In this document: one piece after another, positions 1 to 63,032 of the stretch
How the letters are laid out: every line of letters starts with the position of its first letter
Position numbering within the stretch: position 1 is the first letter of the stretch
Origin: a virus
Direction: 5' to 3' (one strand)
Length of the DNA: 63,032 bases
Virus record (IMG/VR): IMGVR_UViG_3300010373_000009
Span: 1-63,032 of that record
Program-made: the position numbers and the translations under genes
The notes under the pieces: model-generated
What the model saw: the letters and a program-made list of their open reading frames with translations, nothing else
Told to the model about the DNA's origin: nothing
Database searches by the model: none

Positions 1-123
1 CATACCGGCATCGCGGCCCTCTTCCGTCCCGTACCTGTCTATCTGGGATTGAGGATCGATCAACGCGAGATAACGGTCACCCTGCTGGATAGAGTTAAGA
101 AGTTGTTTCTTTAGTTCCAGCAA
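1..123. repeat. Terminal redundancy, left copy
   Basis: These 123 bases are identical to 62910-63032. A short exact end repeat joined in frame by a gene that crosses it is typical of a circular assembly of a circularly permuted phage genome. The repeat lies inside a coding region and shows no end-specific features, so it is more likely an assembly overlap than a physical terminal repeat. Confidence 0.95.
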
Positions 124-1137
124 ACCGTAGTCGGCCGGGTCCTTAAACGGGGTATCGGGAGGTTTTTTGGAAATCTGCTCTAGGCGAGGAATAGCCGAAC
201 GCGGTTGTGAGAAGTCCTGAAGAGCCTGTTCTTCCTCCGGAGTACGATATCCACGGCGCACTTCGACCGTGTGCTCGGCCATACCCGGTTGGTTAAGGAA
301 CGTCTGGTCAGATTGTAACCGCCTCTGCTGCTCGGGAGTAAGGTGAGAGAGAACATCCTGAGGAAACTGTTTGATCTTCTCCGCCGCAGCCTGATGTCTG
401 TCGGATTGAATCTCTTCTACCAATCGGGCTGTCGGACTAGTCGCCTTCTCGGCATCCGAGAGGTAGGCTGCCCCGCTGGCCTGAGTTACGGGATCGACAT
501 AATGCCTGGTCGTCCGAGACCACGAGAGATCGCGTGGAGAGAAGTGAGAGGGAAATGTTCCGAAATCCTTCGAAGTGGTTATATTCTCTTCGTAACTATT
601 CGGTACTCCTGGGGTATGAGCCCAATCGGGATAGAATGCGTCGCCGAATTCGGGTCCTCCGCGCGTCCGCTTGCCTCCTAACTCGGCGAGGGCGCTTATC
701 TCTGGCAGTCGCGCTGATACGGCCTTCGGCGTATTCGATCCCTGCATGCGGGCGTAAATGTTAAATCCGGGGCGATTCCGATGCAGGTGTTCCAGAAGAA
801 CATCCTTCGAGAGTCTCATGTCGGTTGGGTCTATCGGGCTATGCAAGACCGAGGCGAGGTTGTTTCGAGCCTCATCAGTTCCTTCCGACCCGAAGGCATT
901 TAACAGACCTGGCAGACCGGAATAGCGAAGCTCCTCAGCTTTCAGTGGGAACTGATGGCCGTTGCGGGTAACGGTTAGGCCGGGCTTTAGGTAATTCTGC
1001 CACTGCTGTGCCGGGGCCTTCTCGAACGGAGCCGCGCGAACGGCCTCGTCGAGGGTGGAGAAGAACCCAAGCTGGGGGAGCTTGTTCTTTAGGTACTGGA
1101 GTACCGCGTCGAATTCACCTGCGTTTGGCATACTCAT
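1..1137 (-). CDS. Large virion-associated protein, N-terminal part (continues at 63032)
   Basis: The frame opens at ATG 1137 (MSMPNAGEF...), 2 nt after the TAG of the preceding gene, and runs without a stop to position 1. Because 1-123 equals 62910-63032 it continues into 61221-63032, giving one protein of about 941 residues. The N-terminal half contains the phrases YSGLPGLLNAFG and VEEIQSDRHQ. The E-E-I-Q-S-D-x-H-Q phrase recurs in long phage proteins encoded near structural genes. Its position at the end of the late block and its size fit a virion or ejection protein, but the function is not known. It is split only by the linear cut of the window. Confidence 0.85.
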   Translation of the reverse strand, partial: MSMPNAGEFDAVLQYLKNKLPQLGFFSTLDEAVRAAPFEKAPAQQWQNYLKPGLTVTRNGHQFPLKAEELRYSGLPGLLNAFGSEGTDEARNNLASVLHSPIDPTDMRLSKDVLLEHLHRNRPGFNIYARMQGSNTPKAVSARLPEISALAELGGKRTRGGPEFGDAFYPDWAHTPGVPNSYEENITTSKDFGTFPSHFSPRDLSWSRTTRHYVDPVTQASGAAYLSDAEKATSPTARLVEEIQSDRHQAAAEKIKQFPQDVLSHLTPEQQRRLQSDQTFLNQPGMAEHTVEVRRGYRTPEEEQALQDFSQPRSAIPRLEQISKKPPDTPFKDPADYGLLELKKQLLNSIQQGDRYLALIDPQSQIDRYGTEEGRDAGM

Positions 1138-1139
1138 CT

Positions 1140-2927
1140 CTACTGGCTAGGAGTAGATACCGCACCCGGCAGCGCGCCGGCTCCCGCTCCCCCGAGAACT
1201 GCACCCGCCGCGCCGACGTTGCGACCTATCGCTTGGCCCGAGTTCATGCGTCGCGAGAGCGCTTCGAGGCTCATCAGCTTATCGGCGCCCTGCCGGCCTT
1301 GCAGGCGCATTATATCAGAGACCGGTCCGCCCGGTATTTTCGGGGCGCCGAGCACGTCGATAAAGCTCCGGATCGCGGCGAGCTTCGGATTGATGCTATG
1401 TGACGCTGACTTAGCGATCGTACCGGCGACGCCGGGGCCTCCTTGTATCGCCATACGCGCGCCTCGCTGTCCCTGGGAGAGCAGCCCGCGTGTCCGAGAG
1501 AACATATCCGCTTCGCGCTGGAGGCCCGCGATAAAGGCTTGGGCTTTCTTCGGGTCATCGAACATCGCAGCGAGCTTCGCCTTCATATCCGAGGTACCCA
1601 TTATCGCGAGCGCCGGGTTTCCCTGCTTGACGTTACCGATCTGCCGAAACAGATATTCGCCAACCCCAGAGCGATAGGCGTCGCGGGCAGAGAAGGACAT
1701 TGCCCCGATCTTCGCCCGGACCTGCTCCGGGGTCAGCTTCTTAAAATCATTCAACCCGTCATTTAGGGCGCCGAGGACTTCCGCATCACTCTGGTATTGC
1801 TGCCTAGCGGCCTGATAGGGAGAGCCGCCGGTCGGCAGGGTAGTTGCCGTATCTAACTCGTTTACGAGTCGATCGCGCATACCACCGAGCAACCGCGCCT
1901 CGTTATTATTCCCGGCACGCCGAGCACCCCCGACCTGATCGTCTAAGGCTCGCTTGACGTAATCGAGGAACTGAAGCGACGGCTTTCTTACCATACCCAT
2001 GACGTCCGGCTTGCCCGGCAGCAGTCCATCCATCTGCATTAGCTGTGCAGCCTTCTTCGCTGCCGCCTTTCCCGGCTTAGTCTTTAGGATGTTTAAGAGT
2101 TCCTGAGATTGGATGGCCGGGAACTGAGCATACGCTTGCTGATAGAGAGGCTTCGCGTTGGTCTTCAGGGCCTGTACGAGCTTCGTCTGCTCCGCTCCAA
2201 ACGGTGTCGACGGCGCGAGCCCTTGGTTTACGGCGTCCTCGACTCGCCCCGCCGTTCCGGCTTGTCGCTGCCCGAGCTGTGTGGCGAAAGCCTGTGACTT
2301 TAGATCCGGCTGGGCGAGCGCCGTCTGCGCGAGTGCCTGACCGCGAGGCCCCATTACGTCTGCGATCGTTTCCTGGTTAGGAACTGGGCCGCGCGCACCC
2401 GCCCGCATCTGTTGGGCAAGAGCCTTTAGCCGGGCGGAAGCCGCGCTAGCGTTCCCCTCGTCCTCTAGTACAGTCCGGGCTACTAGCCTATCGGCCGGCT
2501 TGCTCCCGAGGGTCGCTATACGCTCCGCGAGAGGCCCGGAGAGCCGGCCAAAGACCGCTGCCGGGGCGCCGAGGCCGACCCCCGCCAAAATCTCCTCCGG
2601 ATGCCCGCTAGAGATCGCGTGCGGGGTCGCTGCGGCCCCTCCTGCGACCCCCCCGGCCGTCGCAGAGCCGATTACGGGGTGGTCAGCGATAAAGGACCGT
2701 AGCCGCCCGAGAGCATCGCCAAGGATCGGGTAACGGCGCCCGATTAGAGCCGCAGCCCCAGCCCCTACGGCTCCGGCGCCGAGTAGCTCAGCGGTATGCA
2801 GTGCGGTCGAATCCTTCGTGACTGCCGGGACCGGAGTGGTCGAGGTTGGGGGGGTAACCGCCTGAGCCTGCGCCGGCTCACTCGGATCGCCGTACTTGTT
2901 TACAAAATAGTTGGTAGGATCACCCAT
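1140..2927 (-). CDS. Ala-rich putative internal virion (ejection) protein
   Basis: A 595-residue protein starting MGDPTNYFV. Its ATG (2927) overlaps the TAA of the upstream gene (TAATG). Residues about 48-65 (LLGAGAVGAGAAALIGR) and 90-105 are hydrophobic Gly/Ala-rich stretches that could insert in membranes, and the C-terminus is another such stretch (AAGAVLGGAGAGALPG). Between them the protein is helical and charged. Long late proteins with glycine-zipper-like segments, encoded next to tail genes of podoviruses, are often DNA-ejection proteins; this is inferred from context and composition, not from a recognised family. Confidence 0.75.
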   Translation of the reverse strand: MGDPTNYFVNKYGDPSEPAQAQAVTPPTSTTPVPAVTKDSTALHTAELLGAGAVGAGAAALIGRRYPILGDALGRLRSFIADHPVIGSATAGGVAGGAAATPHAISSGHPEEILAGVGLGAPAAVFGRLSGPLAERIATLGSKPADRLVARTVLEDEGNASAASARLKALAQQMRAGARGPVPNQETIADVMGPRGQALAQTALAQPDLKSQAFATQLGQRQAGTAGRVEDAVNQGLAPSTPFGAEQTKLVQALKTNAKPLYQQAYAQFPAIQSQELLNILKTKPGKAAAKKAAQLMQMDGLLPGKPDVMGMVRKPSLQFLDYVKRALDDQVGGARRAGNNNEARLLGGMRDRLVNELDTATTLPTGGSPYQAARQQYQSDAEVLGALNDGLNDFKKLTPEQVRAKIGAMSFSARDAYRSGVGEYLFRQIGNVKQGNPALAIMGTSDMKAKLAAMFDDPKKAQAFIAGLQREADMFSRTRGLLSQGQRGARMAIQGGPGVAGTIAKSASHSINPKLAAIRSFIDVLGAPKIPGGPVSDIMRLQGRQGADKLMSLEALSRRMNSGQAIGRNVGAAGAVLGGAGAGALPGAVSTPSQ

Positions 2928-4366
2928 TACTGAATCTCCGAGGGCAGATACCCATACGCCGCCTTAAACTGTTCCGGTAGGTCGGGGTGTGCCTTTAGCA
3001 GCGCCGGGTTACTAAGATCAGAAACGGCCTGAGCCGGTGCGGGTGTTAGGATCGAGCGAACGTAAGGCTGCTTGATATGCGCATAGAACTCTCTATCGGC
3101 CATCTTCTTGTGACGAGTATAGGCATCGGTGCCTTCATCGAAGTTCGCGAGTCCTACTCCAGCCTCGTACTGGTCCTTAAGCGTATCGAATTGAGCGCTG
3201 AGGAGCTTCCTATACCAGTTTAAGACGTCATGCGTAACGGGCTTCGCAAAGTCGGAATTGATCCGCTGCTCGTTCGCTTGACGTTCCGTTACACCACTCG
3301 TCGCGAGGACCGCGCTTGAGAGTTCGGAAGCGACGATACCTTGAATGGCATGGAATACCGCCGGCGCCGACTGACCGGTTACGTTCAGCCCGAGGTAGTT
3401 CCCGAGCTGATTTAGCTTCGTCACGTCCCCATTATGCAGTGCGTCTACCGCACTGTCGAGCGTATGCATGTGAAGAATTGCTCGCTCCAGGGACCCCATC
3501 TTCGTCGCATCCTTGCCCGCCGAGAAATCATTACGGGTGCGCTGAATCTGAGGATAAATTGTCGCATCGTAATTCGGGTTGTTCTGCATTACAAGGTCCA
3601 TCGTAGCCGGTCCCGTGCTCCCCGGCCGAGTCAGTGCATATCCGGTAATAGGGGGCAACTTGTAATCCGCAATCTGCTGAGCCATTACCGGATCGGCCGC
3701 GCCGAGATCGGAGAACGGCTCTCCCTGGGGGATCGTCTGGTGGCTCTTCGGGTTAAACAGTACATTCTGTTTTCGGTTGCCCGAAAGAGGAATGGTTTTA
3801 AGCTGCCACGAGGCGTTCGCCGCTGCATCGGGGCGCGCGAGCACGCCGAGCGCTCCCTTAGCCAGCGCCCCCTGTTGAGCTTCGTGCAACTCTTGAAGTC
3901 GCAGCTTCGCATTTAAGAGGTTCTGATCAACCCCTTCCTCGCGTTGATCGAGACCGAGACCCGTACCGAACTTCTCCATTTCGAGCTGACGTTGCTTCTC
4001 GGCCATGTCCTTCTCGGCACCCGCCCAATTCGCGAGAGAGTCACCGAAGTTCCCGGTACGTGTCGGCGAGAGAAAGGCTTGGGCGATGGCGAATTGCCGC
4101 TCCTGCGGTGTAATATTCAGTGCCATCAACCGCTGCCGCGCCGCTTGGAGTGCCGCCTTCGCTTGCTCCGCGTTCTGGGAGTAGTCCTTCAGAAGCGACT
4201 GCTCTCCAGAGACATCTTTACCGGAGAGCGTCTGTTTTAGGATCTGGGTAGCGTACTGCCGCCCTTCGGCACTCGATGGGGGATTGGCGAGGGTCGCCAG
4301 TGCGCCGAGAGCTTCAGAGTCGCCAGAGCCCTCGTCTTCGAGCATGCTGGTATCTTCATCACCCAT
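2927..4366 (-). CDS. Putative internal virion protein, helical
   Basis: A 479-residue protein starting MGDEDTSMLED (ATG 4366, TAATG overlap with the previous gene). Residues about 55-105 are a heptad-like Ala/Gln-rich helix, followed by the phrase QAFLSPTRTGNFGDSLANWA, a short motif that recurs in ejection-type proteins of phages with similar late blocks. No enzyme motif was seen. The context, three long low-complexity proteins in a row after the tail genes, suggests an ejected or internal virion protein. Confidence 0.7.
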   Translation of the reverse strand: MGDEDTSMLEDEGSGDSEALGALATLANPPSSAEGRQYATQILKQTLSGKDVSGEQSLLKDYSQNAEQAKAALQAARQRLMALNITPQERQFAIAQAFLSPTRTGNFGDSLANWAGAEKDMAEKQRQLEMEKFGTGLGLDQREEGVDQNLLNAKLRLQELHEAQQGALAKGALGVLARPDAAANASWQLKTIPLSGNRKQNVLFNPKSHQTIPQGEPFSDLGAADPVMAQQIADYKLPPITGYALTRPGSTGPATMDLVMQNNPNYDATIYPQIQRTRNDFSAGKDATKMGSLERAILHMHTLDSAVDALHNGDVTKLNQLGNYLGLNVTGQSAPAVFHAIQGIVASELSSAVLATSGVTERQANEQRINSDFAKPVTHDVLNWYRKLLSAQFDTLKDQYEAGVGLANFDEGTDAYTRHKKMADREFYAHIKQPYVRSILTPAPAQAVSDLSNPALLKAHPDLPEQFKAAYGYLPSEIQ

Positions 4367-5391
4367 TAGGCTACTCCTCCGGCCGCGCTAGTCCCGCTTG
4401 GGGCATTAAGCGCCGAGTATATGCCAATCGCTTGCGAGAGCGGCGAAGCCGAGTAAGCCGGTGCATATCCCGTGCCCGCCGTCGTCGAGCTATGAGGCGT
4501 CGTCGCCGGTGTCGCAGTACCCGAAAGCATCTGTTGCAGCCAGGAAAGCTGCTGATACGGCCACTGCTGCTGTTGCTGGAATTGCGTATTCGCCGCGTTA
4601 AGGTTCTGCTGATTAAGCTGTTGCTGTTCGAGCCCGGCCGTATCGAGCGCGCCGTAACCCTGCAAGGCAAGGTTCTGATTAAGCTGTCCGAGCTGACCCA
4701 TCGTGTTCGCGCCTTGCAGCCCGAGGACACCCTGTTCGTATCCGAGACCGCCCGCGATCTGGCCGAGCGCTCCGGTTTCGGACGCCGCCTGGAGGCCCGC
4801 ACCTTGCGCCTGACTATAGCCTTGAGAGAGCGCCGAGTTCGCAGTATTCTGAATATTCTGAGTGATCTCGTTCGCACCCTCGTTCGCGGCCCTCTCGTTC
4901 GCCGACGATCCGAACTGGCCTGCGCGGGTAAACTGGTTATTGATCTGCGGCTGAAGCTGCTGATTCCAATACTGCGTCGCCTGCGTCTTGGCTTGGTTAA
5001 TTACGTTCTGCTCATACGGATTCATCATCGCCGCGGTCGGCGAGAGAGCGCTGGAAACGTAATTCGAGGCTGTCGGCAGATACCCCGTTGCCTGAGAGAG
5101 CGCGGACGGATTCGCCGCACTGCTCGCCATCTGCTGCGCTTGCGTAAGCGCGGGCTGGTATTGCCCGATCGCGCCCGCAATACCCTGCTGGGCCTGTGTC
5201 TGGTACGGAGTAAACCCCGCGACCTGCGGCACCGGCGATGCCTGGTAGGGCTGCGATGCGACTGACGCGGCCGAGGAGAGAATCCCCTGGGCGTAATCCT
5301 GCAACCATTGCGGGGTCTGCGTCGCCGACTCGCCGTACTGGGTTGTCGAACTCGGCGGCTGACCTTGGAACAAGAAGTCGAGCGCGCTCAT
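4366..5391 (-). CDS. Gln/Ala-rich putative virion protein
   Basis: A 341-residue protein starting MSALDFLFQGQPP, with ATGA overlap with the upstream gene. It is very rich in Gln, Asn, Ala, Tyr and Gly, with repeated phrases such as QYQPALTQAQQMASSA and NQNLALQGYG and almost no Lys. The composition fits a self-associating structural or ejected component. No family was recognised. The opposite strand also carries long open frames here, which I take as codon-bias shadows. Confidence 0.7.
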   Translation of the reverse strand: MSALDFLFQGQPPSSTTQYGESATQTPQWLQDYAQGILSSAASVASQPYQASPVPQVAGFTPYQTQAQQGIAGAIGQYQPALTQAQQMASSAANPSALSQATGYLPTASNYVSSALSPTAAMMNPYEQNVINQAKTQATQYWNQQLQPQINNQFTRAGQFGSSANERAANEGANEITQNIQNTANSALSQGYSQAQGAGLQAASETGALGQIAGGLGYEQGVLGLQGANTMGQLGQLNQNLALQGYGALDTAGLEQQQLNQQNLNAANTQFQQQQQWPYQQLSWLQQMLSGTATPATTPHSSTTAGTGYAPAYSASPLSQAIGIYSALNAPSGTSAAGGVA

Positions 5392-7640
5392 TTCTGCTCC
5401 TTACCCTTTCCGAGATACGACTCTGGGGGTTTGGCCTTCATGAACTGCTTCCCTCGGACTAACTGCCGGCCGGCATGCTTGCGCAGATTCTCACGGAGCT
5501 GATCGAGCCGCCGCGCACCCGCCTCATTCGATCCGTTGCCGAGCATCGCGACTGTACCGGCGTCCATCACGTATTCCCCATCCGAGAGCCGGGCCGGGAT
5601 GTCGTCGGAGGTACCATCCCCAGGACCCTCGACATAGTGCTGATTCGAGCCTTCCGCGAAATCGAGCGCCCCACCGTGCGACATCACCGTCGGTTGCATC
5701 GGTGCTCCCATCATAGGAGTGCCTGGTGAAGACGGAGAGGCTCCCGGTTCTTGTGAGGCCGGCGAGAAGCCTTCGACGTAAGGGAGCCGGTTATTAGTAA
5801 AGAACTGCTGTTCGGGGTGCTCCCCGTAGGTATACCAGTCATAGTTCGACGGGAACTGAACCTCTTGCCTCTGGTAGGTTGGGGTCGAATACGGGTGACT
5901 AGGCCCCGACGCCATGCCAGCAGGCGGCGCGATCGGCTGTGCCTGCTTCGAGTTCGTCGCGCCGGTTGCGGCCCCGATGAGGGGCAAAAGCCACCCGTAG
6001 CTCTTCGCAAGTTGGCCTAGGGTTTGCCCGATGTTCGACCCTCCGGAACCGCTGCTGCTCCCTAGGAGATGTGAAAGCCACGAGCCGCTTGAGCCGGAAC
6101 CCCCACCCGTTGCTCCCGTGCTATCCATAGCAGTCTGATCGGCTCCGCTCGAATCAAAGCCCGTCGAGAAGTCCGACCCATAAGGATTCGTCGGATCGAG
6201 TGAGTAATCGATCGAGGTTAGATCGGGGTAGGAGTCGCCGCCGTCCCCGCTAAGCGAGAAGTTAAGGTCAGAGCCGTCACCTCCCCCTCCGAGGTCGAAA
6301 TAATCCGACGTATCGCCTCCCGTATCGAAGTGGGGAAGGGCACTCTGCATTCTCTTCTTCATGCTTCCACCTTCAGCGGCGCCTTTCTGCTTCGCCGCGA
6401 GATATGAGGCTACTCCCGCTCCACCCGCAGGGGTAGAGTTCATTGAATCAAAATATCCAACGCTCGCTCCGCCGTAAGGAGTCCCACGGATCAGAGCTTG
6501 CGAGGGACCCGCGTTTAATCCGAGGTAGGGCTGCAATTCTGGGTCGGTCTGACCCGCTATGCCAATCTGGGATTGATTCGTGAGATTCCCAGACATATAG
6601 TCCCCGACGAGACCCTCAAGCGAACCGTTTAGGATACCGGCTTCTCCACTTGCCGCGCCGGTAATCCCCTGACCGCCCGTCTCTTTCGAAAGCCACGGCT
6701 GAACTACACCCGAGTAGACGTCAGCCGCGGACTCGCCGGGAGTGATCTGCCCGGCATTATACGCCTGGTTGATCTGCCCCGCTATCTGTGTAAGGAGATT
6801 CTGTTCTCCCATGCGCCCGAAGGTCGCTTCGATCGGCTGCTCGCTATTCCCGCTGTGATTCTTCGCATCCATCGCCCCCGCTAAGAGCTGGTAATCCTGC
6901 GAGGGAGAGAGAGTGGAGAGAGCCGATTGAGCTTCCTGCGGACTCTGGTTGTAGAGCTGAGAATATTCCCCGCTTAGATTGTGAAGCTCGTCGCTCTCCG
7001 GATCGTGTCGGCCACCCCCGAAGGCCGAAGAGAGCGCGCCAGCCGCGCCACCTACGAGACCTCCAATTAATGTACCGATTCCGGGCAGTACAGATCCTAT
7101 CGCGGCGCCCGTCTCCGCACCTTGCATGGCATCGGAACCGGTATTTCCCGACTGCCAGTTCTTCCCGAAGTTATAGAGATCAAGGGGGATCGCCGCATAG
7201 CCAAGACCCTGCATCCACGGCCCGGCAGTTGCCGCGTCCATAGCTCCGGATTCAACGGCTCCCTGTAAGCCGAGTCTCCCGAGATCGAGCGCGCCCTGAG
7301 CCTCGCCGGTCGGAGTCCCGCTCTCGAAGCCCTGATAAGCACCGAGCGCACTACCCGCCATCCCGGTATAGGGTGAAACGCCGGGTTGGTTTCCAGTAAA
7401 CTGACCATAGAGATTCGCAGCGTTTATTCCAGCCTTACCGTATCCCTCCAAGCCCCCCTGGGTTAACCCAGAGTAGATGCCTCCCGCCTCGTTGATATCT
7501 CCGAGACCCGTATTGATCTGAGAGAGCGCCGAGGGTCGGCCATAGGTATACGGTCGCGGTTGATAGCCGCTCGACGGGTACCCGTTCGACTGATAGGTCG
7601 TCGGCATGCTCAGATCGAGTTGTCCGGCAGGTGTACTCAT
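5388..7640 (-). CDS. Gly/Ser-rich virion protein with C-terminal IPARLSDGEYVMDA module
   Basis: A 750-residue protein starting MSTPAGQLDLSMP, overlapping the upstream gene by ATGA. The first 200 residues are Gly/Ala-rich with a glycine-zipper-like hydrophobic stretch (GAAIGSVLPGIGTLIGG, about 180-200). The middle is Gly/Ser/Asp-rich. The C-terminus carries GPGDGTSDDIPARLSDGEYV and then VAMLGNGSNEAGARRLDQLR, a module found at the C-termini of many long phage virion proteins. It probably sits in the particle with the neighbouring proteins; the exact role is unknown. Confidence 0.75.
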   Translation of the reverse strand: MSTPAGQLDLSMPTTYQSNGYPSSGYQPRPYTYGRPSALSQINTGLGDINEAGGIYSGLTQGGLEGYGKAGINAANLYGQFTGNQPGVSPYTGMAGSALGAYQGFESGTPTGEAQGALDLGRLGLQGAVESGAMDAATAGPWMQGLGYAAIPLDLYNFGKNWQSGNTGSDAMQGAETGAAIGSVLPGIGTLIGGLVGGAAGALSSAFGGGRHDPESDELHNLSGEYSQLYNQSPQEAQSALSTLSPSQDYQLLAGAMDAKNHSGNSEQPIEATFGRMGEQNLLTQIAGQINQAYNAGQITPGESAADVYSGVVQPWLSKETGGQGITGAASGEAGILNGSLEGLVGDYMSGNLTNQSQIGIAGQTDPELQPYLGLNAGPSQALIRGTPYGGASVGYFDSMNSTPAGGAGVASYLAAKQKGAAEGGSMKKRMQSALPHFDTGGDTSDYFDLGGGGDGSDLNFSLSGDGGDSYPDLTSIDYSLDPTNPYGSDFSTGFDSSGADQTAMDSTGATGGGSGSSGSWLSHLLGSSSGSGGSNIGQTLGQLAKSYGWLLPLIGAATGATNSKQAQPIAPPAGMASGPSHPYSTPTYQRQEVQFPSNYDWYTYGEHPEQQFFTNNRLPYVEGFSPASQEPGASPSSPGTPMMGAPMQPTVMSHGGALDFAEGSNQHYVEGPGDGTSDDIPARLSDGEYVMDAGTVAMLGNGSNEAGARRLDQLRENLRKHAGRQLVRGKQFMKAKPPESYLGKGKEQK

Positions 7641-7864
7641 AGAGACATCGCCCGGTTAAAAAGGAAAGCCCACTCTCGCCAATCTGAGAAGACACTCGCA
7701 AGCGGCGGTCGCTTGCGCGCGATCGAGGGGACCCGGAGAATCAGAGCAGCCCATTCCTTCCAGTCCTGGTCCTGAGCGGGAATCGGCACATCATCGACCA
7801 TAGGGAGGCGCCCGCGAGTCAGTTCGGCCCACTCCGTAAACTGCATGTAACGCGGATCGATCAC
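7637..7864 (-). CDS. Small hypothetical protein in the tail block
   Basis: 75 residues (MIDPRYMQFTEWAEL...). Both ends overlap neighbouring late genes by ATGA. It contains two repeats of the pattern (D/E)WxEWAxL (residues about 34-40 and 63-68), so it may be a small Trp-rich helical protein. It lies between the tail protein and the large Gly-rich protein; no function is proposed. Confidence 0.65.
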   Translation of the reverse strand: MIDPRYMQFTEWAELTRGRLPMVDDVPIPAQDQDWKEWAALILRVPSIARKRPPLASVFSDWREWAFLFNRAMSL

Positions 7865-9384
7865 TGGGTAAATCTCCCGGTCGTCGGTTCGATATGAACC
7901 ATGGCACGTCCGTACTCGTAGTCACCTCCGAGGACGTTAGATTCAAACTTGAAGCGCAGCAGGCGATCTTCAGCCTTAATCTCAATCATCTGATCGTCTT
8001 GCGCAGTAACCGGAGGCTGCGGGAAGTCCTGCTGAGCTAACTGTGTCTCGGCTACGCGCGTATTCGCCCGGCCGAGAAGAGTCATCCGCAATGTCCCCCT
8101 CTGGTTAAAATCGGGTTCTACGATCGAGACACGGAAAGCCTTGTCCTCCGGCTTCGGCGCCGAGAGCGGCGAAATCGTATGAGTGGTAAAAGACGAGCGG
8201 ATCGGGAAGACCTTGCCAGGCCGCACCTTATCGACCCCGATCTCGTGTTGCCAGAGGGTAAAGCCTGTCTGTGTGGCATCGACATCGCACATGAAGGGAC
8301 GCTGAAAGACTTTTGCGAATATCGCAGCCGACCGGCCCCCATCGGGTAGAGGCGTATTGTACCAGATATTTAGTCGAGTGTTATAGATTACAGCATGATT
8401 GCACTCCTGAGAGTTACCGAACGGGAAACACCACCAAATCTCTCCCCAGGCAGGCACTTTGAACGCAAAAACCTTCTGACGTTGAGCAAAATTAAGATTC
8501 TTGAAGAAAAAGTTAATGTTCAGGTTATTCGGCAGCTCCTTGACGATACCGTTATAGAGCATGAACCGATCGACTCCGGCCCAGTAGTAAATCGAGTCAA
8601 ACTCGATAGCCGACCGAGATGAGAGGATCGAGACGCTATCCGAGATCGTCGAGAAATCAAACGGGATACCCTGCGTCAACGAGGCATCGAAGGTCAGTAG
8701 GACTAACGCATCTAAAGACCAGAGCAGTCCAGCGGGACCATTCGAACCCGCAAGGGGGAGGCCGCAGACAATCTTCTGATCCGTAACGAACGCCGAGTCA
8801 TTCGGAAGGGTAGGGTCGTTGACCTTCGAGACATCGACACGTCCGGAGTTAGAGAACGCGATAAAGTACGGCGGTAGAGCTATTACTCCACCACTTACCG
8901 GGTCCATACCACTCGCGACGAGTAAGCCGGCCTCATTCGCTACGCCGTAATAGAAAGGAAGCTCAGCACTGCTCGCGATATCAGTCAGGTTTTTGCCTGG
9001 ATGCGCAATGATATAGGTCGAACCCCCTACCTCGTTGTAGAACTGGTCGAGCATCCAGAGAGTATTGGCATCGGGCACGTAAGCGGCCGGTGTCCGATCT
9101 ACCATATTGCCGGGAGAACCGTTTAGGTCCGTCTGGACCTGGAGGATGTGCCCCTCACTCCCTAGATGCAGGTAATTCGTCGCGTCCGACATATAGGACT
9201 CGATCGCGCGCACCACCTCAGGGAGATCGGCCGTAACCTGGGTAAATCCCGCCATCTTGCGGGGAAGTGCCCGAGCATTAAAACGACACCACTCCCCGTC
9301 TGTATAGTTCTGACCCTCGAATAGGGTCGAGTCCTTCTTGATACCCGGTTGAGAGACGAGCGGTATCGGTTGCGGCGTAGTCAT
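7861..9384 (-). CDS. Tail protein (propeller-like; tail tube or DNA-stabilisation type)
   Basis: 507 residues. The N-terminus (LVSQPGIKKDSTLFEGQNYT and WCRFNARALPRKMAGF) has the pattern of phage tail proteins that begin with a ligand-like G-I-x-K/R-x-x-T-x-F phrase and RxxPRKxxGF. The rest alternates short beta phrases with W/F/Y-rich repeats (YYWAGVDRFMLYNG, VPAWGEIWWCFPFG, NIWYNTPLPDGGRSAA), as in beta-propeller tail hub or tubular-B-like proteins. It is next to the fibre and adaptor genes. I infer a role in the tail tube or head-tail junction. Confidence 0.7.
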   Translation of the reverse strand: MTTPQPIPLVSQPGIKKDSTLFEGQNYTDGEWCRFNARALPRKMAGFTQVTADLPEVVRAIESYMSDATNYLHLGSEGHILQVQTDLNGSPGNMVDRTPAAYVPDANTLWMLDQFYNEVGGSTYIIAHPGKNLTDIASSAELPFYYGVANEAGLLVASGMDPVSGGVIALPPYFIAFSNSGRVDVSKVNDPTLPNDSAFVTDQKIVCGLPLAGSNGPAGLLWSLDALVLLTFDASLTQGIPFDFSTISDSVSILSSRSAIEFDSIYYWAGVDRFMLYNGIVKELPNNLNINFFFKNLNFAQRQKVFAFKVPAWGEIWWCFPFGNSQECNHAVIYNTRLNIWYNTPLPDGGRSAAIFAKVFQRPFMCDVDATQTGFTLWQHEIGVDKVRPGKVFPIRSSFTTHTISPLSAPKPEDKAFRVSIVEPDFNQRGTLRMTLLGRANTRVAETQLAQQDFPQPPVTAQDDQMIEIKAEDRLLRFKFESNVLGGDYEYGRAMVHIEPTTGRFTQ

Positions 9385-9387
9385 CTC

Positions 9388-11631
9388 TTAATTCCCCACC
9401 GCAATCCACTGCCAGGTAACGGTTGGATCGAAATTCGAATCCGGATCGAGCTTATCACCATTATAGTGAAATCCCGTCTTCGTTACACTAGATACGCGAG
9501 GCACCCAGCTATTATTACCACCCCCGCCGTAAGAAATGGTCACCGCTGTGCAGTTATTCGGAAAGGCGGGAGAGAAGTTAATTGACCCCGAAGCCGAAGC
9601 CGCCGCCGAGAACGTGCCTCCCATCACGATACCGGATGATCCGGAGATCGCCGCGAGCACGTAGGCTGTCGTAGCAATCTGGGTAGTATCCGTGCCCGGG
9701 GCGGCGGTCGGCGCGGTCGGAGTGCCCGTTAGTGCAGCGTCGGTAAGGATGGCCCCCGCATACTGCGTGACCGCCCCCGCAGGCACCTGCGCGGCAGTGA
9801 CCGACCCTGCGAGAGCCGATAGAGTAAGCTGTGCTTCGAAGTTGGCCAGGGATATTTTCTGGAGTTTACCATCGAGAGCGTTATCTTCAACGAACACGGA
9901 CCCGATTGTCGGATTCGTCTGCCCACCCGTCTGCAAGAACGCGCCATTTATTAGTCCATTTAAGTCGATCGAGAGGCGCGTAGCGTTAGCCGTCTCATCG
10001 AAGATGTCGAAGACGCCAGCACCGGCCGCGCCCGATCCGATGCGCCAGACTCGATTACCCGCCTCCGCTCCTTGCAATGCAAGCTCACCAGCCCCCGCAA
10101 GAGCTTGGATTGAGAGACCTACCTGGCTCGTCGGCGAGAGGTCGAGTAGCGAAGCACCGCCGAGCACCATCGTCAGATTGCCATTCGTCCCGAACTTTAG
10201 CGCGGCATTCGCCCTATTTAGGACGTTACCCGTGTTATCCGCGCCATTCTGGAAAATCGAAAGGTCATTCGTACCGGCCGTTCCGTTATTGCCGGTCAAG
10301 GAAAGGAGCGCTACTCCACTCGCTGCGGTCGAAAGGATCTGCAAACCGGGTGATGTCCCTGTCATACTGCTAGCAGAGACGATGCGCTCACCGATGCCGT
10401 TTAGTAACTGGTTGATCGTAACTCCTGGGTTCGTATCCCCCGGAGCATTGATCACCACGTGTCCACCGCCGTCTACGGTTAGGCGCTGCACACCGTCCGT
10501 CGAGAGTCCCATTTGATCTTCTGCGACCTTATAGAAGCCCGTATCGGGGTCGGATGAGAAGGCGATCGACGGAGCCGCCGCGGTTCCATCGGAGAAACCA
10601 GTTGCGCCGAATGTAACCGCCGTATAGACCTCTACCCCATCACAGAAGAGGATGTTCCGCGCTGATTGGTTAATAAGCGGTCCTGTATTGCCTGCGGTCG
10701 CGACCGAGAGGGAGAAGATTCCGGTAGTTTCGTTATCTACCCAATACTGCTGGATGGTGTTCGGGACGATTACGGTCACGTTACCGGCGAGCGCACCGGT
10801 AAACCGATAGGCAATGCGATTTAGCTCTACACCGGAGAGGACATAGTTTCCCGTCTTTCCTCCGAGGTTAATCTGAATGAAGTCGAAGATCGAATTTAGC
10901 TGTTGTCCGAAACCGACCGTAACCCAGTTCTGTCCATCGGTCATGACGATCGCCGAATCATCCGGCGCAAACGTCTTCGAGGTGTTATTATCAATCGTAC
11001 TCGGTGCGGTCGGATCGAGCGTCAGTAACCCCGTACCTCCGTTCTTAATCAGCACGTAGAAGCCGGCACCGACTGCGGACGCGGACGGCAGCGTAAACGT
11101 ACCGACACCCGAGGTCCAAACGACGACGGAGGCCCGATCGGATGCCTGAATATCGTAGTCCGCATTCTGGTCGTTTATTAGGTACTGACCATTTAAGGTC
11201 GTCGTGATTGCCTTTAACCCGTAGCCTGCGAGAGAGGCCGCGTTCGCCGAGGAAACCCCGACTCCGTACTGGAAGGTTCTCCACGTACCTGCGAGCGTCG
11301 AGTTATCCGCTAGGTAAATCTGCCAGACCTGCCCCGGAGCGAGAGTAACGATCAGATTACCAACAGCATCGAGAATCGAGAACGAGAAGGCACCGATGTT
11401 ATTAAATAGTGCCGTATATCCGGTCGAGGTCGATCGGGCATCGGAGAGCTGTACCGTTAGACTCCCCTGAGAGGGCAGAACTTCAACGATATCAGCGACA
11501 ATGTTATTGCCTCCCGGGCTCTGCTCCGTAGGCCAGCTAAGGGTGACATTCTCGTTCAGTGCGAGTGAAACGAACGTCGCATTGGACGGATAGATTAGTG
11601 TCCCGCCAAAGGTCTCGTTAAATTGCGTCAC
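9388..11631 (-). CDS. Tail fibre protein
   Basis: 747 residues. It has a beta-rich, Gly/Thr/Asn-rich body with virtually no Cys or Lys, and the collar phrase PTAPTAAPGTDTTQIATTAY that marks many phage tail fibres, near residue 650. The C-terminal segment (INFSPAFPNNCTAVTISYGG to WQWIAVGN) resembles the receptor-binding tip found at the end of gp53-like fibres. The start overlaps the adaptor stop (ATGA). It is the best candidate for the main host-recognition fibre. Confidence 0.85.
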   Translation of the reverse strand: MTQFNETFGGTLIYPSNATFVSLALNENVTLSWPTEQSPGGNNIVADIVEVLPSQGSLTVQLSDARSTSTGYTALFNNIGAFSFSILDAVGNLIVTLAPGQVWQIYLADNSTLAGTWRTFQYGVGVSSANAASLAGYGLKAITTTLNGQYLINDQNADYDIQASDRASVVVWTSGVGTFTLPSASAVGAGFYVLIKNGGTGLLTLDPTAPSTIDNNTSKTFAPDDSAIVMTDGQNWVTVGFGQQLNSIFDFIQINLGGKTGNYVLSGVELNRIAYRFTGALAGNVTVIVPNTIQQYWVDNETTGIFSLSVATAGNTGPLINQSARNILFCDGVEVYTAVTFGATGFSDGTAAAPSIAFSSDPDTGFYKVAEDQMGLSTDGVQRLTVDGGGHVVINAPGDTNPGVTINQLLNGIGERIVSASSMTGTSPGLQILSTAASGVALLSLTGNNGTAGTNDLSIFQNGADNTGNVLNRANAALKFGTNGNLTMVLGGASLLDLSPTSQVGLSIQALAGAGELALQGAEAGNRVWRIGSGAAGAGVFDIFDETANATRLSIDLNGLINGAFLQTGGQTNPTIGSVFVEDNALDGKLQKISLANFEAQLTLSALAGSVTAAQVPAGAVTQYAGAILTDAALTGTPTAPTAAPGTDTTQIATTAYVLAAISGSSGIVMGGTFSAAASASGSINFSPAFPNNCTAVTISYGGGGNNSWVPRVSSVTKTGFHYNGDKLDPDSNFDPTVTWQWIAVGN

Positions 11632-12347
11632 GGTTCGTTCCTTACGGCGGCGCGATCGGCCGCACGCTGCAAGTCCTCGGTATTAGTCGCACTAAGCTCA
11701 TCCTGATAATATTGCTGCCAGGTCTGGATGCGTTCATCGTTTTTTAGGAATGGTGTTGCTTCGAGCAGCGCTCTGTAGAGAAGAAGGTTCGGCGCGAACT
11801 GGGTTAGCCAATTCGTCTGGTTAGTGTTATCGAGGAGCGCCGGTAGCTGATAGTAGTTAATCTGCCACGGGTACGGGAGGTCCGGAGTCGGTACGATCAA
11901 CCAATGCAGATAGTCATAGTCCGCGTAGAACTTCGGTGCCCCGGTCAAAGTCAGATCGGGCCAGTAGATCTGGCAGTATTCGAGAGAGCGCGGGAGCATA
12001 GTTGTCCGGAACTCGCCACCGGTCGGCGCAATAACGAGCAACGTGCCGTCCTCGGTTGTTAGATTATTGCGTCGCTCCGTCGCCAGATTGGTAGCGTCAG
12101 AAGCATAACTCATCGACGTTGTCTGACGCCACCGATCTGGTTTCGGGTAGACGGCGAGACTTCCCTGCATCTGCGAGATCACTGATACCAGAAAGCCCTG
12201 GATTTTTAGGCGACGCGCGATAGCACGCTCCGCCAGATTAATCAGAGTCGGCAGGTTCTGGTTTACGATCACATCGGACTTCGTACCCCGTTCCAAGTAC
12301 GATTGAAGCAGAGTTTGCAGGGAGGTAAATGTCATCGCCGCCGGCAT
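11628..12347 (-). CDS. Head-tail adaptor / tail tubular protein A-like
   Basis: 239 residues. The N-terminus (TFTSLQTLLQSYLERG, then VNQNLPTLINLAERAIARRL) and the later block (GAPKFYADYDYLHWLIVPTP and YYQLPALLDNTNQTNWL) match the pattern of podoviral adaptor proteins that sit between portal and tail (T7 gp11-like). It starts at ATG 12347, preceded by a GGAGG site 9 nt upstream. It overlaps the fibre gene, consistent with coordinated tail assembly. Confidence 0.8.
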   Translation of the reverse strand: MPAAMTFTSLQTLLQSYLERGTKSDVIVNQNLPTLINLAERAIARRLKIQGFLVSVISQMQGSLAVYPKPDRWRQTTSMSYASDATNLATERRNNLTTEDGTLLVIAPTGGEFRTTMLPRSLEYCQIYWPDLTLTGAPKFYADYDYLHWLIVPTPDLPYPWQINYYQLPALLDNTNQTNWLTQFAPNLLLYRALLEATPFLKNDERIQTWQQYYQDELSATNTEDLQRAADRAAVRNEP

Positions 12348-12351
12348 AGCC

Positions 12352-12579
12352 TTACTCCTCCGTTGCCTCTGCCGTTCCCCCGGGCGGATCGGCGGAAGGG
12401 GTACCTACTTCCTCCAGACTCGACTTCGGAGGCCGCGTCGGCTGAATGCGTGCCGCGTTCTCCTCTCTCTGGAGCGCTGCGAGTAACTGAGATAACTGAG
12501 CTATCTCGTTCCCCTTGTAAGTGATTCGATCGCTAAGGAGCAACGCTCGAATCCCAGCGATCTCGACCTGACTAAGCAT
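12352..12579 (-). CDS. Small hypothetical protein
   Basis: 75 residues. A helical N-terminus (VEIAGIRALLLSDRITYKGNE) is followed by a Pro/Glu-rich tail. The start overlaps the preceding peptidase gene by 8 nt. Helical N-half plus disordered acidic tail fits a small chaperone or regulator of a neighbour, but nothing specific is recognised. Confidence 0.65.
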   Translation of the reverse strand: MLSQVEIAGIRALLLSDRITYKGNEIAQLSQLLAALQREENAARIQPTRPPKSSLEEVGTPSADPPGGTAEATEE

Positions 12580-13078
12580 TTCGGATGGTCACCTTTGCGC
12601 CGAGGGCCGAAAGCACGACTAAGAGAGTATTCGGCGTAACCTGTTGGGGGGGCACGATCAACTTCGGGATGCGCTTGACTTCTTCGAGCGCCCCAGTTTG
12701 GAGTGCCGAGCAAATCCAGTAGCCATCTGTATGATCGGCCTTCCCCGTTAGGAAACCAAGAATCGCCGCCTTATCGTACTTCTGCCCGATTTGAGAGATA
12801 AGCCAGCCCTGCCAGAGACTAAACTCTATCGACGTACAGGCTAGCTCAACGATCGCCCGCCGCTTCCAGCGTTCGTACTCCGGAGGCCGGATCTGGACTC
12901 CGGCGGGCTTACCCCCTACGACGTCATTGCGGGCGCCGAGGAGGGAGCCATTAGGCAGCAGTGCATCAACATGCGAGTAGCCGCCATAGCCTTCCCCGTA
13001 CCAGGCAATCGCCTCGGAGAAGAGGTCATCTCCCAGGACGAATTGCCACCGCATGCGGGCCAACAAAGGCGCGTTCAT
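12572..13078 (-). CDS. Permuted NlpC/P60-like (YiiX-type) cysteine peptidase or amidase
   Basis: 168 residues. The order His (GGYSHVDALLPNGSLLGAR, about residue 36) then Cys (GYWICSALQTGAL, about residue 130) is that of circularly permuted papain-fold proteins such as YiiX/YaeF, where His precedes Cys. Such enzymes cut peptide or lipid amides. It lies among tail and lysis genes, so it may be a tail-associated cell-wall enzyme or a lysis helper. The assignment rests on motif order and needs a profile search. Confidence 0.6.
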   Translation of the reverse strand: MNAPLLARMRWQFVLGDDLFSEAIAWYGEGYGGYSHVDALLPNGSLLGARNDVVGGKPAGVQIRPPEYERWKRRAIVELACTSIEFSLWQGWLISQIGQKYDKAAILGFLTGKADHTDGYWICSALQTGALEEVKRIPKLIVPPQQVTPNTLLVVLSALGAKVTIRNA

Positions 13079-13434
13079 TTCGCCGCCCGTCCTGCGAGGA
13101 AGCTACCTACACTCGGCTTCGCCGCTGTGGCAGGAGCAGGCGCCGGGGCGGGAGCCGCCTGATTTACAGCCTGCTGCTGGTTCTGCTGATTGGCGACTTC
13201 CTGGGCAGCAACCGCGAGATCCGCCGCGATGCTCTTTAGCACATCCTGACCGATCTTCGCCTGGGCCGCAATCGCTTCGCTAAGGAAGAGATTACCCTGT
13301 GCAACGAAATTCGCGGTCGTAGGGTTCAGTGCGACGTTATTGAACATGGCCGCGAGTGGAGGTAACAGTGCCTGCTCCTCCTCGGACTTGACCGCCGCGA
13401 GAAGGCCGGAGAAAACGGAAGAAAGAATACTCAT
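13075..13434 (-). CDS. Hypothetical protein with Ala/Pro linker
   Basis: 119 residues. A helical N-terminal two-thirds is followed by a low-complexity APAPAPATAA linker and a short C-terminal KPSVGSFLAG segment. ATGA overlaps on both sides place it in the lysis/tail operon. No function is recognised. Confidence 0.65.
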   Translation of the reverse strand: MSILSSVFSGLLAAVKSEEEQALLPPLAAMFNNVALNPTTANFVAQGNLFLSEAIAAQAKIGQDVLKSIAADLAVAAQEVANQQNQQQAVNQAAPAPAPAPATAAKPSVGSFLAGRAAK

Positions 13435-13625
13435 TGCTTGACTCCTGGGTTGACGTTTGGGAAAAAACTCTGGTGCGCCGCAGTCGCGATAATGCTCGCG
13501 ATGGTAACGGCGGTAGTCGTGTGCGGAGAGAGCCCATCCACCCCGTTTAGCATCTGGGCAGCGACGGTCACGAAGGTAAAGAAACGGTCACCGTTCTGCG
13601 CAAACCATTTAAGGAACGTACTCAT
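13431..13625 (-). CDS. Small membrane protein, holin candidate
   Basis: 64 residues with a hydrophobic stretch TTAVTIASIIATAA (about 37-50) and a weaker one near FFTFVTVAAQML (15-26). It sits directly upstream of the M15 peptidase in the direction of transcription order of the lysis cluster and overlaps it, which is the usual place for a holin. Short length and two hydrophobic segments fit, but holins are too variable to be certain. Confidence 0.55.
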   Translation of the reverse strand: MSTFLKWFAQNGDRFFTFVTVAAQMLNGVDGLSPHTTTAVTIASIIATAAHQSFFPNVNPGVKQ

Positions 13626-13975
13626 TTGTGGACTCCATCCGGAGTAATCGAGTAGTGATCGAGATCGACGAGGCCGTGGAAGTCGCCCCCCCAGCAGTAG
13701 TTCGGACCGAGACCCTTCCAGAACTCGCCGAGGACGCGGTACGGTTCCGTATCGGTCTGGTAAACCTCCTCCTTAAACAGGTTCAGGTCGATGGCCAGGC
13801 GCTCCTCGTGCAGCGAGTGAACGACTCCCGAGCCGTGGGCGGCATTCCACTTTGCCTGCTCCTCGGTCCTCCATGCCTCGCCGAGCGTTACACCGAAGCC
13901 CTGAGACTTGGCGAACTGGAGTAGCTTCGCGACACTCTGCGCAAACTCTTGCTGAAGGTCGAGTAGATGGCTCAT
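13622..13975 (-). CDS. Endolysin: M15-family peptidase (VanY/L-Ala-D-Glu type)
   Basis: 117 residues. Zinc-ligand motifs are visible: S-L-H-E-E-R-L-A-I-D-L-N (SxHxxxxAxD, about residues 53-64) and the C-terminal WGGDFHGLVDLDHY with the final His ligand. Single-domain M15 peptidases of this length act as endolysins in phages such as T5, cutting the peptidoglycan stem peptide. No signal peptide is present, so it would need the neighbouring membrane proteins for access. Confidence 0.85.
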   Translation of the reverse strand: MSHLLDLQQEFAQSVAKLLQFAKSQGFGVTLGEAWRTEEQAKWNAAHGSGVVHSLHEERLAIDLNLFKEEVYQTDTEPYRVLGEFWKGLGPNYCWGGDFHGLVDLDHYSITPDGVHK

Positions 13976-14169
13976 GGTCTTGCTCGTGCTCTCCGAAGGT
14001 CACGGATATCTGATTTGATCTCGGCAAATTCTCTTTCGTCGTCCTCTTTATGCTCGCGGCACCACTGCTTTACCCACTTCATATCGACTTTGACGGTAAC
14101 GATAGTAACGACGAAGCCGAGCAGTGTAACCGCAAGCTCTATCCAGTCATGAAGATCCAATGTGTCCAC
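13972..14169 (-). CDS. Single-TM protein with charged coiled coil (holin or i-spanin candidate)
   Basis: 65 residues. A hydrophobic segment IELAVTLLGFVVTIVTV (about 10-27) is followed by a charged coiled-coil tail (EHKEDDEREFAEIKSDIRDL). This is the shape of either an inner-membrane spanin subunit or a small holin. It overlaps the endolysin start (ATGA), so it is in the lysis unit. Confidence 0.6.
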   Translation of the reverse strand: MDTLDLHDWIELAVTLLGFVVTIVTVKVDMKWVKQWCREHKEDDEREFAEIKSDIRDLRRARARP

Positions 14170-14181
14170 GTGTCCCTCTCG

Positions 14182-14823
14182 TCATTCTAGGATGGCTATG
14201 ACACTAAAGTCACCATTGTCCGAGTGCGCCCACGAGGCACCACTCCACTGGTTGTTGGTAAACTCAATTACTCCCGACCCGAGCATAATGGCCCCCGTTG
14301 CGTAGGGGAGTCCCGCCCCGTTATCGGTGGTAGTGATAGAGGCACCGTAACCGCCCTTCGTAACTAAGGACGAAAGATCCCATAACCACTCCCCGGGACT
14401 AAGGTACGTGAATTGTCCCGCGACGATAGCGGGATCAGAAGCCGCTGAGATAAGGGCCCCTCCACCCGAGACAGTAAACGTCCATGAGTACACTTTCGGG
14501 ACGCTTCCACCTCCGGCTACTCCCCAAGTCCCGTCATCTTTAAGGAACTTACCGGATGGAGCCCCTGGAGCCGGGACCGCCCCGGAGGCGTTCGCCGTAA
14601 AGGTAGAGATCAACGCCGTTAGCTCTGCATCCGTTATGGCTCCGAGTAGGCCGTTGGAATTAACCTGAACTTGACCATTAGCCCCTGCGGCCTTTACGGC
14701 TGCGAGGAGAGCGGAGACAGATACGCGAACCGTAGCATTTCCCTGATCGAGAGGAACCTGTTCGATACCTACGAGAGGCACCGCCGCCGCTGGAAGCTGG
14801 GAAATTTTGGATTGCGTAGTCAT
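14182..14823 (-). CDS. Fibre-like or head-fibre protein (ISQLP-type N-terminus)
   Basis: 213 residues from ATG 14823, whose ATG overlaps the TGA of the upstream gene. An in-frame GTG 15 nt upstream is less likely. Residues 5-40 (SKISQLPAAAVPLVGIEQVP ...) match the N-terminus of the next gene and form a small module common to phage appendage proteins. The C-terminal half is beta-rich with no Cys. Probably an accessory fibre or decoration. Confidence 0.65.
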   Translation of the reverse strand: MTTQSKISQLPAAAVPLVGIEQVPLDQGNATVRVSVSALLAAVKAAGANGQVQVNSNGLLGAITDAELTALISTFTANASGAVPAPGAPSGKFLKDDGTWGVAGGGSVPKVYSWTFTVSGGGALISAASDPAIVAGQFTYLSPGEWLWDLSSLVTKGGYGASITTTDNGAGLPYATGAIMLGSGVIEFTNNQWSGASWAHSDNGDFSVIAILE

Positions 14824-15302
14824 GCGAGCACTATCCACTTAGTTGCAACCGTATCGTAGTAGAGCCAAACTCCCCCTTGGTATCCAATCGCGAGGCCGGC
14901 GGGAGGAGAATGCTGGATAAGAAGCTGATTTGCAGCGGCCGATACAGAATGAGCCGCGCTAATTAATGTCATATCGGCTTCTGCCGTATTTGCATTAATC
15001 AGCAATAGGAATTTCGCTCCCGTAGCAGGGGCCTGGATTCCGTCTAAAGAGAATGCGGTATTAGCCGAATTAACACGCAAGATCGACGCAGCGGCGAGAC
15101 CGGGGGGATTCCAATCACTGGTAAGACCTCCGGGCAACGGAGCTGGCGTAATAAATGCTTGTGGATTAATACCCCCCGTTATGCCTGCAATCGCTGAAAG
15201 CTTTGCCTGAACGGTCTGTCCGTTCTGATCGAGTGGAACTAGCTCGTTTCCGGTCAATACCCCGGCTTGCGGTAACTGTTTGATTGTCGACTGTGACGGC
15301 AT
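14820..15302 (-). CDS. Fibre-like protein, paralogue of the following gene at its N-terminus
   Basis: 160 residues. Its N-terminus (TIKQLPQAGVLTGNELVPLD) is clearly parallel to that of the neighbour encoded at 14182-14823, and the rest is a short beta-rich domain with SPPAGLAIGYQGGVWLYYD near the end. The pair looks like a local duplication of an attachment module carrying different tips. Confidence 0.65.
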   Translation of the reverse strand: MPSQSTIKQLPQAGVLTGNELVPLDQNGQTVQAKLSAIAGITGGINPQAFITPAPLPGGLTSDWNPPGLAAASILRVNSANTAFSLDGIQAPATGAKFLLLINANTAEADMTLISAAHSVSAAANQLLIQHSPPAGLAIGYQGGVWLYYDTVATKWIVLA

Positions 15303-15586
15303 TACGGGTCCTCCGGCCAGACCGGAACGAGATTCGGATTCGGGACGGCCGGCACGTCGATGTTGCGGTCCGGGCGGTTAAAGGGGAGCGCGATCTGCTC
15401 TGTCTCGCGAGCGGGCAGACGGTAGGGGTCGAGTACGTCAATATCGTCCTTGCAGACCATCAGGCCGGGGAAGTTCGGGTCCGGGAACAACTCTTCGAGG
15501 AAGAGCTTATTTCCACATCGACCGCAGACCCCGAGACCATAGGTCGATTTTCCACGAGGATCGAGAAAGACTTTGTTGTGGTGCAT
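15302..15586 (-). CDS. Zinc-ribbon virion-associated small protein
   Basis: 94 residues from ATG 15586 (MHHNKVFLDPRGKST), with GAGGT 4 nt upstream. A longer frame exists, but this start follows the upstream stop by 2 nt. Residues about 22-49 hold CGRCG and then a lone Cys in FPGLMVCKDDID, so three of the four Cys of a zinc ribbon are visible. Small proteins with this CGRCGNKL pattern occur in the head/tail blocks of several phages; the role is unknown. Confidence 0.7.
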   Translation of the reverse strand: MHHNKVFLDPRGKSTYGLGVCGRCGNKLFLEELFPDPNFPGLMVCKDDIDVLDPYRLPARETEQIALPFNRPDRNIDVPAVPNPNLVPVWPEDP

Positions 15587-15588
15587 AG

Positions 15589-16659
15589 CTACCTCGTATA
15601 GCTCCAGAGCCGAGGCCGTATATAGGTCGGCGACGAATCGGTCTCCGATGCCCACGCGGTCTGAAGCTGCCTCTCCGCTTCCATTGCGAGGGTATCCGCG
15701 ATCCCCGGCTGAACCTCAGGGATAACCCGAGCTAGGTGCATTCCGAGCTGATAGATAACCGCGAGCAGCCATCTCTGGGGGACTGCGAGTTGCTGGGTAA
15801 GTAACCCTACGTCCTGGACATACTGCTGCACGTACAGCACGAACTGGTTAAACTGGAACGCTGCGGACGGCGGAGGCCACATCGTCAGTACCGGTTGGTC
15901 TATCTGCTTATCGTACCAGTAGATAACCGGGCGCCCCGGAAGCTGCCACTTATCTGGGAGGTTCGCGTAATCGTCCCGATTGATCTTAGCGAGGGGAATT
16001 TCCTCAGGCAAGTTCTCTTGAACGAACTCGATCACATCGAGGATCGTGTTATCAGCGGCGAGAAGTCGGCAATATTGAGAGCCCGCCTCCGGGATGCCGT
16101 CGATATCGTACCAGAGCCATTGCCCGTCGATCACGTCCTGGTTAGTTATATCGAGGATCGTAGTCCAGGTGTTACCGTCCGCCGAAGTCTGTATTTGGAA
16201 ATCCCACGTTGCGGTGACGTTCGGCAGTATTCCATATATCTGCGCGGCGGTCGGCGATCCGTAATTGATCTCTATGAAACCGCCTGGGTCCGTTTGCGTA
16301 CAGGCGGTTGTTAGATTGCCATCGAACGCGAGGGCGGCATCCCCCTCCGAAGCACTGTAAGTTCCTTGGAGCCGATTCGAGGTCCGCAGGTTCGCGTTTA
16401 GGATATCAACGGTCCCGATCGGCGCCTCGACGTTCTGGACAGCATCGTAGATCGGCAGAATGATCTTCTTTACCGCCCAAAGAGCTATTCCCTTCGAGGC
16501 GAGTGTCGATAACCACAAGTAAAGGAAGTCCTGCGCGATCTCGCTGTATTCGGCAGTGATCTTTTCGGGCGGGAGTCGAGTTAGACCGAAAGCCCGGTCG
16601 ATGACCTTGCGGGTCTCGAAATACGTTTGTCCTACTGTCCCACTAGAGTTGAGTGCCAT
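15589..16659 (-). CDS. Tail/neck protein with inserted discoidin-like domain
   Basis: 356 residues from ATG 16659, which has GGAG 9 nt upstream. Residues about 1-70 and the C-terminal 140 are helical, as in virion connector proteins. Between them is a beta domain resembling an F5/8 type C (discoidin) fold: NRLQGTYSASEGDAALAFDG, then TACTQTDPGGFIEINYG and WDFQIQTSADGNTWTTILD. Such domains often bind carbohydrate. It likely gives the particle a surface-exposed binding function. Confidence 0.65.
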   Translation of the reverse strand: MALNSSGTVGQTYFETRKVIDRAFGLTRLPPEKITAEYSEIAQDFLYLWLSTLASKGIALWAVKKIILPIYDAVQNVEAPIGTVDILNANLRTSNRLQGTYSASEGDAALAFDGNLTTACTQTDPGGFIEINYGSPTAAQIYGILPNVTATWDFQIQTSADGNTWTTILDITNQDVIDGQWLWYDIDGIPEAGSQYCRLLAADNTILDVIEFVQENLPEEIPLAKINRDDYANLPDKWQLPGRPVIYWYDKQIDQPVLTMWPPPSAAFQFNQFVLYVQQYVQDVGLLTQQLAVPQRWLLAVIYQLGMHLARVIPEVQPGIADTLAMEAERQLQTAWASETDSSPTYIRPRLWSYTR

Positions 16660-16749
16660 CGCGAACTGCTCCAGAGAACAGCTCGCAGTCCGCAAGCTCT
16701 GTGGTCGGGTACGGGCCTTGCCGCGCGGATCGTAGCATGCTCCGACCTC

Positions 16750-17685
16750 CTAGCGGGAGCGCATACGACCGCCCCTGGCGGCTAGACCGGGCGGGGGACC
16801 TACCGGGGCCGCTCCCGGGGGCATCGGACCGCCAGGGGCCGGTCCCCGGGGGCCTGCGGCGGCATTCCCGAGGGCCGCGAGCGCTTGCAGGGCGCCCGGT
16901 GGCGGTCCGGACGGCCGGGGCCTATGCCGGGGGGCGGGGTGGTGCTTCCCGTGCCCGCCACGGGCGTAGAGGGCGCCTCCGGCGTTAAAGCGGTTGATTG
17001 TTCCCCCGGTCGCGTAATCCGGCGAGTTCGCCGGGATCGAGGTGTCATCATGGATATGACCTCCCTCGGCATGGTGGAACTTCGTCTTCGCATTGATAGC
17101 GAATACATCCTTCCGCTCGCCCTTGACGTTATGTGTTGCCTTGTCGTGGGCTAACTTCTTCCGAATCGCGCTGACCGGAATCTTCTTTCCCTTCGAAACT
17201 CCCATATCACGGTGGAGGGAACCCTCGTGACCCTTCTTGATATGGATGCCACTCTTCTTGCTGCGACCTCCACTCCGATAGCTCTGGGTCTCGTCCGGGT
17301 CGGACGCCTCGGCCTGCATTTCCATCTTCTTCAGTCCCTTACCCTTCGGAGCCTTTCCCCCGTGGTAGTGATGGTGAACGTGGAAATGCTTCTCCGCCTT
17401 GCCGCCCTTCGAGAAGCCGGGCTTTAAGGGCGAGTGACCGCCCGCTTCCTTAAGCTCTTCGGTCGAAGGTACCTCGCGGTGCTGAAGTGCATTGCCATCA
17501 TCGGTCCGAGCATCCGCATGTTCATCGACTCCGTTAATCCCACGAGGCACTCCGTCACGCGCCTTGCCGCCCTTCGCGAATCGGTTGACGGTGCCTCCGG
17601 TCGCGAAGCCTTGCGGAAACCACTGACTCGGGTGCTTGAACGAGTGACCCGACTGCATCTTCGTAGAGTTACGAAAACCTTTCAT
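16750..17685 (-). CDS. Basic, His/Gly/Pro-rich late protein
   Basis: 311 residues, strongly basic. It carries two copies of the phrase YATGGTINRFNAGGAL / FATGGTVNRFAKGGKA (about 28-43 and 225-240), a His cluster (EKHFHVHHHYHGGK, about 98-111), and a Pro/Gly/Ala-rich C-terminus ending MRSR. The TGGTxNR(F/Y) phrase also appears in the His-rich protein at 25747-26136. It could bind metal or nucleic acid and may be packaged; function unknown. Confidence 0.65.
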   Translation of the reverse strand: MKGFRNSTKMQSGHSFKHPSQWFPQGFATGGTVNRFAKGGKARDGVPRGINGVDEHADARTDDGNALQHREVPSTEELKEAGGHSPLKPGFSKGGKAEKHFHVHHHYHGGKAPKGKGLKKMEMQAEASDPDETQSYRSGGRSKKSGIHIKKGHEGSLHRDMGVSKGKKIPVSAIRKKLAHDKATHNVKGERKDVFAINAKTKFHHAEGGHIHDDTSIPANSPDYATGGTINRFNAGGALYARGGHGKHHPAPRHRPRPSGPPPGALQALAALGNAAAGPRGPAPGGPMPPGAAPVGPPPGLAARGGRMRSR

Positions 17686-17698
17686 TGAATTTCTCCAG

Positions 17699-19411
17699 TT
17701 AATTAAGCCGAGTCAATATCAGGCTGCTCGCGGTATCTACTACCGTCGCGCTCGCGCTCGAAGTCGTCTGAGCCCAATAGACGCCTACGGTACCGCTGCT
17801 CGTCTTGATCAGTGGTCCTATCTCTGTCCAGAAACCATTAGTTACGCTAGCATTAAGAGTCACGCACGGGCACGGAGTAGCCGTATCGGTGACCAGAGTA
17901 AGCGCGGAGGTTGATGCGCTTAGGTCCGGACCGATCGCGGCCCCGGCCTGGAATCCGTTATTATCGCCTCCGGCTAGCCCCCATGTGATACCGCCGGTCG
18001 TCGCTCCCGTCGATTGCGAGACCTGAACGCGGAGCTCATAGCTCCCGATTGGGACGTTATTGAACTGCAAGTCCGGATCGATCGTCAGGCTCGTTGTGCT
18101 CGTCCTGCTGGTGTTGCTCCCCTTATGAATAATGGCCATCTGTCCGACGGCGATGCTAGATACGTTGCAGGCCGTTGTGCAGGTAATCGGCGATGACCCC
18201 CCACTTCCGTTGCTCGCAGCGGTTACGCGCCCCTTCGTATCGACCGTGATGTTTGCGTTCGTGTATGATCCGGCCGTTACCCCGGTCGTCGCCAGAGTCG
18301 TCGCGATCGATCCCCCGGCCGCAGCCGCCGTAACATCTCCGGTTAAAGTGATCGTCGGCAGATCACCCGAAGCGAGCGCTCCCCAGACTGGCAGCGCCGA
18401 GCCTGTTCCCGTCCCCGTCTGGGTATAGAACTCCTTGGTAGTCGTCGTATTGCCGGAGACCCGCGCGAGGGAAGTGGTCGTGTCAGCCGAGAGCGTATCG
18501 CCGATCGCATATAGGCTCTGGCCAGTGCCCCCGTTCGGCACCGCGAGAATACCGGTGATTCCACCGTTGCCAGATGTCTGCGAGAGATTAATCTGAGGGA
18601 TATCTCCGGGAACGAGCGCCCGTAGACTGATCGCTCCGCTAGTCCCGTCCGGGGTAAAGAGACCTCTGTTAGCTACCTGGCTTCCGGCAGCCGAAACCGC
18701 AAAGGAGCAATTCCCCGATGTGCATGGCGAACCCGAGACGGTAAGCCAAGACGGCACGGTGATTGTTACCCCCGTAATTGTTCCCGTACCTACCGCGATC
18801 GTTTGGCAACTGAACGTATGAGTTCCGGTAGAGTAATTCAGCGCAGAGGTGGAACTGACGCAATTCGGAATCGCAACCGCGTCTGGAGCTGCCACAGTGC
18901 CTTGAAGTAACGTATCGGCACCGAGCGAGAGCGAACCGAAGGCAGAGGAACCATTCCCCAGTAAAACAGCATTTGCTGTAAAGGACGAAGCCCCGCTTCC
19001 CCCATTCGCGACCGGCAGGATACCGGAAACGTCATTCGTCAGGCTAACGAGACCGCACGTTCCGTCCCCGAAAAGGGCGTGGGTAGCATCGCACGTCCCG
19101 GTAAAGAGCCCGAGGATATCCCCGACGACGGCGGCACTGAATGGGCTAGTTCCATTCCCCTTGACGATCCCGGTCAGCGTAGAGTCGCCGCTACCTCCGT
19201 TACCTACCGGCAGCGTTCCGGTGATGAACGAGCCCGAGTCGAGCGCCACGCTTTGGCTGTTCCAGGTGCCCGAGAGCGCTCCGCCCGGCGAGAAGATCGT
19301 ATAAGCCGGAGTCGAGGCCGGCTGGGTTACTGCGCTAGCTACGGAGGCCGCACCCCCGATCAGGATTGCTCCGATGATAGCGGCAATTACTGAGAGAGTG
19401 CGGCGCTTCAT
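17699..19411 (-). CDS. Exported fibre-like repeat protein
   Basis: 570 residues. An N-terminal signal peptide is evident (MKRRTLSVIAAIIGAILIGG, with cleavage expected after ASA near residue 27). The mature part contains fibre-type repeats: ITGTLPVGNGGSG (63-75), SGILPVANGGSGASSF (129-144), GILAVPNGGTGQSL. Residues 168-204 (LLQGTVAAPDAVAIPNC ... FSCQT) have a near copy in the protein at 19747-20439. Fibre repeats behind a Sec signal are unusual, since virion parts normally assemble in the cytoplasm. Confidence 0.75.
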   Translation of the reverse strand: MKRRTLSVIAAIIGAILIGGAASVASAVTQPASTPAYTIFSPGGALSGTWNSQSVALDSGSFITGTLPVGNGGSGDSTLTGIVKGNGTSPFSAAVVGDILGLFTGTCDATHALFGDGTCGLVSLTNDVSGILPVANGGSGASSFTANAVLLGNGSSAFGSLSLGADTLLQGTVAAPDAVAIPNCVSSTSALNYSTGTHTFSCQTIAVGTGTITGVTITVPSWLTVSGSPCTSGNCSFAVSAAGSQVANRGLFTPDGTSGAISLRALVPGDIPQINLSQTSGNGGITGILAVPNGGTGQSLYAIGDTLSADTTTSLARVSGNTTTTKEFYTQTGTGTGSALPVWGALASGDLPTITLTGDVTAAAAGGSIATTLATTGVTAGSYTNANITVDTKGRVTAASNGSGGSSPITCTTACNVSSIAVGQMAIIHKGSNTSRTSTTSLTIDPDLQFNNVPIGSYELRVQVSQSTGATTGGITWGLAGGDNNGFQAGAAIGPDLSASTSALTLVTDTATPCPCVTLNASVTNGFWTEIGPLIKTSSGTVGVYWAQTTSSASATVVDTASSLILTRLN

Positions 19412-19426
19412 AGTAGCTTAGCTCCG

Positions 19427-19738
19427 TTATTGTACCGTGACGCTGACCGAGGTCGGGATCTGTACGGTCAGGGGCTGGACCGTAGGCGCCGAGACGATAA
19501 TACCACTCTGGGAAACCGCCGGCCCGATCGGAGCCGCCGTGGCGTCCTGGGCCTGCACTGTTAGGGTATAGGTGTCGGGAGTTACACTCGAAAACACGGC
19601 GGTGCCCGTCCCCGGATCGAGGAGCTGCGAATACATATTCGAGCCCGTCCCTACCAGACGAACCAGAATTTTGGATACCGCAGTGCCCGCCGGATTCGAG
19701 AAACTACCGTAGCTGATTCCTGCATTGACATTCGACAT
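19427..19738 (-). CDS. Small beta-rich hypothetical protein
   Basis: 103 residues (MSNVNAGISYGSFS...), Thr/Val/Pro-rich, without Cys or Lys clusters. The alternation SSVTPDTYTLTVQAQDATAA resembles one immunoglobulin-like or Fn3-like domain. It lies between two exported fibre-like proteins; no signal peptide of its own. Possibly a virion decoration or companion of those proteins. Confidence 0.6.
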   Translation of the reverse strand: MSNVNAGISYGSFSNPAGTAVSKILVRLVGTGSNMYSQLLDPGTGTAVFSSVTPDTYTLTVQAQDATAAPIGPAVSQSGIIVSAPTVQPLTVQIPTSVSVTVQ

Positions 19739-19746
19739 GATAGTCC

Positions 19747-20439
19747 TCAGTTGCTCAAGGGGTAAGTGAAGGTAAAGCCCGGCCCGATTCCCTTCGTACC
19801 GCTAGCCGTCCAGTTATTGCCATAGGTAGCCAGCGTCCCGCTAGCTACAACCGCGTAAATCTGCACGTTGGTCCCAACTACCGAGCACACGGCAGCGAAG
19901 CTGAGCGTGCCGTTATCCTCCATGTTATAACAGGGTATGATTCGGGAAGTGGCCGGCTGTATCGCTACCGGTAGACCACTAAAGGAGGTGCTGGCAGCGT
20001 TCGAGGTACACGTTATCCCGGCACCGGAATAGGAAACGGTAGCCAGGTTTCCGATGATACTATAGCTCATCGTCCCCGTAGGGGACGTGGTGCAGCCGCC
20101 ATTTAAAGTGGCGGTAAAGGTACCGCTACTACCGCTACTGCCGCTGACGGTCTGGCAACCGAAGGCGTGCGTAGTGGTAGAATAGCTCAGTGCTTGAGTA
20201 GCACTTCCACAATTCGGTACGCTCGCCGCTTGCGGTGCGCCGGCCGTTCCCTGCAATACCTGATCACTCGATAGCAGGACACCGCCGAGAGACCCTCCGG
20301 TGTTATACTGCACGGAATTTGTGCTACCGCCCGGCGATGCCCCGCCTCCGCCGTTCGGTCCGCCTCCGTTGATCCCGGACGATTGGGCAAGGGCTACCGT
20401 CGCGACGAGTGATAGCAAAAAAGTCAACAGCTTCTTCAT
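19747..20439 (-). CDS. Exported fibre-like protein, paralogue of the 17699-19411 product
   Basis: 230 residues with a clear signal peptide (MKKLLTFLLSLVATVALAQ, cleavage after ALA at about 18). It continues with a Gly/Asn-rich linker and a VQYNTGGSLGG fibre phrase. Residues 61-97 (VLQGTAGAPQAASVPNC ... FGCQT) match 168-204 of its neighbour, including both Cys, which could form a disulfide after export. The last 120 residues are a separate beta domain with several Cys. Confidence 0.7.
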   Translation of the reverse strand: MKKLLTFLLSLVATVALAQSSGINGGGPNGGGGASPGGSTNSVQYNTGGSLGGVLLSSDQVLQGTAGAPQAASVPNCGSATQALSYSTTTHAFGCQTVSGSSGSSGTFTATLNGGCTTSPTGTMSYSIIGNLATVSYSGAGITCTSNAASTSFSGLPVAIQPATSRIIPCYNMEDNGTLSFAAVCSVVGTNVQIYAVVASGTLATYGNNWTASGTKGIGPGFTFTYPLSN

Positions 20440-20765
20440 CTCGCAGCTCCCGACTGAGTTACGGTCATCGTTACGCTACCCGCACCAGCTGTCTGTCGAC
20501 ACCGAACGGCTGCGACGGGAGCGTCAAGGGAGCCTGCCTCGTTATCGACGGCGCCGACTAGATTTGCGGCTGCTTGAAACCAGTTCGCGGTATTGGGATT
20601 GAACGCGGGGTCCCAAATGTTATCATTCGTCCATTCGACCGTATAGGTCGCTACTCCGGTTACGATGCAGGACATCGTTACAGAGAACGGATTTAGGTAC
20701 TGATCGAGGGGAACGGGAGCCGTAGCCGTCCCGGTCCCCGCAGTGGAAACTCGTACTGGGCGCAT
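20436..20765 (-). CDS. Small beta-rich head or decoration protein
   Basis: 109 residues (MRPVRVSTAGTGTAT...), preceded by a strong site (TAGGAGG, 5 nt before ATG). The pattern PVPLDQYLNPFSVTMSC and YTVEWTNDNIWDP is seen in small phage proteins encoded near the capsid gene. No enzyme motif. It overlaps the next exported protein by ATGA. Confidence 0.65.
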   Translation of the reverse strand: MRPVRVSTAGTGTATAPVPLDQYLNPFSVTMSCIVTGVATYTVEWTNDNIWDPAFNPNTANWFQAAANLVGAVDNEAGSLDAPVAAVRCRQTAGAGSVTMTVTQSGAAR

Positions 20766-20811
20766 AGCGACCTCCTAGCCGCAAGCCGTCCTTGGCTTTG
20801 CGAGACTGTAG

Positions 20812-21570
20812 TTAGGCTTGAGTGACGCCGAGAGCCCCGGCCCGAGTCGCCTGGGGGCCTACCGCCGTCGAAGGTAGCAGAATACCCATAACGAGTCGCC
20901 TTGCCCCATTCGAGGCCGAAGACGGCTTGTAAGTACCCCGCACGTCCCCGGTAGCCGAAGTCGCCGGAGTCGTCGCGTCCGCCGCTACGAAGGTTCCGGC
21001 ATCGGCGGCGAGCGCTCCGGCCCAGCCCGCGCGATCTACATACCCTGCATCCGAACAGATCACCGGCAGACCGAGAACATCGGAGCTGCCCGCACTGGTG
21101 TTCGTCGCGACCGCAGCGCTGACCGCGATCTGAGTAACCTGGTAGAATGCCTTTAGGGTATTGACCGTGTTCGCGTTCGGACCGTTTAGAGTCGCGGACA
21201 TCGCTTGTCCGTAGACGTCATAGCCCGAAACGGTAAAGACTACCGCCGAGATATTACCCGCCGAGGTCAGACTGACCGCCCGAGGAACATCGAACTGGTA
21301 AGCCGCTGTGCCGTCCGGTCGGACGACTTTCGTTACTCCAGCCGCCGCCGCCAGGGCCAGGTTGCCGGCTCCCGCCGTTGTCTGGAGGGCCGCGAGATTC
21401 GCGGTTGCCGCCGTAACCGGAACGATATCATAGACGTACTCGCGACCGAGGGGGCCGATACCCCGCGTCTGTTCGGATGAGCCCGCCGTATCGTTCGCAG
21501 CCTGGAGGCCCGGAATCGCGGGGCCACCCGCGACGACCGGACCGATCATCAGGTTATCATCGAATTGCAT
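20812..21570 (-). CDS. Hypothetical virion protein downstream of the capsid gene
   Basis: 252 residues, Ala/Thr/Val-rich, with a good site (GTAGGAG) before ATG 21570. Regular short beta phrases and almost no Lys or Cys fit a head decoration or tail-tube-like component. Its place directly after the major capsid gene supports a structural role. Confidence 0.65.
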   Translation of the reverse strand: MQFDDNLMIGPVVAGGPAIPGLQAANDTAGSSEQTRGIGPLGREYVYDIVPVTAATANLAALQTTAGAGNLALAAAAGVTKVVRPDGTAAYQFDVPRAVSLTSAGNISAVVFTVSGYDVYGQAMSATLNGPNANTVNTLKAFYQVTQIAVSAAVATNTSAGSSDVLGLPVICSDAGYVDRAGWAGALAADAGTFVAADATTPATSATGDVRGTYKPSSASNGARRLVMGILLPSTAVGPQATRAGALGVTQA

Positions 21571-21625
21571 GCTGATCTCCTACGCTGTGAAGGGAGAGGC
21601 CCCCGAGAGCCAGGAGCCTTCCGCC

Positions 21626-22546
21626 TTACATGCCCGGCGTGCCGTAGAGGCAGCGGGGATCGGTCCAGCCCGGAATGTACCGCTCCGTGCTCTTATAGCG
21701 CATGGAGTCCGTCTCGAAGTCGCCTTCCATCGACTTCTCCAGAGGCCGGCGCATCGCGAGCTTCAGACCCTGCTTGACATCGGTCTGGATGAACCAGGCC
21801 GTCTGCGAGGTCATGCGCGTGATATTCGCCTGCCCCTTCGACAAGAGCCCCATGCTCTTGACCGGGTTGATGTCGTTGTTCGCGGTCCCGGCACGGAGCA
21901 CGCTCTTCAGCAGTACCTCGGCCTGGAAGACGAGCGACGGACCATCCACGATCTGAAGAGGCACCAGCCGGATGCGCTTACCGTTGTTATCGACGGCGTT
22001 GCGAATCTGGATGAGCATCTGCTCCAGACTGGTCTGCGAGAGAGCGGCGGCGGTGGTCAGCTGATTGCTGAAGCTCCCGGCCGGCGGCGCGAGCGGATGA
22101 TTCGGAGAGATCAGCGGAACGCCGTCGCCACCGGGGAACGACGCATTGAACGCCGTATTCAGGACGTTGGCGCAGAGCGTTTCCTTGGTCTCAATCAGGG
22201 ACTGCGCCAGATGCTCGGCGTAGATGTTCCCGATCCGGATATGGTCTCCATCCTCGACGAGCACCTTCGTCAGTGCGAACGCCAGGCCATACACCTGGTA
22301 GACGTAACGCATGATGAAGAGCACGCCACCCGAGTCGTAGGTCACGGGCGTACCGTCCGGCAGAGCCGGCGCGGCGCCCATGCCGAAGAGGACGGGTTCC
22401 TCGTGATAGTTGCGGGGAGTGCCACGGAACTCGCGGAAGATCATCTTCCACTCGTCGGCACGTTGGTCGTAGATTCCATCGAACGTCTCGTTCAGGATCG
22501 GTTCGACGATTGACCGAAAGTCGGTACTTCTCATCGGAACGGCCAT
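21626..22546 (-). CDS. Major capsid protein (gpT-like)
   Basis: 306 residues. The sequence from MAVPMRSTDFRSIVEPILNE through YDQRADEWKMIFRE, the central FALTKVLVEDGDHIRIGNIY, and the C-terminal region (TRMTSQTAWFIQTDVKQGLK) has the organisation of Mu gpT/HK97-fold major head subunits. It follows the scaffold-like and decoration-like genes, as expected for the capsid gene of this architecture. No N-terminal scaffold domain is fused; a separate scaffold gene is present. Confidence 0.85.
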   Translation of the reverse strand: MAVPMRSTDFRSIVEPILNETFDGIYDQRADEWKMIFREFRGTPRNYHEEPVLFGMGAAPALPDGTPVTYDSGGVLFIMRYVYQVYGLAFALTKVLVEDGDHIRIGNIYAEHLAQSLIETKETLCANVLNTAFNASFPGGDGVPLISPNHPLAPPAGSFSNQLTTAAALSQTSLEQMLIQIRNAVDNNGKRIRLVPLQIVDGPSLVFQAEVLLKSVLRAGTANNDINPVKSMGLLSKGQANITRMTSQTAWFIQTDVKQGLKLAMRRPLEKSMEGDFETDSMRYKSTERYIPGWTDPRCLYGTPGM

Positions 22547-22583
22547 GTAATTCTCCTAACGCTAAAGTTGTGGGAAACCCAGA

Positions 22584-23246
22584 TCAGTAGGACGACTGCT
22601 GTACCCGATCCGGGTGAGCGGCAATCCGAACCTGGACGATCGTGAAAGCATCGCCCGGTGCGTTATCCGCTCGCTGGGAGAATCCCACGATGGAGAGCTG
22701 GTTGAACTTGCCGGTCTGATCGAGAGAGTTCGCGGTCGTGACGTCGAGCCCAACGGACGAGAACCCGGTGGTTGCGTTACCCGAGTTCGTGTTGTTGGCC
22801 GTAATCGATGCCTGGGCCCCGATGTTAGCCGCCGCGACTGGCCCATTGGCCTGAATCTCGTAGACCATCTCCGGATCGCGAGTAAACCAGGCGACGATGT
22901 TCGTCGCGACGGTGCCCGCAGGCCAGTAGTTCGATACGGTACGCCGGCCGGTCGCGGTCAGCGTAAATTCGACTCCTTGGAACGAACCGATGATCTGCTG
23001 GGCTTTGGTGGAAGCCGCCGCGCCCGCAGCGCCCTGAGCCGGAACGATGATCAGATTCCCCGAGGGGGTCTGAGAATCGATCTGAACGGGGCCGTTCGCG
23101 AAGATGTTGGTGTTGTAGCCCGATGCAATCGTGCCACCGCCTCCGAAGAGGCCACCGCCTGAAGAGTAGGCATTCGCCGCCGGGCGCAGGATGCCAGACG
23201 GCGAATACAGGGGCCGCATCCCAAAAGGACTGTAGTTAAGAGACAT
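22584..23246 (-). CDS. Capsid decoration / head protein
   Basis: 220 residues (MSLNYSPFGMRPLYSPSGIL...), Gly/Ala/Asn-rich and beta-rich, lying immediately upstream of the major capsid gene. Phrases VQIDSQTPSGNLIIVPAQG and VSNYWPAGTVATNIVAWFTR are typical of small surface head proteins in phages with gpT-like capsids. Role inferred from position and composition. Confidence 0.65.
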   Translation of the reverse strand: MSLNYSPFGMRPLYSPSGILRPAANAYSSGGGLFGGGGTIASGYNTNIFANGPVQIDSQTPSGNLIIVPAQGAAGAAASTKAQQIIGSFQGVEFTLTATGRRTVSNYWPAGTVATNIVAWFTRDPEMVYEIQANGPVAAANIGAQASITANNTNSGNATTGFSSVGLDVTTANSLDQTGKFNQLSIVGFSQRADNAPGDAFTIVQVRIAAHPDRVQQSSY

Positions 23247-23276
23247 GGAGGACTCCGATTAAGGAATTGACCTCCG

Positions 23277-23858
23277 CTAATCCCCCCACTGCTCGTCTTG
23301 CGAGAAGGTGGGGACTTCGCGGGCCTTCCCCAGTTCTTCCATCCCAGACTCGATAACGGGAGCTTTGATGCCCCCTCCGCGTTTGGCGGACTGCCCGGCC
23401 TGCTCGGTCGCTTCTGTCATCGCCCGTGCGTAGATAGCTTCCTCCTCGCGCTGCGGAGCGTCGTGATGATTCTCACGCATATACGCTTCGTAGAGGTGAA
23501 GGGGTATCTTCATCGCGATCATCTCGTTTACGGAGATCGCGCCGGGGAAGTCCCCCGACTTCGCCCCGAGATGTTCCCAACCGGGAATATCCGTGGCCTT
23601 GATGATCTCGTATCCGAGACGGACGCGCCGGTGAACCGGGTCGCGCGGGTTCTGAGTTGTCGCCCAGAAGGTATGATATCCGGGAATCTTCGGTAGGTCC
23701 GGAAGTGAGGACTGGAAGAATGAACGACGGAACTCATCAACGCGCTCGTCGTCGGTCAGTTCCCGATTTTCGGTGATCTCGCGACTTTCTGCCGCGCGAT
23801 CTCGTCGGGATTCGGCCATCTCTCTCGCACGTTTTACGGGTTTACGAATTGCTGCCAT
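23277..23858 (-). CDS. Hypothetical protein of the head module
   Basis: 193 residues. The basic/acidic N-terminus (REMAESRRDRAAESREI...) is coiled-coil-like. The middle (IPGYHTFWATTQNPRDPVHR, then RVRLGYEIIKATDIPGWEH) is well folded in appearance and recurs in head modules of phages with similar scaffolds. It sits between scaffold and decoration genes. A role in head assembly is possible; no activity is recognised. Confidence 0.65.
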   Translation of the reverse strand: MAAIRKPVKRAREMAESRRDRAAESREITENRELTDDERVDEFRRSFFQSSLPDLPKIPGYHTFWATTQNPRDPVHRRVRLGYEIIKATDIPGWEHLGAKSGDFPGAISVNEMIAMKIPLHLYEAYMRENHHDAPQREEEAIYARAMTEATEQAGQSAKRGGGIKAPVIESGMEELGKAREVPTFSQDEQWGD

Positions 23859-23884
23859 TTTCAGCTCCTAACTGAAGCTACTGA

Positions 23885-25024
23885 TTAAGACTGCCGCCGG
23901 CGCTTCGCTTCGTCATCGTAACGAGCGAAGGACCGAAGGTACCTGTTTCGCAGAACGGGGTCTTCCCAAACTCCCATCTCTTCCATAGCCTGTCGACGCT
24001 CTGCGGAAACGTAAACTTCACCCTTCTTCAGGGTACGCTCGCGACCGCCTGTACGGAACGCGGGGCCTCCTTTTCCATTGCGCTTCTGTTCCTTGCTTTC
24101 CTTGCCGGCTTGACGACGATCGACCTCGCGGTCGCGATCATCCTCGCTATCGTCGTCGAAATCACCGTCATCCTCGTCGTCGCGATCGGCACTCCCGCCC
24201 GACTCGAAGCGATGAGGGAGGTACTTCGCGAGACGCTTCTTGTACTCTTCCCAGTACGCATCGGAGCGTGGATCGAGCCGCCGTTCCTGGTAGAGTCCTT
24301 CCTCGATGGTCTTCGCGATGCGCGAATCCGGGTCACGAAGCTGGGGATCGTACCAGGAATTGTCCGTAATCCATTCCCGGGCGCGCTCGGCAATGATCGG
24401 GTCTGGTCGCGGGGCATCACGGCGGGTCGCCGTTGCTGCCGCACGGCGCTTGGCCTCTTCGAGCTGGGCCTTGCCGCGAACGAGGTCATCTCGGATACGG
24501 AGCGCTTCCGTCGCACTGTTGCCGTCGCCCTTCTCAACCGCCTGGCCGTGAATCTGCTCCGCGAGCCTGATCTGGTCATCGACCTGCGCAATGCGCGAAT
24601 CGATCGTCAGTTGCTCGGTGGCCGCGACTCGTTGATCTACTCCGGAGAACCGACGCTCCAGGTCTTCATTGCGGCGCCGGAGGAAATTCAGCTCTGTCTG
24701 ATCCCTGCGATACTGTTCCTTGCGCTGCTTGCGTTCGGCTCGGCGCCGCTCGCGCTTGGCGCGAACCTCTGGTGTAAGGTCCTCGTCACTCTCTTCATCG
24801 TCGGCGTGACCGGCGCGGCGATCATCTCCTTTGACAAACCCCTCCTCGTCGTCCTGCTGGCCTCCCTTCGATCGAATGTCTCCTTTGTCATCGATCTCGA
24901 CCTCGCGGTCGGCTTCGGAGGCCACTCCGTCTTTGGCTCCCGGGCCTACGGCCGTAAACTGTTCCTCCTGATTCTCGTCGGCTTGCTGGCCGTTTGCCTG
25001 TTGCTGTGCTTGCTGCTTCGCCAT
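23885..25024 (-). CDS. Scaffold-like protein
   Basis: 379 residues. The Gln/Asp/Glu-rich N-terminus is disordered, followed by long charged helices (about 90-200, RAKRERRRAERKQRKEQYRR and downstream), and the C-terminal part includes YVSAERRQAMEEMGVWEDP. Extreme charge, coiled-coil pattern and position between the portal and capsid genes match scaffolding proteins of podoviruses. No protease motif was seen in it or nearby. Confidence 0.75.
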   Translation of the reverse strand: MAKQQAQQQANGQQADENQEEQFTAVGPGAKDGVASEADREVEIDDKGDIRSKGGQQDDEEGFVKGDDRRAGHADDEESDEDLTPEVRAKRERRRAERKQRKEQYRRDQTELNFLRRRNEDLERRFSGVDQRVAATEQLTIDSRIAQVDDQIRLAEQIHGQAVEKGDGNSATEALRIRDDLVRGKAQLEEAKRRAAATATRRDAPRPDPIIAERAREWITDNSWYDPQLRDPDSRIAKTIEEGLYQERRLDPRSDAYWEEYKKRLAKYLPHRFESGGSADRDDEDDGDFDDDSEDDRDREVDRRQAGKESKEQKRNGKGGPAFRTGGRERTLKKGEVYVSAERRQAMEEMGVWEDPVLRNRYLRSFARYDDEAKRRRQS

Positions 25025-25044
25025 TTGTCAACTCCGATCTGAAG

Positions 25045-25506
25045 TTAGTAGATATAGGCGACGATGTCGAGGACCTTGGACTCGGGCACTTCGCCCTTGA
25101 GGTCCGTATCCTTAAAGAGACAGAAGAGCGCCTTGCCATCGGGATGGCCGGGAACGTCTACCCACCAGCGATCTCCGCCGTACTTCGGAACCCGACAGAA
25201 CATGCCGGGATGAGCCCAGGCCCCCTCGGGCCACGGCTCTAACGTATCTCGATTGCGGAACGCAACCGGTCCGACCGCAATGACCTTCGCGACCTGCGTA
25301 TTCCACATATCGGTCTCGCGCGCTTCATCGGGGACATAGATGCCCCCTTTCGATCGAGTGCGAGGGGTACGCATTTGAACGAGAACGTCAGAGCCAAAGG
25401 GGCGAAGGGAAGGGTCAGCTTTCGGGAAAGCTTGATCGAGCGAATCGTAATCGGCCGCGACTGTGCGCGGTCTCTCAGCGGCTACGATTCTTGTTTCGGC
25501 TTTCAT
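25045..25506 (-). CDS. GroES-like co-chaperonin
   Basis: 153 residues. Residues 34-80 have the Cpn10 pattern: SLRPFGSDVLVQM (beta strand), the mobile-loop-like turn and SKGGIYVPDEAR (52-63), then TQVAKVIAVGPVA (70-82). Host GroES is about 95 residues, so there is an N-terminal extension and a C-terminal tail. Phage GroES homologues (T4 gp31 type) replace host GroES on GroEL to fold the capsid protein. Its location two genes before the scaffold supports a head-assembly role. Confidence 0.75.
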   Translation of the reverse strand: MKAETRIVAAERPRTVAADYDSLDQAFPKADPSLRPFGSDVLVQMRTPRTRSKGGIYVPDEARETDMWNTQVAKVIAVGPVAFRNRDTLEPWPEGAWAHPGMFCRVPKYGGDRWWVDVPGHPDGKALFCLFKDTDLKGEVPESKVLDIVAYIY

Positions 25507-25693
25507 TATCTTGGTCGGACTCCGATAGTACGGCTTCGATGGCTTCTCTGGCTATCTGAAGGCCAAGCTGGATACCGCAGGCTCGCCCATACCCGAACTC
25601 GGTTTTCTCTGAGTCTTTCGGGTCGAGTGATTCTAATGCGGCCTTAGCTTTCGCCTCCTCCAGCCGTTCGAGACACCGTTGCACGGCGGACAT
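25475..25693 (-). CDS. Small helical hypothetical protein overlapping the GroES-like gene
   Basis: 72 residues from ATG 25693 (MSAVQRCLERLEEAKAK); an in-frame TTG 27 nt earlier is less likely. It ends 32 nt inside the GroES-like gene. The pattern RLEEAKAKAALESLDPKDSE then EFGYGRACGIQLGLQIA is found in small proteins encoded near phage head genes. Function unknown. Confidence 0.65.
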   Translation of the reverse strand: MSAVQRCLERLEEAKAKAALESLDPKDSEKTEFGYGRACGIQLGLQIAREAIEAVLSESDQDNESRNKNRSR

Positions 25694-25746
25694 ACTAGCC
25701 TTAGCGGACAAGGCTTGCAAGTTTCTCTCCGGGTGGATAGGGTAGG

Positions 25747-26136
25747 TTAGTATCGGTTACGGGTACCTCCCGTAGAACCTCCACCGCCGAATCCATGCTT
25801 CGCACTGCGGTCGTGACCGCCGTCCGTTCCGACATTCTCATGCCGGTGCGAAGTATGTTCGACTGTGTTGTGGCCCTTCGTATGGTGAACCGACTTTCCG
25901 CCGTGATCTCCGCCACGCGGAAAGCCCCGCGTATCGTCGTGGCTATGACCGCCTCGATGATCCTGGGGGTGGTGTGAGTTGACGTCCTTATGTCCGTGAT
26001 GATCCGCATGCTCGTGCATATGGGCATGACCGCCCTTCGAATAGCGGTTGCGCGTGCCGCCCGTGCCCGAGTGAGACTCGTTCCCGGTGGACTCTCCCTG
26101 AGCGAGCTTATAGTGTTGCCGAGTGGCTTCCGTCAT
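25747..26136 (-). CDS. His-rich metal-binding-like protein
   Basis: 129 residues with about 29 His, many spaced as HxH or HH (HAHMHEHADHHGHKD near 38-52), plus many Gly and Asp. The phrase GTGGTRNRYSKGG (24-36) is repeated at the C-terminus (STGGTRNRY) and resembles the TGGTVNRFAKGG phrase in the 16750-17685 product. A Shine-Dalgarno AGGAG precedes ATG 26136. It probably binds divalent metal; whether it is a virion protein is not known. Confidence 0.7.
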   Translation of the reverse strand: MTEATRQHYKLAQGESTGNESHSGTGGTRNRYSKGGHAHMHEHADHHGHKDVNSHHPQDHRGGHSHDDTRGFPRGGDHGGKSVHHTKGHNTVEHTSHRHENVGTDGGHDRSAKHGFGGGGSTGGTRNRY

Positions 26137-26199
26137 TTTAATGAACTCCTAGTTTGAGCAGTAGGGCTACCAGTGCTAGTATGACTCCCAACAGCCAGC

Positions 26200-26580
26200 C
26201 TACTTGACTGTGAGAGTTGCCGGAGGGTTTGGCGTACCGAAGCTCTTGCAAGCCTCGTTCGATTTTGCCGACTCTATTCCATTAACCACAGCGGTAATCT
26301 TACCGCATACCGTCTCGCCATCCGTATAGCCCGAGGTCGTAACGGTCAGCGCCGTTACGCCGGTCTGTACCGGTGTGCTCGATTCGCTGCCGGGACCTCC
26401 AGAGCCAACGTAGAGATTGTATGTAATAGACGACGTGCTCGGGATCGCGGTACCGTCTGTAAAGGTAGTCGGCGCCCCCCACGCCCAGGTACTGGTATTC
26501 GTGCTCGCTGTCTGTGCGAGCGCAACCGCGGAAAGTACCGCGATGGCCGTTGCGGCTAGGATGCCGATAAGATTCTTCAT
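26200..26580 (-). CDS. Exported Fn3-like protein
   Basis: 126 residues with a signal peptide (MKNLIGILAATAIAVLSAVA, cleavage after ALA at about 22). The mature part, with TTFTDGTAIPSTSSITYNLY and two Cys (VCGKI, EACKS), looks like one Fn3/Ig-like domain. It is a paralogue of the product at 55427-55939: both have a W-x-x-P-x-x-F-(D/N)-G-T-x-I-P motif after the signal peptide and end in a L-T-V-K tail. Probably secreted or periplasmic. Confidence 0.7.
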   Translation of the reverse strand: MKNLIGILAATAIAVLSAVALAQTASTNTSTWAWGAPTTFTDGTAIPSTSSITYNLYVGSGGPGSESSTPVQTGVTALTVTTSGYTDGETVCGKITAVVNGIESAKSNEACKSFGTPNPPATLTVK

Positions 26581-26789
26581 ACGACGATTGCTCCTATGTG
26601 TTTCAGTGCCCAGAACGACGCCTCTTCCGCCTTAGTTATCGCGAGAGAAAGTTCACGCGAGTTACCGAGACGGCGGAGACAAGAGATTAGATTATCGGTC
26701 AGCTCCGCGACCTCCGCGGCCTGGAGCTGTTGTTCGATCGAGAGCGGCTTATCCTTATTGCGTCCCGACTCATCGCGTTCGATTTTCAC
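26577..26789 (-). CDS. Acb2/Tad1-hairpin-like small protein (anti-CBASS candidate)
   Basis: 70 residues from GTG 26789, which overlaps the portal-side junction by GTGA. Two helices are expected. The second holds R-E-L-S-L-A-I-T-K-A-E-E-A-S-F-W-A (about 45-61), which resembles the helical hairpin of Acb2, a phage protein that sponges cyclic oligonucleotides to block CBASS. The family is small and diverged, so the assignment is tentative; position next to structural genes is common for it. Confidence 0.55.
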   Translation of the reverse strand: MKIERDESGRNKDKPLSIEQQLQAAEVAELTDNLISCLRRLGNSRELSLAITKAEEASFWALKHIGAIVV

Positions 26790-29392
26790 TTGCTACCTCC
26801 GAAGGCGCCGGCGCCCGGACCGGAATGGCCTTCGAGGCCGGTACCTGTCGAGATGTTCGTTGACCGTCCCTCTTCGATCTTTGCCGCCGCGATCTCCAGA
26901 GCGGTAGAGTTATCATCCTGGTTGATCTGCTGACGCGCGGCGATCTCCGCTTGCGTTCTCTGGTTTTGTCCCTGCTCTTGCAGGATCGTCTGGTGAAGCT
27001 CCGTCTGCTGCTGAGACTGTGAAATAGCCTGCTTGGTCTGATTCTCCTGCTGACTCTGCTGCGTCTGCGCTTGGGTCTTCTGCGCATCCGAACTCGCCTT
27101 GATCTGTGCCGTCTGCAACGCCGCGTGTGCGGGGTCCATCGGAGCCGGAGGCGCGAACTGCTGCAAGACCTGCTGTGCCTGCTGGATAACCGGAGGTAGC
27201 TGTTGCAGAGCGCGCATGGCCGTCTTGACCGCTACCGAGGACGCCGCAGCAAGTGTCTGGTCCATCTCTCTCTGGACTTCCTCGTCCGGCATGCCGGCAA
27301 GCTTTCCGATGTCCGTTCCAGCCATCCGCGAAGTTGTCGACTCGATAAACGAGACGTACCAGTAAACTATATGTTCCTTTAGGTGCTGGAGCATCTTCGG
27401 GATAAACGTCGGGGCGATGATCGAAAGGAAACCGAAATACGGGCTCGTAAGGAAGTCGAGGTGGACCTGAATATGCGCGAGATGGTCCTGCTGAGGGAAT
27501 GCGACGATAGGCTGACCGAGGGTCGCGGCGACGTTCTCGTTAACGGCATTGAGTTGCTTCGGTTCCGGTCGTGGCAGCAGCAGGTCTGTTGCGTTCGGGA
27601 GCTTCGAGCGCTCCAGGATCAGCTCTTCGACTTTGCGTAGATCGTAGAGCTGAGGCAATAGCTGAGCGCGCTGCGCAACTACCTGAATTTGGGCAAATCT
27701 CTGAACATCGGAGAAGACCTGCGGATCGGAGACCGGTATAACATCGGTCGGTCCCTCGTAATCCGAATGGTAAGCGAGCATTTCGCCGGTATCATCGAGA
27801 ATCTCATTATCCGTAATGTAGAGTCGATTGATACGATGCAGGACGCCGATTAGCCGGTCCATCGCCGAGTGCAACCGACCGTGAATGGCGGAGAGCACCT
27901 TTAGGCCCTGCTCTATCAGAGCGAGGGTTGTGCCTACTGGCATATCCGGACGGCCGTCCTCTTGCAAGTTCTCGAATGTCGTGCGGACAAGAGCCTCGCC
28001 CTGCTCGGTTAGGAAGCCGAGAAGCTCAAAGAGCATTGTCGACGGCGGGTTAAACGGAATCGGCATCATCAGCTTGCGGATGTCCGCATCGCCGGTCACA
28101 CTCCCCTCGATCTCCGTAACCTGACAGACGTTCAGGTCGAGGGTCTGGCCCGCCGCATTCGCGCCTTTTAGGCGCAACAGAGTTGGCAGGTTATTGACAT
28201 GCGCGGAATCGAGCAGCGCCCGCAGTGCCCCACTCGCCGATCCGGCAAGCGAGCCGGCGAGATGGATTAAGCCTACCGACTGCGCACCACGCCAGGGGAT
28301 AAACTCGAAGTCTACCATCCAGCACATGTTCGAACATTCCTTGTCCCCCTCTTCCCAATTGCGAATCAGGCGAACGATCTTGCGCGCATTCGGATCAATC
28401 TCGATCAGGTACGGCTTCGGCCCCTCCTCCGAGGGATCATTATTCGAAGTGTGCGAGAGTTCACCGGCAACTCGTATGTCCTCGTCATCGGTATTCTCGA
28501 TCTCTGCGAGAGCTTCGATAACGTAGATGATGCGAAGCCCATCCTCATTCTGGGGGGTTGGGTCCTTCCCCTCCACTTTGTCGGCAGCCTCCTTTGCCCC
28601 AGTCCTCTCTGGTTTCTGGGGAGGTGGCGTGCTATCGATCTTGCGGTAGTAACCCGACCGAACACGTGACTCGAACTCGGCTTGAGTGATGCGTTCGACG
28701 TAAGTGCGGCGCTCAGCGCTGTAAAAGTCACCCGCTGCCTCAGGGATGTAGACATCGTCAAGCGGGACGAAAGTTGGAACAGGACGACGTTTAGTAGAGT
28801 CATAGACGAGTCTCATGTACTGGCTGCCGCCGAGAGGCTGCTGAGATAACAGCTTCTCCAGTTGCGAGCGGAACTCCGGCATCTGAGTCCGGAATTGCCA
28901 GTTCATGTGCGCTACTTTCCGCTTCGCCTTCTCCGTTCGCCCGGGCGTGACCGTACCGACGATATCATCGCGAACGACACCGGTCGGAGGCATCAGCTCG
29001 CCGATCGTATGCGACTGATAGTAGACCGTCGCTTTTGTTAGCATCGGGTGGACGGCGGTCGAAGCGCCGACGAACGCCTCGCCCCCTGGGGCCTCGTCGC
29101 CTAGCCCCGTGCGTTTGATTCCCTCTTCGTACTTCTTATCACGCTCGGCGCGAGCCTGCTTATCCGCATCGATGCGCCGCAGGAGCTCGGTACAGAGCTT
29201 GTCGAGGTCTTCCTCGGGGATCGTCTCGGCGAGGTTGTCATAGAAGTCCTCTTCGCCGGGCGCCTCGTCGTCGGATTCCTCATCCTCCATCTGAACGATC
29301 GCTCCTCCGTCATCTGTATCAGTTACAGGCGAGTCGTCCTCGTCGTAATTCTCGATCGTATCCGCACCGACATCATCAGCATTAGCGGCCAT
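26786..29392 (-). CDS. Portal protein
   Basis: 868 residues from ATG 29392, which has GGAG 6 nt upstream; an ATG 12 nt earlier lacks a site. After an acidic leader (1-65), residues about 95-330 follow the podoviral/P22-like portal pattern: AVHPMLTKATVYYQSHTIGE, then VRDDIVGTVTPGRTEKAKRK, and PVPTFVPLDDVYIPEAAG. The last 130 residues are a Gln-rich coiled coil (QTQQSQQENQTKQAISQSQQ), like the barrel domain of long portals. It lies between terminase and scaffold as expected. Confidence 0.85.
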   Translation of the reverse strand: MAANADDVGADTIENYDEDDSPVTDTDDGGAIVQMEDEESDDEAPGEEDFYDNLAETIPEEDLDKLCTELLRRIDADKQARAERDKKYEEGIKRTGLGDEAPGGEAFVGASTAVHPMLTKATVYYQSHTIGELMPPTGVVRDDIVGTVTPGRTEKAKRKVAHMNWQFRTQMPEFRSQLEKLLSQQPLGGSQYMRLVYDSTKRRPVPTFVPLDDVYIPEAAGDFYSAERRTYVERITQAEFESRVRSGYYRKIDSTPPPQKPERTGAKEAADKVEGKDPTPQNEDGLRIIYVIEALAEIENTDDEDIRVAGELSHTSNNDPSEEGPKPYLIEIDPNARKIVRLIRNWEEGDKECSNMCWMVDFEFIPWRGAQSVGLIHLAGSLAGSASGALRALLDSAHVNNLPTLLRLKGANAAGQTLDLNVCQVTEIEGSVTGDADIRKLMMPIPFNPPSTMLFELLGFLTEQGEALVRTTFENLQEDGRPDMPVGTTLALIEQGLKVLSAIHGRLHSAMDRLIGVLHRINRLYITDNEILDDTGEMLAYHSDYEGPTDVIPVSDPQVFSDVQRFAQIQVVAQRAQLLPQLYDLRKVEELILERSKLPNATDLLLPRPEPKQLNAVNENVAATLGQPIVAFPQQDHLAHIQVHLDFLTSPYFGFLSIIAPTFIPKMLQHLKEHIVYWYVSFIESTTSRMAGTDIGKLAGMPDEEVQREMDQTLAAASSVAVKTAMRALQQLPPVIQQAQQVLQQFAPPAPMDPAHAALQTAQIKASSDAQKTQAQTQQSQQENQTKQAISQSQQQTELHQTILQEQGQNQRTQAEIAARQQINQDDNSTALEIAAAKIEEGRSTNISTGTGLEGHSGPGAGAFGGSK

Positions 29393-29735
29393 GCTTTTCT
29401 CCATAGAGCAGAGTTAGCCAACGCGAAAGCAACACTTCGGCCTGACCGCGATTAAACGCATACTCGCCTAGTCGGTAGATATCGTCCTTCGGCAAGTGCT
29501 CGACGGCGATATGGTGATGCGATCCGTTCCCGGCGTCGGTAAAACCAATCGTCTGCATCGGGACGAGGTTCCGAGTCGAGTTAAGGGTAACGAATACCAC
29601 TCTTCCATCAGGCAACTTGATGGCCACTTTAACCTCAGGCACGGTTGCGTCTCCGAGACTTCCTCGCAACAGCGTTCCTGGCTCGTGTTCGACGGCGCAG
29701 GTTAGCGAAGGCCCGAGTTTCAAACATTGCGACAT
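29382..29735 (-). CDS. Hypothetical protein upstream of the portal
   Basis: 117 residues from ATG 29735 (MSQCLKLGPSL), which shares a base with the preceding TAA (TAATG). It ends 11 nt inside the portal gene. Beta-rich N-half (PEVKVAIKLPDGRVVFVTLN), then EHLPKDDIYRLGEYAFNRGQ. Not recognised. Confidence 0.65.
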   Translation of the reverse strand: MSQCLKLGPSLTCAVEHEPGTLLRGSLGDATVPEVKVAIKLPDGRVVFVTLNSTRNLVPMQTIGFTDAGNGSHHHIAVEHLPKDDIYRLGEYAFNRGQAEVLLSRWLTLLYGEKHGR

Positions 29736-29935
29736 TAGGATGGTACCCCTTTGCCGGCTGTCTCTTCCCATTGACGTCTGAATTCTTTCTGTGCATAGGC
29801 ATGTCGAATCTCCGATCGGACGAGATAGTCAAGGAATCGGCGCCTCTGATCTACGGTAGGCCCAGGCGGGTAAGTCACCTCGATATAAGGTGATGGACCT
29901 TTGCCTGTGTAACGAAAATGTTCTCTAGCCGTCAT
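29735..29935 (-). CDS. Small basic hypothetical protein
   Basis: 66 residues (MTAREHFRYTGKGPS...). The ATG lies inside the end of the large terminase gene (11 nt overlap). Helical, charged C-terminal half. Translationally coupled to its neighbours; function unknown. Confidence 0.6.
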   Translation of the reverse strand: MTAREHFRYTGKGPSPYIEVTYPPGPTVDQRRRFLDYLVRSEIRHAYAQKEFRRQWEETAGKGVPS

Positions 29936-31535
29936 ATGGGTTTCTGCGCCGCTCGGAGCGTAAGCGTTCGAGATGTTTATTAACCTGATCCTGCGGATTG
30001 ACCTTTGCGGTAAACCGGAACCCGAACCTATCCATCAGAAACCGAATCGCCTGTGTCCCTGTGTCGAGAAGATCGTCATGCTCTAGCGACCCCTCGCCGA
30101 CGTAGGAGCAGAACTGGGTAATGACCGGATCAGCCCAGCTCTTCGGCGTCCCCTCCCTACCCTTACGCTCCGACTCTAGTGCCCATACCCTACGCGCTGC
30201 GAAGCATGGGGATGCGGCATGCAGCCGGGACAGCTTATCCATCGCGCCCGGATTATAGCTCTCGGTAAGGATGTTCTCTACTGCGAGCATCTGGCGTAGG
30301 GAAATGCCTGATCCTTTCTCTTCGATCAGTAAGATATCAGCCTTCCGTCCCTGGTGAGAGGCTCTCTGGTGTTTCGGTATAACTACGGGGCGAAGGATCG
30401 GCTCGTCAGCGTCTCCGTAAGTGTAGTGTCGCTCGGTCCGGACGCGCGAGATCAGCGCCGGGAAGCCTAGATGCTCTTCCCAAGCATCGAGGAGCATCAC
30501 GTTATCTACTCTGTTATGTTCGAAGAGTCCCCAGACAGTGCAGGCTGTCGGGTCGCCGGTCTGTTCTTTCTTATCCCAAGTCTTTTCCGTGAACGCAGTA
30601 TCGAGCGAGTAGACGATAAAACGAAACTTTGGAAGAGACTTTCCCGCAGGCCAGAGCCGCCACTGCGATCGCTTGATAAATCCCGACTCCTCGGGGTCGA
30701 GGACTTCTCCCCACAGTTCTTGGCGTCCGATCGATGTGCCTTCGTACTTCGCAACGTTTTCATAGAAGGTCGTCGGCAGGTTATCCCGGTTTTCATACGT
30801 ACTACCTGTTATAACGATCGATCGTGGCAGCTTAACGAGTGTGCGGACGAAGGGCTTTGGCTTCGGCGTACCGGTCCAGAATAACTGGGGGTGGGGGCCG
30901 AGGCGCATGCCCATTATCAGGTTATCCCAAGCCTTCTCGGGATACCTCCACGATGCTACCTCGTCGCACCAGGCGCCCCAGCTCTGCGGGCCGCGCAAGC
31001 GCTCCGGCGTATCGGCCGAAAATCCGATTATCTGGGAGGGTTCCGATCCCGTATCAAGCTCGATCATCGGGTACGGAGATATCTTCTTCTGCCGTATCAA
31101 GTTAGTTGGGATGATCGAATAGAACTTCCCTTTCGGCCCGATCGTCCCGTGTCGATCCTCGTATGAGCCGTGGAGCCCCGTCGGCCCGTAGAAGCAGACT
31201 TTGATTAGATCCTCGTGAGTGGGAGCGATCACGAACCAAATAGAGCCAGGGTTATTCCAGGCTCTGCGCCAAATCCAGTTCGCGGCACAGAGTGTCTTGC
31301 CGAACCCACGACCCGACTTAACACCATAGAAGTCCCACGATAGATCGTCGGGCGGGAGCTGCTTCGCGCGGGCGAGCCTCTTCCACCTTAGCGCCGAGGC
31401 GAGCGCCGAGAGATCGTTTAGGGAGAGTGACTCTAACTTCTCGCGGTCAATTTGGACGGATGGCGATGTCGTCCGGGAGTGGAGCGTATTCCCAGACGGC
31501 GCGAGCGAAGTCGAGGTCTTCGAAGCCTTGGTCAC
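29925..31535 (-). CDS. terL: Terminase large subunit
   Basis: 536 residues, starting with GTG at 31535. ATPase motifs: Walker A SGRGFGKT (74-81), Walker B with D191-E192 (GAWCDEVASW), and coupling motif WTGTPKP (220-226). Nuclease acidic residues: D312 (VYSLDTAF), E405/E406 (LLIEEKGSG) and D487-D491 (HDDLLD). It pumps DNA into the prohead at the portal and cuts it. The start lies 89 nt inside the previous small gene, which is long for an overlap, but no in-frame start was seen between it and the motor domain. Confidence 0.92.
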   Translation of the reverse strand: MTKASKTSTSLAPSGNTLHSRTTSPSVQIDREKLESLSLNDLSALASALRWKRLARAKQLPPDDLSWDFYGVKSGRGFGKTLCAANWIWRRAWNNPGSIWFVIAPTHEDLIKVCFYGPTGLHGSYEDRHGTIGPKGKFYSIIPTNLIRQKKISPYPMIELDTGSEPSQIIGFSADTPERLRGPQSWGAWCDEVASWRYPEKAWDNLIMGMRLGPHPQLFWTGTPKPKPFVRTLVKLPRSIVITGSTYENRDNLPTTFYENVAKYEGTSIGRQELWGEVLDPEESGFIKRSQWRLWPAGKSLPKFRFIVYSLDTAFTEKTWDKKEQTGDPTACTVWGLFEHNRVDNVMLLDAWEEHLGFPALISRVRTERHYTYGDADEPILRPVVIPKHQRASHQGRKADILLIEEKGSGISLRQMLAVENILTESYNPGAMDKLSRLHAASPCFAARRVWALESERKGREGTPKSWADPVITQFCSYVGEGSLEHDDLLDTGTQAIRFLMDRFGFRFTAKVNPQDQVNKHLERLRSERRRNPYDG

Positions 31536-31767
31536 GGAACGCCTGCCGTGTTAGTTCGCAAGTCTCGGGATCGAGCACCGTTGTCGGATGCCCGATCTCG
31601 CGCGCATGTGGCTCGCAGAGATAGAGAAAGATGCTTATACGCGCGATCTGGTGTGGCTTGCCGCACTCGGCACAGACCGGACTCGGAGCGATGATTGTCA
31701 TATCGATCCGTGCGAGGCATTCGCAGCCGATGCGGTCGCAGGTAGCAGCGTGGGGGTCTTTGTACAT
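31447..31767 (-). CDS. Small zinc-binding-like protein upstream of TerL
   Basis: 106 residues. Cys/His pairs C-D-R-I-G-C-E-C (10-17) and C-A-E-C-G-K-P-H (31-38) could bind zinc. It overlaps the terL start by 89 nt. An alternative frame over the same region was judged less likely. Small zinc proteins are frequent in this part of the genome. Confidence 0.5.
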   Translation of the reverse strand: MYKDPHAATCDRIGCECLARIDMTIIAPSPVCAECGKPHQIARISIFLYLCEPHAREIGHPTTVLDPETCELTRQAFRDQGFEDLDFARAVWEYAPLPDDIAIRPN

Positions 31768-31936
31768 TCGAGGTCTCGCGAGTGCGAGGGGGCGCGGACG
31801 CTCGAGGATTTACGTCAGCGCCCCCTCTACCGTGCCGGACCGGGGGAGCGGTCGAGAGGCCGGGAGAGAGTAGCTTACTGTTTTCTTGGCAGCAACTTTT
31901 CACGGCTTCGTACCAACAGCCAAACCTCTCGGGCCT
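31768..31936 (-). other. Short gap upstream of the zinc-binding gene
   Basis: About 170 nt with no convincing gene on either strand. It contains an AT-richer stretch near 31875-31905 that could hold a minus-strand promoter, but no clear -35/-10 pair was seen. Confidence 0.3.
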
Positions 31937-32545
31937 TTACTGGGTTGATCCTGCGGACGTGCCGCCACGCTTTCGCGCGGAGTTTCCTTTCTTGCGCGAC
32001 GAGCCAGTCATCTCTTTCTCCGGTGTAACGCATGGCTGGTAAGCGATCTTATAGTTATCGACGAGCTGTTGCAAAAGACCAAGCATGCGCTCCCAGTTAT
32101 CAGACGCCGGCTCTCTTGATAGCGTCATCATCGGGTTAGCGTCCTTCTCTGCTAGCTCTAACACCGCCCCAGTTAACATCTCGACACGGGTCGCGATCTT
32201 CTCTAGTGCAGCGGCGATCCGCTCGGCGACTTCCTCATACGCCGGTGTTAGCTTCGGAATGTCTGCCCCGTTAGGCTTGACAGCCGCGTTTCCTGCGGGC
32301 GGTTTCGGCTTGTCATCGTAGACGGCGCGACGGGTCGCGAGGTCCCAGCGGTCGGCAATCTCCTCCTCTGTGCGGTTAACCGGCACATACGCCGGCCCCT
32401 TCGGCTGCGGTCTACACGCCGGACAAGGGACACTACACCATTGCATCTTAACACCGGGCCTTGCACCGTCATGCGTGCCGTGTCCGGCGACGCGCAGCCC
32501 GGGAACTAAGCCATTGCGGCATTCTGGGTTGATACAATTAGCCAT
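31937..32545 (-). CDS. Zinc-finger-containing hypothetical protein
   Basis: 202 residues from ATG 32545, 1 nt after the TAA of the previous gene. The N-terminus carries C-I-N-P-E-C (4-9) and C-S-V-P-C-P-A-C near 36-43, the two halves of a treble-clef or zinc-ribbon type finger. A long helical middle (PAYEEVAERIAAALEKIATR) and a basic tail (SRKKGNSARKRGGT) follow. Possibly a nucleic-acid-binding protein; not identified. Confidence 0.6.
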   Translation of the reverse strand: MANCINPECRNGLVPGLRVAGHGTHDGARPGVKMQWCSVPCPACRPQPKGPAYVPVNRTEEEIADRWDLATRRAVYDDKPKPPAGNAAVKPNGADIPKLTPAYEEVAERIAAALEKIATRVEMLTGAVLELAEKDANPMMTLSREPASDNWERMLGLLQQLVDNYKIAYQPCVTPEKEMTGSSRKKGNSARKRGGTSAGSTQ

Positions 32546-32546
32546 T

Positions 32547-32690
32547 TTACGGACACTCCCCATTTCGAGTTAGAAACAAAGCGGCCTCGGCGCGAGTCGG
32601 CATACAAAGCTGATCGACCTCGCAGAGCCAAATCGCCCAAGCGTCTCGGATAAGCGCCCGCCAGTATATCTCTCTGAGGTTAATGTCCAT
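32547..32690 (-). CDS. Small hypothetical protein
   Basis: 47 residues from ATG 32690 (MDINLREIYWRALIRDAWAI), which overlaps the upstream TGA (TGATG). A longer frame starts further back, but this junction is the more natural start. Amphipathic helix with two Cys; function unknown. Confidence 0.55.
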   Translation of the reverse strand: MDINLREIYWRALIRDAWAIWLCEVDQLCMPTRAEAALFLTRNGECP

Positions 32691-33199
32691 CAGTCGATTC
32701 TCGGCACGGGAGCGCATTCGGTTTTGTGAGGCACACGGGACCAGTCGCAATCTGGGACTGCTACTCGCGTTCGAATATCGCAGAAGACCCAGCGACCGTT
32801 CTTGACGCGCTCCTCGCTAATGCGGGAGCCGGGAGCGAACCGCCAATATAACACCGGCTTGGCCCGTTCGAGGACACCACCGCACTTCTCGATATGCTCG
32901 CGATCGGGGAACTGACACCAGATCGTGTAGAAGGAACCCCAGAGCGCGGTGCGCAGGAGCCCTGGAGTATCCTGCTTGCCGTCGAGCTTCGCACGCCACA
33001 TCAGAGTAATGTAACGGTACGGCTCGTGTAGCTCCTCCCAAGCCTGCCTCTGTGCGGGTGTCATACGCATGCCGAGACGTTCGGGACTCGGCCGCGCGAA
33101 CGGGCCGTAATGACCCTCTCGACAATCGAACACCGATTCGATGCGTTCTAACAGATCGGCCATCGTCATCGGACTTAGATCGGCAAACTCTTTCTTCAT
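32690..33199 (-). CDS. Hypothetical protein
   Basis: 169 residues (MKKEFADLSPMTMADLLER...), with motifs VLYWRFAPGSRISEERVKNG and two Cys pairs near the C-terminus. Overlaps the next gene by 4 nt. No family recognised. It is part of the run of small genes between the small and large terminase. Confidence 0.6.
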   Translation of the reverse strand: MKKEFADLSPMTMADLLERIESVFDCREGHYGPFARPSPERLGMRMTPAQRQAWEELHEPYRYITLMWRAKLDGKQDTPGLLRTALWGSFYTIWCQFPDREHIEKCGGVLERAKPVLYWRFAPGSRISEERVKNGRWVFCDIRTRVAVPDCDWSRVPHKTECAPVPRID

Positions 33200-33378
33200 T
33201 CGAAGAACCTCAGGCGATCGTACTTAACAACGCGCGGGGTTAGTCCTAAACCATCGTCAACTAAGACTTTCCACTTGCGCGTATCGACTTCGCCAAATTG
33301 ATAGACGTGTAGGACTCGTGCATGAAAGATGCGGTCTTTATAGCCCTTGCTCTCGAATATCACCCGATCGCCGCGCAT
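33196..33378 (-). CDS. Small hypothetical protein, beta-rich
   Basis: About 60 residues if started at ATG 33378 (MRGDRVIFESKGYKDRIF); upstream starts in the same frame are also possible. The pattern VLHVYQFGEVDTRKWKVLVD suggests a small SH3-like beta barrel. The start overlaps the previous gene by 41 nt. Confidence 0.45.
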   Translation of the reverse strand: MRGDRVIFESKGYKDRIFHARVLHVYQFGEVDTRKWKVLVDDGLGLTPRVVKYDRLRFFE

Positions 33379-33535
33379 TATCAGGTTGTTGCTGCTGTAT
33401 CTTAATGGCATCGATGAGCTCTCGTAACAGTACATTCGTCTGGCGTAACTCTTCCCATAGTCCGGGACGCGATCTCGGCTCGTATAACATACGCGCCTCG
33501 TACTCGGAGAGGAAGGTTGTTAGATCGTCGCCCAC
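33338..33535 (-). CDS. Small hypothetical protein, helical
   Basis: 65 residues from a GTG start (33535), 3 nt after the stop of the small membrane peptide before it. Helical, acidic, with a Gln run (IQQQQPD) near the C-terminus. Function unknown. Confidence 0.5.
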   Translation of the reverse strand: MGDDLTTFLSEYEARMLYEPRSRPGLWEELRQTNVLLRELIDAIKIQQQQPDNARRSGDIREQGL

Positions 33536-33538
33536 CGC

Positions 33539-33640
33539 TTAGACATATCGGCCGGTTACCAGTACATAGAAAGAGTACAGCATCGCGCCGACGGAGATGA
33601 TCTCGCCGATCGTTACGGCGATCTCGGTATAACGTTTCAT
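33539..33640 (-). CDS. 33-residue membrane peptide
   Basis: Starts at ATG 33640, which overlaps the TGA of the basic protein before it (ATGA); the stop is TAA. The sequence begins MKRYTEIAVTIGEIISVG and continues with a hydrophobic helix ending YVLVTGRYV, so one transmembrane segment with a positive N-terminus. The tight coupling supports it as a real gene despite its size. Confidence 0.5.
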   Translation of the reverse strand: MKRYTEIAVTIGEIISVGAMLYSFYVLVTGRYV

Positions 33641-33810
33641 AGGCGCCTGCCGCCGTCACGCTTGCAGACATACTCATCGAGATGTCGTTCGTGTCGTGCT
33701 ATCGGGTCATACGCTTGACGACGTGCCGCATTAATCCTCTCGCGGTGTCGCTCCCGATACCGACGTGAGCGCTCTGCGGCTGCCCGTCGCTTCTGTTGCC
33801 TGCGAGTCAT
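33637..33810 (-). CDS. 57-residue Arg-rich protein
   Basis: Starts at ATG 33810 and overlaps the upstream stop (ATGA); its own TGA overlaps the next ATG. About 19 Arg in 57 residues (MTRRQQKRRAAAERSRRYRE...), with one Cys (EYVCKRDGG). The N-terminal region resembles the basic helix of small HNH-type or DNA-binding phage proteins, but no catalytic motif is present. Likely nucleic-acid-binding. Confidence 0.6.
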   Translation of the reverse strand: MTRRQQKRRAAAERSRRYRERHRERINAARRQAYDPIARHERHLDEYVCKRDGGRRL

Positions 33811-34193
33811 CGACCGGACTTCCCACGCTCATGCGCTTCGAGTTCGCGCAAGTCATTCGCCGCGTCACTAACACCGTGCCAGTCGCTTAGCGCGACCTTT
33901 GCCTGTAGGTATTCGATCAGCCGGCGCCGATGCTCCGCGTATGTTAGCGGTTGATTTATGGCCTCGCTCGGCTGCGGATGAAAGCTAACTTCGTCAGGCG
34001 TTGGGTGATAGTAATTCTTAACGCTCATCGTAGCGGTGTCGAAGTCGGCTGGTGCGTGTTCTTGCTGCTTGCGCGCCTGATCGGCGCTGCAAACTTCACA
34101 GAGCCCAGGTCCGCCGCACCGCGCTTTTACTCCGTCAGCACGTGGGTAAACGTGCCCGTGGCCGGTGTTAGACTGCTCATCGCTCGTTGTCAT
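33807..34193 (-). CDS. Hypothetical protein with Cys pair
   Basis: 128 residues. N-terminal part GHVYPRADGVKARCGGPGLC and then C-S-A-D suggests a small zinc site (C26, C32, C35). C-terminal half is helical (YAEHRRRLIEYLQAKVALSD). Overlaps the small terminase gene by 17 nt. Confidence 0.55.
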   Translation of the reverse strand: MTTSDEQSNTGHGHVYPRADGVKARCGGPGLCEVCSADQARKQQEHAPADFDTATMSVKNYYHPTPDEVSFHPQPSEAINQPLTYAEHRRRLIEYLQAKVALSDWHGVSDAANDLRELEAHERGKSGR

Positions 34194-34743
34194 CTTTGCG
34201 TTCTACCTCGTTATCTGGTTTCGGAGTAACAAGACTTAGGATCGAGTCTATCAACTCCTTTCGGACCGAATGCTCAAGCGTTACGGGCTTGTCTTTATCC
34301 CCTGCGACGGTCGCGCGCTCGCCCCACTCCTCGCGCTTGCGGTTATAGATCCAAGCCTTCTGCGCGGCTGTATCTGGGAGTCGCTGACGTTTGACTACTC
34401 TAACGATAGCGTCTTTGCCGGCGACCTGCTCTTCTTCATATTCGAAGCCAACGGCATTCTTATACATTGCGAAGAGAACATCACCATCAACCTTCAGTCG
34501 GCCTTTCTCTATCCATTCATCGAGCGAGGGATAAGCCTTTCGCCATTTCTCCATTGTGCCTTTCGGCACTCCGCATAACAGTTCCATCTCCGCATCGCTC
34601 GCGCCTTTCGCGGCTAACATGCGGACCAGATGCTCTTCGTTCGGGAGAAAAACGGCTGTCGACTTCGCACCGATTGGCATGCGACCCGCCGTATATGGAA
34701 TACGGATCTTTCTCTGGGGTTTCCGTGTCCGGCGAGCAGGCAT
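34177..34743 (-). CDS. terS: Terminase small subunit
   Basis: 188 residues, starting 9-10 nt after AGGAG. Helix-turn-helix at about 49-72 (ASDAEMELLCGVPKGTMEKW), then a helical oligomerisation segment (VDGDVLFAMYKNAVGFEYEE) and the phrase LPDTAAQKAWIYNRKREEWG typical of small terminases of this type. It recognises the packaging site and hands DNA to TerL. It is the first gene of the minus-strand block, next to the AT-rich control region. Confidence 0.8.
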   Translation of the reverse strand: MPARRTRKPQRKIRIPYTAGRMPIGAKSTAVFLPNEEHLVRMLAAKGASDAEMELLCGVPKGTMEKWRKAYPSLDEWIEKGRLKVDGDVLFAMYKNAVGFEYEEEQVAGKDAIVRVVKRQRLPDTAAQKAWIYNRKREEWGERATVAGDKDKPVTLEHSVRKELIDSILSLVTPKPDNEVERKDDNER

Positions 34744-34944
34744 GAAAACTAACTCCTAACTGGAATTGGAGTGCCCGCTCGGTCGTTCCCGATCGCCTAC
34801 TATGCGCTGTGCCTTCGGCGAGCTTACACGGGCACGGTCGCACTCTAGCGCCGTCTCGCCGCGTAATGCAACAAGTCAGTACACATCCCCTACGGTACTG
34901 TCCCTTCCGGTATAGACCTTCTCTGGGTGTTCGATCACGGTCAA

Positions 34945-34956
34945 GGTATATATACC
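34945..34956. promoter_or_regulatory. 12-bp perfect palindrome GGTATATATACC
   Basis: Self-complementary 12-mer about 200 nt upstream of the small terminase start. Its GG-TATATATA-CC form is close to the GGATATATCC pair at 35478 and 35502, suggesting related binding sites or promoter elements. Confidence 0.45.
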
Positions 34957-35301
34957 TGCGACGAAGCAACAATCATTCGATGGGAACTAACACCTAACAA
35001 TTTCATACGCTATAAGCCAACCGCGGAAATGAACACTTGCCGAACACTGGGCGCAATCGCGATGAAACTTGATAAAAATAGCCTGAATACTTGATTCGTG
35101 TACTGAAACCACGAGTACACCACCCCTCTGATTGCGTAAGTCCTTAATTTTCTTATATATATATAATAGTGGAGTGGAGTGGACTTCTCTCTCTTATATA
35201 AGAAGGCAGGCGCGCGAAGAGATCAAATATAGTTCTAGTTTTCAAACTCTATCCCCCCTTAATGCGTACACGGGTACACTTTTCAGTAAATTTCCCTGCA
35301 A

Positions 35302-35396
35302 AATCCGAGAGTTACGCGCGCTGGACTTGATTTACCACGTTAGACACTTGCCTATTTCAAGTCCGGATTTTCCTAATAGAATCCGAGGCTTACGCG
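35302..35396 (+). repeat. Direct repeat AATCCGAGnnTTACGCG (2 copies)
   Basis: Copies at 35302-35318 and 35380-35396, 78 bp apart, differ only at two central bases. Each follows an AT-rich stretch. Possible iterons or regulator sites. Confidence 0.5.
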
Positions 35397-35477
35397 ATGT
35401 CCTGCATATGAGGTGGCTGCAAGTCCTTCAAATCCTTAGATTATTTCTCATTATCAGCGGTTAGATCGGCCCTCTCG

Positions 35478-35516
35478 GGATATATCCCTCAGCTGATAGT
35501 AGGATATATCCCTCAG
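35478..35516. repeat. Direct repeat GGATATATCCCTCAG (2 copies)
   Basis: Copies at 35478-35492 and 35502-35516, start to start 24 bp. The first ten bases (GGATATATCC) are themselves a palindrome, so each copy could bind a dimer. A related half-site, ACTATATCCC, lies near 35610. Confidence 0.6.
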
Positions 35517-35574
35517 TCATTATGTGAAATAAAGCCCCCCGCGCGGCTACTCTAGTCAAGCATTTCCAGCAAGT

Positions 35575-35655
35575 GTCGGATTATTTTACAGCGAGATCAG
35601 GCGTTTTCGGACTATATCCCGCAAAACCGTCCTTTTAGCGTCGGATTCCTTTACA
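35575..35655 (+). repeat. Direct repeat GTCGGATTnnTTTACA (2 copies)
   Basis: Copies at 35575-35590 and 35640-35655, start to start 65 bp, differing only at two positions. Together with the other repeats it makes an iteron-like arrangement just upstream of the first early gene. Confidence 0.5.
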
Positions 35656-35827
35656 TTTTCACCCGGCTCGCGGGAGCGTTACGCAGCAAATTCAGAGACT
35701 TAGCACTTTGGCACGCTATTCGCAGTATCCCTAGCGAGGCCGGCGCAGTAGTAGGGCCGGATACTTCAGAGTAGTCTAGCTCGCGGGGATAGCCCGCAGC
35801 ATTACGTAAAATCGAGGAGAATCGAGT

Positions 35828-36325
35828 ATGCCGAAGACCAAGCAGGCCGCGCCCGTCGCCGGCCTTACCAGCGAACAGACGGCCCGCATGGCCTCCCTTA
35901 AGGCCAAGCAGGCGAAGGAAAAGCTCTCCGCCGACGAGACCGGGGAGCTTGCCGACCTCGGCCGTATCGCCTACGTCGCGGAGAAGCAGGCTCAGAGGTC
36001 AGCGACTCCGAAGGCCGCGCCTGCAAAGAAAGCCCCCCGCCGGATCGCGAAGGCGAGCAACAAAGCTCCCGCGAAGAAGGGCGCGAAGGAAGGTAGCCGG
36101 GGCAGCGCAAACGAGGCAGCGGATGGTCGCATTCCGCTTAAGGCGATCTGCCAGAAGCTTGATATCGACCCGAAGCGTGCGCGCGTCGTCCTTCGTCGGC
36201 GGCTGCGGGCCGGCGAGCTTGCCGGGGGTACACACGAGATAGGCGGCGGGCGCTGGAATCTAACTCCCGCGAAGGCCGAACTCGTCCGCGAGACGCTTAA
36301 GACGTTCCTCCGCGAGCAGGCGTAG
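35828..36325 (+). CDS. Basic nucleoid-like protein with C-terminal winged-helix-like module
   Basis: 165 residues, first gene of the early block, preceded by AGGAG 8 nt before ATG. The N-terminal 60% is Lys/Ala/Arg-rich and disordered (AKKAPRRIAKASNKAPAKKG). The C-terminal 60 residues (IPLKAICQKLDIDPKRARVV, then GGGRWNLTPAKAELVRETLK) form a small helical module with the R-W signature. The same tail-plus-module design occurs in the products at 55099 and 56744. Probably binds DNA, perhaps the nearby repeats. Confidence 0.7.
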   Translation: MPKTKQAAPVAGLTSEQTARMASLKAKQAKEKLSADETGELADLGRIAYVAEKQAQRSATPKAAPAKKAPRRIAKASNKAPAKKGAKEGSRGSANEAADGRIPLKAICQKLDIDPKRARVVLRRRLRAGELAGGTHEIGGGRWNLTPAKAELVRETLKTFLREQA

Positions 36326-36327
36326 GA

Positions 36328-36385
36328 CGCACCGCACTGCATCTCCTCCGCGCACGGAAGCGCGGGGCAGGTGCAGGACCGTGCG
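36328..36385 (+). promoter_or_regulatory. Three-tier RNA hairpin upstream of the next early gene
   Basis: Nested complementary arms: CGCAC (36328-36332) with GTGCG (36381-36385), CTGCA (36337-36341) with TGCAG (36372-36376), and CCGCGC (36348-36353) with GCGCGG (36360-36365) around a 6-nt loop. No T-run follows, so it is more likely a leader structure or processing site than a terminator. Confidence 0.5.
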
Positions 36386-36412
36386 CCTTACGCGCCTATC
36401 GGGAGGTTTTCC

Positions 36413-36601
36413 ATGCATATCCGAGACCGGGTCACTTATATAATGAAACTCCGCGCCGAAGTAGAACGCCAGCTGCGGGGTATCTACCTAACTTATACGA
36501 TACCGACCGAAAGCCCTACGGAATCCGACCTAGCCGCCTACGTGCAAGCTGCGATGCTCTCCGAGCAGGCAGACGCGGTCCGAGAGTCGGGGCCGGCTTA
36601 G
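36413..36601 (+). CDS. Small early hypothetical protein
   Basis: 62 residues from ATG 36413, with GGGAGG 6 nt upstream; longer upstream starts lack a site. Basic helical N-terminus (MHIRDRVTYIMKLRAEVERQ) and an acidic C-terminal half. Followed by a strong terminator. Unknown function. Confidence 0.6.
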   Translation: MHIRDRVTYIMKLRAEVERQLRGIYLTYTIPTESPTESDLAAYVQAAMLSEQADAVRESGPA

Positions 36602-36621
36602 CCGTCGCGCGCAACCGAGGG

Positions 36622-36652
36622 GCCCGGCAAGCTTCCGTGCTGCCGGGCTTTT
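36622..36652 (+). terminator. Rho-independent terminator
   Basis: Arms GCCCGGCA (36622-36629) and TGCCGGGC (36641-36648) close an 11-nt loop and are followed by TTTT. It separates the first two early genes from the long operon that starts at 36677. Confidence 0.75.
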
Positions 36653-36676
36653 CACCTTTCCGGGGTTTCACTTAAT

Positions 36677-37123
36677 ATGACAGCTTCTAAACGTACCCGC
36701 GCACGCATGCGCGGACCCTACCTTCTGACCGAGCCGGGGCTGATATCCCCCGGAGCGCGTATAACGTCCGCAGTCCTTGCTCCTAGCCCGGGCAGGGGAG
36801 CGAAGGCGGGTAACCGTCCGAAATGGCCAACAGGCCCGCTGGAGGAAGCTCTCCAGCTTATCTCTGACGCACGGCTGCGCATGCGCGACGCGCTCCCCTC
36901 CGCCCGCCGTCGCGCACGCGGGGAGCTATGCGCCGCCGTTGCGATCCTCTCCGAGGTAATCGCCTCTATCGATCCGGCGCCGAAGCGTCGCACGAAAAAA
37001 CCGAAAACCACGCGCAGTGCCCAACCGGTGCGCCGCCTAACTGCCCGCGAGCTAGAGTTAAATGGCGTTCCCGAAGGTGACGAAGCGCTCGAAGCCTTCG
37101 CACGGGAGATTGCTGATGAATAA
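36677..37123 (+). CDS. Basic early hypothetical protein
   Basis: 148 residues, Arg/Lys/Pro-rich (MTASKRTRARMRGPYLL...). A central helix (LEEALQLISDARLRMRDALP) is followed by a basic linker (APKRRTKKPKTTR) and an acidic C-terminal helix. No family recognised; could interact with nucleic acid. Confidence 0.55.
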   Translation: MTASKRTRARMRGPYLLTEPGLISPGARITSAVLAPSPGRGAKAGNRPKWPTGPLEEALQLISDARLRMRDALPSARRRARGELCAAVAILSEVIASIDPAPKRRTKKPKTTRSAQPVRRLTARELELNGVPEGDEALEAFAREIADE

Positions 37124-37307
37124 CCTATTTACCCTTGCACAGCTCCGCGAGATGGATCACGAGTACCAAGGCGGCTGCCTCTACTGCGGTGCGGTACGCG
37201 ACTGCTGCGAGCCGGACGCACGCGCCTACGATTGCGAGGAGTGCGGGCGCAAGGGTGTTTACGGAGCGGCGGAGATTATACTGATGGGGAGAGTAAAAGA
37301 TGGCTAG
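37116..37307 (+). CDS. Small four-Cys zinc-binding protein
   Basis: 63 residues from ATG 37116, overlapping the previous stop. Motifs C-L-Y-C-G (18-22), D-C-C-E-P-D-A-R (26-33) and C-E-E-C-G (37-41) form a zinc-binding site. Small proteins of this pattern (CxxC, DCEPDAR, CExCG) are common in phage early regions. Role unknown. Confidence 0.65.
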   Translation: MNNLFTLAQLREMDHEYQGGCLYCGAVRDCCEPDARAYDCEECGRKGVYGAAEIILMGRVKDG

Positions 37308-37333
37308 AGGTCGTTATGTTAGGAGAATCGGTA

Positions 37334-37492
37334 ATGAATAGCAATGGTTATGATAGCCGCCGCACTTGGCGGCAACAGCTGCGCCGCAAGCTCTATCGGC
37401 TTAAGCAGCGCGCGAAGAGTCGCGGCCGGGCGCCCGATCCGTCGCGCGTCGCGTTTCTCGAAAACCGCATCCGGGAGACCCGCCGTGTCTAA
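37334..37492 (+). CDS. Small Arg-rich early protein
   Basis: 52 residues from ATG 37334, with AGGAG 8 nt upstream. Strongly basic (RRTWRQQLRRKLYRLKQRAK). Likely helical and nucleic-acid-binding. Its end overlaps the next gene. Confidence 0.55.
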   Translation: MNSNGYDSRRTWRQQLRRKLYRLKQRAKSRGRAPDPSRVAFLENRIRETRRV

Positions 37493-37778
37493 TCGGCGCA
37501 CGAAAGCCACCGAGGCGCGCCGGCTCGCAGACGTTGCAATGCAGCGCATGCGCGAGCGTGCGAAGCAATCACGCGCCGAAGAGACGGACCCGGTAGAGGC
37601 CGCAGCCTACGCCTTGATAGAGCGGCTAGGGTGGGATTGGTTTGATACGGAATCTAGCGCGCGAGCGGTCGCACGGGCGGCAGCGCGCGACATACTAGCC
37701 CTACGGAAAGAGCTAGAGGAATTACGCCAAGGTGGCTTTCGAGTTCGCACGCAACTAACTAACACGAAGGGTGAATGA
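37485..37778 (+). CDS. Small helical early protein
   Basis: 97 residues from GTG 37485, with GGGAG 8 nt upstream. Charged helical protein with YALIERLGWDWFDTESSARA and a leucine-rich C-terminal helix (DILALRKELEELRQ). No family recognised. Confidence 0.6.
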   Translation: MSNRRTKATEARRLADVAMQRMRERAKQSRAEETDPVEAAAYALIERLGWDWFDTESSARAVARAAARDILALRKELEELRQGGFRVRTQLTNTKGE

Positions 37779-38179
37779 CAATGTTAAAGCTGATGTACGC
37801 GCATATCCGCACCTGCCACGATGGTAGCTATGATACGTATGCGCATGAGATAGAGCGCCGCTTCCCCGGCGATGGGGTCGAGCTGAATGAGGAATGCGCG
37901 GCATTCTTTAACGAGCAGGGTTACTGTCTCTACGGCGGTGGGTCAGTAATCCTCTCTTCGGTCCTCGGCGAGGGCGATGAGTTTAGGGCCGCTTTGGATG
38001 CTTGGGATTCCGAGGATATCTGCACCGAACGCACGGACTACGTTCGCAGGTGGCTTGCGCTCTTCGCCTGCGCCGAGGGGCACGCGGCGAAGCAAGCCGC
38101 CGCACGGGCCGAGGCTATCGCCGAAACCCAGAGGGTAGCGGCGGGCGCGTGCGGCCCGCAGGAGGCAATCGCCGAGTAA
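37775..38179 (+). CDS. Hypothetical early protein
   Basis: 134 residues; ATG 37775 overlaps the previous TGA. The N-terminus (YAHIRTCHDGSYDTYAHEIE) and middle (NEQGYCLYGGGSVILSSVLG) contain several Cys and His but no regular zinc pattern. The C-terminal helix is Ala-rich. Function unknown. Confidence 0.6.
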   Translation: MTMLKLMYAHIRTCHDGSYDTYAHEIERRFPGDGVELNEECAAFFNEQGYCLYGGGSVILSSVLGEGDEFRAALDAWDSEDICTERTDYVRRWLALFACAEGHAAKQAAARAEAIAETQRVAAGACGPQEAIAE

Positions 38180-38224
38180 TCCTGCTGGCGACGGGAATAA
38201 GCTAACACTAAGAATTTGGAGTTT

Positions 38225-38452
38225 ATGAAAATGCAGAATGTTACGTTTCGGGTCGAGGGCGAGAAGAAGGCGAAGAAACTGGTCATCGAGGTTGACCTCT
38301 CACAGCGCCTTGGGCCCTCCGGCAGCGGCAAAACAACAATAGTCGCGACGACGGGCGGCAATGCCGATATCGGGTACGAGGGGATCAAGTTCGGACTGAA
38401 CGTCTTCGTCAAGGCGAACGGAGCAGATACAGCCGGCAAGGGGGGAAAGTAA
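38225..38452 (+). CDS. Small beta-rich early protein
   Basis: 75 residues from ATG 38225 (or ATG 38231); GGAG lies just upstream. VTFRVEGEKKAKKLVIEVDL then GPSGSGKTTIVATTGG. The GPSGSGKTT string resembles a P-loop, but the protein is too short for a P-loop NTPase and the surrounding strands do not fit, so ATP binding is doubtful. Small proteins with this strand-loop-strand layout are frequent in phage early regions. Confidence 0.6.
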   Translation: MKMQNVTFRVEGEKKAKKLVIEVDLSQRLGPSGSGKTTIVATTGGNADIGYEGIKFGLNVFVKANGADTAGKGGK

Positions 38453-38453
38453 C

Positions 38454-38687
38454 GTGGCCGGGCGCTGGGGTCCGATGCATAAGTGCGGTGTTAAGTCCTG
38501 CAATAACCAGACGGTTAATGTGATTTGCCCGCAATGCAAGCAATACGATAAACAGGTTACGAGCCGCGATCATACGTGGAGGCTGGCGATGCGATCGCGT
38601 TACCAGAGACTCGATGAGCGCCTAGAGCGCGTCGACAGCCACAAGAACGTGGTCGATTTTCGCGCGCCGAAACGTAGGAGGGCCTAA
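38454..38687 (+). CDS. Small Cys-rich, basic early protein
   Basis: 77 residues from GTG 38454, preceded by GGGGGAAAG. Cys pattern H-K-C-G-V-K-S-C (9-16) and C-P-Q-C (25-28) indicates a zinc finger; the rest is helical and Arg-rich. Likely nucleic-acid-binding. Confidence 0.6.
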   Translation: MAGRWGPMHKCGVKSCNNQTVNVICPQCKQYDKQVTSRDHTWRLAMRSRYQRLDERLERVDSHKNVVDFRAPKRRRA

Positions 38688-38689
38688 CC

Positions 38690-38926
38690 GTGCCAACCGG
38701 GGTCTACCGACGCAAGAAGAAGGGGAAGACGCGCAGACGCCCGAGTCTCCCGACTCGTGGTAACGGGGCCATCCTCTTGCACCTGCGACGCGCGATGACG
38801 CTTATCAACAAGGACCTGCGAGACGGCGCGGAGCTGCGCGAATCGGACTGTGAGGTCCGCTTCGCTCTCGCGGTAGCGGAACGCAACGAGAGGATCGAAC
38901 GAGAACCAAGCACGGACGACAAGTAA
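38690..38926 (+). CDS. Small basic early protein
   Basis: 78 residues from GTG 38690, with GGAGG 9 nt upstream. N-terminus MPTGVYRRKKKGKTRRRPSL is very basic; the remainder is a charged helix. Function unknown. Confidence 0.55.
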   Translation: MPTGVYRRKKKGKTRRRPSLPTRGNGAILLHLRRAMTLINKDLRDGAELRESDCEVRFALAVAERNERIEREPSTDDK

Positions 38927-38989
38927 TCCACCAACCGCCAATGATCGGGCAAGGAAGCCCGGTCACGGCATAGTAGGAGTGCAGAAGTA

Positions 38990-39283
38990 ATGAGAATCGA
39001 ACCGACAAAGTGGCAAGTTAGATTGCCAATCCGCGTCGAGGAGATCAGCGCGGCTTCCGTGCGCGAGCCGGGCAAGCTCGCTACGCATGGGCTCGCGCTT
39101 ACGACGTGCGACGATATCGCGCGGCGCCGACGCGAGTCCCCTGCCGAGGGATTGCCAACGCATATCGCGCTCTCTGGGGGCGGGTACTGGGCTTTCCTCT
39201 ACCCGACGCCGACGAAGGCGTATGACCTAACTATAACCGAGTTCGCGACGCTCCTGCCGCCGCGAAGGGCTGGAGGCTGCTAG
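38990..39283 (+). CDS. Hypothetical early protein
   Basis: 97 residues; TAGGAG precedes ATG 38990. Mixed alpha/beta composition with SGGGYWAFLYPTPTKAYDLT near the C-terminus. Not recognised. Confidence 0.55.
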   Translation: MRIEPTKWQVRLPIRVEEISAASVREPGKLATHGLALTTCDDIARRRRESPAEGLPTHIALSGGGYWAFLYPTPTKAYDLTITEFATLLPPRRAGGC

Positions 39284-39284
39284 C

Positions 39285-39524
39285 ATGATGATACGTGGAA
39301 TAACGATAATGCTGATGATAGCACTTCTCTCGGGCTGCGCGACCTGCGAGCGGCATAAGACCGTGTGTACGGTCGGGATGATGCTGCTTATCGGATCGAT
39401 CGCGATAGCGGCAAACAGTCACGGATCGCGCAGCCATCAACCCGATCACGAAGTGTGCAACTCGCCTCTCGTTCCAAACTTTAACTCTCCGACCGCGACG
39501 AACGGTGTTATATGTCCGAATTAA
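39285..39524 (+). CDS. Small lipoprotein
   Basis: 79 residues. Residues 9-18 (MLMIALLSGC) form a hydrophobic segment ending in a lipobox (LSGC), so the protein is likely lipid-anchored after Cys18. A second hydrophobic stretch (VGMMLLIGSIAIAA, 30-43) follows. Located among early genes, away from the lysis cluster, so a superinfection-exclusion or envelope role is as likely as an outer spanin. Confidence 0.6.
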   Translation: MMIRGITIMLMIALLSGCATCERHKTVCTVGMMLLIGSIAIAANSHGSRSHQPDHEVCNSPLVPNFNSPTATNGVICPN

Positions 39525-39694
39525 CTTGCCTAGGTCCGCGCAAGCCGCCATTGCGGGTTACTCCCGATATCGTCGCGGTTCGGCGCGTGATCCGTCTCTT
39601 AAACGCTCGCGAAGCGCGCGGCGAGGTCTATAAGCAATCGAAGCGCGCATTGCGGGAGCTACTCTTAAAACTACTCCGGGAGGCAAACCCGTGA
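39512..39694 (+). CDS. Small basic hypothetical protein
   Basis: 60 residues, overlapping the lipoprotein gene by 13 nt. Arg/Leu-rich helix (YKQSKRALRELLLKLLREAN). No family recognised. Confidence 0.5.
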   Translation: MSELTCLGPRKPPLRVTPDIVAVRRVIRLLNAREARGEVYKQSKRALRELLLKLLREANP

Positions 39695-39783
39695 ATTGCA
39701 CTCCTACTACTGGGTGGAGGCTTCCGCCTCCGCCATTCGACGAGGATGACGCCGAGGACGAGGAGGAAGACGATGGCCGTTAG
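39691..39783 (+). CDS. 30-residue acidic peptide
   Basis: GTG 39691 overlaps the preceding TGA, with GGGAGG upstream. A Trp/Pro-rich start (MNCTPTTGWRLPPPPF) is followed by eleven acidic residues. It ends within the next gene. The acidic end is encoded by the same GAGGAGGAA that serves as ribosome site of the next gene, so it may be only a coupling frame. Confidence 0.35.
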   Translation: MNCTPTTGWRLPPPPFDEDDAEDEEEDDGR

Positions 39784-39997
39784 ACTACCAAAACCGAATG
39801 ACTGGGAATCGTTAGGCCCGAGACATGCCCGCTATAAGGCCCGCGACTTCTACGGCGAGCACGCTGCCGATATGGCAGAGTTGAATTACCTTCGCGATTG
39901 GAAGCGCTGGGCAGAGCAACAGCTCGCGAGCTTAGAGGCTTTCGGCCGTAGCGTAAACGAGGCGATCAATTCCGGAGACGGGAGCTACCGACCGTGA
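39773..39997 (+). CDS. Small hypothetical early protein
   Basis: 74 residues from ATG 39773, with GAGGAGG just upstream. Charged, helical, Trp-rich (ELNYLRDWKRWAEQQLASLE). Function unknown. Confidence 0.6.
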   Translation: MAVRLPKPNDWESLGPRHARYKARDFYGEHAADMAELNYLRDWKRWAEQQLASLEAFGRSVNEAINSGDGSYRP

Positions 39998-40281
39998 AAA
40001 CCGATCCTAACAAAGATACGACAGGCGCACCGCTGCCCTGGGTCTTCGATGGCGACTTCGTCGTCGTAGATTGCCCACGCGGTCAATACCCCGTCGTCTG
40101 CCGCCCGCTCTGCGAGGCGGATGGTAATCTGATTGCCGCATCCGGCGAGCAGAATGCGCTATTAGACGAGATTTACACTTTCCTCTCGGGCCGGGCTGAG
40201 GCGACTGGGATTCGTCCCGCATGGTTCGAAGAGACGAAAGAGGCATTAGCAAAAGCACGAGGAGAACTGGGAAATGGTTAA
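39994..40281 (+). CDS. Small hypothetical early protein
   Basis: 95 residues from GTG 39994, overlapping the previous stop. Beta-rich start (LPWVFDGDFVVVDCPRGQYP) and a helical end. The D-x-x-x-V-V-D-x-P pattern is seen in small phage proteins of unknown role. Confidence 0.55.
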   Translation: MKTDPNKDTTGAPLPWVFDGDFVVVDCPRGQYPVVCRPLCEADGNLIAASGEQNALLDEIYTFLSGRAEATGIRPAWFEETKEALAKARGELGNG

Positions 40282-40618
40282 GAAAAAAGATAGCACCAAG
40301 CTCTATGGCACACGTCCGCGTAGCGCTGATAAGACTGCCGAAGAGATCGGCGACGAGTTACGGGCCGATATCCGGCGCGCACTCGTGGAGATCGAAACAG
40401 AAACAGGGTATAGAGTTCACCTCCTATGTGCGTTCTTCGTCCATCCCTCTAACCCGAAACCTCCAGGAGAGGAGCCCGTCTGTGTCTTCGGGATGCATAC
40501 GACCTATAGCAGCTCTCTAAGCCTGTATCGGTTAGTAAATGGAATCGAAACGACCCTTCAGGACCGGATGGCAGCGGAGATCGCAGGCGTACTGCCGAGG
40601 GAGCCACGCTCATGTTAA
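40274..40618 (+). CDS. Hypothetical early protein
   Basis: 114 residues, overlapping its neighbours. ADIRRALVEIETETGYRVHL and VCVFGMHTTYSSSLSLYRLV suggest an alpha/beta fold. No motif recognised. Confidence 0.55.
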   Translation: MVKKKDSTKLYGTRPRSADKTAEEIGDELRADIRRALVEIETETGYRVHLLCAFFVHPSNPKPPGEEPVCVFGMHTTYSSSLSLYRLVNGIETTLQDRMAAEIAGVLPREPRSC

Positions 40619-40920
40619 CTCTCGCCGAACGCACGTTAATCACAGAGCGCCTGATCGAGCAGTGGAAGGAGCTGGTCGAGGACTTCGAAGTTCAACTTAG
40701 CCTACGAGTCGATACATTACTCGTCCTCTCGGTCTCCGATCGGAGCGCCACCCGTGATCCCGGGACCTGCGGATGCGCCGTAACGGAAGGCATCCCTCCC
40801 GAGGCCCGCTATACGCTGCTGCGGAGCCTTATAGCGGCCTCGGACGGTACCGGCCCCGTAGCAGCGGGACGCGCCGGAAACGGCTCTAGCGGCTCCGTAT
40901 GCAGCGGGAAAGGGGGGTAA
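40612..40920 (+). CDS. Hypothetical early protein
   Basis: 102 residues, with a helical N-terminus (LAERTLITERLIEQWKELVE) and a Gly/Ser/Ala-rich C-terminus containing several Cys. Function unknown. Confidence 0.5.
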   Translation: MLTLAERTLITERLIEQWKELVEDFEVQLSLRVDTLLVLSVSDRSATRDPGTCGCAVTEGIPPEARYTLLRSLIAASDGTGPVAAGRAGNGSSGSVCSGKGG

Positions 40921-40924
40921 ACCC

Positions 40925-41134
40925 GTGCTAGAGGTCCTATTTATCGTCGCTCTAGGGGTCGCTGCCGGCCTCGGCCTCGCGGCCTACCCCCGCCTAGCGG
41001 CCTTACTCGCCCTGGCCGGCTGCGGGGCTGCTATTGCGGCAGGCGTCGCGTATCTCGCCCCCCGCACGGCGCTAGACCTCGGCGCCTGCTTCGTCGGATT
41101 CGTGCTCGTTACCGTTCGGCTCCGCCCGCGCTAG
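40925..41134 (+). CDS. Small multi-pass membrane protein
   Basis: 69 residues from GTG 40925. Three hydrophobic stretches (LFIVALGVAAGLGLAAY, LAALLALAGCGAAIAAGVAY, LGACFVGFVLVTV) would make two or three membrane spans. Its last codons overlap the end of the opposing primase-helicase gene, so the two transcripts converge here. Possibly an envelope or exclusion factor. Confidence 0.6.
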   Translation: MLEVLFIVALGVAAGLGLAAYPRLAALLALAGCGAAIAAGVAYLAPRTALDLGACFVGFVLVTVRLRPR

Positions 41135-43358
41135 GGGCGGAGTCGGCGGACCCTTTAGGCCAGTAGCACTCGCGCCCATCTACCTCGCCGACTGCGATTA
41201 GGTCGGCTTCGACCAAAGCCCCAATCGTCTCGTCTAACTCGCGGCCCCGCATGTGACGGGCGAGCCGATAGAGCATTGGCTTCGGCATAATCCCCCGACT
41301 CGTGCTGTGCTTCTCGTGCTCCGATCGCGCCCGATGGAAATAGTCGCGCGCTCTGCGGATAACCATCTCTACATACTTCGATGCGCGTTCGTTTATAGTG
41401 CGGGCGCCGGTCTGCTCGACGCGGCCTCCCCACGATTGGGTAGAGTACGTTAGAAACTCCACTGCCCAATCGGCGATCTCTTTTGTAATGATCGGTCGCT
41501 TCGCCGAAAGCCCGACCGAGACGATGCCGGAACAGATAATAGCGTTTTGGGCAGTGCGTCCCCAAATCTCCGCGTTACCCCCTCGGGCTGCTTCGGTCCG
41601 ACAAACGTCAACGAAGTCGGCGAGCCGCCGGTAAACCGCTGTGTTCTCGAATCGGATCGGGATAAATGGCTTAGTCGTGCTCGCAGGGCGAGCAATCGAG
41701 GCAAACTCCTTAAGCCGCTTCTCTAGAACCGATGGAAAAGTATCATCCCGGTTTTCATTTACCTCCGGGACTTTATCCCCCGCATCGAGGAGGATAAATC
41801 TGTTAACGAGACCTAACTGGAGGTCGGCGTCGGAGAGCACTTCGAGAAGTTGCGAAGGTTGTGCGGCTGCGAAGATCAAGAAGAAGGGATGTTTTAAGGT
41901 AGAGATTGTTTGCTTGCGACCCGGTGTCCCGGCAACGATCTTCGCCCCCTTGCCATAGAGCTGCAAGAAATACGTGATCATCTGGTAGTCCATCCCCCCT
42001 TGGGAGCGCGAAGCGGAACGGAGCTTGCGGGCGCATTCGTCCCACAGCAGAAGTCCGAGACTCGGCTCGTCGGCGAGGCGATCGAGCATCGCGTGATAGC
42101 TTTGAAATCCTTGGAATACGTGTTGTCCGAGGCCCGCTCGATAGGCGATCTCGAAGAGCGAGTCTTGGGAAGACCCCTTCCCCGCTGCGGTCGGCGCCGA
42201 GAGCAGGAAGTAAGGTTGTAGCGGTGTATCCCAGGCGTCGACAAGGTAGAGATTCCGCGAGCAGAAGGCGACCGCGGCTAATCCTGTAGCGAGATCGAAG
42301 AGCGGCTGACGGAGAAATGATTGTCGAGCCTGCCACTTCGCAATATCGCCGACGAGCCCCGGCACGCTAAGGAGACGCGGCGGAATCGGTTTCCGTAACA
42401 GTGTAGTCTCTTCGATAGAATCGGGCGCCCCGGTAATCGCTACTTCGAGCTTTAGCCAATCCCGGAGCTTTTTTACTACCTCGCCCGGGAGCCACTGCGA
42501 GAGGGAGGGCCAGCCGGGGACGTGAGATTTAGCCTTGTAATTCTTAATCACATTCCGCACCGTTCTCTGGTGCTTTGCTAGTGCCTCCCCGCTGCTGCGC
42601 GTAGCGACGAGCACACCGGAGAGAAGCTTCTCGATTGCATCTGGCTGCCAATTAGACCAGAGCAGCGAGCCGCTAACGGCGACGATATAGTCATGCCGCG
42701 AGCCCTCCTCTGGCCAAAACCGAGCAAAGACCGCCGCTGCCGCAACCATTCGACAAAGCAGAAGGAGCTTCGCCCGGTTAATCGGGGCGAAATCAATGTC
42801 GTGGTAGATCTTGTAACGTTCGCCACTTGGATGGATCGATGGCGGCAATACCGACTGACTACCCGTGCTCCGGATCTCGACTAGCATCCCGATCTCCGGG
42901 ATTTGAAATTTACGGGTCTCCGCACCCTCCGACCGGAAGAGATAATGCGAGCCGGGTGCGGAATTGCGACCGTAGATAAATGTTTCTGGGAATATCTTCG
43001 CTGCGGCGCGACAAGACTCTTCGGTATCGAGATCGATATCAACTACCCAATCAGACGGCAGTCCCCAAAGTCCCCCAACATTATAACCACGGTGAAAAAA
43101 GCGGTCAATTGTATCTTCCTTGACTCGCATCGTATTCCATTTCTTGCCGCCGGTCGGCTTCTTCGATCGAGCCCGCAGCGGCACCGGCATTATGCCGCGC
43201 TTTAACCAATTCCGAGCAGCACCAGCGGAATCAAGTTGCGGTTTGGGGCCCTTTTCGCTAAGCTCCTCCCTCGTTATTGATTCCCCTTCAGCAACACTTC
43301 GCACTTTACGGCGCGGCGAGCTTCGAACTCCCGCGCCGTTTTCTTTGGCGGTCCGCAT
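41109..43358 (-). CDS. Primase-polymerase/helicase fusion (Prim-Pol with D5-like ATPase)
   Basis: 749 residues, opposite in direction to its neighbours; GGAGG lies 9 nt before ATG 43358. The N-terminal domain (about 45-200) is a Prim-Pol: metal-binding D-I-D-L-D (107-111, WVVDIDLD), then GRNSAPGSHYLF (130-141) and LPPSIHPSG near 171. The C-terminal half holds a divergent Walker A (SAPTAAGKGSS, 387-397) and Walker B (LLLWDE, 436-441), as in DUF3987/D5-like helicases. It should prime and open DNA at replication forks. Confidence 0.8.
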   Translation of the reverse strand: MRTAKENGAGVRSSPRRKVRSVAEGESITREELSEKGPKPQLDSAGAARNWLKRGIMPVPLRARSKKPTGGKKWNTMRVKEDTIDRFFHRGYNVGGLWGLPSDWVVDIDLDTEESCRAAAKIFPETFIYGRNSAPGSHYLFRSEGAETRKFQIPEIGMLVEIRSTGSQSVLPPSIHPSGERYKIYHDIDFAPINRAKLLLLCRMVAAAAVFARFWPEEGSRHDYIVAVSGSLLWSNWQPDAIEKLLSGVLVATRSSGEALAKHQRTVRNVIKNYKAKSHVPGWPSLSQWLPGEVVKKLRDWLKLEVAITGAPDSIEETTLLRKPIPPRLLSVPGLVGDIAKWQARQSFLRQPLFDLATGLAAVAFCSRNLYLVDAWDTPLQPYFLLSAPTAAGKGSSQDSLFEIAYRAGLGQHVFQGFQSYHAMLDRLADEPSLGLLLWDECARKLRSASRSQGGMDYQMITYFLQLYGKGAKIVAGTPGRKQTISTLKHPFFLIFAAAQPSQLLEVLSDADLQLGLVNRFILLDAGDKVPEVNENRDDTFPSVLEKRLKEFASIARPASTTKPFIPIRFENTAVYRRLADFVDVCRTEAARGGNAEIWGRTAQNAIICSGIVSVGLSAKRPIITKEIADWAVEFLTYSTQSWGGRVEQTGARTINERASKYVEMVIRRARDYFHRARSEHEKHSTSRGIMPKPMLYRLARHMRGRELDETIGALVEADLIAVGEVDGRECYWPKGSADSAPSAGGAER

Positions 43359-43495
43359 CCGAATTAACCTCCAATATCAATTGTCACTTTCAGCTTTACT
43401 TCGTCGCCAAGCGGCGTAAGATCGACGCTTGTCCGCCAACGGCTTCGCGGTAGGCGGATCGGGGAATCTAGTCGGTAATCTTTCGGGGAGCAAGC
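43359..43495. promoter_or_regulatory. Divergent intergenic stretch
   Basis: 137 nt between the primase-helicase (minus) and the nucleotide kinase (plus). It must carry start signals for both; a GGGGAG site precedes ATG 43496. No confident promoter boxes seen. Confidence 0.4.
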
Positions 43496-44044
43496 ATGAC
43501 GATCGTTGTGGTAGAGGGCGTAGATGGCGCCGGGAAAACTACGCTCATCAATAACCTGCGTGACGTATCCCGAGAGTATTTCTGGGTACTGCGCGCTTCC
43601 GGTCCTGCTAATAGTTCGGATCAACTCCAGCGTGCGGTAGACGAGCTATCGACCCTTATCGATGGTTCCCCTACTAACTGGGTATTCGATCGACACCCTC
43701 TGGTCTCCGAACCGATCTACGGGCATATCCTGCGCGGTAAGAGTCACCTTGAGGGGATGAGTGCCTGGGGGTATAAAGCAAGGATTCAGGAGTTTAGCAA
43801 GATCATTTATTGCCGCCCTCCGTTCGATATCGTCCAGGAGGAGTCGAAGCACGAACGGCAGTTAGAGGGCGTTCACGATAAGTTGCGGGGGCTATACGAC
43901 GCCTACGACGAAGCGATGGATTTTCTCCGAGTTCATCTACGAGTTCCCGTCATTACCTATGATTGGACGGCAGGCAAACTAACTCAAGCCTATAAGGGGA
44001 CGACCTGCGATATAAACCAGCTCTTCTGGGAGAGGGTAGTCTGA
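43496..44044 (+). CDS. P-loop deoxynucleotide monophosphate kinase
   Basis: 182 residues. Walker A VEGVDGAGKTT (6-16) with the G-V-D-G-A-G-K-T form of thymidylate kinases, followed by a DRHP motif (about 64-67) in place of the DR-Y/F of TMK and an arginine-containing lid region. It phosphorylates a dNMP. It opens an operon that also contains ThyA-like and deaminase genes, so its substrate may be a modified pyrimidine dNMP as well as dTMP. Confidence 0.75.
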   Translation: MTIVVVEGVDGAGKTTLINNLRDVSREYFWVLRASGPANSSDQLQRAVDELSTLIDGSPTNWVFDRHPLVSEPIYGHILRGKSHLEGMSAWGYKARIQEFSKIIYCRPPFDIVQEESKHERQLEGVHDKLRGLYDAYDEAMDFLRVHLRVPVITYDWTAGKLTQAYKGTTCDINQLFWERVV

Positions 44045-44652
44045 TGGATAAGCTCGTAGAGATATTCGATCGCCAGCGGAAGTACCTTGAGTCTCTTCGG
44101 ACTATCTATTATCTGAATGGATACGAACTTCACGCTCACGCTCCACCGTGGGACTTGCAGGGTCGCGATGAGCAGGAGGAGTTCCGCCTGTTAGCCTGGC
44201 GGTTTACCGAAGAGTTGATCGAAGCCGCGGCCGAGGCCGATCCACAGAAGTACATCACCGAGCTAGCCGACGCGCTGCATTTCCTGATAGAGATTGCGCT
44301 CTATGCGGGGATCACGGTTAAGGATGTCTACGACGGGGGTGAAGGCTGGTCGTGGGAAGAGTTATTCGCCGAGGCGCAGCGCGCCCAATTCCACGGAGCA
44401 CGCAAGGGGTACGGCGATCTCTGCAACCTATCGATCGAACATCTCGGCAACGCAATGTGCCTGCTAAAGCAACGGCCTTGGCGAACGGACGACCGGCGCA
44501 CCGATCCGGAAGCCTTCCGCACCAGATATCGTGTTGCGTTCCTCGCTTTCATTACCGATTGCGTCGCACGAGGGGTTGGCGCTCAAGCCCTCTATGACGC
44601 CTTCTTCGCGAAGGCTAAGGTCAACGATCAGAGAACACGAGAACAGAAATGA
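44044..44652 (+). CDS. All-alpha NTP pyrophosphatase (dimeric dUTPase/MazG-like)
   Basis: 202 residues. Metal-binding pattern W-R-F-T-E-E-L-I-E-A-A-A-E (54-66) and E-L-A-D-A-L-H-F (79-86) is that of dimeric dUTPases and related pyrophosphatases. The C-terminal region (LLKQRPWRTDDR and KAKVNDQR) resembles phage-encoded dUTPases. ATG and TGA overlap its neighbours. It may remove dUTP or another unwanted dNTP and supply the monophosphate for the following enzymes. Confidence 0.75.
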   Translation: MDKLVEIFDRQRKYLESLRTIYYLNGYELHAHAPPWDLQGRDEQEEFRLLAWRFTEELIEAAAEADPQKYITELADALHFLIEIALYAGITVKDVYDGGEGWSWEELFAEAQRAQFHGARKGYGDLCNLSIEHLGNAMCLLKQRPWRTDDRRTDPEAFRTRYRVAFLAFITDCVARGVGAQALYDAFFAKAKVNDQRTREQK

Positions 44653-44771
44653 GTCGATCCGAAGCGATTGTTACGGTTGGGGTCTGCATCGCTGTCGGGG
44701 CTGCTTGCCTCGCCACGCATAGCGCCGATCCACTCTGGGTTCTGCTCCTTCTAGCCTTCTGGGGAATCTAA
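44649..44771 (+). CDS. 40-residue membrane peptide
   Basis: ATG 44649 overlaps the previous TGA, and its TAA overlaps the next ATG (TAATG). It has two hydrophobic stretches (AIVTVGVCIAVGAACLA and PLWVLLLLAFWGI), so it is likely a membrane hairpin. Close coupling on both sides supports a real gene. Function unknown. Confidence 0.55.
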   Translation: MSRSEAIVTVGVCIAVGAACLATHSADPLWVLLLLAFWGI

Positions 44772-45601
44772 TGGAAATCGCAGCGGGCAGGAAAGTCTGG
44801 CCAGCTCCTCTTTACTACGCGATCGCTGAAGGAGAGATCGCAGGTTGGCAGGCTATCGGTAAGGTAGTTCAGGATATAACTCTAACAGCGAATATCCTTC
44901 CGAGATGGACCTTCGAGGATTGGGGCTACGGAAGGAACAAGATAACTCAGCTGATGAGGAACTACGTCAATGAAGAAGAGTTTGAGCGCGTCCGTTCTGT
45001 GCTTAAGCGGCGGAGCGAGAAGAAGTACACCTCGGTGGCGCTCTCTCTGCGCGGCAAGCCGAAAGACTCACGATCGCAAGGGTGGTGCATGCTCTCGCTC
45101 GTCGTCTCCCGCAACGGGCCTGACCAGAGCATCGAAGTGCAGTACCGCACCACCGAAGCCATACTCAAGTTTGCGGCCGATGTCATCTTCCTGCGGACGT
45201 ACCTACTACCGCAACTGAATCTAAGTCCCAATACCTTCCGCTTCCGGTTTGCAAACTGTGCGCTCTCGGGAGCCTATTTTCCATACCTCGTCGACAAGCT
45301 CGATCTGATTTTCTTTCTCAAGCAGATTCGCATGCATGACGAGGCATTCTTTCTGCGGACGACACGCTTTCTGCTAAAAGCCTCGTACCGCAAGGATCAA
45401 TATCATCCGTTCTCGCCGGAACGGGTATCGCACAAGTTCCTTTGGCAGCGGGCGACGACAGCTCAGATTAAGGCCATACGCGCCTATCTCGAACCGCTGC
45501 ACGCGGCTACCGGTCGCCCGCTCCCAAAGGACTTCCACGACGAGTCGTATATACCGAAGGGCCAGCGCGCCCGCCAAATCGAGGAGCAAGACGATGACTG
45601 A
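44771..45601 (+). CDS. Thymidylate-synthase-fold protein A
   Basis: 276 residues. Divergent ThyA family: C106 (GWCMLSLVV) at the place of the catalytic Cys, then R126 exactly 20 residues later, as in E. coli TS (C146, R166), in Y-R-T-T-E-A-I, and D137 eleven residues after R126, at the place of TS Asn177. The later FRFANCALSGAYFPYLVDKL aligns with the GDAHLYLNH part. In TS the Asn selects uracil; Asp there is the hallmark of dCMP hydroxymethylase. RSxD is reduced to RTTE, so activity is uncertain. Confidence 0.6.
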   Translation: MEIAAGRKVWPAPLYYAIAEGEIAGWQAIGKVVQDITLTANILPRWTFEDWGYGRNKITQLMRNYVNEEEFERVRSVLKRRSEKKYTSVALSLRGKPKDSRSQGWCMLSLVVSRNGPDQSIEVQYRTTEAILKFAADVIFLRTYLLPQLNLSPNTFRFRFANCALSGAYFPYLVDKLDLIFFLKQIRMHDEAFFLRTTRFLLKASYRKDQYHPFSPERVSHKFLWQRATTAQIKAIRAYLEPLHAATGRPLPKDFHDESYIPKGQRARQIEEQDDD

Positions 45602-45908
45602 TAGAGAACAAGGCGATACCGCCGAGGCGTCTCCCACGAGAAATATGAGCTTCTCCGAGGCTCTATTCTTGATCAAACGAGGAAAACGCCTACAACGTGC
45701 AGGCTGGAACGGTAAAGGGATGTTCGTCTTTCTCGTACCGGGCAGCGTCTTTAAGGTCAGTAGGCCGCCACTTCTCGGTATCTATCCGGGGGGGACGGAG
45801 ATTCGATACCACGGTCACGTCGATATGAGGACCGCCGACGGCATGGTAGTTCCCTGGCTCTGTTCACAGACGGACCTTCTCGCCGAGGACTGGCAGGTCG
45901 TGGAGTAA
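45594..45908 (+). CDS. tad2: Tad2 (DUF2829), anti-Thoeris protein
   Basis: 104 residues; the conserved domain starts at M18. Diagnostic phrases: RAGWNGKGMFVFLV (35-48), PLLGIYPGGTEI (59-70), VDMRTADGMVVPW (76-88) and SQTDLLAEDW (91-100). DUF2829 proteins named Tad2 bind the cyclic ADP-ribose-type signal made by ThsB and so block Thoeris defence. The domain here is complete with no obvious loss. It sits between nucleotide-metabolism genes in the early operon. Confidence 0.85.
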   Translation: MTDREQGDTAEASPTRNMSFSEALFLIKRGKRLQRAGWNGKGMFVFLVPGSVFKVSRPPLLGIYPGGTEIRYHGHVDMRTADGMVVPWLCSQTDLLAEDWQVVE

Positions 45909-45913
45909 CAGCA

Positions 45914-46252
45914 ATGGGAACCGAGAAACGAGGTTTCGCTTCGATGGACCCGGAGCGACAGAGAGAGATCGCAAGGATGGGAGGCAAGGCAGTCAGGGAC
46001 GAGAAGAGATCGTTCAGTCAGAACCGTCAGCTCGCGGCCGAGGCCGGGCGCAAAGGCGGGAAGTCGGTACCCGGGGCTAAACGATCGTTTAGTCAAGACC
46101 GGGAGCTTGCCTCTACGGCGGGACGTAAGGGCGGTCAGAGTGTTCCGGACGAGAAGCGCAGCTTCTCACAGGACCCGGAGTTAGCGGCCAGGGCGGGTGC
46201 GATAGGGGGGACAAATTCTCAACGCAATCAGCGAGAGGCAAAGCAGTCATGA
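45914..46252 (+). CDS. KGG-repeat protein (stress-type motif)
   Basis: 112 residues made of about four tandem units of the form K-R-S-F-S-Q-D-x-E-L-A-x-x-A-G-R-K-G-G (for example residues 31-50, 55-74 and 79-97). This is the KGG/acidophilic-repeat motif seen in YciG-like stress proteins. In phages such proteins are abundant but their role is unknown; the repeat is basic and flexible, so DNA or RNA binding is possible. Confidence 0.75.
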   Translation: MGTEKRGFASMDPERQREIARMGGKAVRDEKRSFSQNRQLAAEAGRKGGKSVPGAKRSFSQDRELASTAGRKGGQSVPDEKRSFSQDPELAARAGAIGGTNSQRNQREAKQS

Positions 46253-46626
46253 AGCTCTGTTTAATTGGTAGCAGTCGATTTAAGGACCAGTACGACGAGC
46301 TGAACAGAAGGCTGACCCTTGCGGGTCACGTCGTCTACTCGATCGCGCAAGTCTCGACGAGTGCCGGCACGGAGCTGGACCCCGATGATAAGATGGTCCT
46401 CGATCTCGTCCATCTTCGGAAGATTCAGGAATCAGAGGGAGTAGTCCTGGTTACTGACGAGAGTCGGTACATCGGCTTCTCTACTCGCCGCGAGATGATC
46501 TGGGCTCGGATGCTCTCCAAGCCCATCTATGGGCCGGTTGCCGAGGTCGAGGAGAACTATGGGGATATCGGAATCCCCTGGTACGATCTGGGGCCCATCA
46601 TGGACTCGCATTTCATTCGAGGCTAG
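46249..46626 (+). CDS. Nucleoside deoxyribosyltransferase-like protein
   Basis: 125 residues. The pattern LIGSSRFKDQYDELNRRLTL, then KMVLDLVHLRKIQESEGVVL and RYIGFSTRREMIWARMLSKP is that of the nucleoside 2-deoxyribosyltransferase fold (DUF4406-like). The G-S-x-R-F loop and the H-L-x-K-I then E-x-x-x-x helix are visible. It could cleave or exchange bases of deoxynucleosides; close relatives with known substrate cannot be fixed from the sequence alone. Confidence 0.65.
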   Translation: MKLCLIGSSRFKDQYDELNRRLTLAGHVVYSIAQVSTSAGTELDPDDKMVLDLVHLRKIQESEGVVLVTDESRYIGFSTRREMIWARMLSKPIYGPVAEVEENYGDIGIPWYDLGPIMDSHFIRG

Positions 46627-46628
46627 TC

Positions 46629-47495
46629 ATGCAGACGTTCGCGACATTCGATGCGGCAAGAGCACTCTTCGAAAACAAGTTCTACAGCAGGAGCTACGAG
46701 GTCAAGGCCCCGCACTGGCAAGGAGTAGACGTTTCGAGGAAGCCGGATATGGCCATGCGGGAACTCTTCGCAGAGTCTTTCCAGGTCCCGCTGCGAGGGA
46801 TTGAAGACTTAGAGCACTGGAAGGCAGATATCAAGCCTAACTTGCCATTCGCGGACGTTACCTTCGCGGAGCGAATCGGCGGAGAACCCCTAAACCCGGG
46901 CGAGAGCTGGAAAGTCTGGCCTTGGGGTCACTCCGCCGACAAGTTCCGAAACGCAAATGGTCAGTTCGATCATACCTACCAGGAGCGCTTCTGGCCGAAG
47001 TTTGCCGGAGTACATTATTCCCCGGAGGGGCGGACGGCACTAACGGACCGGAACGACCCGAATACCGGAATCAGATTCGAGTATGGTGATCTCGATAATC
47101 TTATCGACCATCTACTGAAGGACCCTCTCTCTCGTCAAGCCTATCTGCCGATCTGGTTTCCGGAGGACCTTCACCCGGAAGCGAAGCGCAAACCTTGCAC
47201 CCTCGGCTATCATTTTCTGATGCGGCATGGGTATCTGCATCTTACGTATCATATCCGATCCTGTGACTTCGTTCGGCATTGGGCGGACGATTGTTACCTC
47301 GCTGTGCGGCTGCTGCTGCACGTCCTCGATGAGCTTCGAGGTCGCGATAAGTACGGAGACTGGAGACCGGTAAAGCCGGGCATGTACGTCATGCATATCG
47401 CGAGCTTCCATATGTTCGTAAACGACTGGATCGCGTTGAAGGTAAAGCATGATCATAAAGTTAAGAGGCTTCAAGCAAGTACACAGCAATCCTAG
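46629..47495 (+). CDS. Thymidylate-synthase-family enzyme B (dCMP-hydroxymethylase-like)
   Basis: 288 residues and the best conserved of three ThyA-fold proteins here. Motifs: FEYGDLDNLIDHLLKDPLSR (150-169), RKPCTLGYHF with C190, then R210-S211-x-D213 (HIRSCDFVRH) exactly 20 residues after the Cys. D221 lies eleven after R210, where TS has Asn177 and T4 dCMP hydroxymethylase has Asp. VMHIASFHMF (254-263) aligns with the Tyr/His substrate loop. These features predict action on dCMP (hydroxymethylation or methylation), not on dUMP. Confidence 0.75.
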   Translation: MQTFATFDAARALFENKFYSRSYEVKAPHWQGVDVSRKPDMAMRELFAESFQVPLRGIEDLEHWKADIKPNLPFADVTFAERIGGEPLNPGESWKVWPWGHSADKFRNANGQFDHTYQERFWPKFAGVHYSPEGRTALTDRNDPNTGIRFEYGDLDNLIDHLLKDPLSRQAYLPIWFPEDLHPEAKRKPCTLGYHFLMRHGYLHLTYHIRSCDFVRHWADDCYLAVRLLLHVLDELRGRDKYGDWRPVKPGMYVMHIASFHMFVNDWIALKVKHDHKVKRLQASTQQS

Positions 47496-47796
47496 GCTCG
47501 GCTCTACTACCTATGAGAAATACCGTAATGGCCAGCTTGAAGTTCGGGTCTCGACACACAAAGGCTCCCGCGAAAGCCACGTCTGCTTCCTCTTTGGAAT
47601 CAGGGAAGACATTTCTGTTGAATTGCTCGGGAACGATTCCTCAATTCTTCTCGACGTATGTCCCGAGGTACGAAAGCATCAATTACGGTCCCCTCGTCGT
47701 AAAGTTAAGTTGGTCCGATCGGTACGCGCCGGCGATCCGAGCAATCAGCCCGAAGCGATCCGCAAACCGCCAAGACGCCTATCTCGACGCCGATGA
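47449..47796 (+). CDS. Overlapping frame, possible N-terminal or separate small protein
   Basis: 115 residues (MIIKLRGFKQVHSNPRLGST...), overlapping the end of enzyme B by 47 nt. The first 80 residues look like a natural folded protein (SHVCFLFGIREDISVELLGN), while the last 35 are an Arg/Pro-rich read-through of another frame. It runs in a different frame from the ThyA-fold protein C that starts inside it. Either a short overlapping gene or the true N-terminus of protein C joined by a frameshift near 47640-47700. Confidence 0.45.
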   Translation: MIIKLRGFKQVHSNPRLGSTTYEKYRNGQLEVRVSTHKGSRESHVCFLFGIREDISVELLGNDSSILLDVCPEVRKHQLRSPRRKVKLVRSVRAGDPSNQPEAIRKPPRRLSRRR

Positions 47797-48130
47797 GTTA
47801 GGGCGAGTCTATATGAAGCTCGCGGAGAAGAGGGAAGCCTCGATCCGGTTCGGCGTCGAGAAGAAGGGCCACGGCTATACAGGCAAGCGCGGTGACTTCT
47901 GTCTCGTCGGCGGCGTAGTGCGGCGCAAAGAGCTGACTGTTTTTTACCGGTCTCTCGAATTGATCGGAGGTTTTGGTTACGATTTGACTCTGTTCGACTA
48001 CCTTGCTGATTACTTCGAGACTCGTTGGGAGCACGTTCACATCCTAGCAACCAAGGCATTCGTCTTCGCTCTGAAAGGCAACTCGAATGAGAAACTCTAC
48101 CCCCGACTCCGAGAAATTTTCCATGTCTGA
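47513..48130 (+). CDS. Thymidylate-synthase-fold protein C
   Basis: 205 residues if started at ATG 47513. The first 45 residues look artificial and may not be the native N-terminus. ThyA-like core: C130 (RGDFCLVGG), R146-S147-x-E149 (FYRSLELIGG) and D157 eleven residues after R146, the same Arg-to-Asp spacing as in proteins A and B. The Cys-Arg spacing is 16 instead of 20, a shorter hairpin. The C-terminal HVHILATKAFVFALKGN aligns with the substrate loop. Confidence 0.6.
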   Translation: MRNTVMASLKFGSRHTKAPAKATSASSLESGKTFLLNCSGTIPQFFSTYVPRYESINYGPLVVKLSWSDRYAPAIRAISPKRSANRQDAYLDADELGRVYMKLAEKREASIRFGVEKKGHGYTGKRGDFCLVGGVVRRKELTVFYRSLELIGGFGYDLTLFDYLADYFETRWEHVHILATKAFVFALKGNSNEKLYPRLREIFHV

Positions 48131-48581
48131 GCGGGCTCGCATCACGAGGCACCAGCTTTTGATGGACGTGGCTATCGCGGCTGCGAAACGCTCGACCTGT
48201 CTGCGCCTGCAAGTGGGAGCGGTCATCGGCGTTAACGGTCGCGTTATTTCCGTTGGCTATAACGGCGCACCCTCCGGGGTATCTCATTGCACGCCGGAGA
48301 TATGCGGCCCGGATAAGCCGTGCACACGGGCGGTACATGCCGAGGCGAACGCAATCGCTTGGGCAGCGCGGCAGGGGCTTGCGACCGGCCAGCACTATCT
48401 TTACACGACGGTCTCTCCATGCCTCGATTGCTCAAAGCTAATTCTTAGCGCCGGGATCGCGGTCGTGATATTTAAGGACGAGTATCGGGACCTGACACCG
48501 CTGATCTATCTGGAAAATGCGGGCTGCATAACCTACCGCATCGATGTCAACGGAAATATCTACCGCTCATGCGAAGAGTAG
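48123..48581 (+). CDS. dCMP deaminase (ComEB-like)
   Basis: 152 residues from ATG 48123; an earlier ATG (48087) lies within the previous gene. Zinc motifs: H-A-E-A-N-A-I (near 72-78) and S-P-C-L-D-C (near 97-102), the HAE and PCxxC signature of the cytidine/deoxycytidylate deaminase fold. It turns dCMP to dUMP. It contrasts with enzyme B, which is predicted to use dCMP, so the two would compete for the same pool. Confidence 0.85.
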   Translation: MSERARITRHQLLMDVAIAAAKRSTCLRLQVGAVIGVNGRVISVGYNGAPSGVSHCTPEICGPDKPCTRAVHAEANAIAWAARQGLATGQHYLYTTVSPCLDCSKLILSAGIAVVIFKDEYRDLTPLIYLENAGCITYRIDVNGNIYRSCEE

Positions 48582-51061
48582 CTTGTACCCGCTGCCCGCT
48601 CTACAAGACGGCGAAGTCCGTCTGTGTTCCTCGTGAGCAGGTCGGCGCCGATCCGAAAGTCTTAGTCATAGGCGAGGCTCCGGGCCGCGAGGAGGATCAA
48701 CGTAATCGGCCGTTCGTCGGCCGATCTGGCCGATTGCTGCGCGAGGCATTGCAGAAGGCAGGCATTCACCAGTACATCCTGACGAACCTGGTACGGTGTC
48801 GACCTCCGGATAACCGCGCGCCTACTCGCGAAGAGATCAAAGCCTGTAACGTTCATCTCATGCAGGAGCTGGCCGAACTGCACCCCGAGTTTATTGTTAC
48901 AGCGGGCGGTCCGGCTTCGAAGGCGGTAGCCAAGCAATCGAAAATCACAGAGGCTCATGGGAAACTCGTGCCGTTGCCGGCGGGTGCGCAGGGCTACCCG
49001 ATCCTTCACCCCGCTTACATTCTGCGCGATCCGTCGAAACAGGCTATCTTCGATCACGACCTGGAGCGACTCGCACGGATAATGCGGGGAGAGAAGCGCG
49101 GCGACTTGCCGAAGTGGGAGGTAGTTACCCGAGAGAACTGGTCAGAGTTCCTTGCCGAATTCCGCGCCGCCGAGGCATTCTCTTTCGACCTAGAGACCCC
49201 CGGACTCTTCCCCTATGACCGGAAGGGCTTTATCCGTTGCGTAGGAGTGGGGTTACCGAGCCGTTCTTGGGTAATTCGAGGCGAAATGCCGGGCTCGCCT
49301 TTCTCTGGTAAGCCTGAACTTCTCGCCGCAATGGTCAATCTCCTAATCAGAGAACAGCGGAAACTGGGTAAGATCGGTGTAGCCCAAAACGGCAAATTCG
49401 ACGCGAAGTGGCTTGCGATCTACTGTGGTGACTCGTTCGATTTACACTTCGATACGATGCTCGCTCATTATATCATCGATGAGAATCAACCGCATGATCT
49501 TAAGTATCTCGCTCGCGCTTACCTCGACGCTCCGGAATATGACCTTACTACCAAGGAGAAGCAGGGGTTCACCACCCCAGCGAAGCTCTACGAGTACAAC
49601 GGTTTTGACTGTGGATATACGCTTCGTCTATACACAATCTTTGATCGAGTCTTTAAGCGTGATCCCCGTCTACGTCGGCTCTTTTACCGGCTGATGATGC
49701 CCGCTTCCCGGGCTATGCAATTGATAGAGCTGGAAGGTCTCTATCTGAATATGCCGAAGTACGCCGAGACTGAGGTTCAAGTTACGAAGGAACGTGATGA
49801 AATGCTCGGCAAGCTAAACAAGCTTGCGGCGAAATACGGTCAACCCGTTAACTGGAATGCTCCCGCGCAGGTCGCCAAGCTCTTCTATGAGCGGTTAAAG
49901 CTCAAGTGTACAGTTAGGACCGCGAAAGGCGCTCCGTCTACTGGGGAAGCTGCTCTGGCCGACCTGCGCGGGAAGCATGAGGTAGTAGATCAGCTCATCA
50001 AGTTCCGCGAACTGGAGAAATTCCTTGGCACCTACATCAAAGGATGGAAAGAATACATCGTCGAAAATCGTCTCTTCATGGATTACAAGCTGCATGGGAC
50101 CGTTACAGGACGATATTCTAGCCGCCTACACCAAGTGCCTCGCGACGGGACAATCCGTAATCTTGTGGAGGCACCACCGGGATGGAAATTCGTTCAAGCT
50201 GACTTGTCGCAGGCTGAACTTCGAATCGCCGCCGAATTCTCAAGGGACCTCGAACTGGTAGCATGCTTCCAGCCCGGAGGCGAGGACGTTCACTGGAGGA
50301 CGTTGCTCTTTATGATCGAGAGCGGCCGATCGGATGAGTATACCAAGCCCGCTCTAGAGACTGCCTCGAAACTCCGTTCATTCCGGATAGGCCAGTTATC
50401 GAGTGCGATCGAGATACTACGCAAGGCGGGTCACGATCGGGCAATCGGTCTCTGGAAACCGTGGAAAGAGGCACGGAAGAAAGCGAAGGCGATCAACTTC
50501 GGATTCGTCTTTGGAATGTTCGAGAATAAGTTCATCGAGCAGGCGAAGACGAAATACCAGTGGGACTGCACTTGGGAAGAAGCCCATTCGATGCGTCAAG
50601 CCTACTTTGAGCTCTACCAAGGTGTTCCTCGCTGGCACGAGCGGCAGAAGGCTCTGTTAAAGGTCAACGGTTATGTAACTAACCTCTTCGGCCGCGTGCG
50701 TCGGCTGCCCGGTGTCTTCTCGCAGGACCGCGAGCTACGCGGCGAGGCCGAGCGCCAGGCGATTAACTCTCCGGTCCAGGGGACGATTGGTGATTGGAAG
50801 GCTGCGGCCATGGTGGAAATACACGAGACGATCGATCGTCAAGCGCTTAGGATTGTCGGCGAGCATCACGACGCGCTTCTGATGATCGTGCGCGACGGTG
50901 CCGAGGACGAGGTATTGCCGAAGGTCCGGTCTATCATGCGCCGCCCGAAGCTCCTCGATGACTTTAAGATTCGTATGTCCGTCCCGATGGAATCCGAAAT
51001 CGAGATCGGTCCGTGGGGCGCCGGTAAGAAGTGGGAGCAAAAATGCCTAGCGAAGTCATAA
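48569..51061 (+). CDS. DNA polymerase I with N-terminal uracil-DNA-glycosylase domain
   Basis: 830 residues. Residues 1-165 form a family-4-type uracil-DNA glycosylase: four Cys for an Fe-S cluster (C6, C9, C77, C93), motif GEAPGREED (35-43) and HPAY (147-150). A 3'-5' exonuclease follows: FDLE (206-209), NGKFDAKW (274-281), YNGFDCGY (343-350). The A-family polymerase has motif A QADLSQAELR (543-552, D545), motif B KKAKAINFGFVFG (637-649) and motif C EHHDAL (765-770). An extra segment lies between A and B. A UDG-PolA fusion occurs in SPO1-like phages. Confidence 0.9.
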   Translation: MRRVACTRCPLYKTAKSVCVPREQVGADPKVLVIGEAPGREEDQRNRPFVGRSGRLLREALQKAGIHQYILTNLVRCRPPDNRAPTREEIKACNVHLMQELAELHPEFIVTAGGPASKAVAKQSKITEAHGKLVPLPAGAQGYPILHPAYILRDPSKQAIFDHDLERLARIMRGEKRGDLPKWEVVTRENWSEFLAEFRAAEAFSFDLETPGLFPYDRKGFIRCVGVGLPSRSWVIRGEMPGSPFSGKPELLAAMVNLLIREQRKLGKIGVAQNGKFDAKWLAIYCGDSFDLHFDTMLAHYIIDENQPHDLKYLARAYLDAPEYDLTTKEKQGFTTPAKLYEYNGFDCGYTLRLYTIFDRVFKRDPRLRRLFYRLMMPASRAMQLIELEGLYLNMPKYAETEVQVTKERDEMLGKLNKLAAKYGQPVNWNAPAQVAKLFYERLKLKCTVRTAKGAPSTGEAALADLRGKHEVVDQLIKFRELEKFLGTYIKGWKEYIVENRLFMDYKLHGTVTGRYSSRLHQVPRDGTIRNLVEAPPGWKFVQADLSQAELRIAAEFSRDLELVACFQPGGEDVHWRTLLFMIESGRSDEYTKPALETASKLRSFRIGQLSSAIEILRKAGHDRAIGLWKPWKEARKKAKAINFGFVFGMFENKFIEQAKTKYQWDCTWEEAHSMRQAYFELYQGVPRWHERQKALLKVNGYVTNLFGRVRRLPGVFSQDRELRGEAERQAINSPVQGTIGDWKAAAMVEIHETIDRQALRIVGEHHDALLMIVRDGAEDEVLPKVRSIMRRPKLLDDFKIRMSVPMESEIEIGPWGAGKKWEQKCLAKS

Positions 51062-51219
51062 TCAGATTATCCGGGGATCAAGCAACCGACCTGAAGCTCT
51101 TGTTGCTCTCGGAAGCCAGAACGCCTAAACAGCGTAGCGAGATGAATTTCCACGATCGTCTCGACGAGGGGGTCAGAAACGTCGTACTCAAGCAGATTAA
51201 GGAGCAGCTGAATGGTTAG
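51043..51219 (+). CDS. Small hypothetical protein
   Basis: 58 residues from ATG 51043, with GGGAG 6 nt upstream, overlapping the end of the polymerase gene. Helical and charged (DQATDLKLLLLSEARTPKQR). It ends at the start of the nuclease gene. Function unknown. Confidence 0.55.
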   Translation: MPSEVIIRLSGDQATDLKLLLLSEARTPKQRSEMNFHDRLDEGVRNVVLKQIKEQLNG

Positions 51220-52231
51220 AACTACCCGCTATTCGGAGATCAAGGCTTTTCGGCGCTGCCCGAAATTGCATGAGTACGCTTATATCCAGCGCATTCAGAA
51301 GGTAAGGCCGGCGGCGGCTCCGCATCGCGGCACCATCCTGCATGAAATGCTCGACGCGCGAGCACGGCGCATGATGGGGGATAAGACTTCCGTGCCTTTG
51401 ATGATTCTCTCCGGTTACGAGAAGAAACACCGCAGTCTCTTCGCCGAGGAACGCGAACTGTACGGAGAGAATTTCATACCGGATATCCGGCGCGTATTCG
51501 AAGGCTACGAACGGACTTGGGCACAGGACGGCTGGGAGTATGAGTATTCCGAGCAGGAGATCGAGACCGATCTTGGCGACGCGAAGGACAAGGAGCTTCG
51601 GGGAGTTGTTTACCACGGTACTCTCGATAAGATCGTCGTTACGCGAGACGACCGGCGCTGGCTCGTCGATCATAAGACTCACAAATCGATTCCGACCGAG
51701 GAACAGCGTTTTCAGGACTACCAGATGCTGCTTTATGTCTGGGCCTGGAATCGTGAGAACCCCGAGGAACCTATCGATGGCATCATCTGGGATTACCTGC
51801 GCACGAAAGCCCCGACGATTCCCGAGACTCTGGTAAGAGGGGGGTTGACGCAACGCGCGAACCTTGATACAGATTATTACACATATATGACCGAGCTGAA
51901 ACGCTTAAAGCTCGACCCGAAGCCTTACTCAGAGTTCTTAGCGGGACTGCGGCAGCGATCAGCGGACAAATTCTTCCTGCGTGTGCCTCTGCCGAAGCCG
52001 AGCAAGGCAATGACCACCACCGTCGTTGAAGACTTCCGCGCGACGACGACCGCAATGCTGCAATGCTCGCGCCCGACTCGCACAATGACGAAGGACTGTT
52101 CGTGGTGCGAGTTCTATCGGCTCTGCACGGCGGAGCTGCGAGGTCTAGACTCGAATTACATCCTAAAGTCCGAATATGAGGAACGGAAAGATGAAGAAGA
52201 CGTTGAAGAAGACGAACCCGAAACCCGCTAG
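51212..52231 (+). CDS. RecB/Cas4-like PD-(D/E)XK exonuclease with Fe-S cysteines
   Basis: 339 residues. Cys16 (FRRCPKLHEY) and three C-terminal Cys (C-S-W-C-E-F-Y-R-L-C, about 298-307) match the split Fe-S cluster site of Cas4/AddB-like nucleases. Catalytic core: GTILHEML near 40-47, GTLDKIVV and LVDHKTHKS (D-x-K). It ends in a very acidic tail. Likely works in recombination or DNA processing with the next two genes. Confidence 0.8.
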   Translation: MVRTTRYSEIKAFRRCPKLHEYAYIQRIQKVRPAAAPHRGTILHEMLDARARRMMGDKTSVPLMILSGYEKKHRSLFAEERELYGENFIPDIRRVFEGYERTWAQDGWEYEYSEQEIETDLGDAKDKELRGVVYHGTLDKIVVTRDDRRWLVDHKTHKSIPTEEQRFQDYQMLLYVWAWNRENPEEPIDGIIWDYLRTKAPTIPETLVRGGLTQRANLDTDYYTYMTELKRLKLDPKPYSEFLAGLRQRSADKFFLRVPLPKPSKAMTTTVVEDFRATTTAMLQCSRPTRTMTKDCSWCEFYRLCTAELRGLDSNYILKSEYEERKDEEDVEEDEPETR

Positions 52232-53000
52232 CTCGATTCTAACTCGTGCTAAGCCGATAGAGGATATCGACTCACACGTCGTAATGCTTTGCTACGGTCA
52301 GGCGGGGAAAGGCAAGACAGTATTCGCCTGCACGTTCCCGAAGCCTTTGCTACTGATCGATATTAAGGAGAAGGGGTTTGAATCCGTTATCGATGTCCCC
52401 GGCGTCGATTTGTTGGAGGTTAACGATTGGGACGAGGTAGAGGACGTTTATTGGGAACTAGAGAAAGGAACGAAATACCAGTCCATTGTTATAGATCAGC
52501 TAACAGCGATGCAGGCTCTTGCCATTGGGAAGATCCGCAAGGATAATGATATGGACCCCGACGAGGTCATCTCCCAGAGGAGCTGGGGCAGAGTCTCCGG
52601 GTTGATGGTTACTTGGATCGATAACTTCCGGAACCTCGTCGGGAAATACCATATCTGCTTTAATGCCCATGAGAAACTAACAGAGCCGCAAGAGGAAGAC
52701 GACGACCGGATAGCCCCCTCGGTTGGCAGCAATCTAATGAAGTCCGTGGCTTCGTTCGTTAACGGGGCCGTCTCAGTTATCGGTAATGCATATGTGCGGG
52801 AGGTTAAGCTAGAAGATAAATCAACCCAAATCCAGTTTTGCATGCGGGTAGGTCCCCATGCGTACTATGCAGCGAAGATCAGACGGCCGGTATCGGCGGG
52901 ACCTGCGCCGGGGGTTATCGTAAACCCGACATTCGAGAAGGTTCTAAAGGTATCGAAAGGTGAGAGCCTTTCGGTGAAGAAAACAGTCAAGCGTAAGTAG
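52191..53000 (+). CDS. Sak4-like RecA-fold ATPase
   Basis: 269 residues from ATG 52191, with GAGGAA upstream. Walker A GQAGKGKT (36-43), a Walker-B-like strand SIVIDQLT (after about 96), and the conserved TWIDNFRNLVG/ NAHEKLTE region typical of phage Sak4 (AAA_24) single-strand annealing ATPases. Sak4 proteins work with a phage SSB; the SSB-like gene follows directly. Confidence 0.8.
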   Translation: MKKTLKKTNPKPASSILTRAKPIEDIDSHVVMLCYGQAGKGKTVFACTFPKPLLLIDIKEKGFESVIDVPGVDLLEVNDWDEVEDVYWELEKGTKYQSIVIDQLTAMQALAIGKIRKDNDMDPDEVISQRSWGRVSGLMVTWIDNFRNLVGKYHICFNAHEKLTEPQEEDDDRIAPSVGSNLMKSVASFVNGAVSVIGNAYVREVKLEDKSTQIQFCMRVGPHAYYAAKIRRPVSAGPAPGVIVNPTFEKVLKVSKGESLSVKKTVKRK

Positions 53001-53011
53001 GAGTTAATTTA

Positions 53012-53752
53012 ATGGCATCGAAGGCAAAGCGGTCGCGGAAGTCACGTGCAGTCAGTATTGACTTCGAGGGCGTCGAGTCCGGTGGTTTTAATCTCGCGGA
53101 CGGAACGTATGTTGCGGAAATTAGCTCCGCCGAGGAGAAGGAATCATCGGAGGGCAATCCGATGATCCTTCTGAAGTGGAAGGTCAAGGGCAAGAACGTC
53201 ACGCTCTTCGACAATCTCTCGCTGCTGCCCCAGGCTCTCTGGCGTCTGAAGACGATGTTAGAGGCAATCGGCGTCGAGGTTCCGGACTCTGCGATGGAGG
53301 TAGACCTCGATGATCTCGAGGGTCAGAGCTGCAAGCTAGAAGTGACCAACGAGACCTACGAGGGGAAGGAGCGGCCGAAGGTCACCAACTACCTCTCCCT
53401 AGAGGATAAGGGCGGTGATGACGGCGAGGAGGAGGAGGAAGAAGAAGCCGAGGAGGAAGAGGAGGCTGAGGAGGAGGAGGACAGCAAGCCCGCCAAGAAG
53501 CCCGGCAAGAAAACTGCCGCCGCGAAGAAGTCGTCCAAGTCGAAGGACGATGAAGATGAGGAAGAGGAGGAGACCGAAGAGGAGGATGAGGACGATGAGC
53601 GCCTGAAGGCCGGTGCGAAGGTCAAGTTCAAGGATGAGAACAACAAGGTGATCAAGGGCAAGATCACCGCTATCGAGGATGATACGGCGACCGTAAAGGA
53701 CACGGACGGCGACGAGTGGGAACTCGACCTCTCGGATCTCGAAGCTCTCTAG
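53012..53752 (+). CDS. DUF669-like single-strand DNA-binding-type protein with acidic tail
   Basis: 246 residues. N-terminal 130 residues (DGTYVAEISSAEEKESSEGN, then WRLKTMLEAIGVEVP) match the DUF669 phage family next to Sak4-type recombinases. A long acidic/basic low-complexity stretch follows (EEEEEEEAEEEEEAEEEE, about 137-205). The last 50 residues (GAKVKFKDENNKVIKGKITA) form a small beta barrel (SH3/KOW-like). Acidic tails are common in SSBs such as T7 gp2.5. Confidence 0.75.
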   Translation: MASKAKRSRKSRAVSIDFEGVESGGFNLADGTYVAEISSAEEKESSEGNPMILLKWKVKGKNVTLFDNLSLLPQALWRLKTMLEAIGVEVPDSAMEVDLDDLEGQSCKLEVTNETYEGKERPKVTNYLSLEDKGGDDGEEEEEEEAEEEEEAEEEEDSKPAKKPGKKTAAAKKSSKSKDDEDEEEEETEEEDEDDERLKAGAKVKFKDENNKVIKGKITAIEDDTATVKDTDGDEWELDLSDLEAL

Positions 53753-53753
53753 T

Positions 53754-55115
53754 ATGCTCCTGACCGACCTCCGAAACTACCAGGAATCAGCGGTCAAGGC
53801 TGCCGTCCCCATCCTTACGGGTGGGGGCGGTTTCGCCTTCTTCCCCGACCCTCGGACCGGCAAGACGGTAACTAGTCTGGCTGTTGTCGATCATTTTAGA
53901 CCATCCTGGTTAGTAGTCGTCTGCCCGAAGGCTGCCATTGCGGAGTGGCAGAGGCAGATACCGCAGCACCTACAGATCGACTGGAAGATGGAGGTGACGA
54001 TAGTTAACTATGAGCAGCTAGTTAACTGGAGAAAGAAGTGGTATAAGTTCATGCGCAACGGTCCAGATGATATCTTTATCATCTGCGACGAGTCGCATTA
54101 TATTAAGCGGCGGGGGACGTCACGTTCGCGAGTCGTTCGAAAGATGGGGCACTATGCGAAATATCGGCTTGCCCTAACAGGTACGCCGATCGCTCAGGGG
54201 ATTATCGATGCTTGGGCGCAATTTGACTTTCTCGATCCTGGGATTTTCGGCAAGTACGATAGTACGGTCGAGCGGCAGGGCAACAAGATCATTCGAGTTA
54301 TCGAGGAAGGTTTCGATGAACACTATATTCGATGGGGAGGTTTTAAGAAGCACGAGATCATCGGATACCGGAACGAGGATGAGTTTTACGAGAAGTTCCA
54401 TAAATACTCGTACCGAATCACGCTCCGGGAAGCCCAGCGAGAGGAGGGGGGGACATCCGTTAAGCTCCGTCGGCGACTGATCGACATAGAGCTATCGAGT
54501 AAGACTCGTTCCGTCTATAACGAACTGATGGAAGAATTGCAGGTCGAGGTAGACCGCAAGCGCGTAAAGGCTAAGAACGTCCTCGCGCTGGTTACGAAAC
54601 TTCAACAGATTACGGGTGGTTACGTCCAGAGCGAAGATGGGCCGGTAGCGATCGGGCATGAGAAGACCGAGGCACTTTACAAAGTCGTGCGGTCACTCCC
54701 GAGTCGCACGCGCTTTATCGTGATCTGTAGATTTATCTGGGAGATTGAGAACGTCGCCTATATGCTCCGTCGTCTGAACTACCGGGTAGCGATCGTCCGA
54801 GGAGGCCAGCCGTATGATGGTAAGTTCCAAGAGGATTGTCTCGTACTGCAAGTACAGTCCGGTATTGCGGTTGATATGGCCGCAGCCGATGCGGCGATAC
54901 TTTATTCAACAGACTATTCGTACCTGAACTTTACCCAAGCCCGGTTCCGGATACTCTCCTACGGGAAACGGGAGGCCCAATACTTTTTCCTGCTTGCCAA
55001 CAATACCGTCGATGGGCTAATCTATCAAGCGATCACCAGAAAGCAGAATCTAGCCAAGCTAGTCTGCGATACTTACCGCAACAGAAAAGAGGTACACCGT
55101 GGGAACCGAAGATAG
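53754..55115 (+). CDS. SNF2-like DEAD/DEAH helicase
   Basis: 453 residues. Q-motif-like NYQESAV (8-14), Walker A PDPRTGKT (31-38), DESH box (CDESHYIK, about 117-124), motif III LALTGTP (about 141-147), and C-terminal motifs (FIVICRFIWEIE, then motif VI-like LNFTQARFRI). SNF2-type helicases of phages support replication or recombination. It begins 2 nt after the previous stop. Confidence 0.85.
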   Translation: MLLTDLRNYQESAVKAAVPILTGGGGFAFFPDPRTGKTVTSLAVVDHFRPSWLVVVCPKAAIAEWQRQIPQHLQIDWKMEVTIVNYEQLVNWRKKWYKFMRNGPDDIFIICDESHYIKRRGTSRSRVVRKMGHYAKYRLALTGTPIAQGIIDAWAQFDFLDPGIFGKYDSTVERQGNKIIRVIEEGFDEHYIRWGGFKKHEIIGYRNEDEFYEKFHKYSYRITLREAQREEGGTSVKLRRRLIDIELSSKTRSVYNELMEELQVEVDRKRVKAKNVLALVTKLQQITGGYVQSEDGPVAIGHEKTEALYKVVRSLPSRTRFIVICRFIWEIENVAYMLRRLNYRVAIVRGGQPYDGKFQEDCLVLQVQSGIAVDMAAADAAILYSTDYSYLNFTQARFRILSYGKREAQYFFLLANNTVDGLIYQAITRKQNLAKLVCDTYRNRKEVHRGNRR

Positions 55116-55422
55116 CACTCAGGTCGAAGAGTCTCTGAAGGAACCGAAGGCCCCGAAGAAGAAGGCCGTCAAGAAGGCAATGAAGAAAGTCGCCAAGAAG
55201 GCGGAGAAGAAAGGGAATGGAAATGGCGCGAAGCGTCAGGCGGTCAAGGAGGAGGGAATCGTCTCCATCGTAGATCTCGCTGGCGAAGCCGGTATCACCG
55301 CTCAGGCCGTGCGGATCAAGCTGCGCGGATCGGACATCGAGCGCGGCGAAGGTCGCTGGAAATTCGAGGAGGGCTCGAAGCGCCTGAAGGAAGCGCGTAA
55401 GCTTCTCGGCATCGGGGCCTGA
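55099..55422 (+). CDS. Lys-rich protein with C-terminal winged-helix-like module
   Basis: 107 residues from GTG 55099, with GAGG 6 nt upstream. N-terminal 50 residues are Lys/Ala-rich (KKKAVKKAMKKVAKKAEKKG). C-terminal module VDLAGEAGITAQAVRIKLRG then GRWKFEEGSKRLKEARKLL is the same small domain as in the products at 35828 and 56744. Probably a DNA-binding, histone-like protein. Confidence 0.7.
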   Translation: MGTEDSTQVEESLKEPKAPKKKAVKKAMKKVAKKAEKKGNGNGAKRQAVKEEGIVSIVDLAGEAGITAQAVRIKLRGSDIERGEGRWKFEEGSKRLKEARKLLGIGA

Positions 55423-55426
55423 TTCA

Positions 55427-55939
55427 ATGAGAGGCCGGCTCTGTCAGGGCTCTTCCGGTAAAGGAGTCTGCGTAGTAGCTCAGTTGGTAGAGCGGGGGAA
55501 CGAGAACCTTACCAGTTCACACTCCCCGGGTCGCGGGTTCAAGTCCCGCCACGCCAGAGCCGGCCTTTCTCCCTTACTCCTCGCAATCTGCGCACTCGCG
55601 CAGGCTCAAACTCCTACCCAGCTACCGCTGACTTGGTCGGCTCCGGCGATCGAGTTCACGAATGGAACTCCGATCCCGGGCGGTAGACTCTACGGTTACG
55701 AGATTGACTGGTTTGGTGCAACGTCGAACCCGTGGTATTCGTATGACTCCCTGTTCGTAGATCCGGCCGCGACTTCGGCGAGCATCCCCGTTATCTGCGG
55801 TAGCTATAGCATTACGATTAGCTCCGTCTTCTTCGACGGGAGCGGGGATCTCCTTATTAGTCAGCCCGCTGGCCCAATAACCTATAACACGGGCGTTGCT
55901 TGCCCTCCGTCGTTCTGGCCTACGCTGACCGTAAAATGA
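55427..55939 (+). CDS. Signal-peptide Fn3-like protein, 5' end interrupted by a tRNA-like element
   Basis: 170 residues if read from ATG 55427. Residues 3-40 are a translation of the tRNA-like region (VAQLVER, GRGFKSRHA are typical of translated tRNA genes). After it comes SPLLLAICALAQAQ, a signal peptide core without its own start, then a beta domain that is a paralogue of the product at 26200-26580 (TWSAPAIEFTNGTPIPGG; ends LTVK). If 55444-55554 (111 nt, 37 codons) is removed, the frame gives MRGRLCRAGLSPLLLAICAL, a normal signal peptide. Expression as drawn is uncertain. Confidence 0.55.
   Translation: MRGRLCQGSSGKGVCVVAQLVERGNENLTSSHSPGRGFKSRHARAGLSPLLLAICALAQAQTPTQLPLTWSAPAIEFTNGTPIPGGRLYGYEIDWFGATSNPWYSYDSLFVDPAATSASIPVICGSYSITISSVFFDGSGDLLISQPAGPITYNTGVACPPSFWPTLTVK
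55429..55569 (+). repeat. Inverted repeat closing the tRNA-like element
   Basis: Left arm 55429-55443 (GAGAGGCCGGCTCTG) pairs with right arm 55555-55569 (CAGAGCCGGCCTTTC): 15 bp with one G-U pair, including 11 perfect bp. The loop of 111 nt holds almost all of the tRNA-like core. The arms also encode codons of the signal-peptide gene. Confidence 0.75.
55469..55556 (+). tRNA. tRNA-like element with enlarged anticodon arm
   Basis: An 88-nt region with canonical D arm (GCTC-AGTTGGTA-GAGC, 55478-55493) and T arm (GCGGG-TTCAAGT-CCCGC, 55535-55550 region). The 5-bp stem GGGGA/TCCCC (55495-55499 and 55522-55526) closes a loop of about 23 nt instead of 7, inside which GAAC/GTTC could pair around CTTACCA (anticodon would read UAC, Val). 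The acceptor stem only works with one bulge on each strand. It may be a decayed, mimic or intron-like tRNA. Confidence 0.5.
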
Positions 55940-56385
55940 GCGAACAACAGCTCTGGAACTATCTCTCCCGGCTCTTGCCGGTAGATGGCCAGTATACACG
56001 GATCGAATCTCACGAAACGGCGACCGGCTTCCCGGACGTGCATTACATGCTCGCTGGGGTAGAGGGTACGATCGAGCTAAAAGACTCGCGGCATCCAACC
56101 GCTACTTACCCATTCGCCGAGGGCGGTCTGCGCGATGCGCAAAAGAACTGGCTCCGCGATTACCTCTACTCTGGGGGGCGTCCCCTCGTCTGCGCGCGGA
56201 TCGGAGACCCGATTTACTTTATCGAGGGTCGAAACGCTCTGAGAATAAACGGCTTTAAGCAAGAAGAATTTTCACTTTTCGCGACTCTGGTACTTTTGCC
56301 TAGGCAGCGTGCTCGATCGTGTGAAAAATTGCACGATTTGCTGGTGAAAAAGCTTACTTTTGTGAACCGAGCTGAATTAGACTAG
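55936..56385 (+). CDS. VRR-NUC-type PD-(D/E)XK nuclease
   Basis: 149 residues from ATG 55936, overlapping the previous TGA. Motif order E-S-H-E-T-A-T-G-F-P-D (20-30), GTIELKDSR with E-x-K (42-50), and Q-K-N-W-L-R-D (65-71) is the VRR-NUC arrangement (GxPD, ExK, Q). Such nucleases resolve branched DNA (Holliday-junction-type). It follows the replication block. Confidence 0.7.
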   Translation: MSEQQLWNYLSRLLPVDGQYTRIESHETATGFPDVHYMLAGVEGTIELKDSRHPTATYPFAEGGLRDAQKNWLRDYLYSGGRPLVCARIGDPIYFIEGRNALRINGFKQEEFSLFATLVLLPRQRARSCEKLHDLLVKKLTFVNRAELD

Positions 56386-56743
56386 CCTTCGTTCGCAGCA
56401 AACCTGCGCGGGTCGCACTGCGATGGGGGAGGAGTAGGTATTCATTCCGTCGATCCCCCCCGCTGCGAATATCTCCCGCTCCGGCGTCAAACGGAGCGTG
56501 GGAAGGGTAAGCGGCGTCTCCGCCTCCACCACCGAGTGAGAAGACGCACTAACCCACTTTATCGCCCGAGCCGGGGCGTTAGCTAAGTTCCGGCCACCGT
56601 GCGAGCCGTGAAAGCTCGCCGTCTTGGGTAGGCCATCGGGCTGACGTTAAATGCGCGGTGCCCCTGGCCGGCGGCAGGTCCCGACCGCCGGTGCATTTTT
56701 CTGAGGTTTGAGTTCTTTATCGTGCGAGGTTTCAGGGGGGTTT
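56386..56743 (+). ncRNA. Structured non-coding stretch, candidate RNA
   Basis: About 360 nt without a gene, full of complementary segments: TTCGCAGC (56392-56399) with GCTGCGAA (56462-56469), GCTCCG/CGGAGC (56478-56497, extended by CCC/GGG), GCGTCT (56514-56519) with AGACGC (56542-56547), GCGAGC/GCTCGC (56601-56619), and a terminator-like hairpin at 56649-56700. The number of stems exceeds what a simple leader needs. Could be a small RNA or a 5' leader for the 56744 gene. Confidence 0.5.
56649..56700 (+). terminator. Two-tier terminator-like hairpin
   Basis: Outer arms AAATGC (56649-56654) and GCATTT (56693-56698), inner arms CCGGCGG (56668-56674) and CCGCCGG (56685-56691), then a run of five T. 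It would end the transcript before the 56744 gene. Confidence 0.6.
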
Positions 56744-57322
56744 ATGGAGCAATCCGTCCGTAATATTTATGTTGAGTCTGGCGCTGGAGAAGAGTCCTAT
56801 AAGGGCTATAAACCAGCGCTCTGCTTCCGAGGTCGCAAGCATGTGCATTGCGTTATCAACGACGAGACCCGGGTCAGGGTCATTACGATCGAGATTAAAG
56901 ACTACGACAGGGCGAGTCTCGTTCCTTTCCACGGTTCCGAGTATCCTATCGAACGTTTCAAGAGAACTATGCTATCTGTGGGCGCCCGCAAGGGGATTAC
57001 TGCCCGCGCCGCCCTGCTCCTGCGCCTGCCAAACGGTGCCGAGGAGCCGGAAGAGCTACCCCCGGACGACCCGGTAAACCCCGCGCCGGCCTTAGCCTCC
57101 GCTCCGGAGCCGGCCAAGGCGCGGCGGACCCTTACCCTACCGCCCCCCGACCCGGCGAAAGCCGCCAAGGCGGTCGGTGCTGCCGCCGATCGGGGGACCC
57201 TAGTCGCTCGCATTGCTGCCGAGCTAAGGATCACCCCCCAGCAGCTTAGGGTTAAGCTTCGGGCCAATGGGTTACGCGCTCCCTATACCGATGAGCAGAA
57301 GCTTCGGACTGCTCTGAAATGA
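56744..57322 (+). CDS. Hypothetical protein with C-terminal winged-helix-like module
   Basis: 192 residues from ATG 56744, with a G-run 3 nt upstream. The first 90 residues are folded, beta-rich (RVRVITIEIKDYDRASLVPF). A Pro/Ala-rich linker follows. The last 45 residues (ARIAAELRITPQQLRVKLRA) are the third copy of the module found in the products at 35828 and 55099. Perhaps a regulatory DNA-binding protein. Confidence 0.6.
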   Translation: MEQSVRNIYVESGAGEESYKGYKPALCFRGRKHVHCVINDETRVRVITIEIKDYDRASLVPFHGSEYPIERFKRTMLSVGARKGITARAALLLRLPNGAEEPEELPPDDPVNPAPALASAPEPAKARRTLTLPPPDPAKAAKAVGAAADRGTLVARIAAELRITPQQLRVKLRANGLRAPYTDEQKLRTALK

Positions 57323-57507
57323 CCAACTTTGAAGCGGCTCTCGCAACGGTAGAGCGCTGGCGTTGTCCCGAGTGCCGAGGTCGAGGCAAGAAGGATGATG
57401 GGGAACCTGGTGACTCGTACTACCATGAGTGGAACTGCGATACCTGTCGGGGTACTGGTATACTGAATGCCTCTGTAATAACCGTAACCGTAGAAGCGGG
57501 GGCGTAA
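57319..57507 (+). CDS. DnaJ-type CxxCxGxG zinc protein
   Basis: 62 residues; ATG 57319 overlaps the previous TGA. Two motifs, C-P-E-C-R-G-R-G (16-23) and C-D-T-C-R-G-T-G (40-47), form one zinc site of the DnaJ cysteine-rich type. A separate J-domain protein is encoded at 59764, so this phage has both halves of a DnaJ-like protein on different genes. Confidence 0.75.
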   Translation: MTNFEAALATVERWRCPECRGRGKKDDGEPGDSYYHEWNCDTCRGTGILNASVITVTVEAGA

Positions 57508-57562
57508 TCATTTCTTGAGGACTCTTCGCCTACGGATCGGGCATAACTGTTGAGGTGTTAAT

Positions 57563-58210
57563 ATGGGTTTGGAATTAAAGAAGGGTGATCAGGTAATCTT
57601 CCTGGTTGATCGTTCCGGGTCGATGGCGACCTCGGACTGCAATGGGGATACTCGTTACAACTACGTCCGAGAGACCATCAAGGCTTTCGTGCGTGGGGCG
57701 GCGAAGTACGATCCGGATGGAGTCTCGATTCACTTCTTCAACAATCGAGTCGAGAGCCACGAGGACGTAGCGACTCCGGAGGCTGTCGACCAGCTGATCG
57801 ATACGCATGGCACGGGCGGCGGTACGATGACGGACCTCGCTCTTGCCGCCGCATGGAAGGAGCATCGCCGGAAAGGAAGCTCCGCGAGCTTCGTGGTTTG
57901 CTTTACCGATGGTGACCCGTCCGATCGGGATGCGGTCGAGAAGCAGATCATCAATATCACGAACGCGATGCAATCACCGGAGGAATTCCGCATCATGTTC
58001 CTGACCGTCGGGCAGCGCTCGCCGGAACTCGAAGCATGGTTGGAGCATATCGACTCGTCCCTGACCGGAGCGAAGTACGATATCATCGGCCACGAGGCAG
58101 CCGAGAAGGTGGACTTCGAGGGGGCCATCGCCGATCTGATCGGAAGCTCGACGACGACGGCGGAGGCCGCAGCCGGCGATACGAAAGGCAAATCAACCAG
58201 CCACATCTGA
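57563..58210 (+). CDS. Von Willebrand factor A domain protein (TerY-like)
   Basis: 215 residues. Complete MIDAS metal site: D-R-S-G-S (16-20), T88/T90 (GGGTMTD) and D116 (CFTDGDPSD). VWA proteins with this site bind partners through Mg2+. In bacterial Ter systems, VWA proteins (TerY) occur with TerC and TerD-type proteins; TerC is the next gene here. No TerD was found. Its target in the host or virion is unknown. Confidence 0.75.
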   Translation: MGLELKKGDQVIFLVDRSGSMATSDCNGDTRYNYVRETIKAFVRGAAKYDPDGVSIHFFNNRVESHEDVATPEAVDQLIDTHGTGGGTMTDLALAAAWKEHRRKGSSASFVVCFTDGDPSDRDAVEKQIINITNAMQSPEEFRIMFLTVGQRSPELEAWLEHIDSSLTGAKYDIIGHEAAEKVDFEGAIADLIGSSTTTAEAAAGDTKGKSTSHI

Positions 58211-58220
58211 CCGTGCCGAC

Positions 58221-58250
58221 CCGGGGGTGGCCTTCGCCCCCGGTCTTTTT
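58221..58250 (+). terminator. Rho-independent terminator between VWA and TerC
   Basis: Arms CCGGGGG (58221-58227) and CCCCCGG (58237-58243) with a 9-nt loop, then TCTTTTT. It could reduce TerC expression from the VWA promoter or mark a separate unit. Confidence 0.75.
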
Positions 58251-58269
58251 CAACGGGGGAATCTAAGTC

Positions 58270-58860
58270 ATGCTACTCTTTCCACTTATTCTGCTCGGGT
58301 CTGTGATTTTCCTCGACATCTGTCTATCGGGGGATAATGCCGTCGTCGTAGCGATGGCAGCGAACGCTCTGCCGAAGGAGAGTCGTGATAACGCCATCTT
58401 CCTCGGAATGTCTCTTGCTTGTCTCCTGCGAATCGTTCTCGCGATTGCGGCTACCGCGCTTCTACGCTCTCATATCCTCGCCTTCGTCGGGGGTCTCGCC
58501 CTGCTCTGGGTAGCCTATAGGCTTGGGAAGGACCTCCTAAATAAGGCCGAGGACGAGCCCGGCAAGGTCAAGCCCTGCGGTAGCCTCGGCGGCGCGCTAG
58601 CGACGATTGTCATTGCCGATGCGTCGATGTCTCTCGATAACGTGCTAGCCGTTGCGGCTCTCGCCCGAAACCATCCGTTTATTATGATCCTCGGGATCGC
58701 GGCCTCGATCGCAATGCTGGCCTTCGTCGCACGCAAGATTGCTACACTCCTCGATCGTTACCCCTGGATTAACTGGGTAGGACTAGTCCTGATAGTTTGG
58801 GTAGCCCTCGATATGATCTTCGGGACCTACGATTCCACGCTGATGATGATACGGTCATGA
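58270..58860 (+). CDS. TerC-family integral membrane protein
   Basis: 196 residues, six or seven transmembrane segments. Signature acidic residues: SGDNAVVVA (20-28) and DASMSLDNVLAVA (about 117-129), the paired D-N motifs of TerC/YjbE-type proteins, which are linked to metal ion export and tellurium resistance. GGGGGAA precedes ATG 58270. In a phage it may protect the infected cell's membrane or metal balance; paired with the VWA gene. Confidence 0.8.
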   Translation: MLLFPLILLGSVIFLDICLSGDNAVVVAMAANALPKESRDNAIFLGMSLACLLRIVLAIAATALLRSHILAFVGGLALLWVAYRLGKDLLNKAEDEPGKVKPCGSLGGALATIVIADASMSLDNVLAVAALARNHPFIMILGIAASIAMLAFVARKIATLLDRYPWINWVGLVLIVWVALDMIFGTYDSTLMMIRS

Positions 58861-58894
58861 GGATTAGCCCCGGACAGTTCATGGGCTTCTAGCT

Positions 58895-58996
58895 ATGGTA
58901 ACCTTCGGCTGCCAGATCGTTACTCCTACCGTCCTAGAGGGCTTCGGGCTTACCTTGATAGCCGATGCATTTCTGATCGCTATAGTGGTTAAGTAA
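58895..58996 (+). CDS. 33-residue membrane peptide
   Basis: ATG 58895 to TAA 58994-58996, just before the next ATG. Hydrophobic C-half (LTLIADAFLIAIVVK), so one membrane span. A further 11-codon frame overlaps the TerC stop before it. Small size limits confidence. Confidence 0.35.
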   Translation: MVTFGCQIVTPTVLEGFGLTLIADAFLIAIVVK

Positions 58997-58997
58997 T

Positions 58998-59294
58998 ATG
59001 AGCGCCGAAGACTGGATAGGGGACAGCCACTGGACGGACGAGGACGAAGCCTATGCGGCTGAGTATTTCCGCACCCCTAAACCGAGGAAACTGAAAATGC
59101 ACCGCTACAAGATTCTCGTCGTCATTAGCACGACGGCGGGAGGACTTACTAGCCAGCTCCTGCACTACATCTCCTATGACGACGCCGAGACCGCTTACGA
59201 GGCTCTGAATAAGAGCGAGAAACCTGTCGGTTTGACCGTTAGCTACATCCGACTGTACGAGCGCGAAGAGCGCGGCTGGAGAGAGAAGAGATGA
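58998..59294 (+). CDS. Hypothetical protein
   Basis: 98 residues, with an acidic N-terminus (DSHWTDEDEAYAAEYF) and beta-rich middle (YKILVVISTTAGGLTSQLLH). Overlaps the next gene by 4 nt. Not recognised. Confidence 0.55.
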   Translation: MSAEDWIGDSHWTDEDEAYAAEYFRTPKPRKLKMHRYKILVVISTTAGGLTSQLLHYISYDDAETAYEALNKSEKPVGLTVSYIRLYEREERGWREKR

Positions 59295-59530
59295 CCTCCC
59301 GTTCGAAGATAGTCTCTGTTTTCGTTCCCTTCGAAGTCTTACCAGAAGGGGGAGAGAAAAAGCGCGATGATCTTCCACGGTTCTTGACTTCTACAGAGAT
59401 CAGGAACTATATCATAGCCAATCGTAACGAACTCGCGAACTGGTTAATCCAATGGAGGGAGCATACGGAGAAGGAGCTGATCGATGAATATTTCGCTGGG
59501 GTGGGTACTCCCGGCTTTCGGAGGCAATAA
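59291..59530 (+). CDS. Hypothetical protein
   Basis: 79 residues (MTSRSKIVSVFVPFEVLP...). Helical C-half with EHTEKELIDEYFAGVG. Function unknown. Confidence 0.5.
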   Translation: MTSRSKIVSVFVPFEVLPEGGEKKRDDLPRFLTSTEIRNYIIANRNELANWLIQWREHTEKELIDEYFAGVGTPGFRRQ

Positions 59531-59532
59531 CT

Positions 59533-59712
59533 ATGGTAGTCTGGGTCGTCTACGGTTTGGTATTCGGATTCCTGCTCTCGGTCATTGCGATCGTCTGCCG
59601 TGCGCAGCGCCGGCAGCGCCCGAACTACTGGCCTACGCGGGAGACTCGTTCGAGCTTCGCGAGTAGTGATCGCGTCCCGGACTGGAGAGTCCACACCCAG
59701 AAGAAAAGCTGA
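59533..59712 (+). CDS. 59-residue membrane protein
   Basis: ATG 59533 to TGA 59710-59712. One N-terminal transmembrane helix (VVWVVYGLVFGFLLSVIAIV), then a basic, Trp-containing cytoplasmic tail. Likely a real small membrane protein; no family recognised. Confidence 0.55.
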   Translation: MVVWVVYGLVFGFLLSVIAIVCRAQRRQRPNYWPTRETRSSFASSDRVPDWRVHTQKKS

Positions 59713-59903
59713 TGTGCGGTCTCGGCCTGCCGTGCGGTAAACCTAGCTGCGAGTGGTATTGTAATGTCGGATATCAGTCTGGATCGAGTAATAGAGGCAC
59801 TGGAGACGTTCCTCCACGCGAATATAGATGTACCTCTCGTCCACCTGAACCGAATCGAAGCGGCGTTCCTACTCGACCACCTGCGCCGCTTACAGCTCTT
59901 TGA
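59712..59903 (+). CDS. Possible overlapping Cys-rich small frame
   Basis: 63 codons starting at ATG 59712, which overlaps the previous TGA. The first residues are Cys-rich (MCGLGLPCGKPSCEWYC), but from 59764 on it overlaps the J-domain gene in another frame, so most of it may not be translated. The first part might be a short peptide. Confidence 0.25.
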   Translation: MCGLGLPCGKPSCEWYCNVGYQSGSSNRGTGDVPPREYRCTSRPPEPNRSGVPTRPPAPLTAL

Positions 59904-60561
59904 CGAGCGGGAGACTCGCTTCGCGCAGAGCCGGCACGGCGCGAGCGTTACCGACTGTATAGGGTGGCTATACCTTCAGAAGCGGCACGCCGAGACCGCT
60001 CGCGATACTGCGAGCAATATGGAAGCTCGCATGTTCCAAGCCGTTATCGATCACCTCCAGGAGTTGCATGGCCGACGAGAGAGCGCCGATCGAGCAGCCG
60101 AGGCTAAGCGCCGGGAACAGGAGGAAGCCGCCCGGCGCGCGGAGGCCGAACGGAAAGAGCGCCGGAAGAAGTATGAGGAGGCGAAGTCGAAAACTCAGCA
60201 GGAGTGGGAGGGATTCTTCCGCGACCAATTCGGGTCGGCCTACGCCGACGAGATGTACCGGGCCTTCTATGGTGCAGGCTTTAACTTCAGTGATTTCGCC
60301 ACTGGTCGTCGATCGGGGAGAACTAATAGCTCGGAGGAGTTCCGCTGGAAGCAGGACTCGAAAACTCAAACCCCTCCCCCGCCTATGGGCAAGCTGACGT
60401 GGTACGAGATTCTAGGGGTTAGTGCAAACGCGACGAAGGACCAGATCAGAAGGGCTTATCGTAAGCTCGCCGCGCTACACCACCCGGACCGGCCCGGTGG
60501 CTCGCATGAGAAGATGCGCGATATCAACGCCGCCCGCGACGAGGGTCTAGCCGGCGTGTAG
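59764..60561 (+). CDS. J-domain protein with C-terminal DnaJ domain
   Basis: 265 residues. N-terminal 110 residues are a helical domain without known match; 110-150 is a charged coiled coil. The J domain is at the C-terminus: LTWYEILGVSANATKDQIRR (211-230), HPD at 240-242, and a following helix. J proteins stimulate Hsp70 ATPase. Together with the GroES-like gene and the DnaJ-type zinc protein, it suggests that this phage controls host chaperones. Confidence 0.8.
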   Translation: MSDISLDRVIEALETFLHANIDVPLVHLNRIEAAFLLDHLRRLQLFDERETRFAQSRHGASVTDCIGWLYLQKRHAETARDTASNMEARMFQAVIDHLQELHGRRESADRAAEAKRREQEEAARRAEAERKERRKKYEEAKSKTQQEWEGFFRDQFGSAYADEMYRAFYGAGFNFSDFATGRRSGRTNSSEEFRWKQDSKTQTPPPPMGKLTWYEILGVSANATKDQIRRAYRKLAALHHPDRPGGSHEKMRDINAARDEGLAGV

Positions 60562-61213
60562 AGCCGCCCCGCGCTTGGCCGCTTACCAGAGGCATTACCG
60601 TCCGGTCGGTATCAGCATTGACTAGCCCGGTCAGGGTCTGCGATGCTTGCGCGATCCCCTGCCCCCTTCGGAGCTGTTGTGCCGCCTGCTGGACGAGAGG
60701 ATGCTGCATAGCGGTGCGCGAGGAGGTAAGCGCACCGGCCGCGCTCGAAGCATCCCGATTCGCCAGGTGTGTGATTGCGTCCTTGATTGCCGCGATCGCA
60801 TCAGCCCCTAGTCGGACCTCGCCACCGACATCAAATTTCATGCGATAGTTCGGAGCCTTCGCGAGCTTCGCCTGCATCTTCGGTAGCTTCTCCATCGGCC
60901 CCTTTAAGTGGGCGAAGACGTTGCGTGTTACTCCGGCCATCGGAATGTACGGCATCTTCATATGCGTCATATACCCGATGCTTGGCGTATGCATCATCGC
61001 GCGGCCGGCATGCGCCGGGGAGCCGGTAAACTGCTCCAAAGCCGATTCGATCTCGCCACCTTCGGCGTGCATGTACTTACCCTCTGCCTTATCAGCTTCG
61101 TGGAACTCGTGCGCTACGGCGCGCGACGGGAGCTGGTGATTCGGATGCGACGGATGCCATCCGTGATCGATCGCGGACATCAGCATCGCCTGCTTCTTCG
61201 TGGTTGATGGCAT
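60524..61213 (-). CDS. Hypothetical virion-associated protein, converging with the J-domain gene
   Basis: 229 residues (MPSTTKKQAMLMSAIDHGWH...). Its end overlaps the J-domain gene end by 38 nt, so transcripts converge. It contains the short phrases KYMHAEGGEIES and MKFDVGGEV that resemble the Gly-Gly phrases in other late proteins, and a basic helical C-terminus. The M-P-S-T-T-K-K-Q start is common to a family of phage proteins next to structural genes. Confidence 0.65.
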   Translation of the reverse strand: MPSTTKKQAMLMSAIDHGWHPSHPNHQLPSRAVAHEFHEADKAEGKYMHAEGGEIESALEQFTGSPAHAGRAMMHTPSIGYMTHMKMPYIPMAGVTRNVFAHLKGPMEKLPKMQAKLAKAPNYRMKFDVGGEVRLGADAIAAIKDAITHLANRDASSAAGALTSSRTAMQHPLVQQAAQQLRRGQGIAQASQTLTGLVNADTDRTVMPLVSGQARGGSTRRLDPRRGRR

Positions 61214-61220
61214 AGATCAC

Positions 61221-63032
61221 CTAATGGGATTCGGCTTCCTCGATTACCGGTTCAGAATCGGAGGGCTCCGAGAGCCAGGCCAGGGGTGCCTTCGTCGTCG
61301 GCTGCGATCCGGCCCCCGCCCACCCGGCGAACTGATCGAGAGCTTTGCGAGCCAGGGTACCCTCCTCGGCGAGCCGCGAAGCTGCCATCAGGGGACCGAC
61401 CTGGCCGGCGAGGTCTTCGGCATCTTCCGCGAGGCCCTGTGGCTCGCCGATCCCCGTGTCTTTCTTGACCGCCTGATTAAGCCTACCGAGTCGCGCACTC
61501 GCGTTCCTCGACCACTGGGGATCGAGAGCGTGAATAAGGTCGTGATCGTTCCCGTTCGGCCCGGGCGTGATCTTCATCAGCAATTCTTCGAGCCCGGCCA
61601 TCGAGTCCGGGATCGAGAGCGCTTCGTCTACGATCCCCGGAGGAGTCGCCCCGCTATGAGCGATACCGCCTAAGAAAACGGGGTTTCCGTTCTTATCCGT
61701 TCCATAGAGCTGTTGGGCGCCACGTACCGCAATCCGGGCCTCTGCATCTGGAGATATCTTGATGAGGTCGAGCCCCGGTAGCGGGATGTGATTCCCGTAG
61801 TAGCCGAGACGCTTCGTGTTCTCGATTGCCTGCTTTAGCCAAGCGAGCGCGGAGTGGGTTGATCCTCCGCCCGCGAATGCCTGACGCTTCGAGAGGAAGC
61901 CGGGAGTCAGCGGGTTCCGGATCGGCGCCGGCTGCGCCGTTGCGGCCTTATACAGCGGGTCCTCGGTCGGCTGCTGCAACGGTGACCGCGGTGCATCCGG
62001 ATGACGAGCACCGGCCTCGGCTGCCTGGGCCGCATGTTCGTCTGCAATCTTGTTTAGGTACTTATCTATCAGCTCGCCGATATCCTCGACGACGCCGCCC
62101 GCGCCGTAGGCCGGCATCTGCATTGCGGGCTGATAGAGACGAGCCATCCGATCGAGAGTCATCTCTTGAAGCATTTCAGGGGGCATCTCTTGAAACATCA
62201 TCATCTCGCCTTCCGGTATACCCGGTATCTCCGGCTGTGGAGCGAGGAGGTTCTGTTGCTGCTCCGAGTCGTCGACACTTCCACCATCATCGAAACGTAT
62301 TTCGGCCTCTCCGCCTCTCTTAAAAAAAGGAATGCCCGTTGACTTAATCTTCTCTGCCAGCTCCGGTGTAATCTCCAGTGCGGGGAAGGTCTTCGTTTCC
62401 TGGCCCGTAACGTCGTGAGAGTGTAAACCTTGCCAGATAGAGTGAGCTTGATCTAAGTGCTCTGATAACCTCTGTGCTTCCGTATTCCACTCCCGAGGCG
62501 ACATGTAGTCATTCGGATTCATCGCCGAAATTTCATCCCCGTACTCATCTACATACGGTTCATCTCCGTGCAAACTATGTTCATGGGCTATAGAGTCGTA
62601 ATTATTTAGCGTATCCAGTGCCTTTTGTGCATTAGTAAGATGATGTCGTAGAGAAGCCGTTTCTGCATTAGGACCTCCCATCTGGGTAATCATCCTTTCA
62701 AAAGCACTTCCGTGCCATTCCCCTCCCATCTGATAATGGGAAAGTAGCTCAGAGGGCGTATCATAGCCTAGCTCTTCGAGAAGGGGTATGCGTGGAGCTT
62801 GCACCTCCTCTCGTGAGGCTATCTGCAACGGCAAATCCTTAATGTCTGTCCCGTACATACGAGCGAGCTTGCGGAGTGCCGAAGGGTAGACATTCCCATA
62901 GACATGCTGCATACCGGCATCGCGGCCCTCTTCCGTCCCGTACCTGTCTATCTGGGATTGAGGATCGATCAACGCGAGATAACGGTCACCCTGCTGGATA
63001 GAGTTAAGAAGTTGTTTCTTTAGTTCCAGCAA
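61221..63032 (-). CDS. Large virion-associated protein, C-terminal part (starts at 1137 across the join)
   Basis: Residues about 339-941 of the protein that begins at 1137. The apparent TTG start at 63032 is only the window edge. Stop TAG at 61221. The C-terminal half is Pro/Met/Gln-rich in the middle (MQEMPPEMLQEM-like stretches) and carries the short Gly-Gly phrases FFKRGGEAEIRFDDGGSV and AFAGGGST that recur in other late proteins of this phage. It also has a His/Asp-rich stretch (NDHDLIHALDP). No catalytic domain was recognised. Probably an internal or tail-associated protein; function unknown. Confidence 0.85.
   Translation of the reverse strand: MLELKKQLLNSIQQGDRYLALIDPQSQIDRYGTEEGRDAGMQHVYGNVYPSALRKLARMYGTDIKDLPLQIASREEVQAPRIPLLEELGYDTPSELLSHYQMGGEWHGSAFERMITQMGGPNAETASLRHHLTNAQKALDTLNNYDSIAHEHSLHGDEPYVDEYGDEISAMNPNDYMSPREWNTEAQRLSEHLDQAHSIWQGLHSHDVTGQETKTFPALEITPELAEKIKSTGIPFFKRGGEAEIRFDDGGSVDDSEQQQNLLAPQPEIPGIPEGEMMMFQEMPPEMLQEMTLDRMARLYQPAMQMPAYGAGGVVEDIGELIDKYLNKIADEHAAQAAEAGARHPDAPRSPLQQPTEDPLYKAATAQPAPIRNPLTPGFLSKRQAFAGGGSTHSALAWLKQAIENTKRLGYYGNHIPLPGLDLIKISPDAEARIAVRGAQQLYGTDKNGNPVFLGGIAHSGATPPGIVDEALSIPDSMAGLEELLMKITPGPNGNDHDLIHALDPQWSRNASARLGRLNQAVKKDTGIGEPQGLAEDAEDLAGQVGPLMAASRLAEEGTLARKALDQFAGWAGAGSQPTTKAPLAWLSEPSDSEPVIEEAESH
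62910..63032. repeat. Terminal redundancy, right copy
   Basis: Exact duplicate of 1-123. Joining the two copies gives a circle of about 62,909 bp and restores an uninterrupted minus-strand reading frame. Confidence 0.95.

Follow-up and report, generated by a model that had tools for sequence, protein, structure and literature searches.

Do genes for a VWA protein, a TerC protein, a zinc-motif protein, and a J-domain protein that lie close together in a phage genome form a single functional unit? This question is raised by a virus record of 63,032 bases, all of which was analyzed here (the window). The first-pass annotation had grouped the four genes into one cluster, and all four were confirmed as real genes at the end of a plus-strand block (Table 1), which meets minus-strand genes convergently at 60524-60561. 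However, the foursome is not conserved in relatives; what is conserved is the VWA-TerC pair.

An exact direct repeat of 123 bp at the two ends of the record (1-123 and 62910-63032) suggests that the whole genome is present, so the missing ter genes do not merely lie beyond the end of the record. The record, which matches PHROG families for terminase, portal, primase, DNA polymerase, thymidylate synthase, exonuclease, a Sak4-like protein, and helicase, is probably a complete tailed-phage genome, and no near-identical DNA was found among public phages. The VWA-TerC pair sits among accessory genes where the replication block ends. TerC is separated from the J-domain gene by three small open reading frames overlooked in the first pass, for which profile searches gave no firm family and which have no relatives near other VWA-TerC pairs. 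The J-domain gene lies five genes downstream of the zinc-motif gene, which itself overlaps an upstream 204-aa gene by 4 bases (ATGA, 57319-57322), a junction that had also gone unnoticed.

Elsewhere on the plus strand, a tRNA-like gene at 55469-55556, inside the open reading frame at 55427-55939, scored 35.5 bits against an Rfam gathering threshold of 29. It has extra bases around the model's anticodon arm, and ARAGORN reported no tRNA at this position; it may be a tRNA with an intron or a degenerate one.

Table 1. Features of the VWA-TerC locus in the window
Feature	Position	Strand	Family or basis
Zinc-motif protein, 62 aa	57319-57507	+	phrog_6060, two CxxCxGxG
VWA protein, 215 aa	57563-58210	+	PF00092
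VWA-TerC gap: terminator-like GC hairpin and TerC ribosome-binding region	58211-58269	+	
TerC, YjbE subfamily, 196-aa membrane protein	58270-58860	+	PF03741, TIGR03717
Small gene, 98 aa	58998-59294	+	ORF
Small gene, 79 aa	59291-59530	+	ORF
Small gene, 59 aa	59533-59712	+	ORF
J-domain protein, 265 aa	59764-60561	+	PF00226

The zinc-motif and J-domain proteins

Since the zinc-motif and J-domain proteins had been read as the two halves of a split DnaJ, we compared each of them with known families. The zinc-motif protein proved to be a member of phrog_6060 (E = 2.8e-16, residues 1 to 60 aligning to positions 1 to 60 of the 61-position profile), a family that is widespread in T5-like phages, where it is labeled "anti-termination Q-like." Its relatives were found in 287 phage records, mostly of Salmonella and Escherichia phages. 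The match to the T5-like proteins is whole length, and the window copy carries two CxxCxGxG motifs, but it is only 42 to 45% identical to them and has different neighbors. In EPS7, the phrog_6060 protein sits near NAD-salvage genes, and the record contains no J domain (PF00226). The window protein also falls below the cutoff for the DnaJ zinc domain PF00684 (22.8 versus 32.7 bits).

The J-domain protein is a clear match to PF00226 (E = 1.2e-12, 48.1 bits versus a cutoff of 27.8). Its J domain is C-terminal, spanning residues 213 to 257 with the HPD motif at 240 to 242, and its N-terminal half is charged; neither other DnaJ domains nor a G/F region was seen. With a J domain, an HPD motif, and no other DnaJ domains, the protein is of class III. 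The C-terminal placement is shared with phrog_9210, and no close full-length relative was found, including in a scan of viral contigs. Rki of phage RB43, a J-domain protein that interacts with DnaK (PMC3486835), is likewise a phage class III protein with an HPD motif, although its J domain is N-terminal.

These observations bear directly on the proposal that the zinc-motif and J-domain proteins act as a joint co-chaperone with VWA and TerC as its clients. Both motifs do occur within 3.3 kb of each other. However, a class A DnaJ, whether whole or split, is not what the two genes encode, as there are two zinc motifs rather than the four of DnaJ and the J protein contributes a J domain alone. Moreover, phrog_6060 occurs in phages without a J domain, such as EPS7, and neither PF00226 nor phrog_6060 was found in nine other records that carry a VWA-TerC pair (see below). 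We therefore rejected the split DnaJ, which is extremely improbable; the zinc-motif gene and the J-domain gene are each accessory genes in their own right and flank the VWA-TerC module by happenstance.

One of the nine records, L009, encodes a 334-aa protein directly 3' of TerC (5633-6637, plus strand) with two CxxCxGxG motifs and a DUF6011 domain; this record has no phrog_6060 match.

The VWA and TerC proteins

The VWA protein matches PF00092 with an E value of 1.1e-10 and has a complete MIDAS (DRSGS at 16 to 20, T88, and TDG at 115 to 117), of which D16, S18, S20, T88, and D116 are invariant among the 13 sequences aligned. Its AF2 model shows a VWA fold (pLDDT, 86), and hydropathy analysis gave no transmembrane segment. 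The protein is not of the TerF type, as it scored 26.7 bits against the PF10138 cutoff of 29.4 and as VWAs of the window type fall outside the TerF-type clade in our tree (support, 100/100). Among the window-type VWAs are also some from cyanobacterial plasmids and one from Ktedonobacter.

TerC was identified by PF03741 (E = 7.4e-44, 150 bits versus a cutoff of 27.8) and belongs to the YjbE subfamily (TIGR03717, 180.5 bits versus a cutoff of 134.8). Conserved acidic motifs are present in its two repeats (D16 and D22-N23; D117 and D123-N124), and the AF2 model has two three-helix repeats, each with a helix broken near the conserved D/N motif. No solved relative was found by either sequence or fold, and TerC-like proteins of known phages are up to 46% identical. 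In B. subtilis, TerC proteins show activity in Mn2+ efflux and supply exported enzymes with their metal (PMC10550928). The window TerC resembles MeeF, MeeY, YjbE, and Alx in matching both PF03741 and TIGR03717 and in its conserved acidic residues in two repeats; it differs from them in being phage borne and in having a VWA partner. It also differs in its upstream region, as no yybP-ykoY Mn2+ riboswitch was detected upstream of TerC by Rfam in the window or at 12 loci.

Recurrence of the VWA-TerC pair

Scans of viral contigs with the single TerC, VWA, and J-domain proteins gave no matches, and alignments were needed to find TerC and VWA relatives. A TerC profile scan of viral contigs yielded 68 TerC loci. 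A VWA gene adjoined TerC or lay one gene away at 22 of these loci (7 with a window-type VWA and 15 with a TerF-type VWA), and the remaining 46, including many near-identical loci, had no VWA. When the search was started from VWA instead, TerC was present at four of seven loci, two of which were already known; the new ones were L076 and L080. In all, a window-type VWA adjoins TerC in nine other records, and the gene order varies: VWA-TerC in the window, L006, L073, L076, and L080; VWA-TerB-TerC in L008, L009, and L035; TerB-VWA-TerC in L039; and TerC-VWA in L027. TerB (PF05099) was thus found in four of these records but not in the window, TerD (PF02342) was found neither in the window nor in the other nine, and TelA was absent near the pair.

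By terminase, the carriers are mostly unrelated. Only the L006 phage shares its terminase with the window (43 to 52% identity), and its VWA and TerC are 49% and 57% identical to those of the window. In L006, no J domain, phrog_6060 protein, or counterpart of the window's DNA polymerase was found. L027, L035, and L080 are among the fragmentary records, in which absences are weak evidence. A single clade for the TerCs that adjoin window-type VWAs was rejected in a comparison with phage and bacterial TerCs (p-AU, 4e-11), a test that omitted the very long branch of L080 and still included other long branches. For example, the L039 VWA is 51% identical to that of the window, while its TerC is only 36% identical and lies on a different branch. 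Since the VWA-linked TerCs are polyphyletic, the pairing seems to be the product of repeated origins or swaps, and a functional link would best explain why one VWA subfamily pairs again and again with different TerCs.

Could chance nevertheless have brought the two genes together in an accessory region that is dense in genes? Each is found singly elsewhere, and window-type VWAs lack an adjacent TerC in L078, L079, and cyanobacterial plasmids. Against this, the adjacency is common to ten records, mostly with unrelated terminases, with varied gene orders and TerCs that belong to different branches, and TerF-type VWAs likewise adjoin TerC in Pseudomonas and Acinetobacter phages; chance adjacency is accordingly very improbable. 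Thus, the gene-neighborhood comparison suggested in the first pass leaves the four-gene grouping as chance and retains the pair, and it is very probable that VWA-TerC is a two-gene module of which the zinc-motif and J-domain neighbors are independent. A bacterial origin of the pair was also considered and set aside: a genome scan gave only three weak VWA matches, and no VWA accompanies TerC in the bacterial plasmid annotations examined.

Several features near related VWA genes were observed along the way. A match to the type-P5 twister ribozyme (43.7 bits versus a gathering threshold of 37.6) lies at 5606-5673 on the plus strand of L076, ~300 bases upstream of VWA. Judged by eye, nicotinamide phosphoribosyltransferase-like proteins are encoded near window-type VWAs in L006 (2378-3859), L009 (2-1579), and L078 (3507-4961), and a NUDIX-like gene adjoins VWA in L009.

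Ter genes are found widely on mobile elements. The first-pass remark that the VWA-TerC pair recalls Ter systems is borne out by its recurrence across unrelated phages, whereas the remark that such genes are uncommon in phages holds only in part: jumbo phages are known to encode TerD, TerC, TerF, TelA, and J-domain proteins, and their abbreviated Ter operons have been published and proposed to act against superinfecting phages (PMC7824862). The Pseudomonas phage Kremar has the order TelA-TerF-TerC-TerD, PPSC2 has the same core genes and order, and an Acinetobacter phage has TerD, a small gene, VWA, and TerC. In a Rhizobium phage, no VWA adjoins TerC and TerB is ~18 kb away. Like the abbreviated operons of Kremar and the Caulobacter jumbo phages (PMC7824862), the window has a VWA directly before TerC in a phage accessory region. 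In contrast to them, it lacks TerD and TerB and, in the vicinity of the pair, TelA; its VWA lies outside the TerF-type clade and below the PF10138 cutoff, and its TerC is on another branch. Judged from these sequence comparisons, the module is a stripped-down relative of the jumbo-phage operons with a VWA from a non-TerF branch. The TerD-free arrangement VWA-(TerB)-TerC and its recurrent assembly are apparently new, as no description was found in the literature searched.

Possible functions of the module

Between VWA and TerC, the first pass had overlooked a terminator-like GC hairpin (58221-58243) with a 10-bp stem followed by TCTTTTT, which has the most pairs of any terminator-like site within 44000-63032. 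Seven more loci (L008, L009, L035, L039, L073, L076, and L080) likewise have a strong hairpin after the VWA stop codon. Together, these eight hairpins were stronger than those of 68 other same-strand gaps from these and other phage loci, by both energy (P = 1e-4, Mann-Whitney) and composition-corrected z score (P = 4e-4, Mann-Whitney); as the comparison was made after the fact and with heuristic gene calls, it is no more than suggestive. The hairpin could set TerC expression below that of VWA or simply end the transcript, and given this intervening terminator-like element, VWA and TerC may not be co-expressed in the window. It is not required, because the VWA and TerC genes of L006 overlap.

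The explanation that we favor overall, and hold to be fairly probable, is a minimal, horizontally reassorting, ter-like VWA-TerC module of phages. One point against it is that VWA domains have many partners. How the module might work is a more tentative matter, and we can picture a VWA-controlled divalent-cation membrane protein as a plausible, though by no means firm, possibility. TerC in the host membrane would move or deliver Mn2+ or a similar divalent ion, and the cytosolic VWA, via its MIDAS-bound metal, would dock on TerC or the inner membrane and gate or scaffold TerC, with the hairpin holding TerC output under VWA output. The likely payoff would be a membrane and metal state in which the infected cell is shielded or a second phage meets an obstacle; tellurite resistance as such would not be the benefit.

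Tellurite or metal resistance conferred on the host by an auxiliary metabolic gene is very unlikely. Phage TerC genes have been labeled tellurite resistance auxiliary metabolic genes, but the same study doubts that incomplete sets give resistance (PMC11256456). Furthermore, TerC proteins are not known as tellurite transporters, there being no evidence for such transport (PMC10550928), and the window has a YjbE-type TerC without TerB and TerD.

Superinfection exclusion, in which a reduced Ter system would alter the membrane and bar competing phage DNA or other threats, is by analogy a possible explanation, if a rather doubtful one. It is consistent with the proposal that Ter systems serve in phage competition (PMC7824862), with the position of the module among the accessory genes that end the replication block, and with its recurrence in unrelated phages. 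The lack of TerD in the genome and of TelA near the pair argues against it, and no PRTases were noticed.

Going beyond the favored reading of a minimal ter-like module, we venture, with much reserve, that VWA-(TerB)-TerC may be a self-sufficient phage device that does without TerD, TelA, and the Ter system's nucleotide-signal arm, that has been built repeatedly from different TerC lineages, and in which the post-VWA hairpin sets the cytosolic VWA regulator above the membrane transporter. A two-gene form that phages have remade would be the smallest natural system for testing VWA control of a TerC metal protein, and it would also allow testing of whether the pair shields cells during infection or stops other phages.
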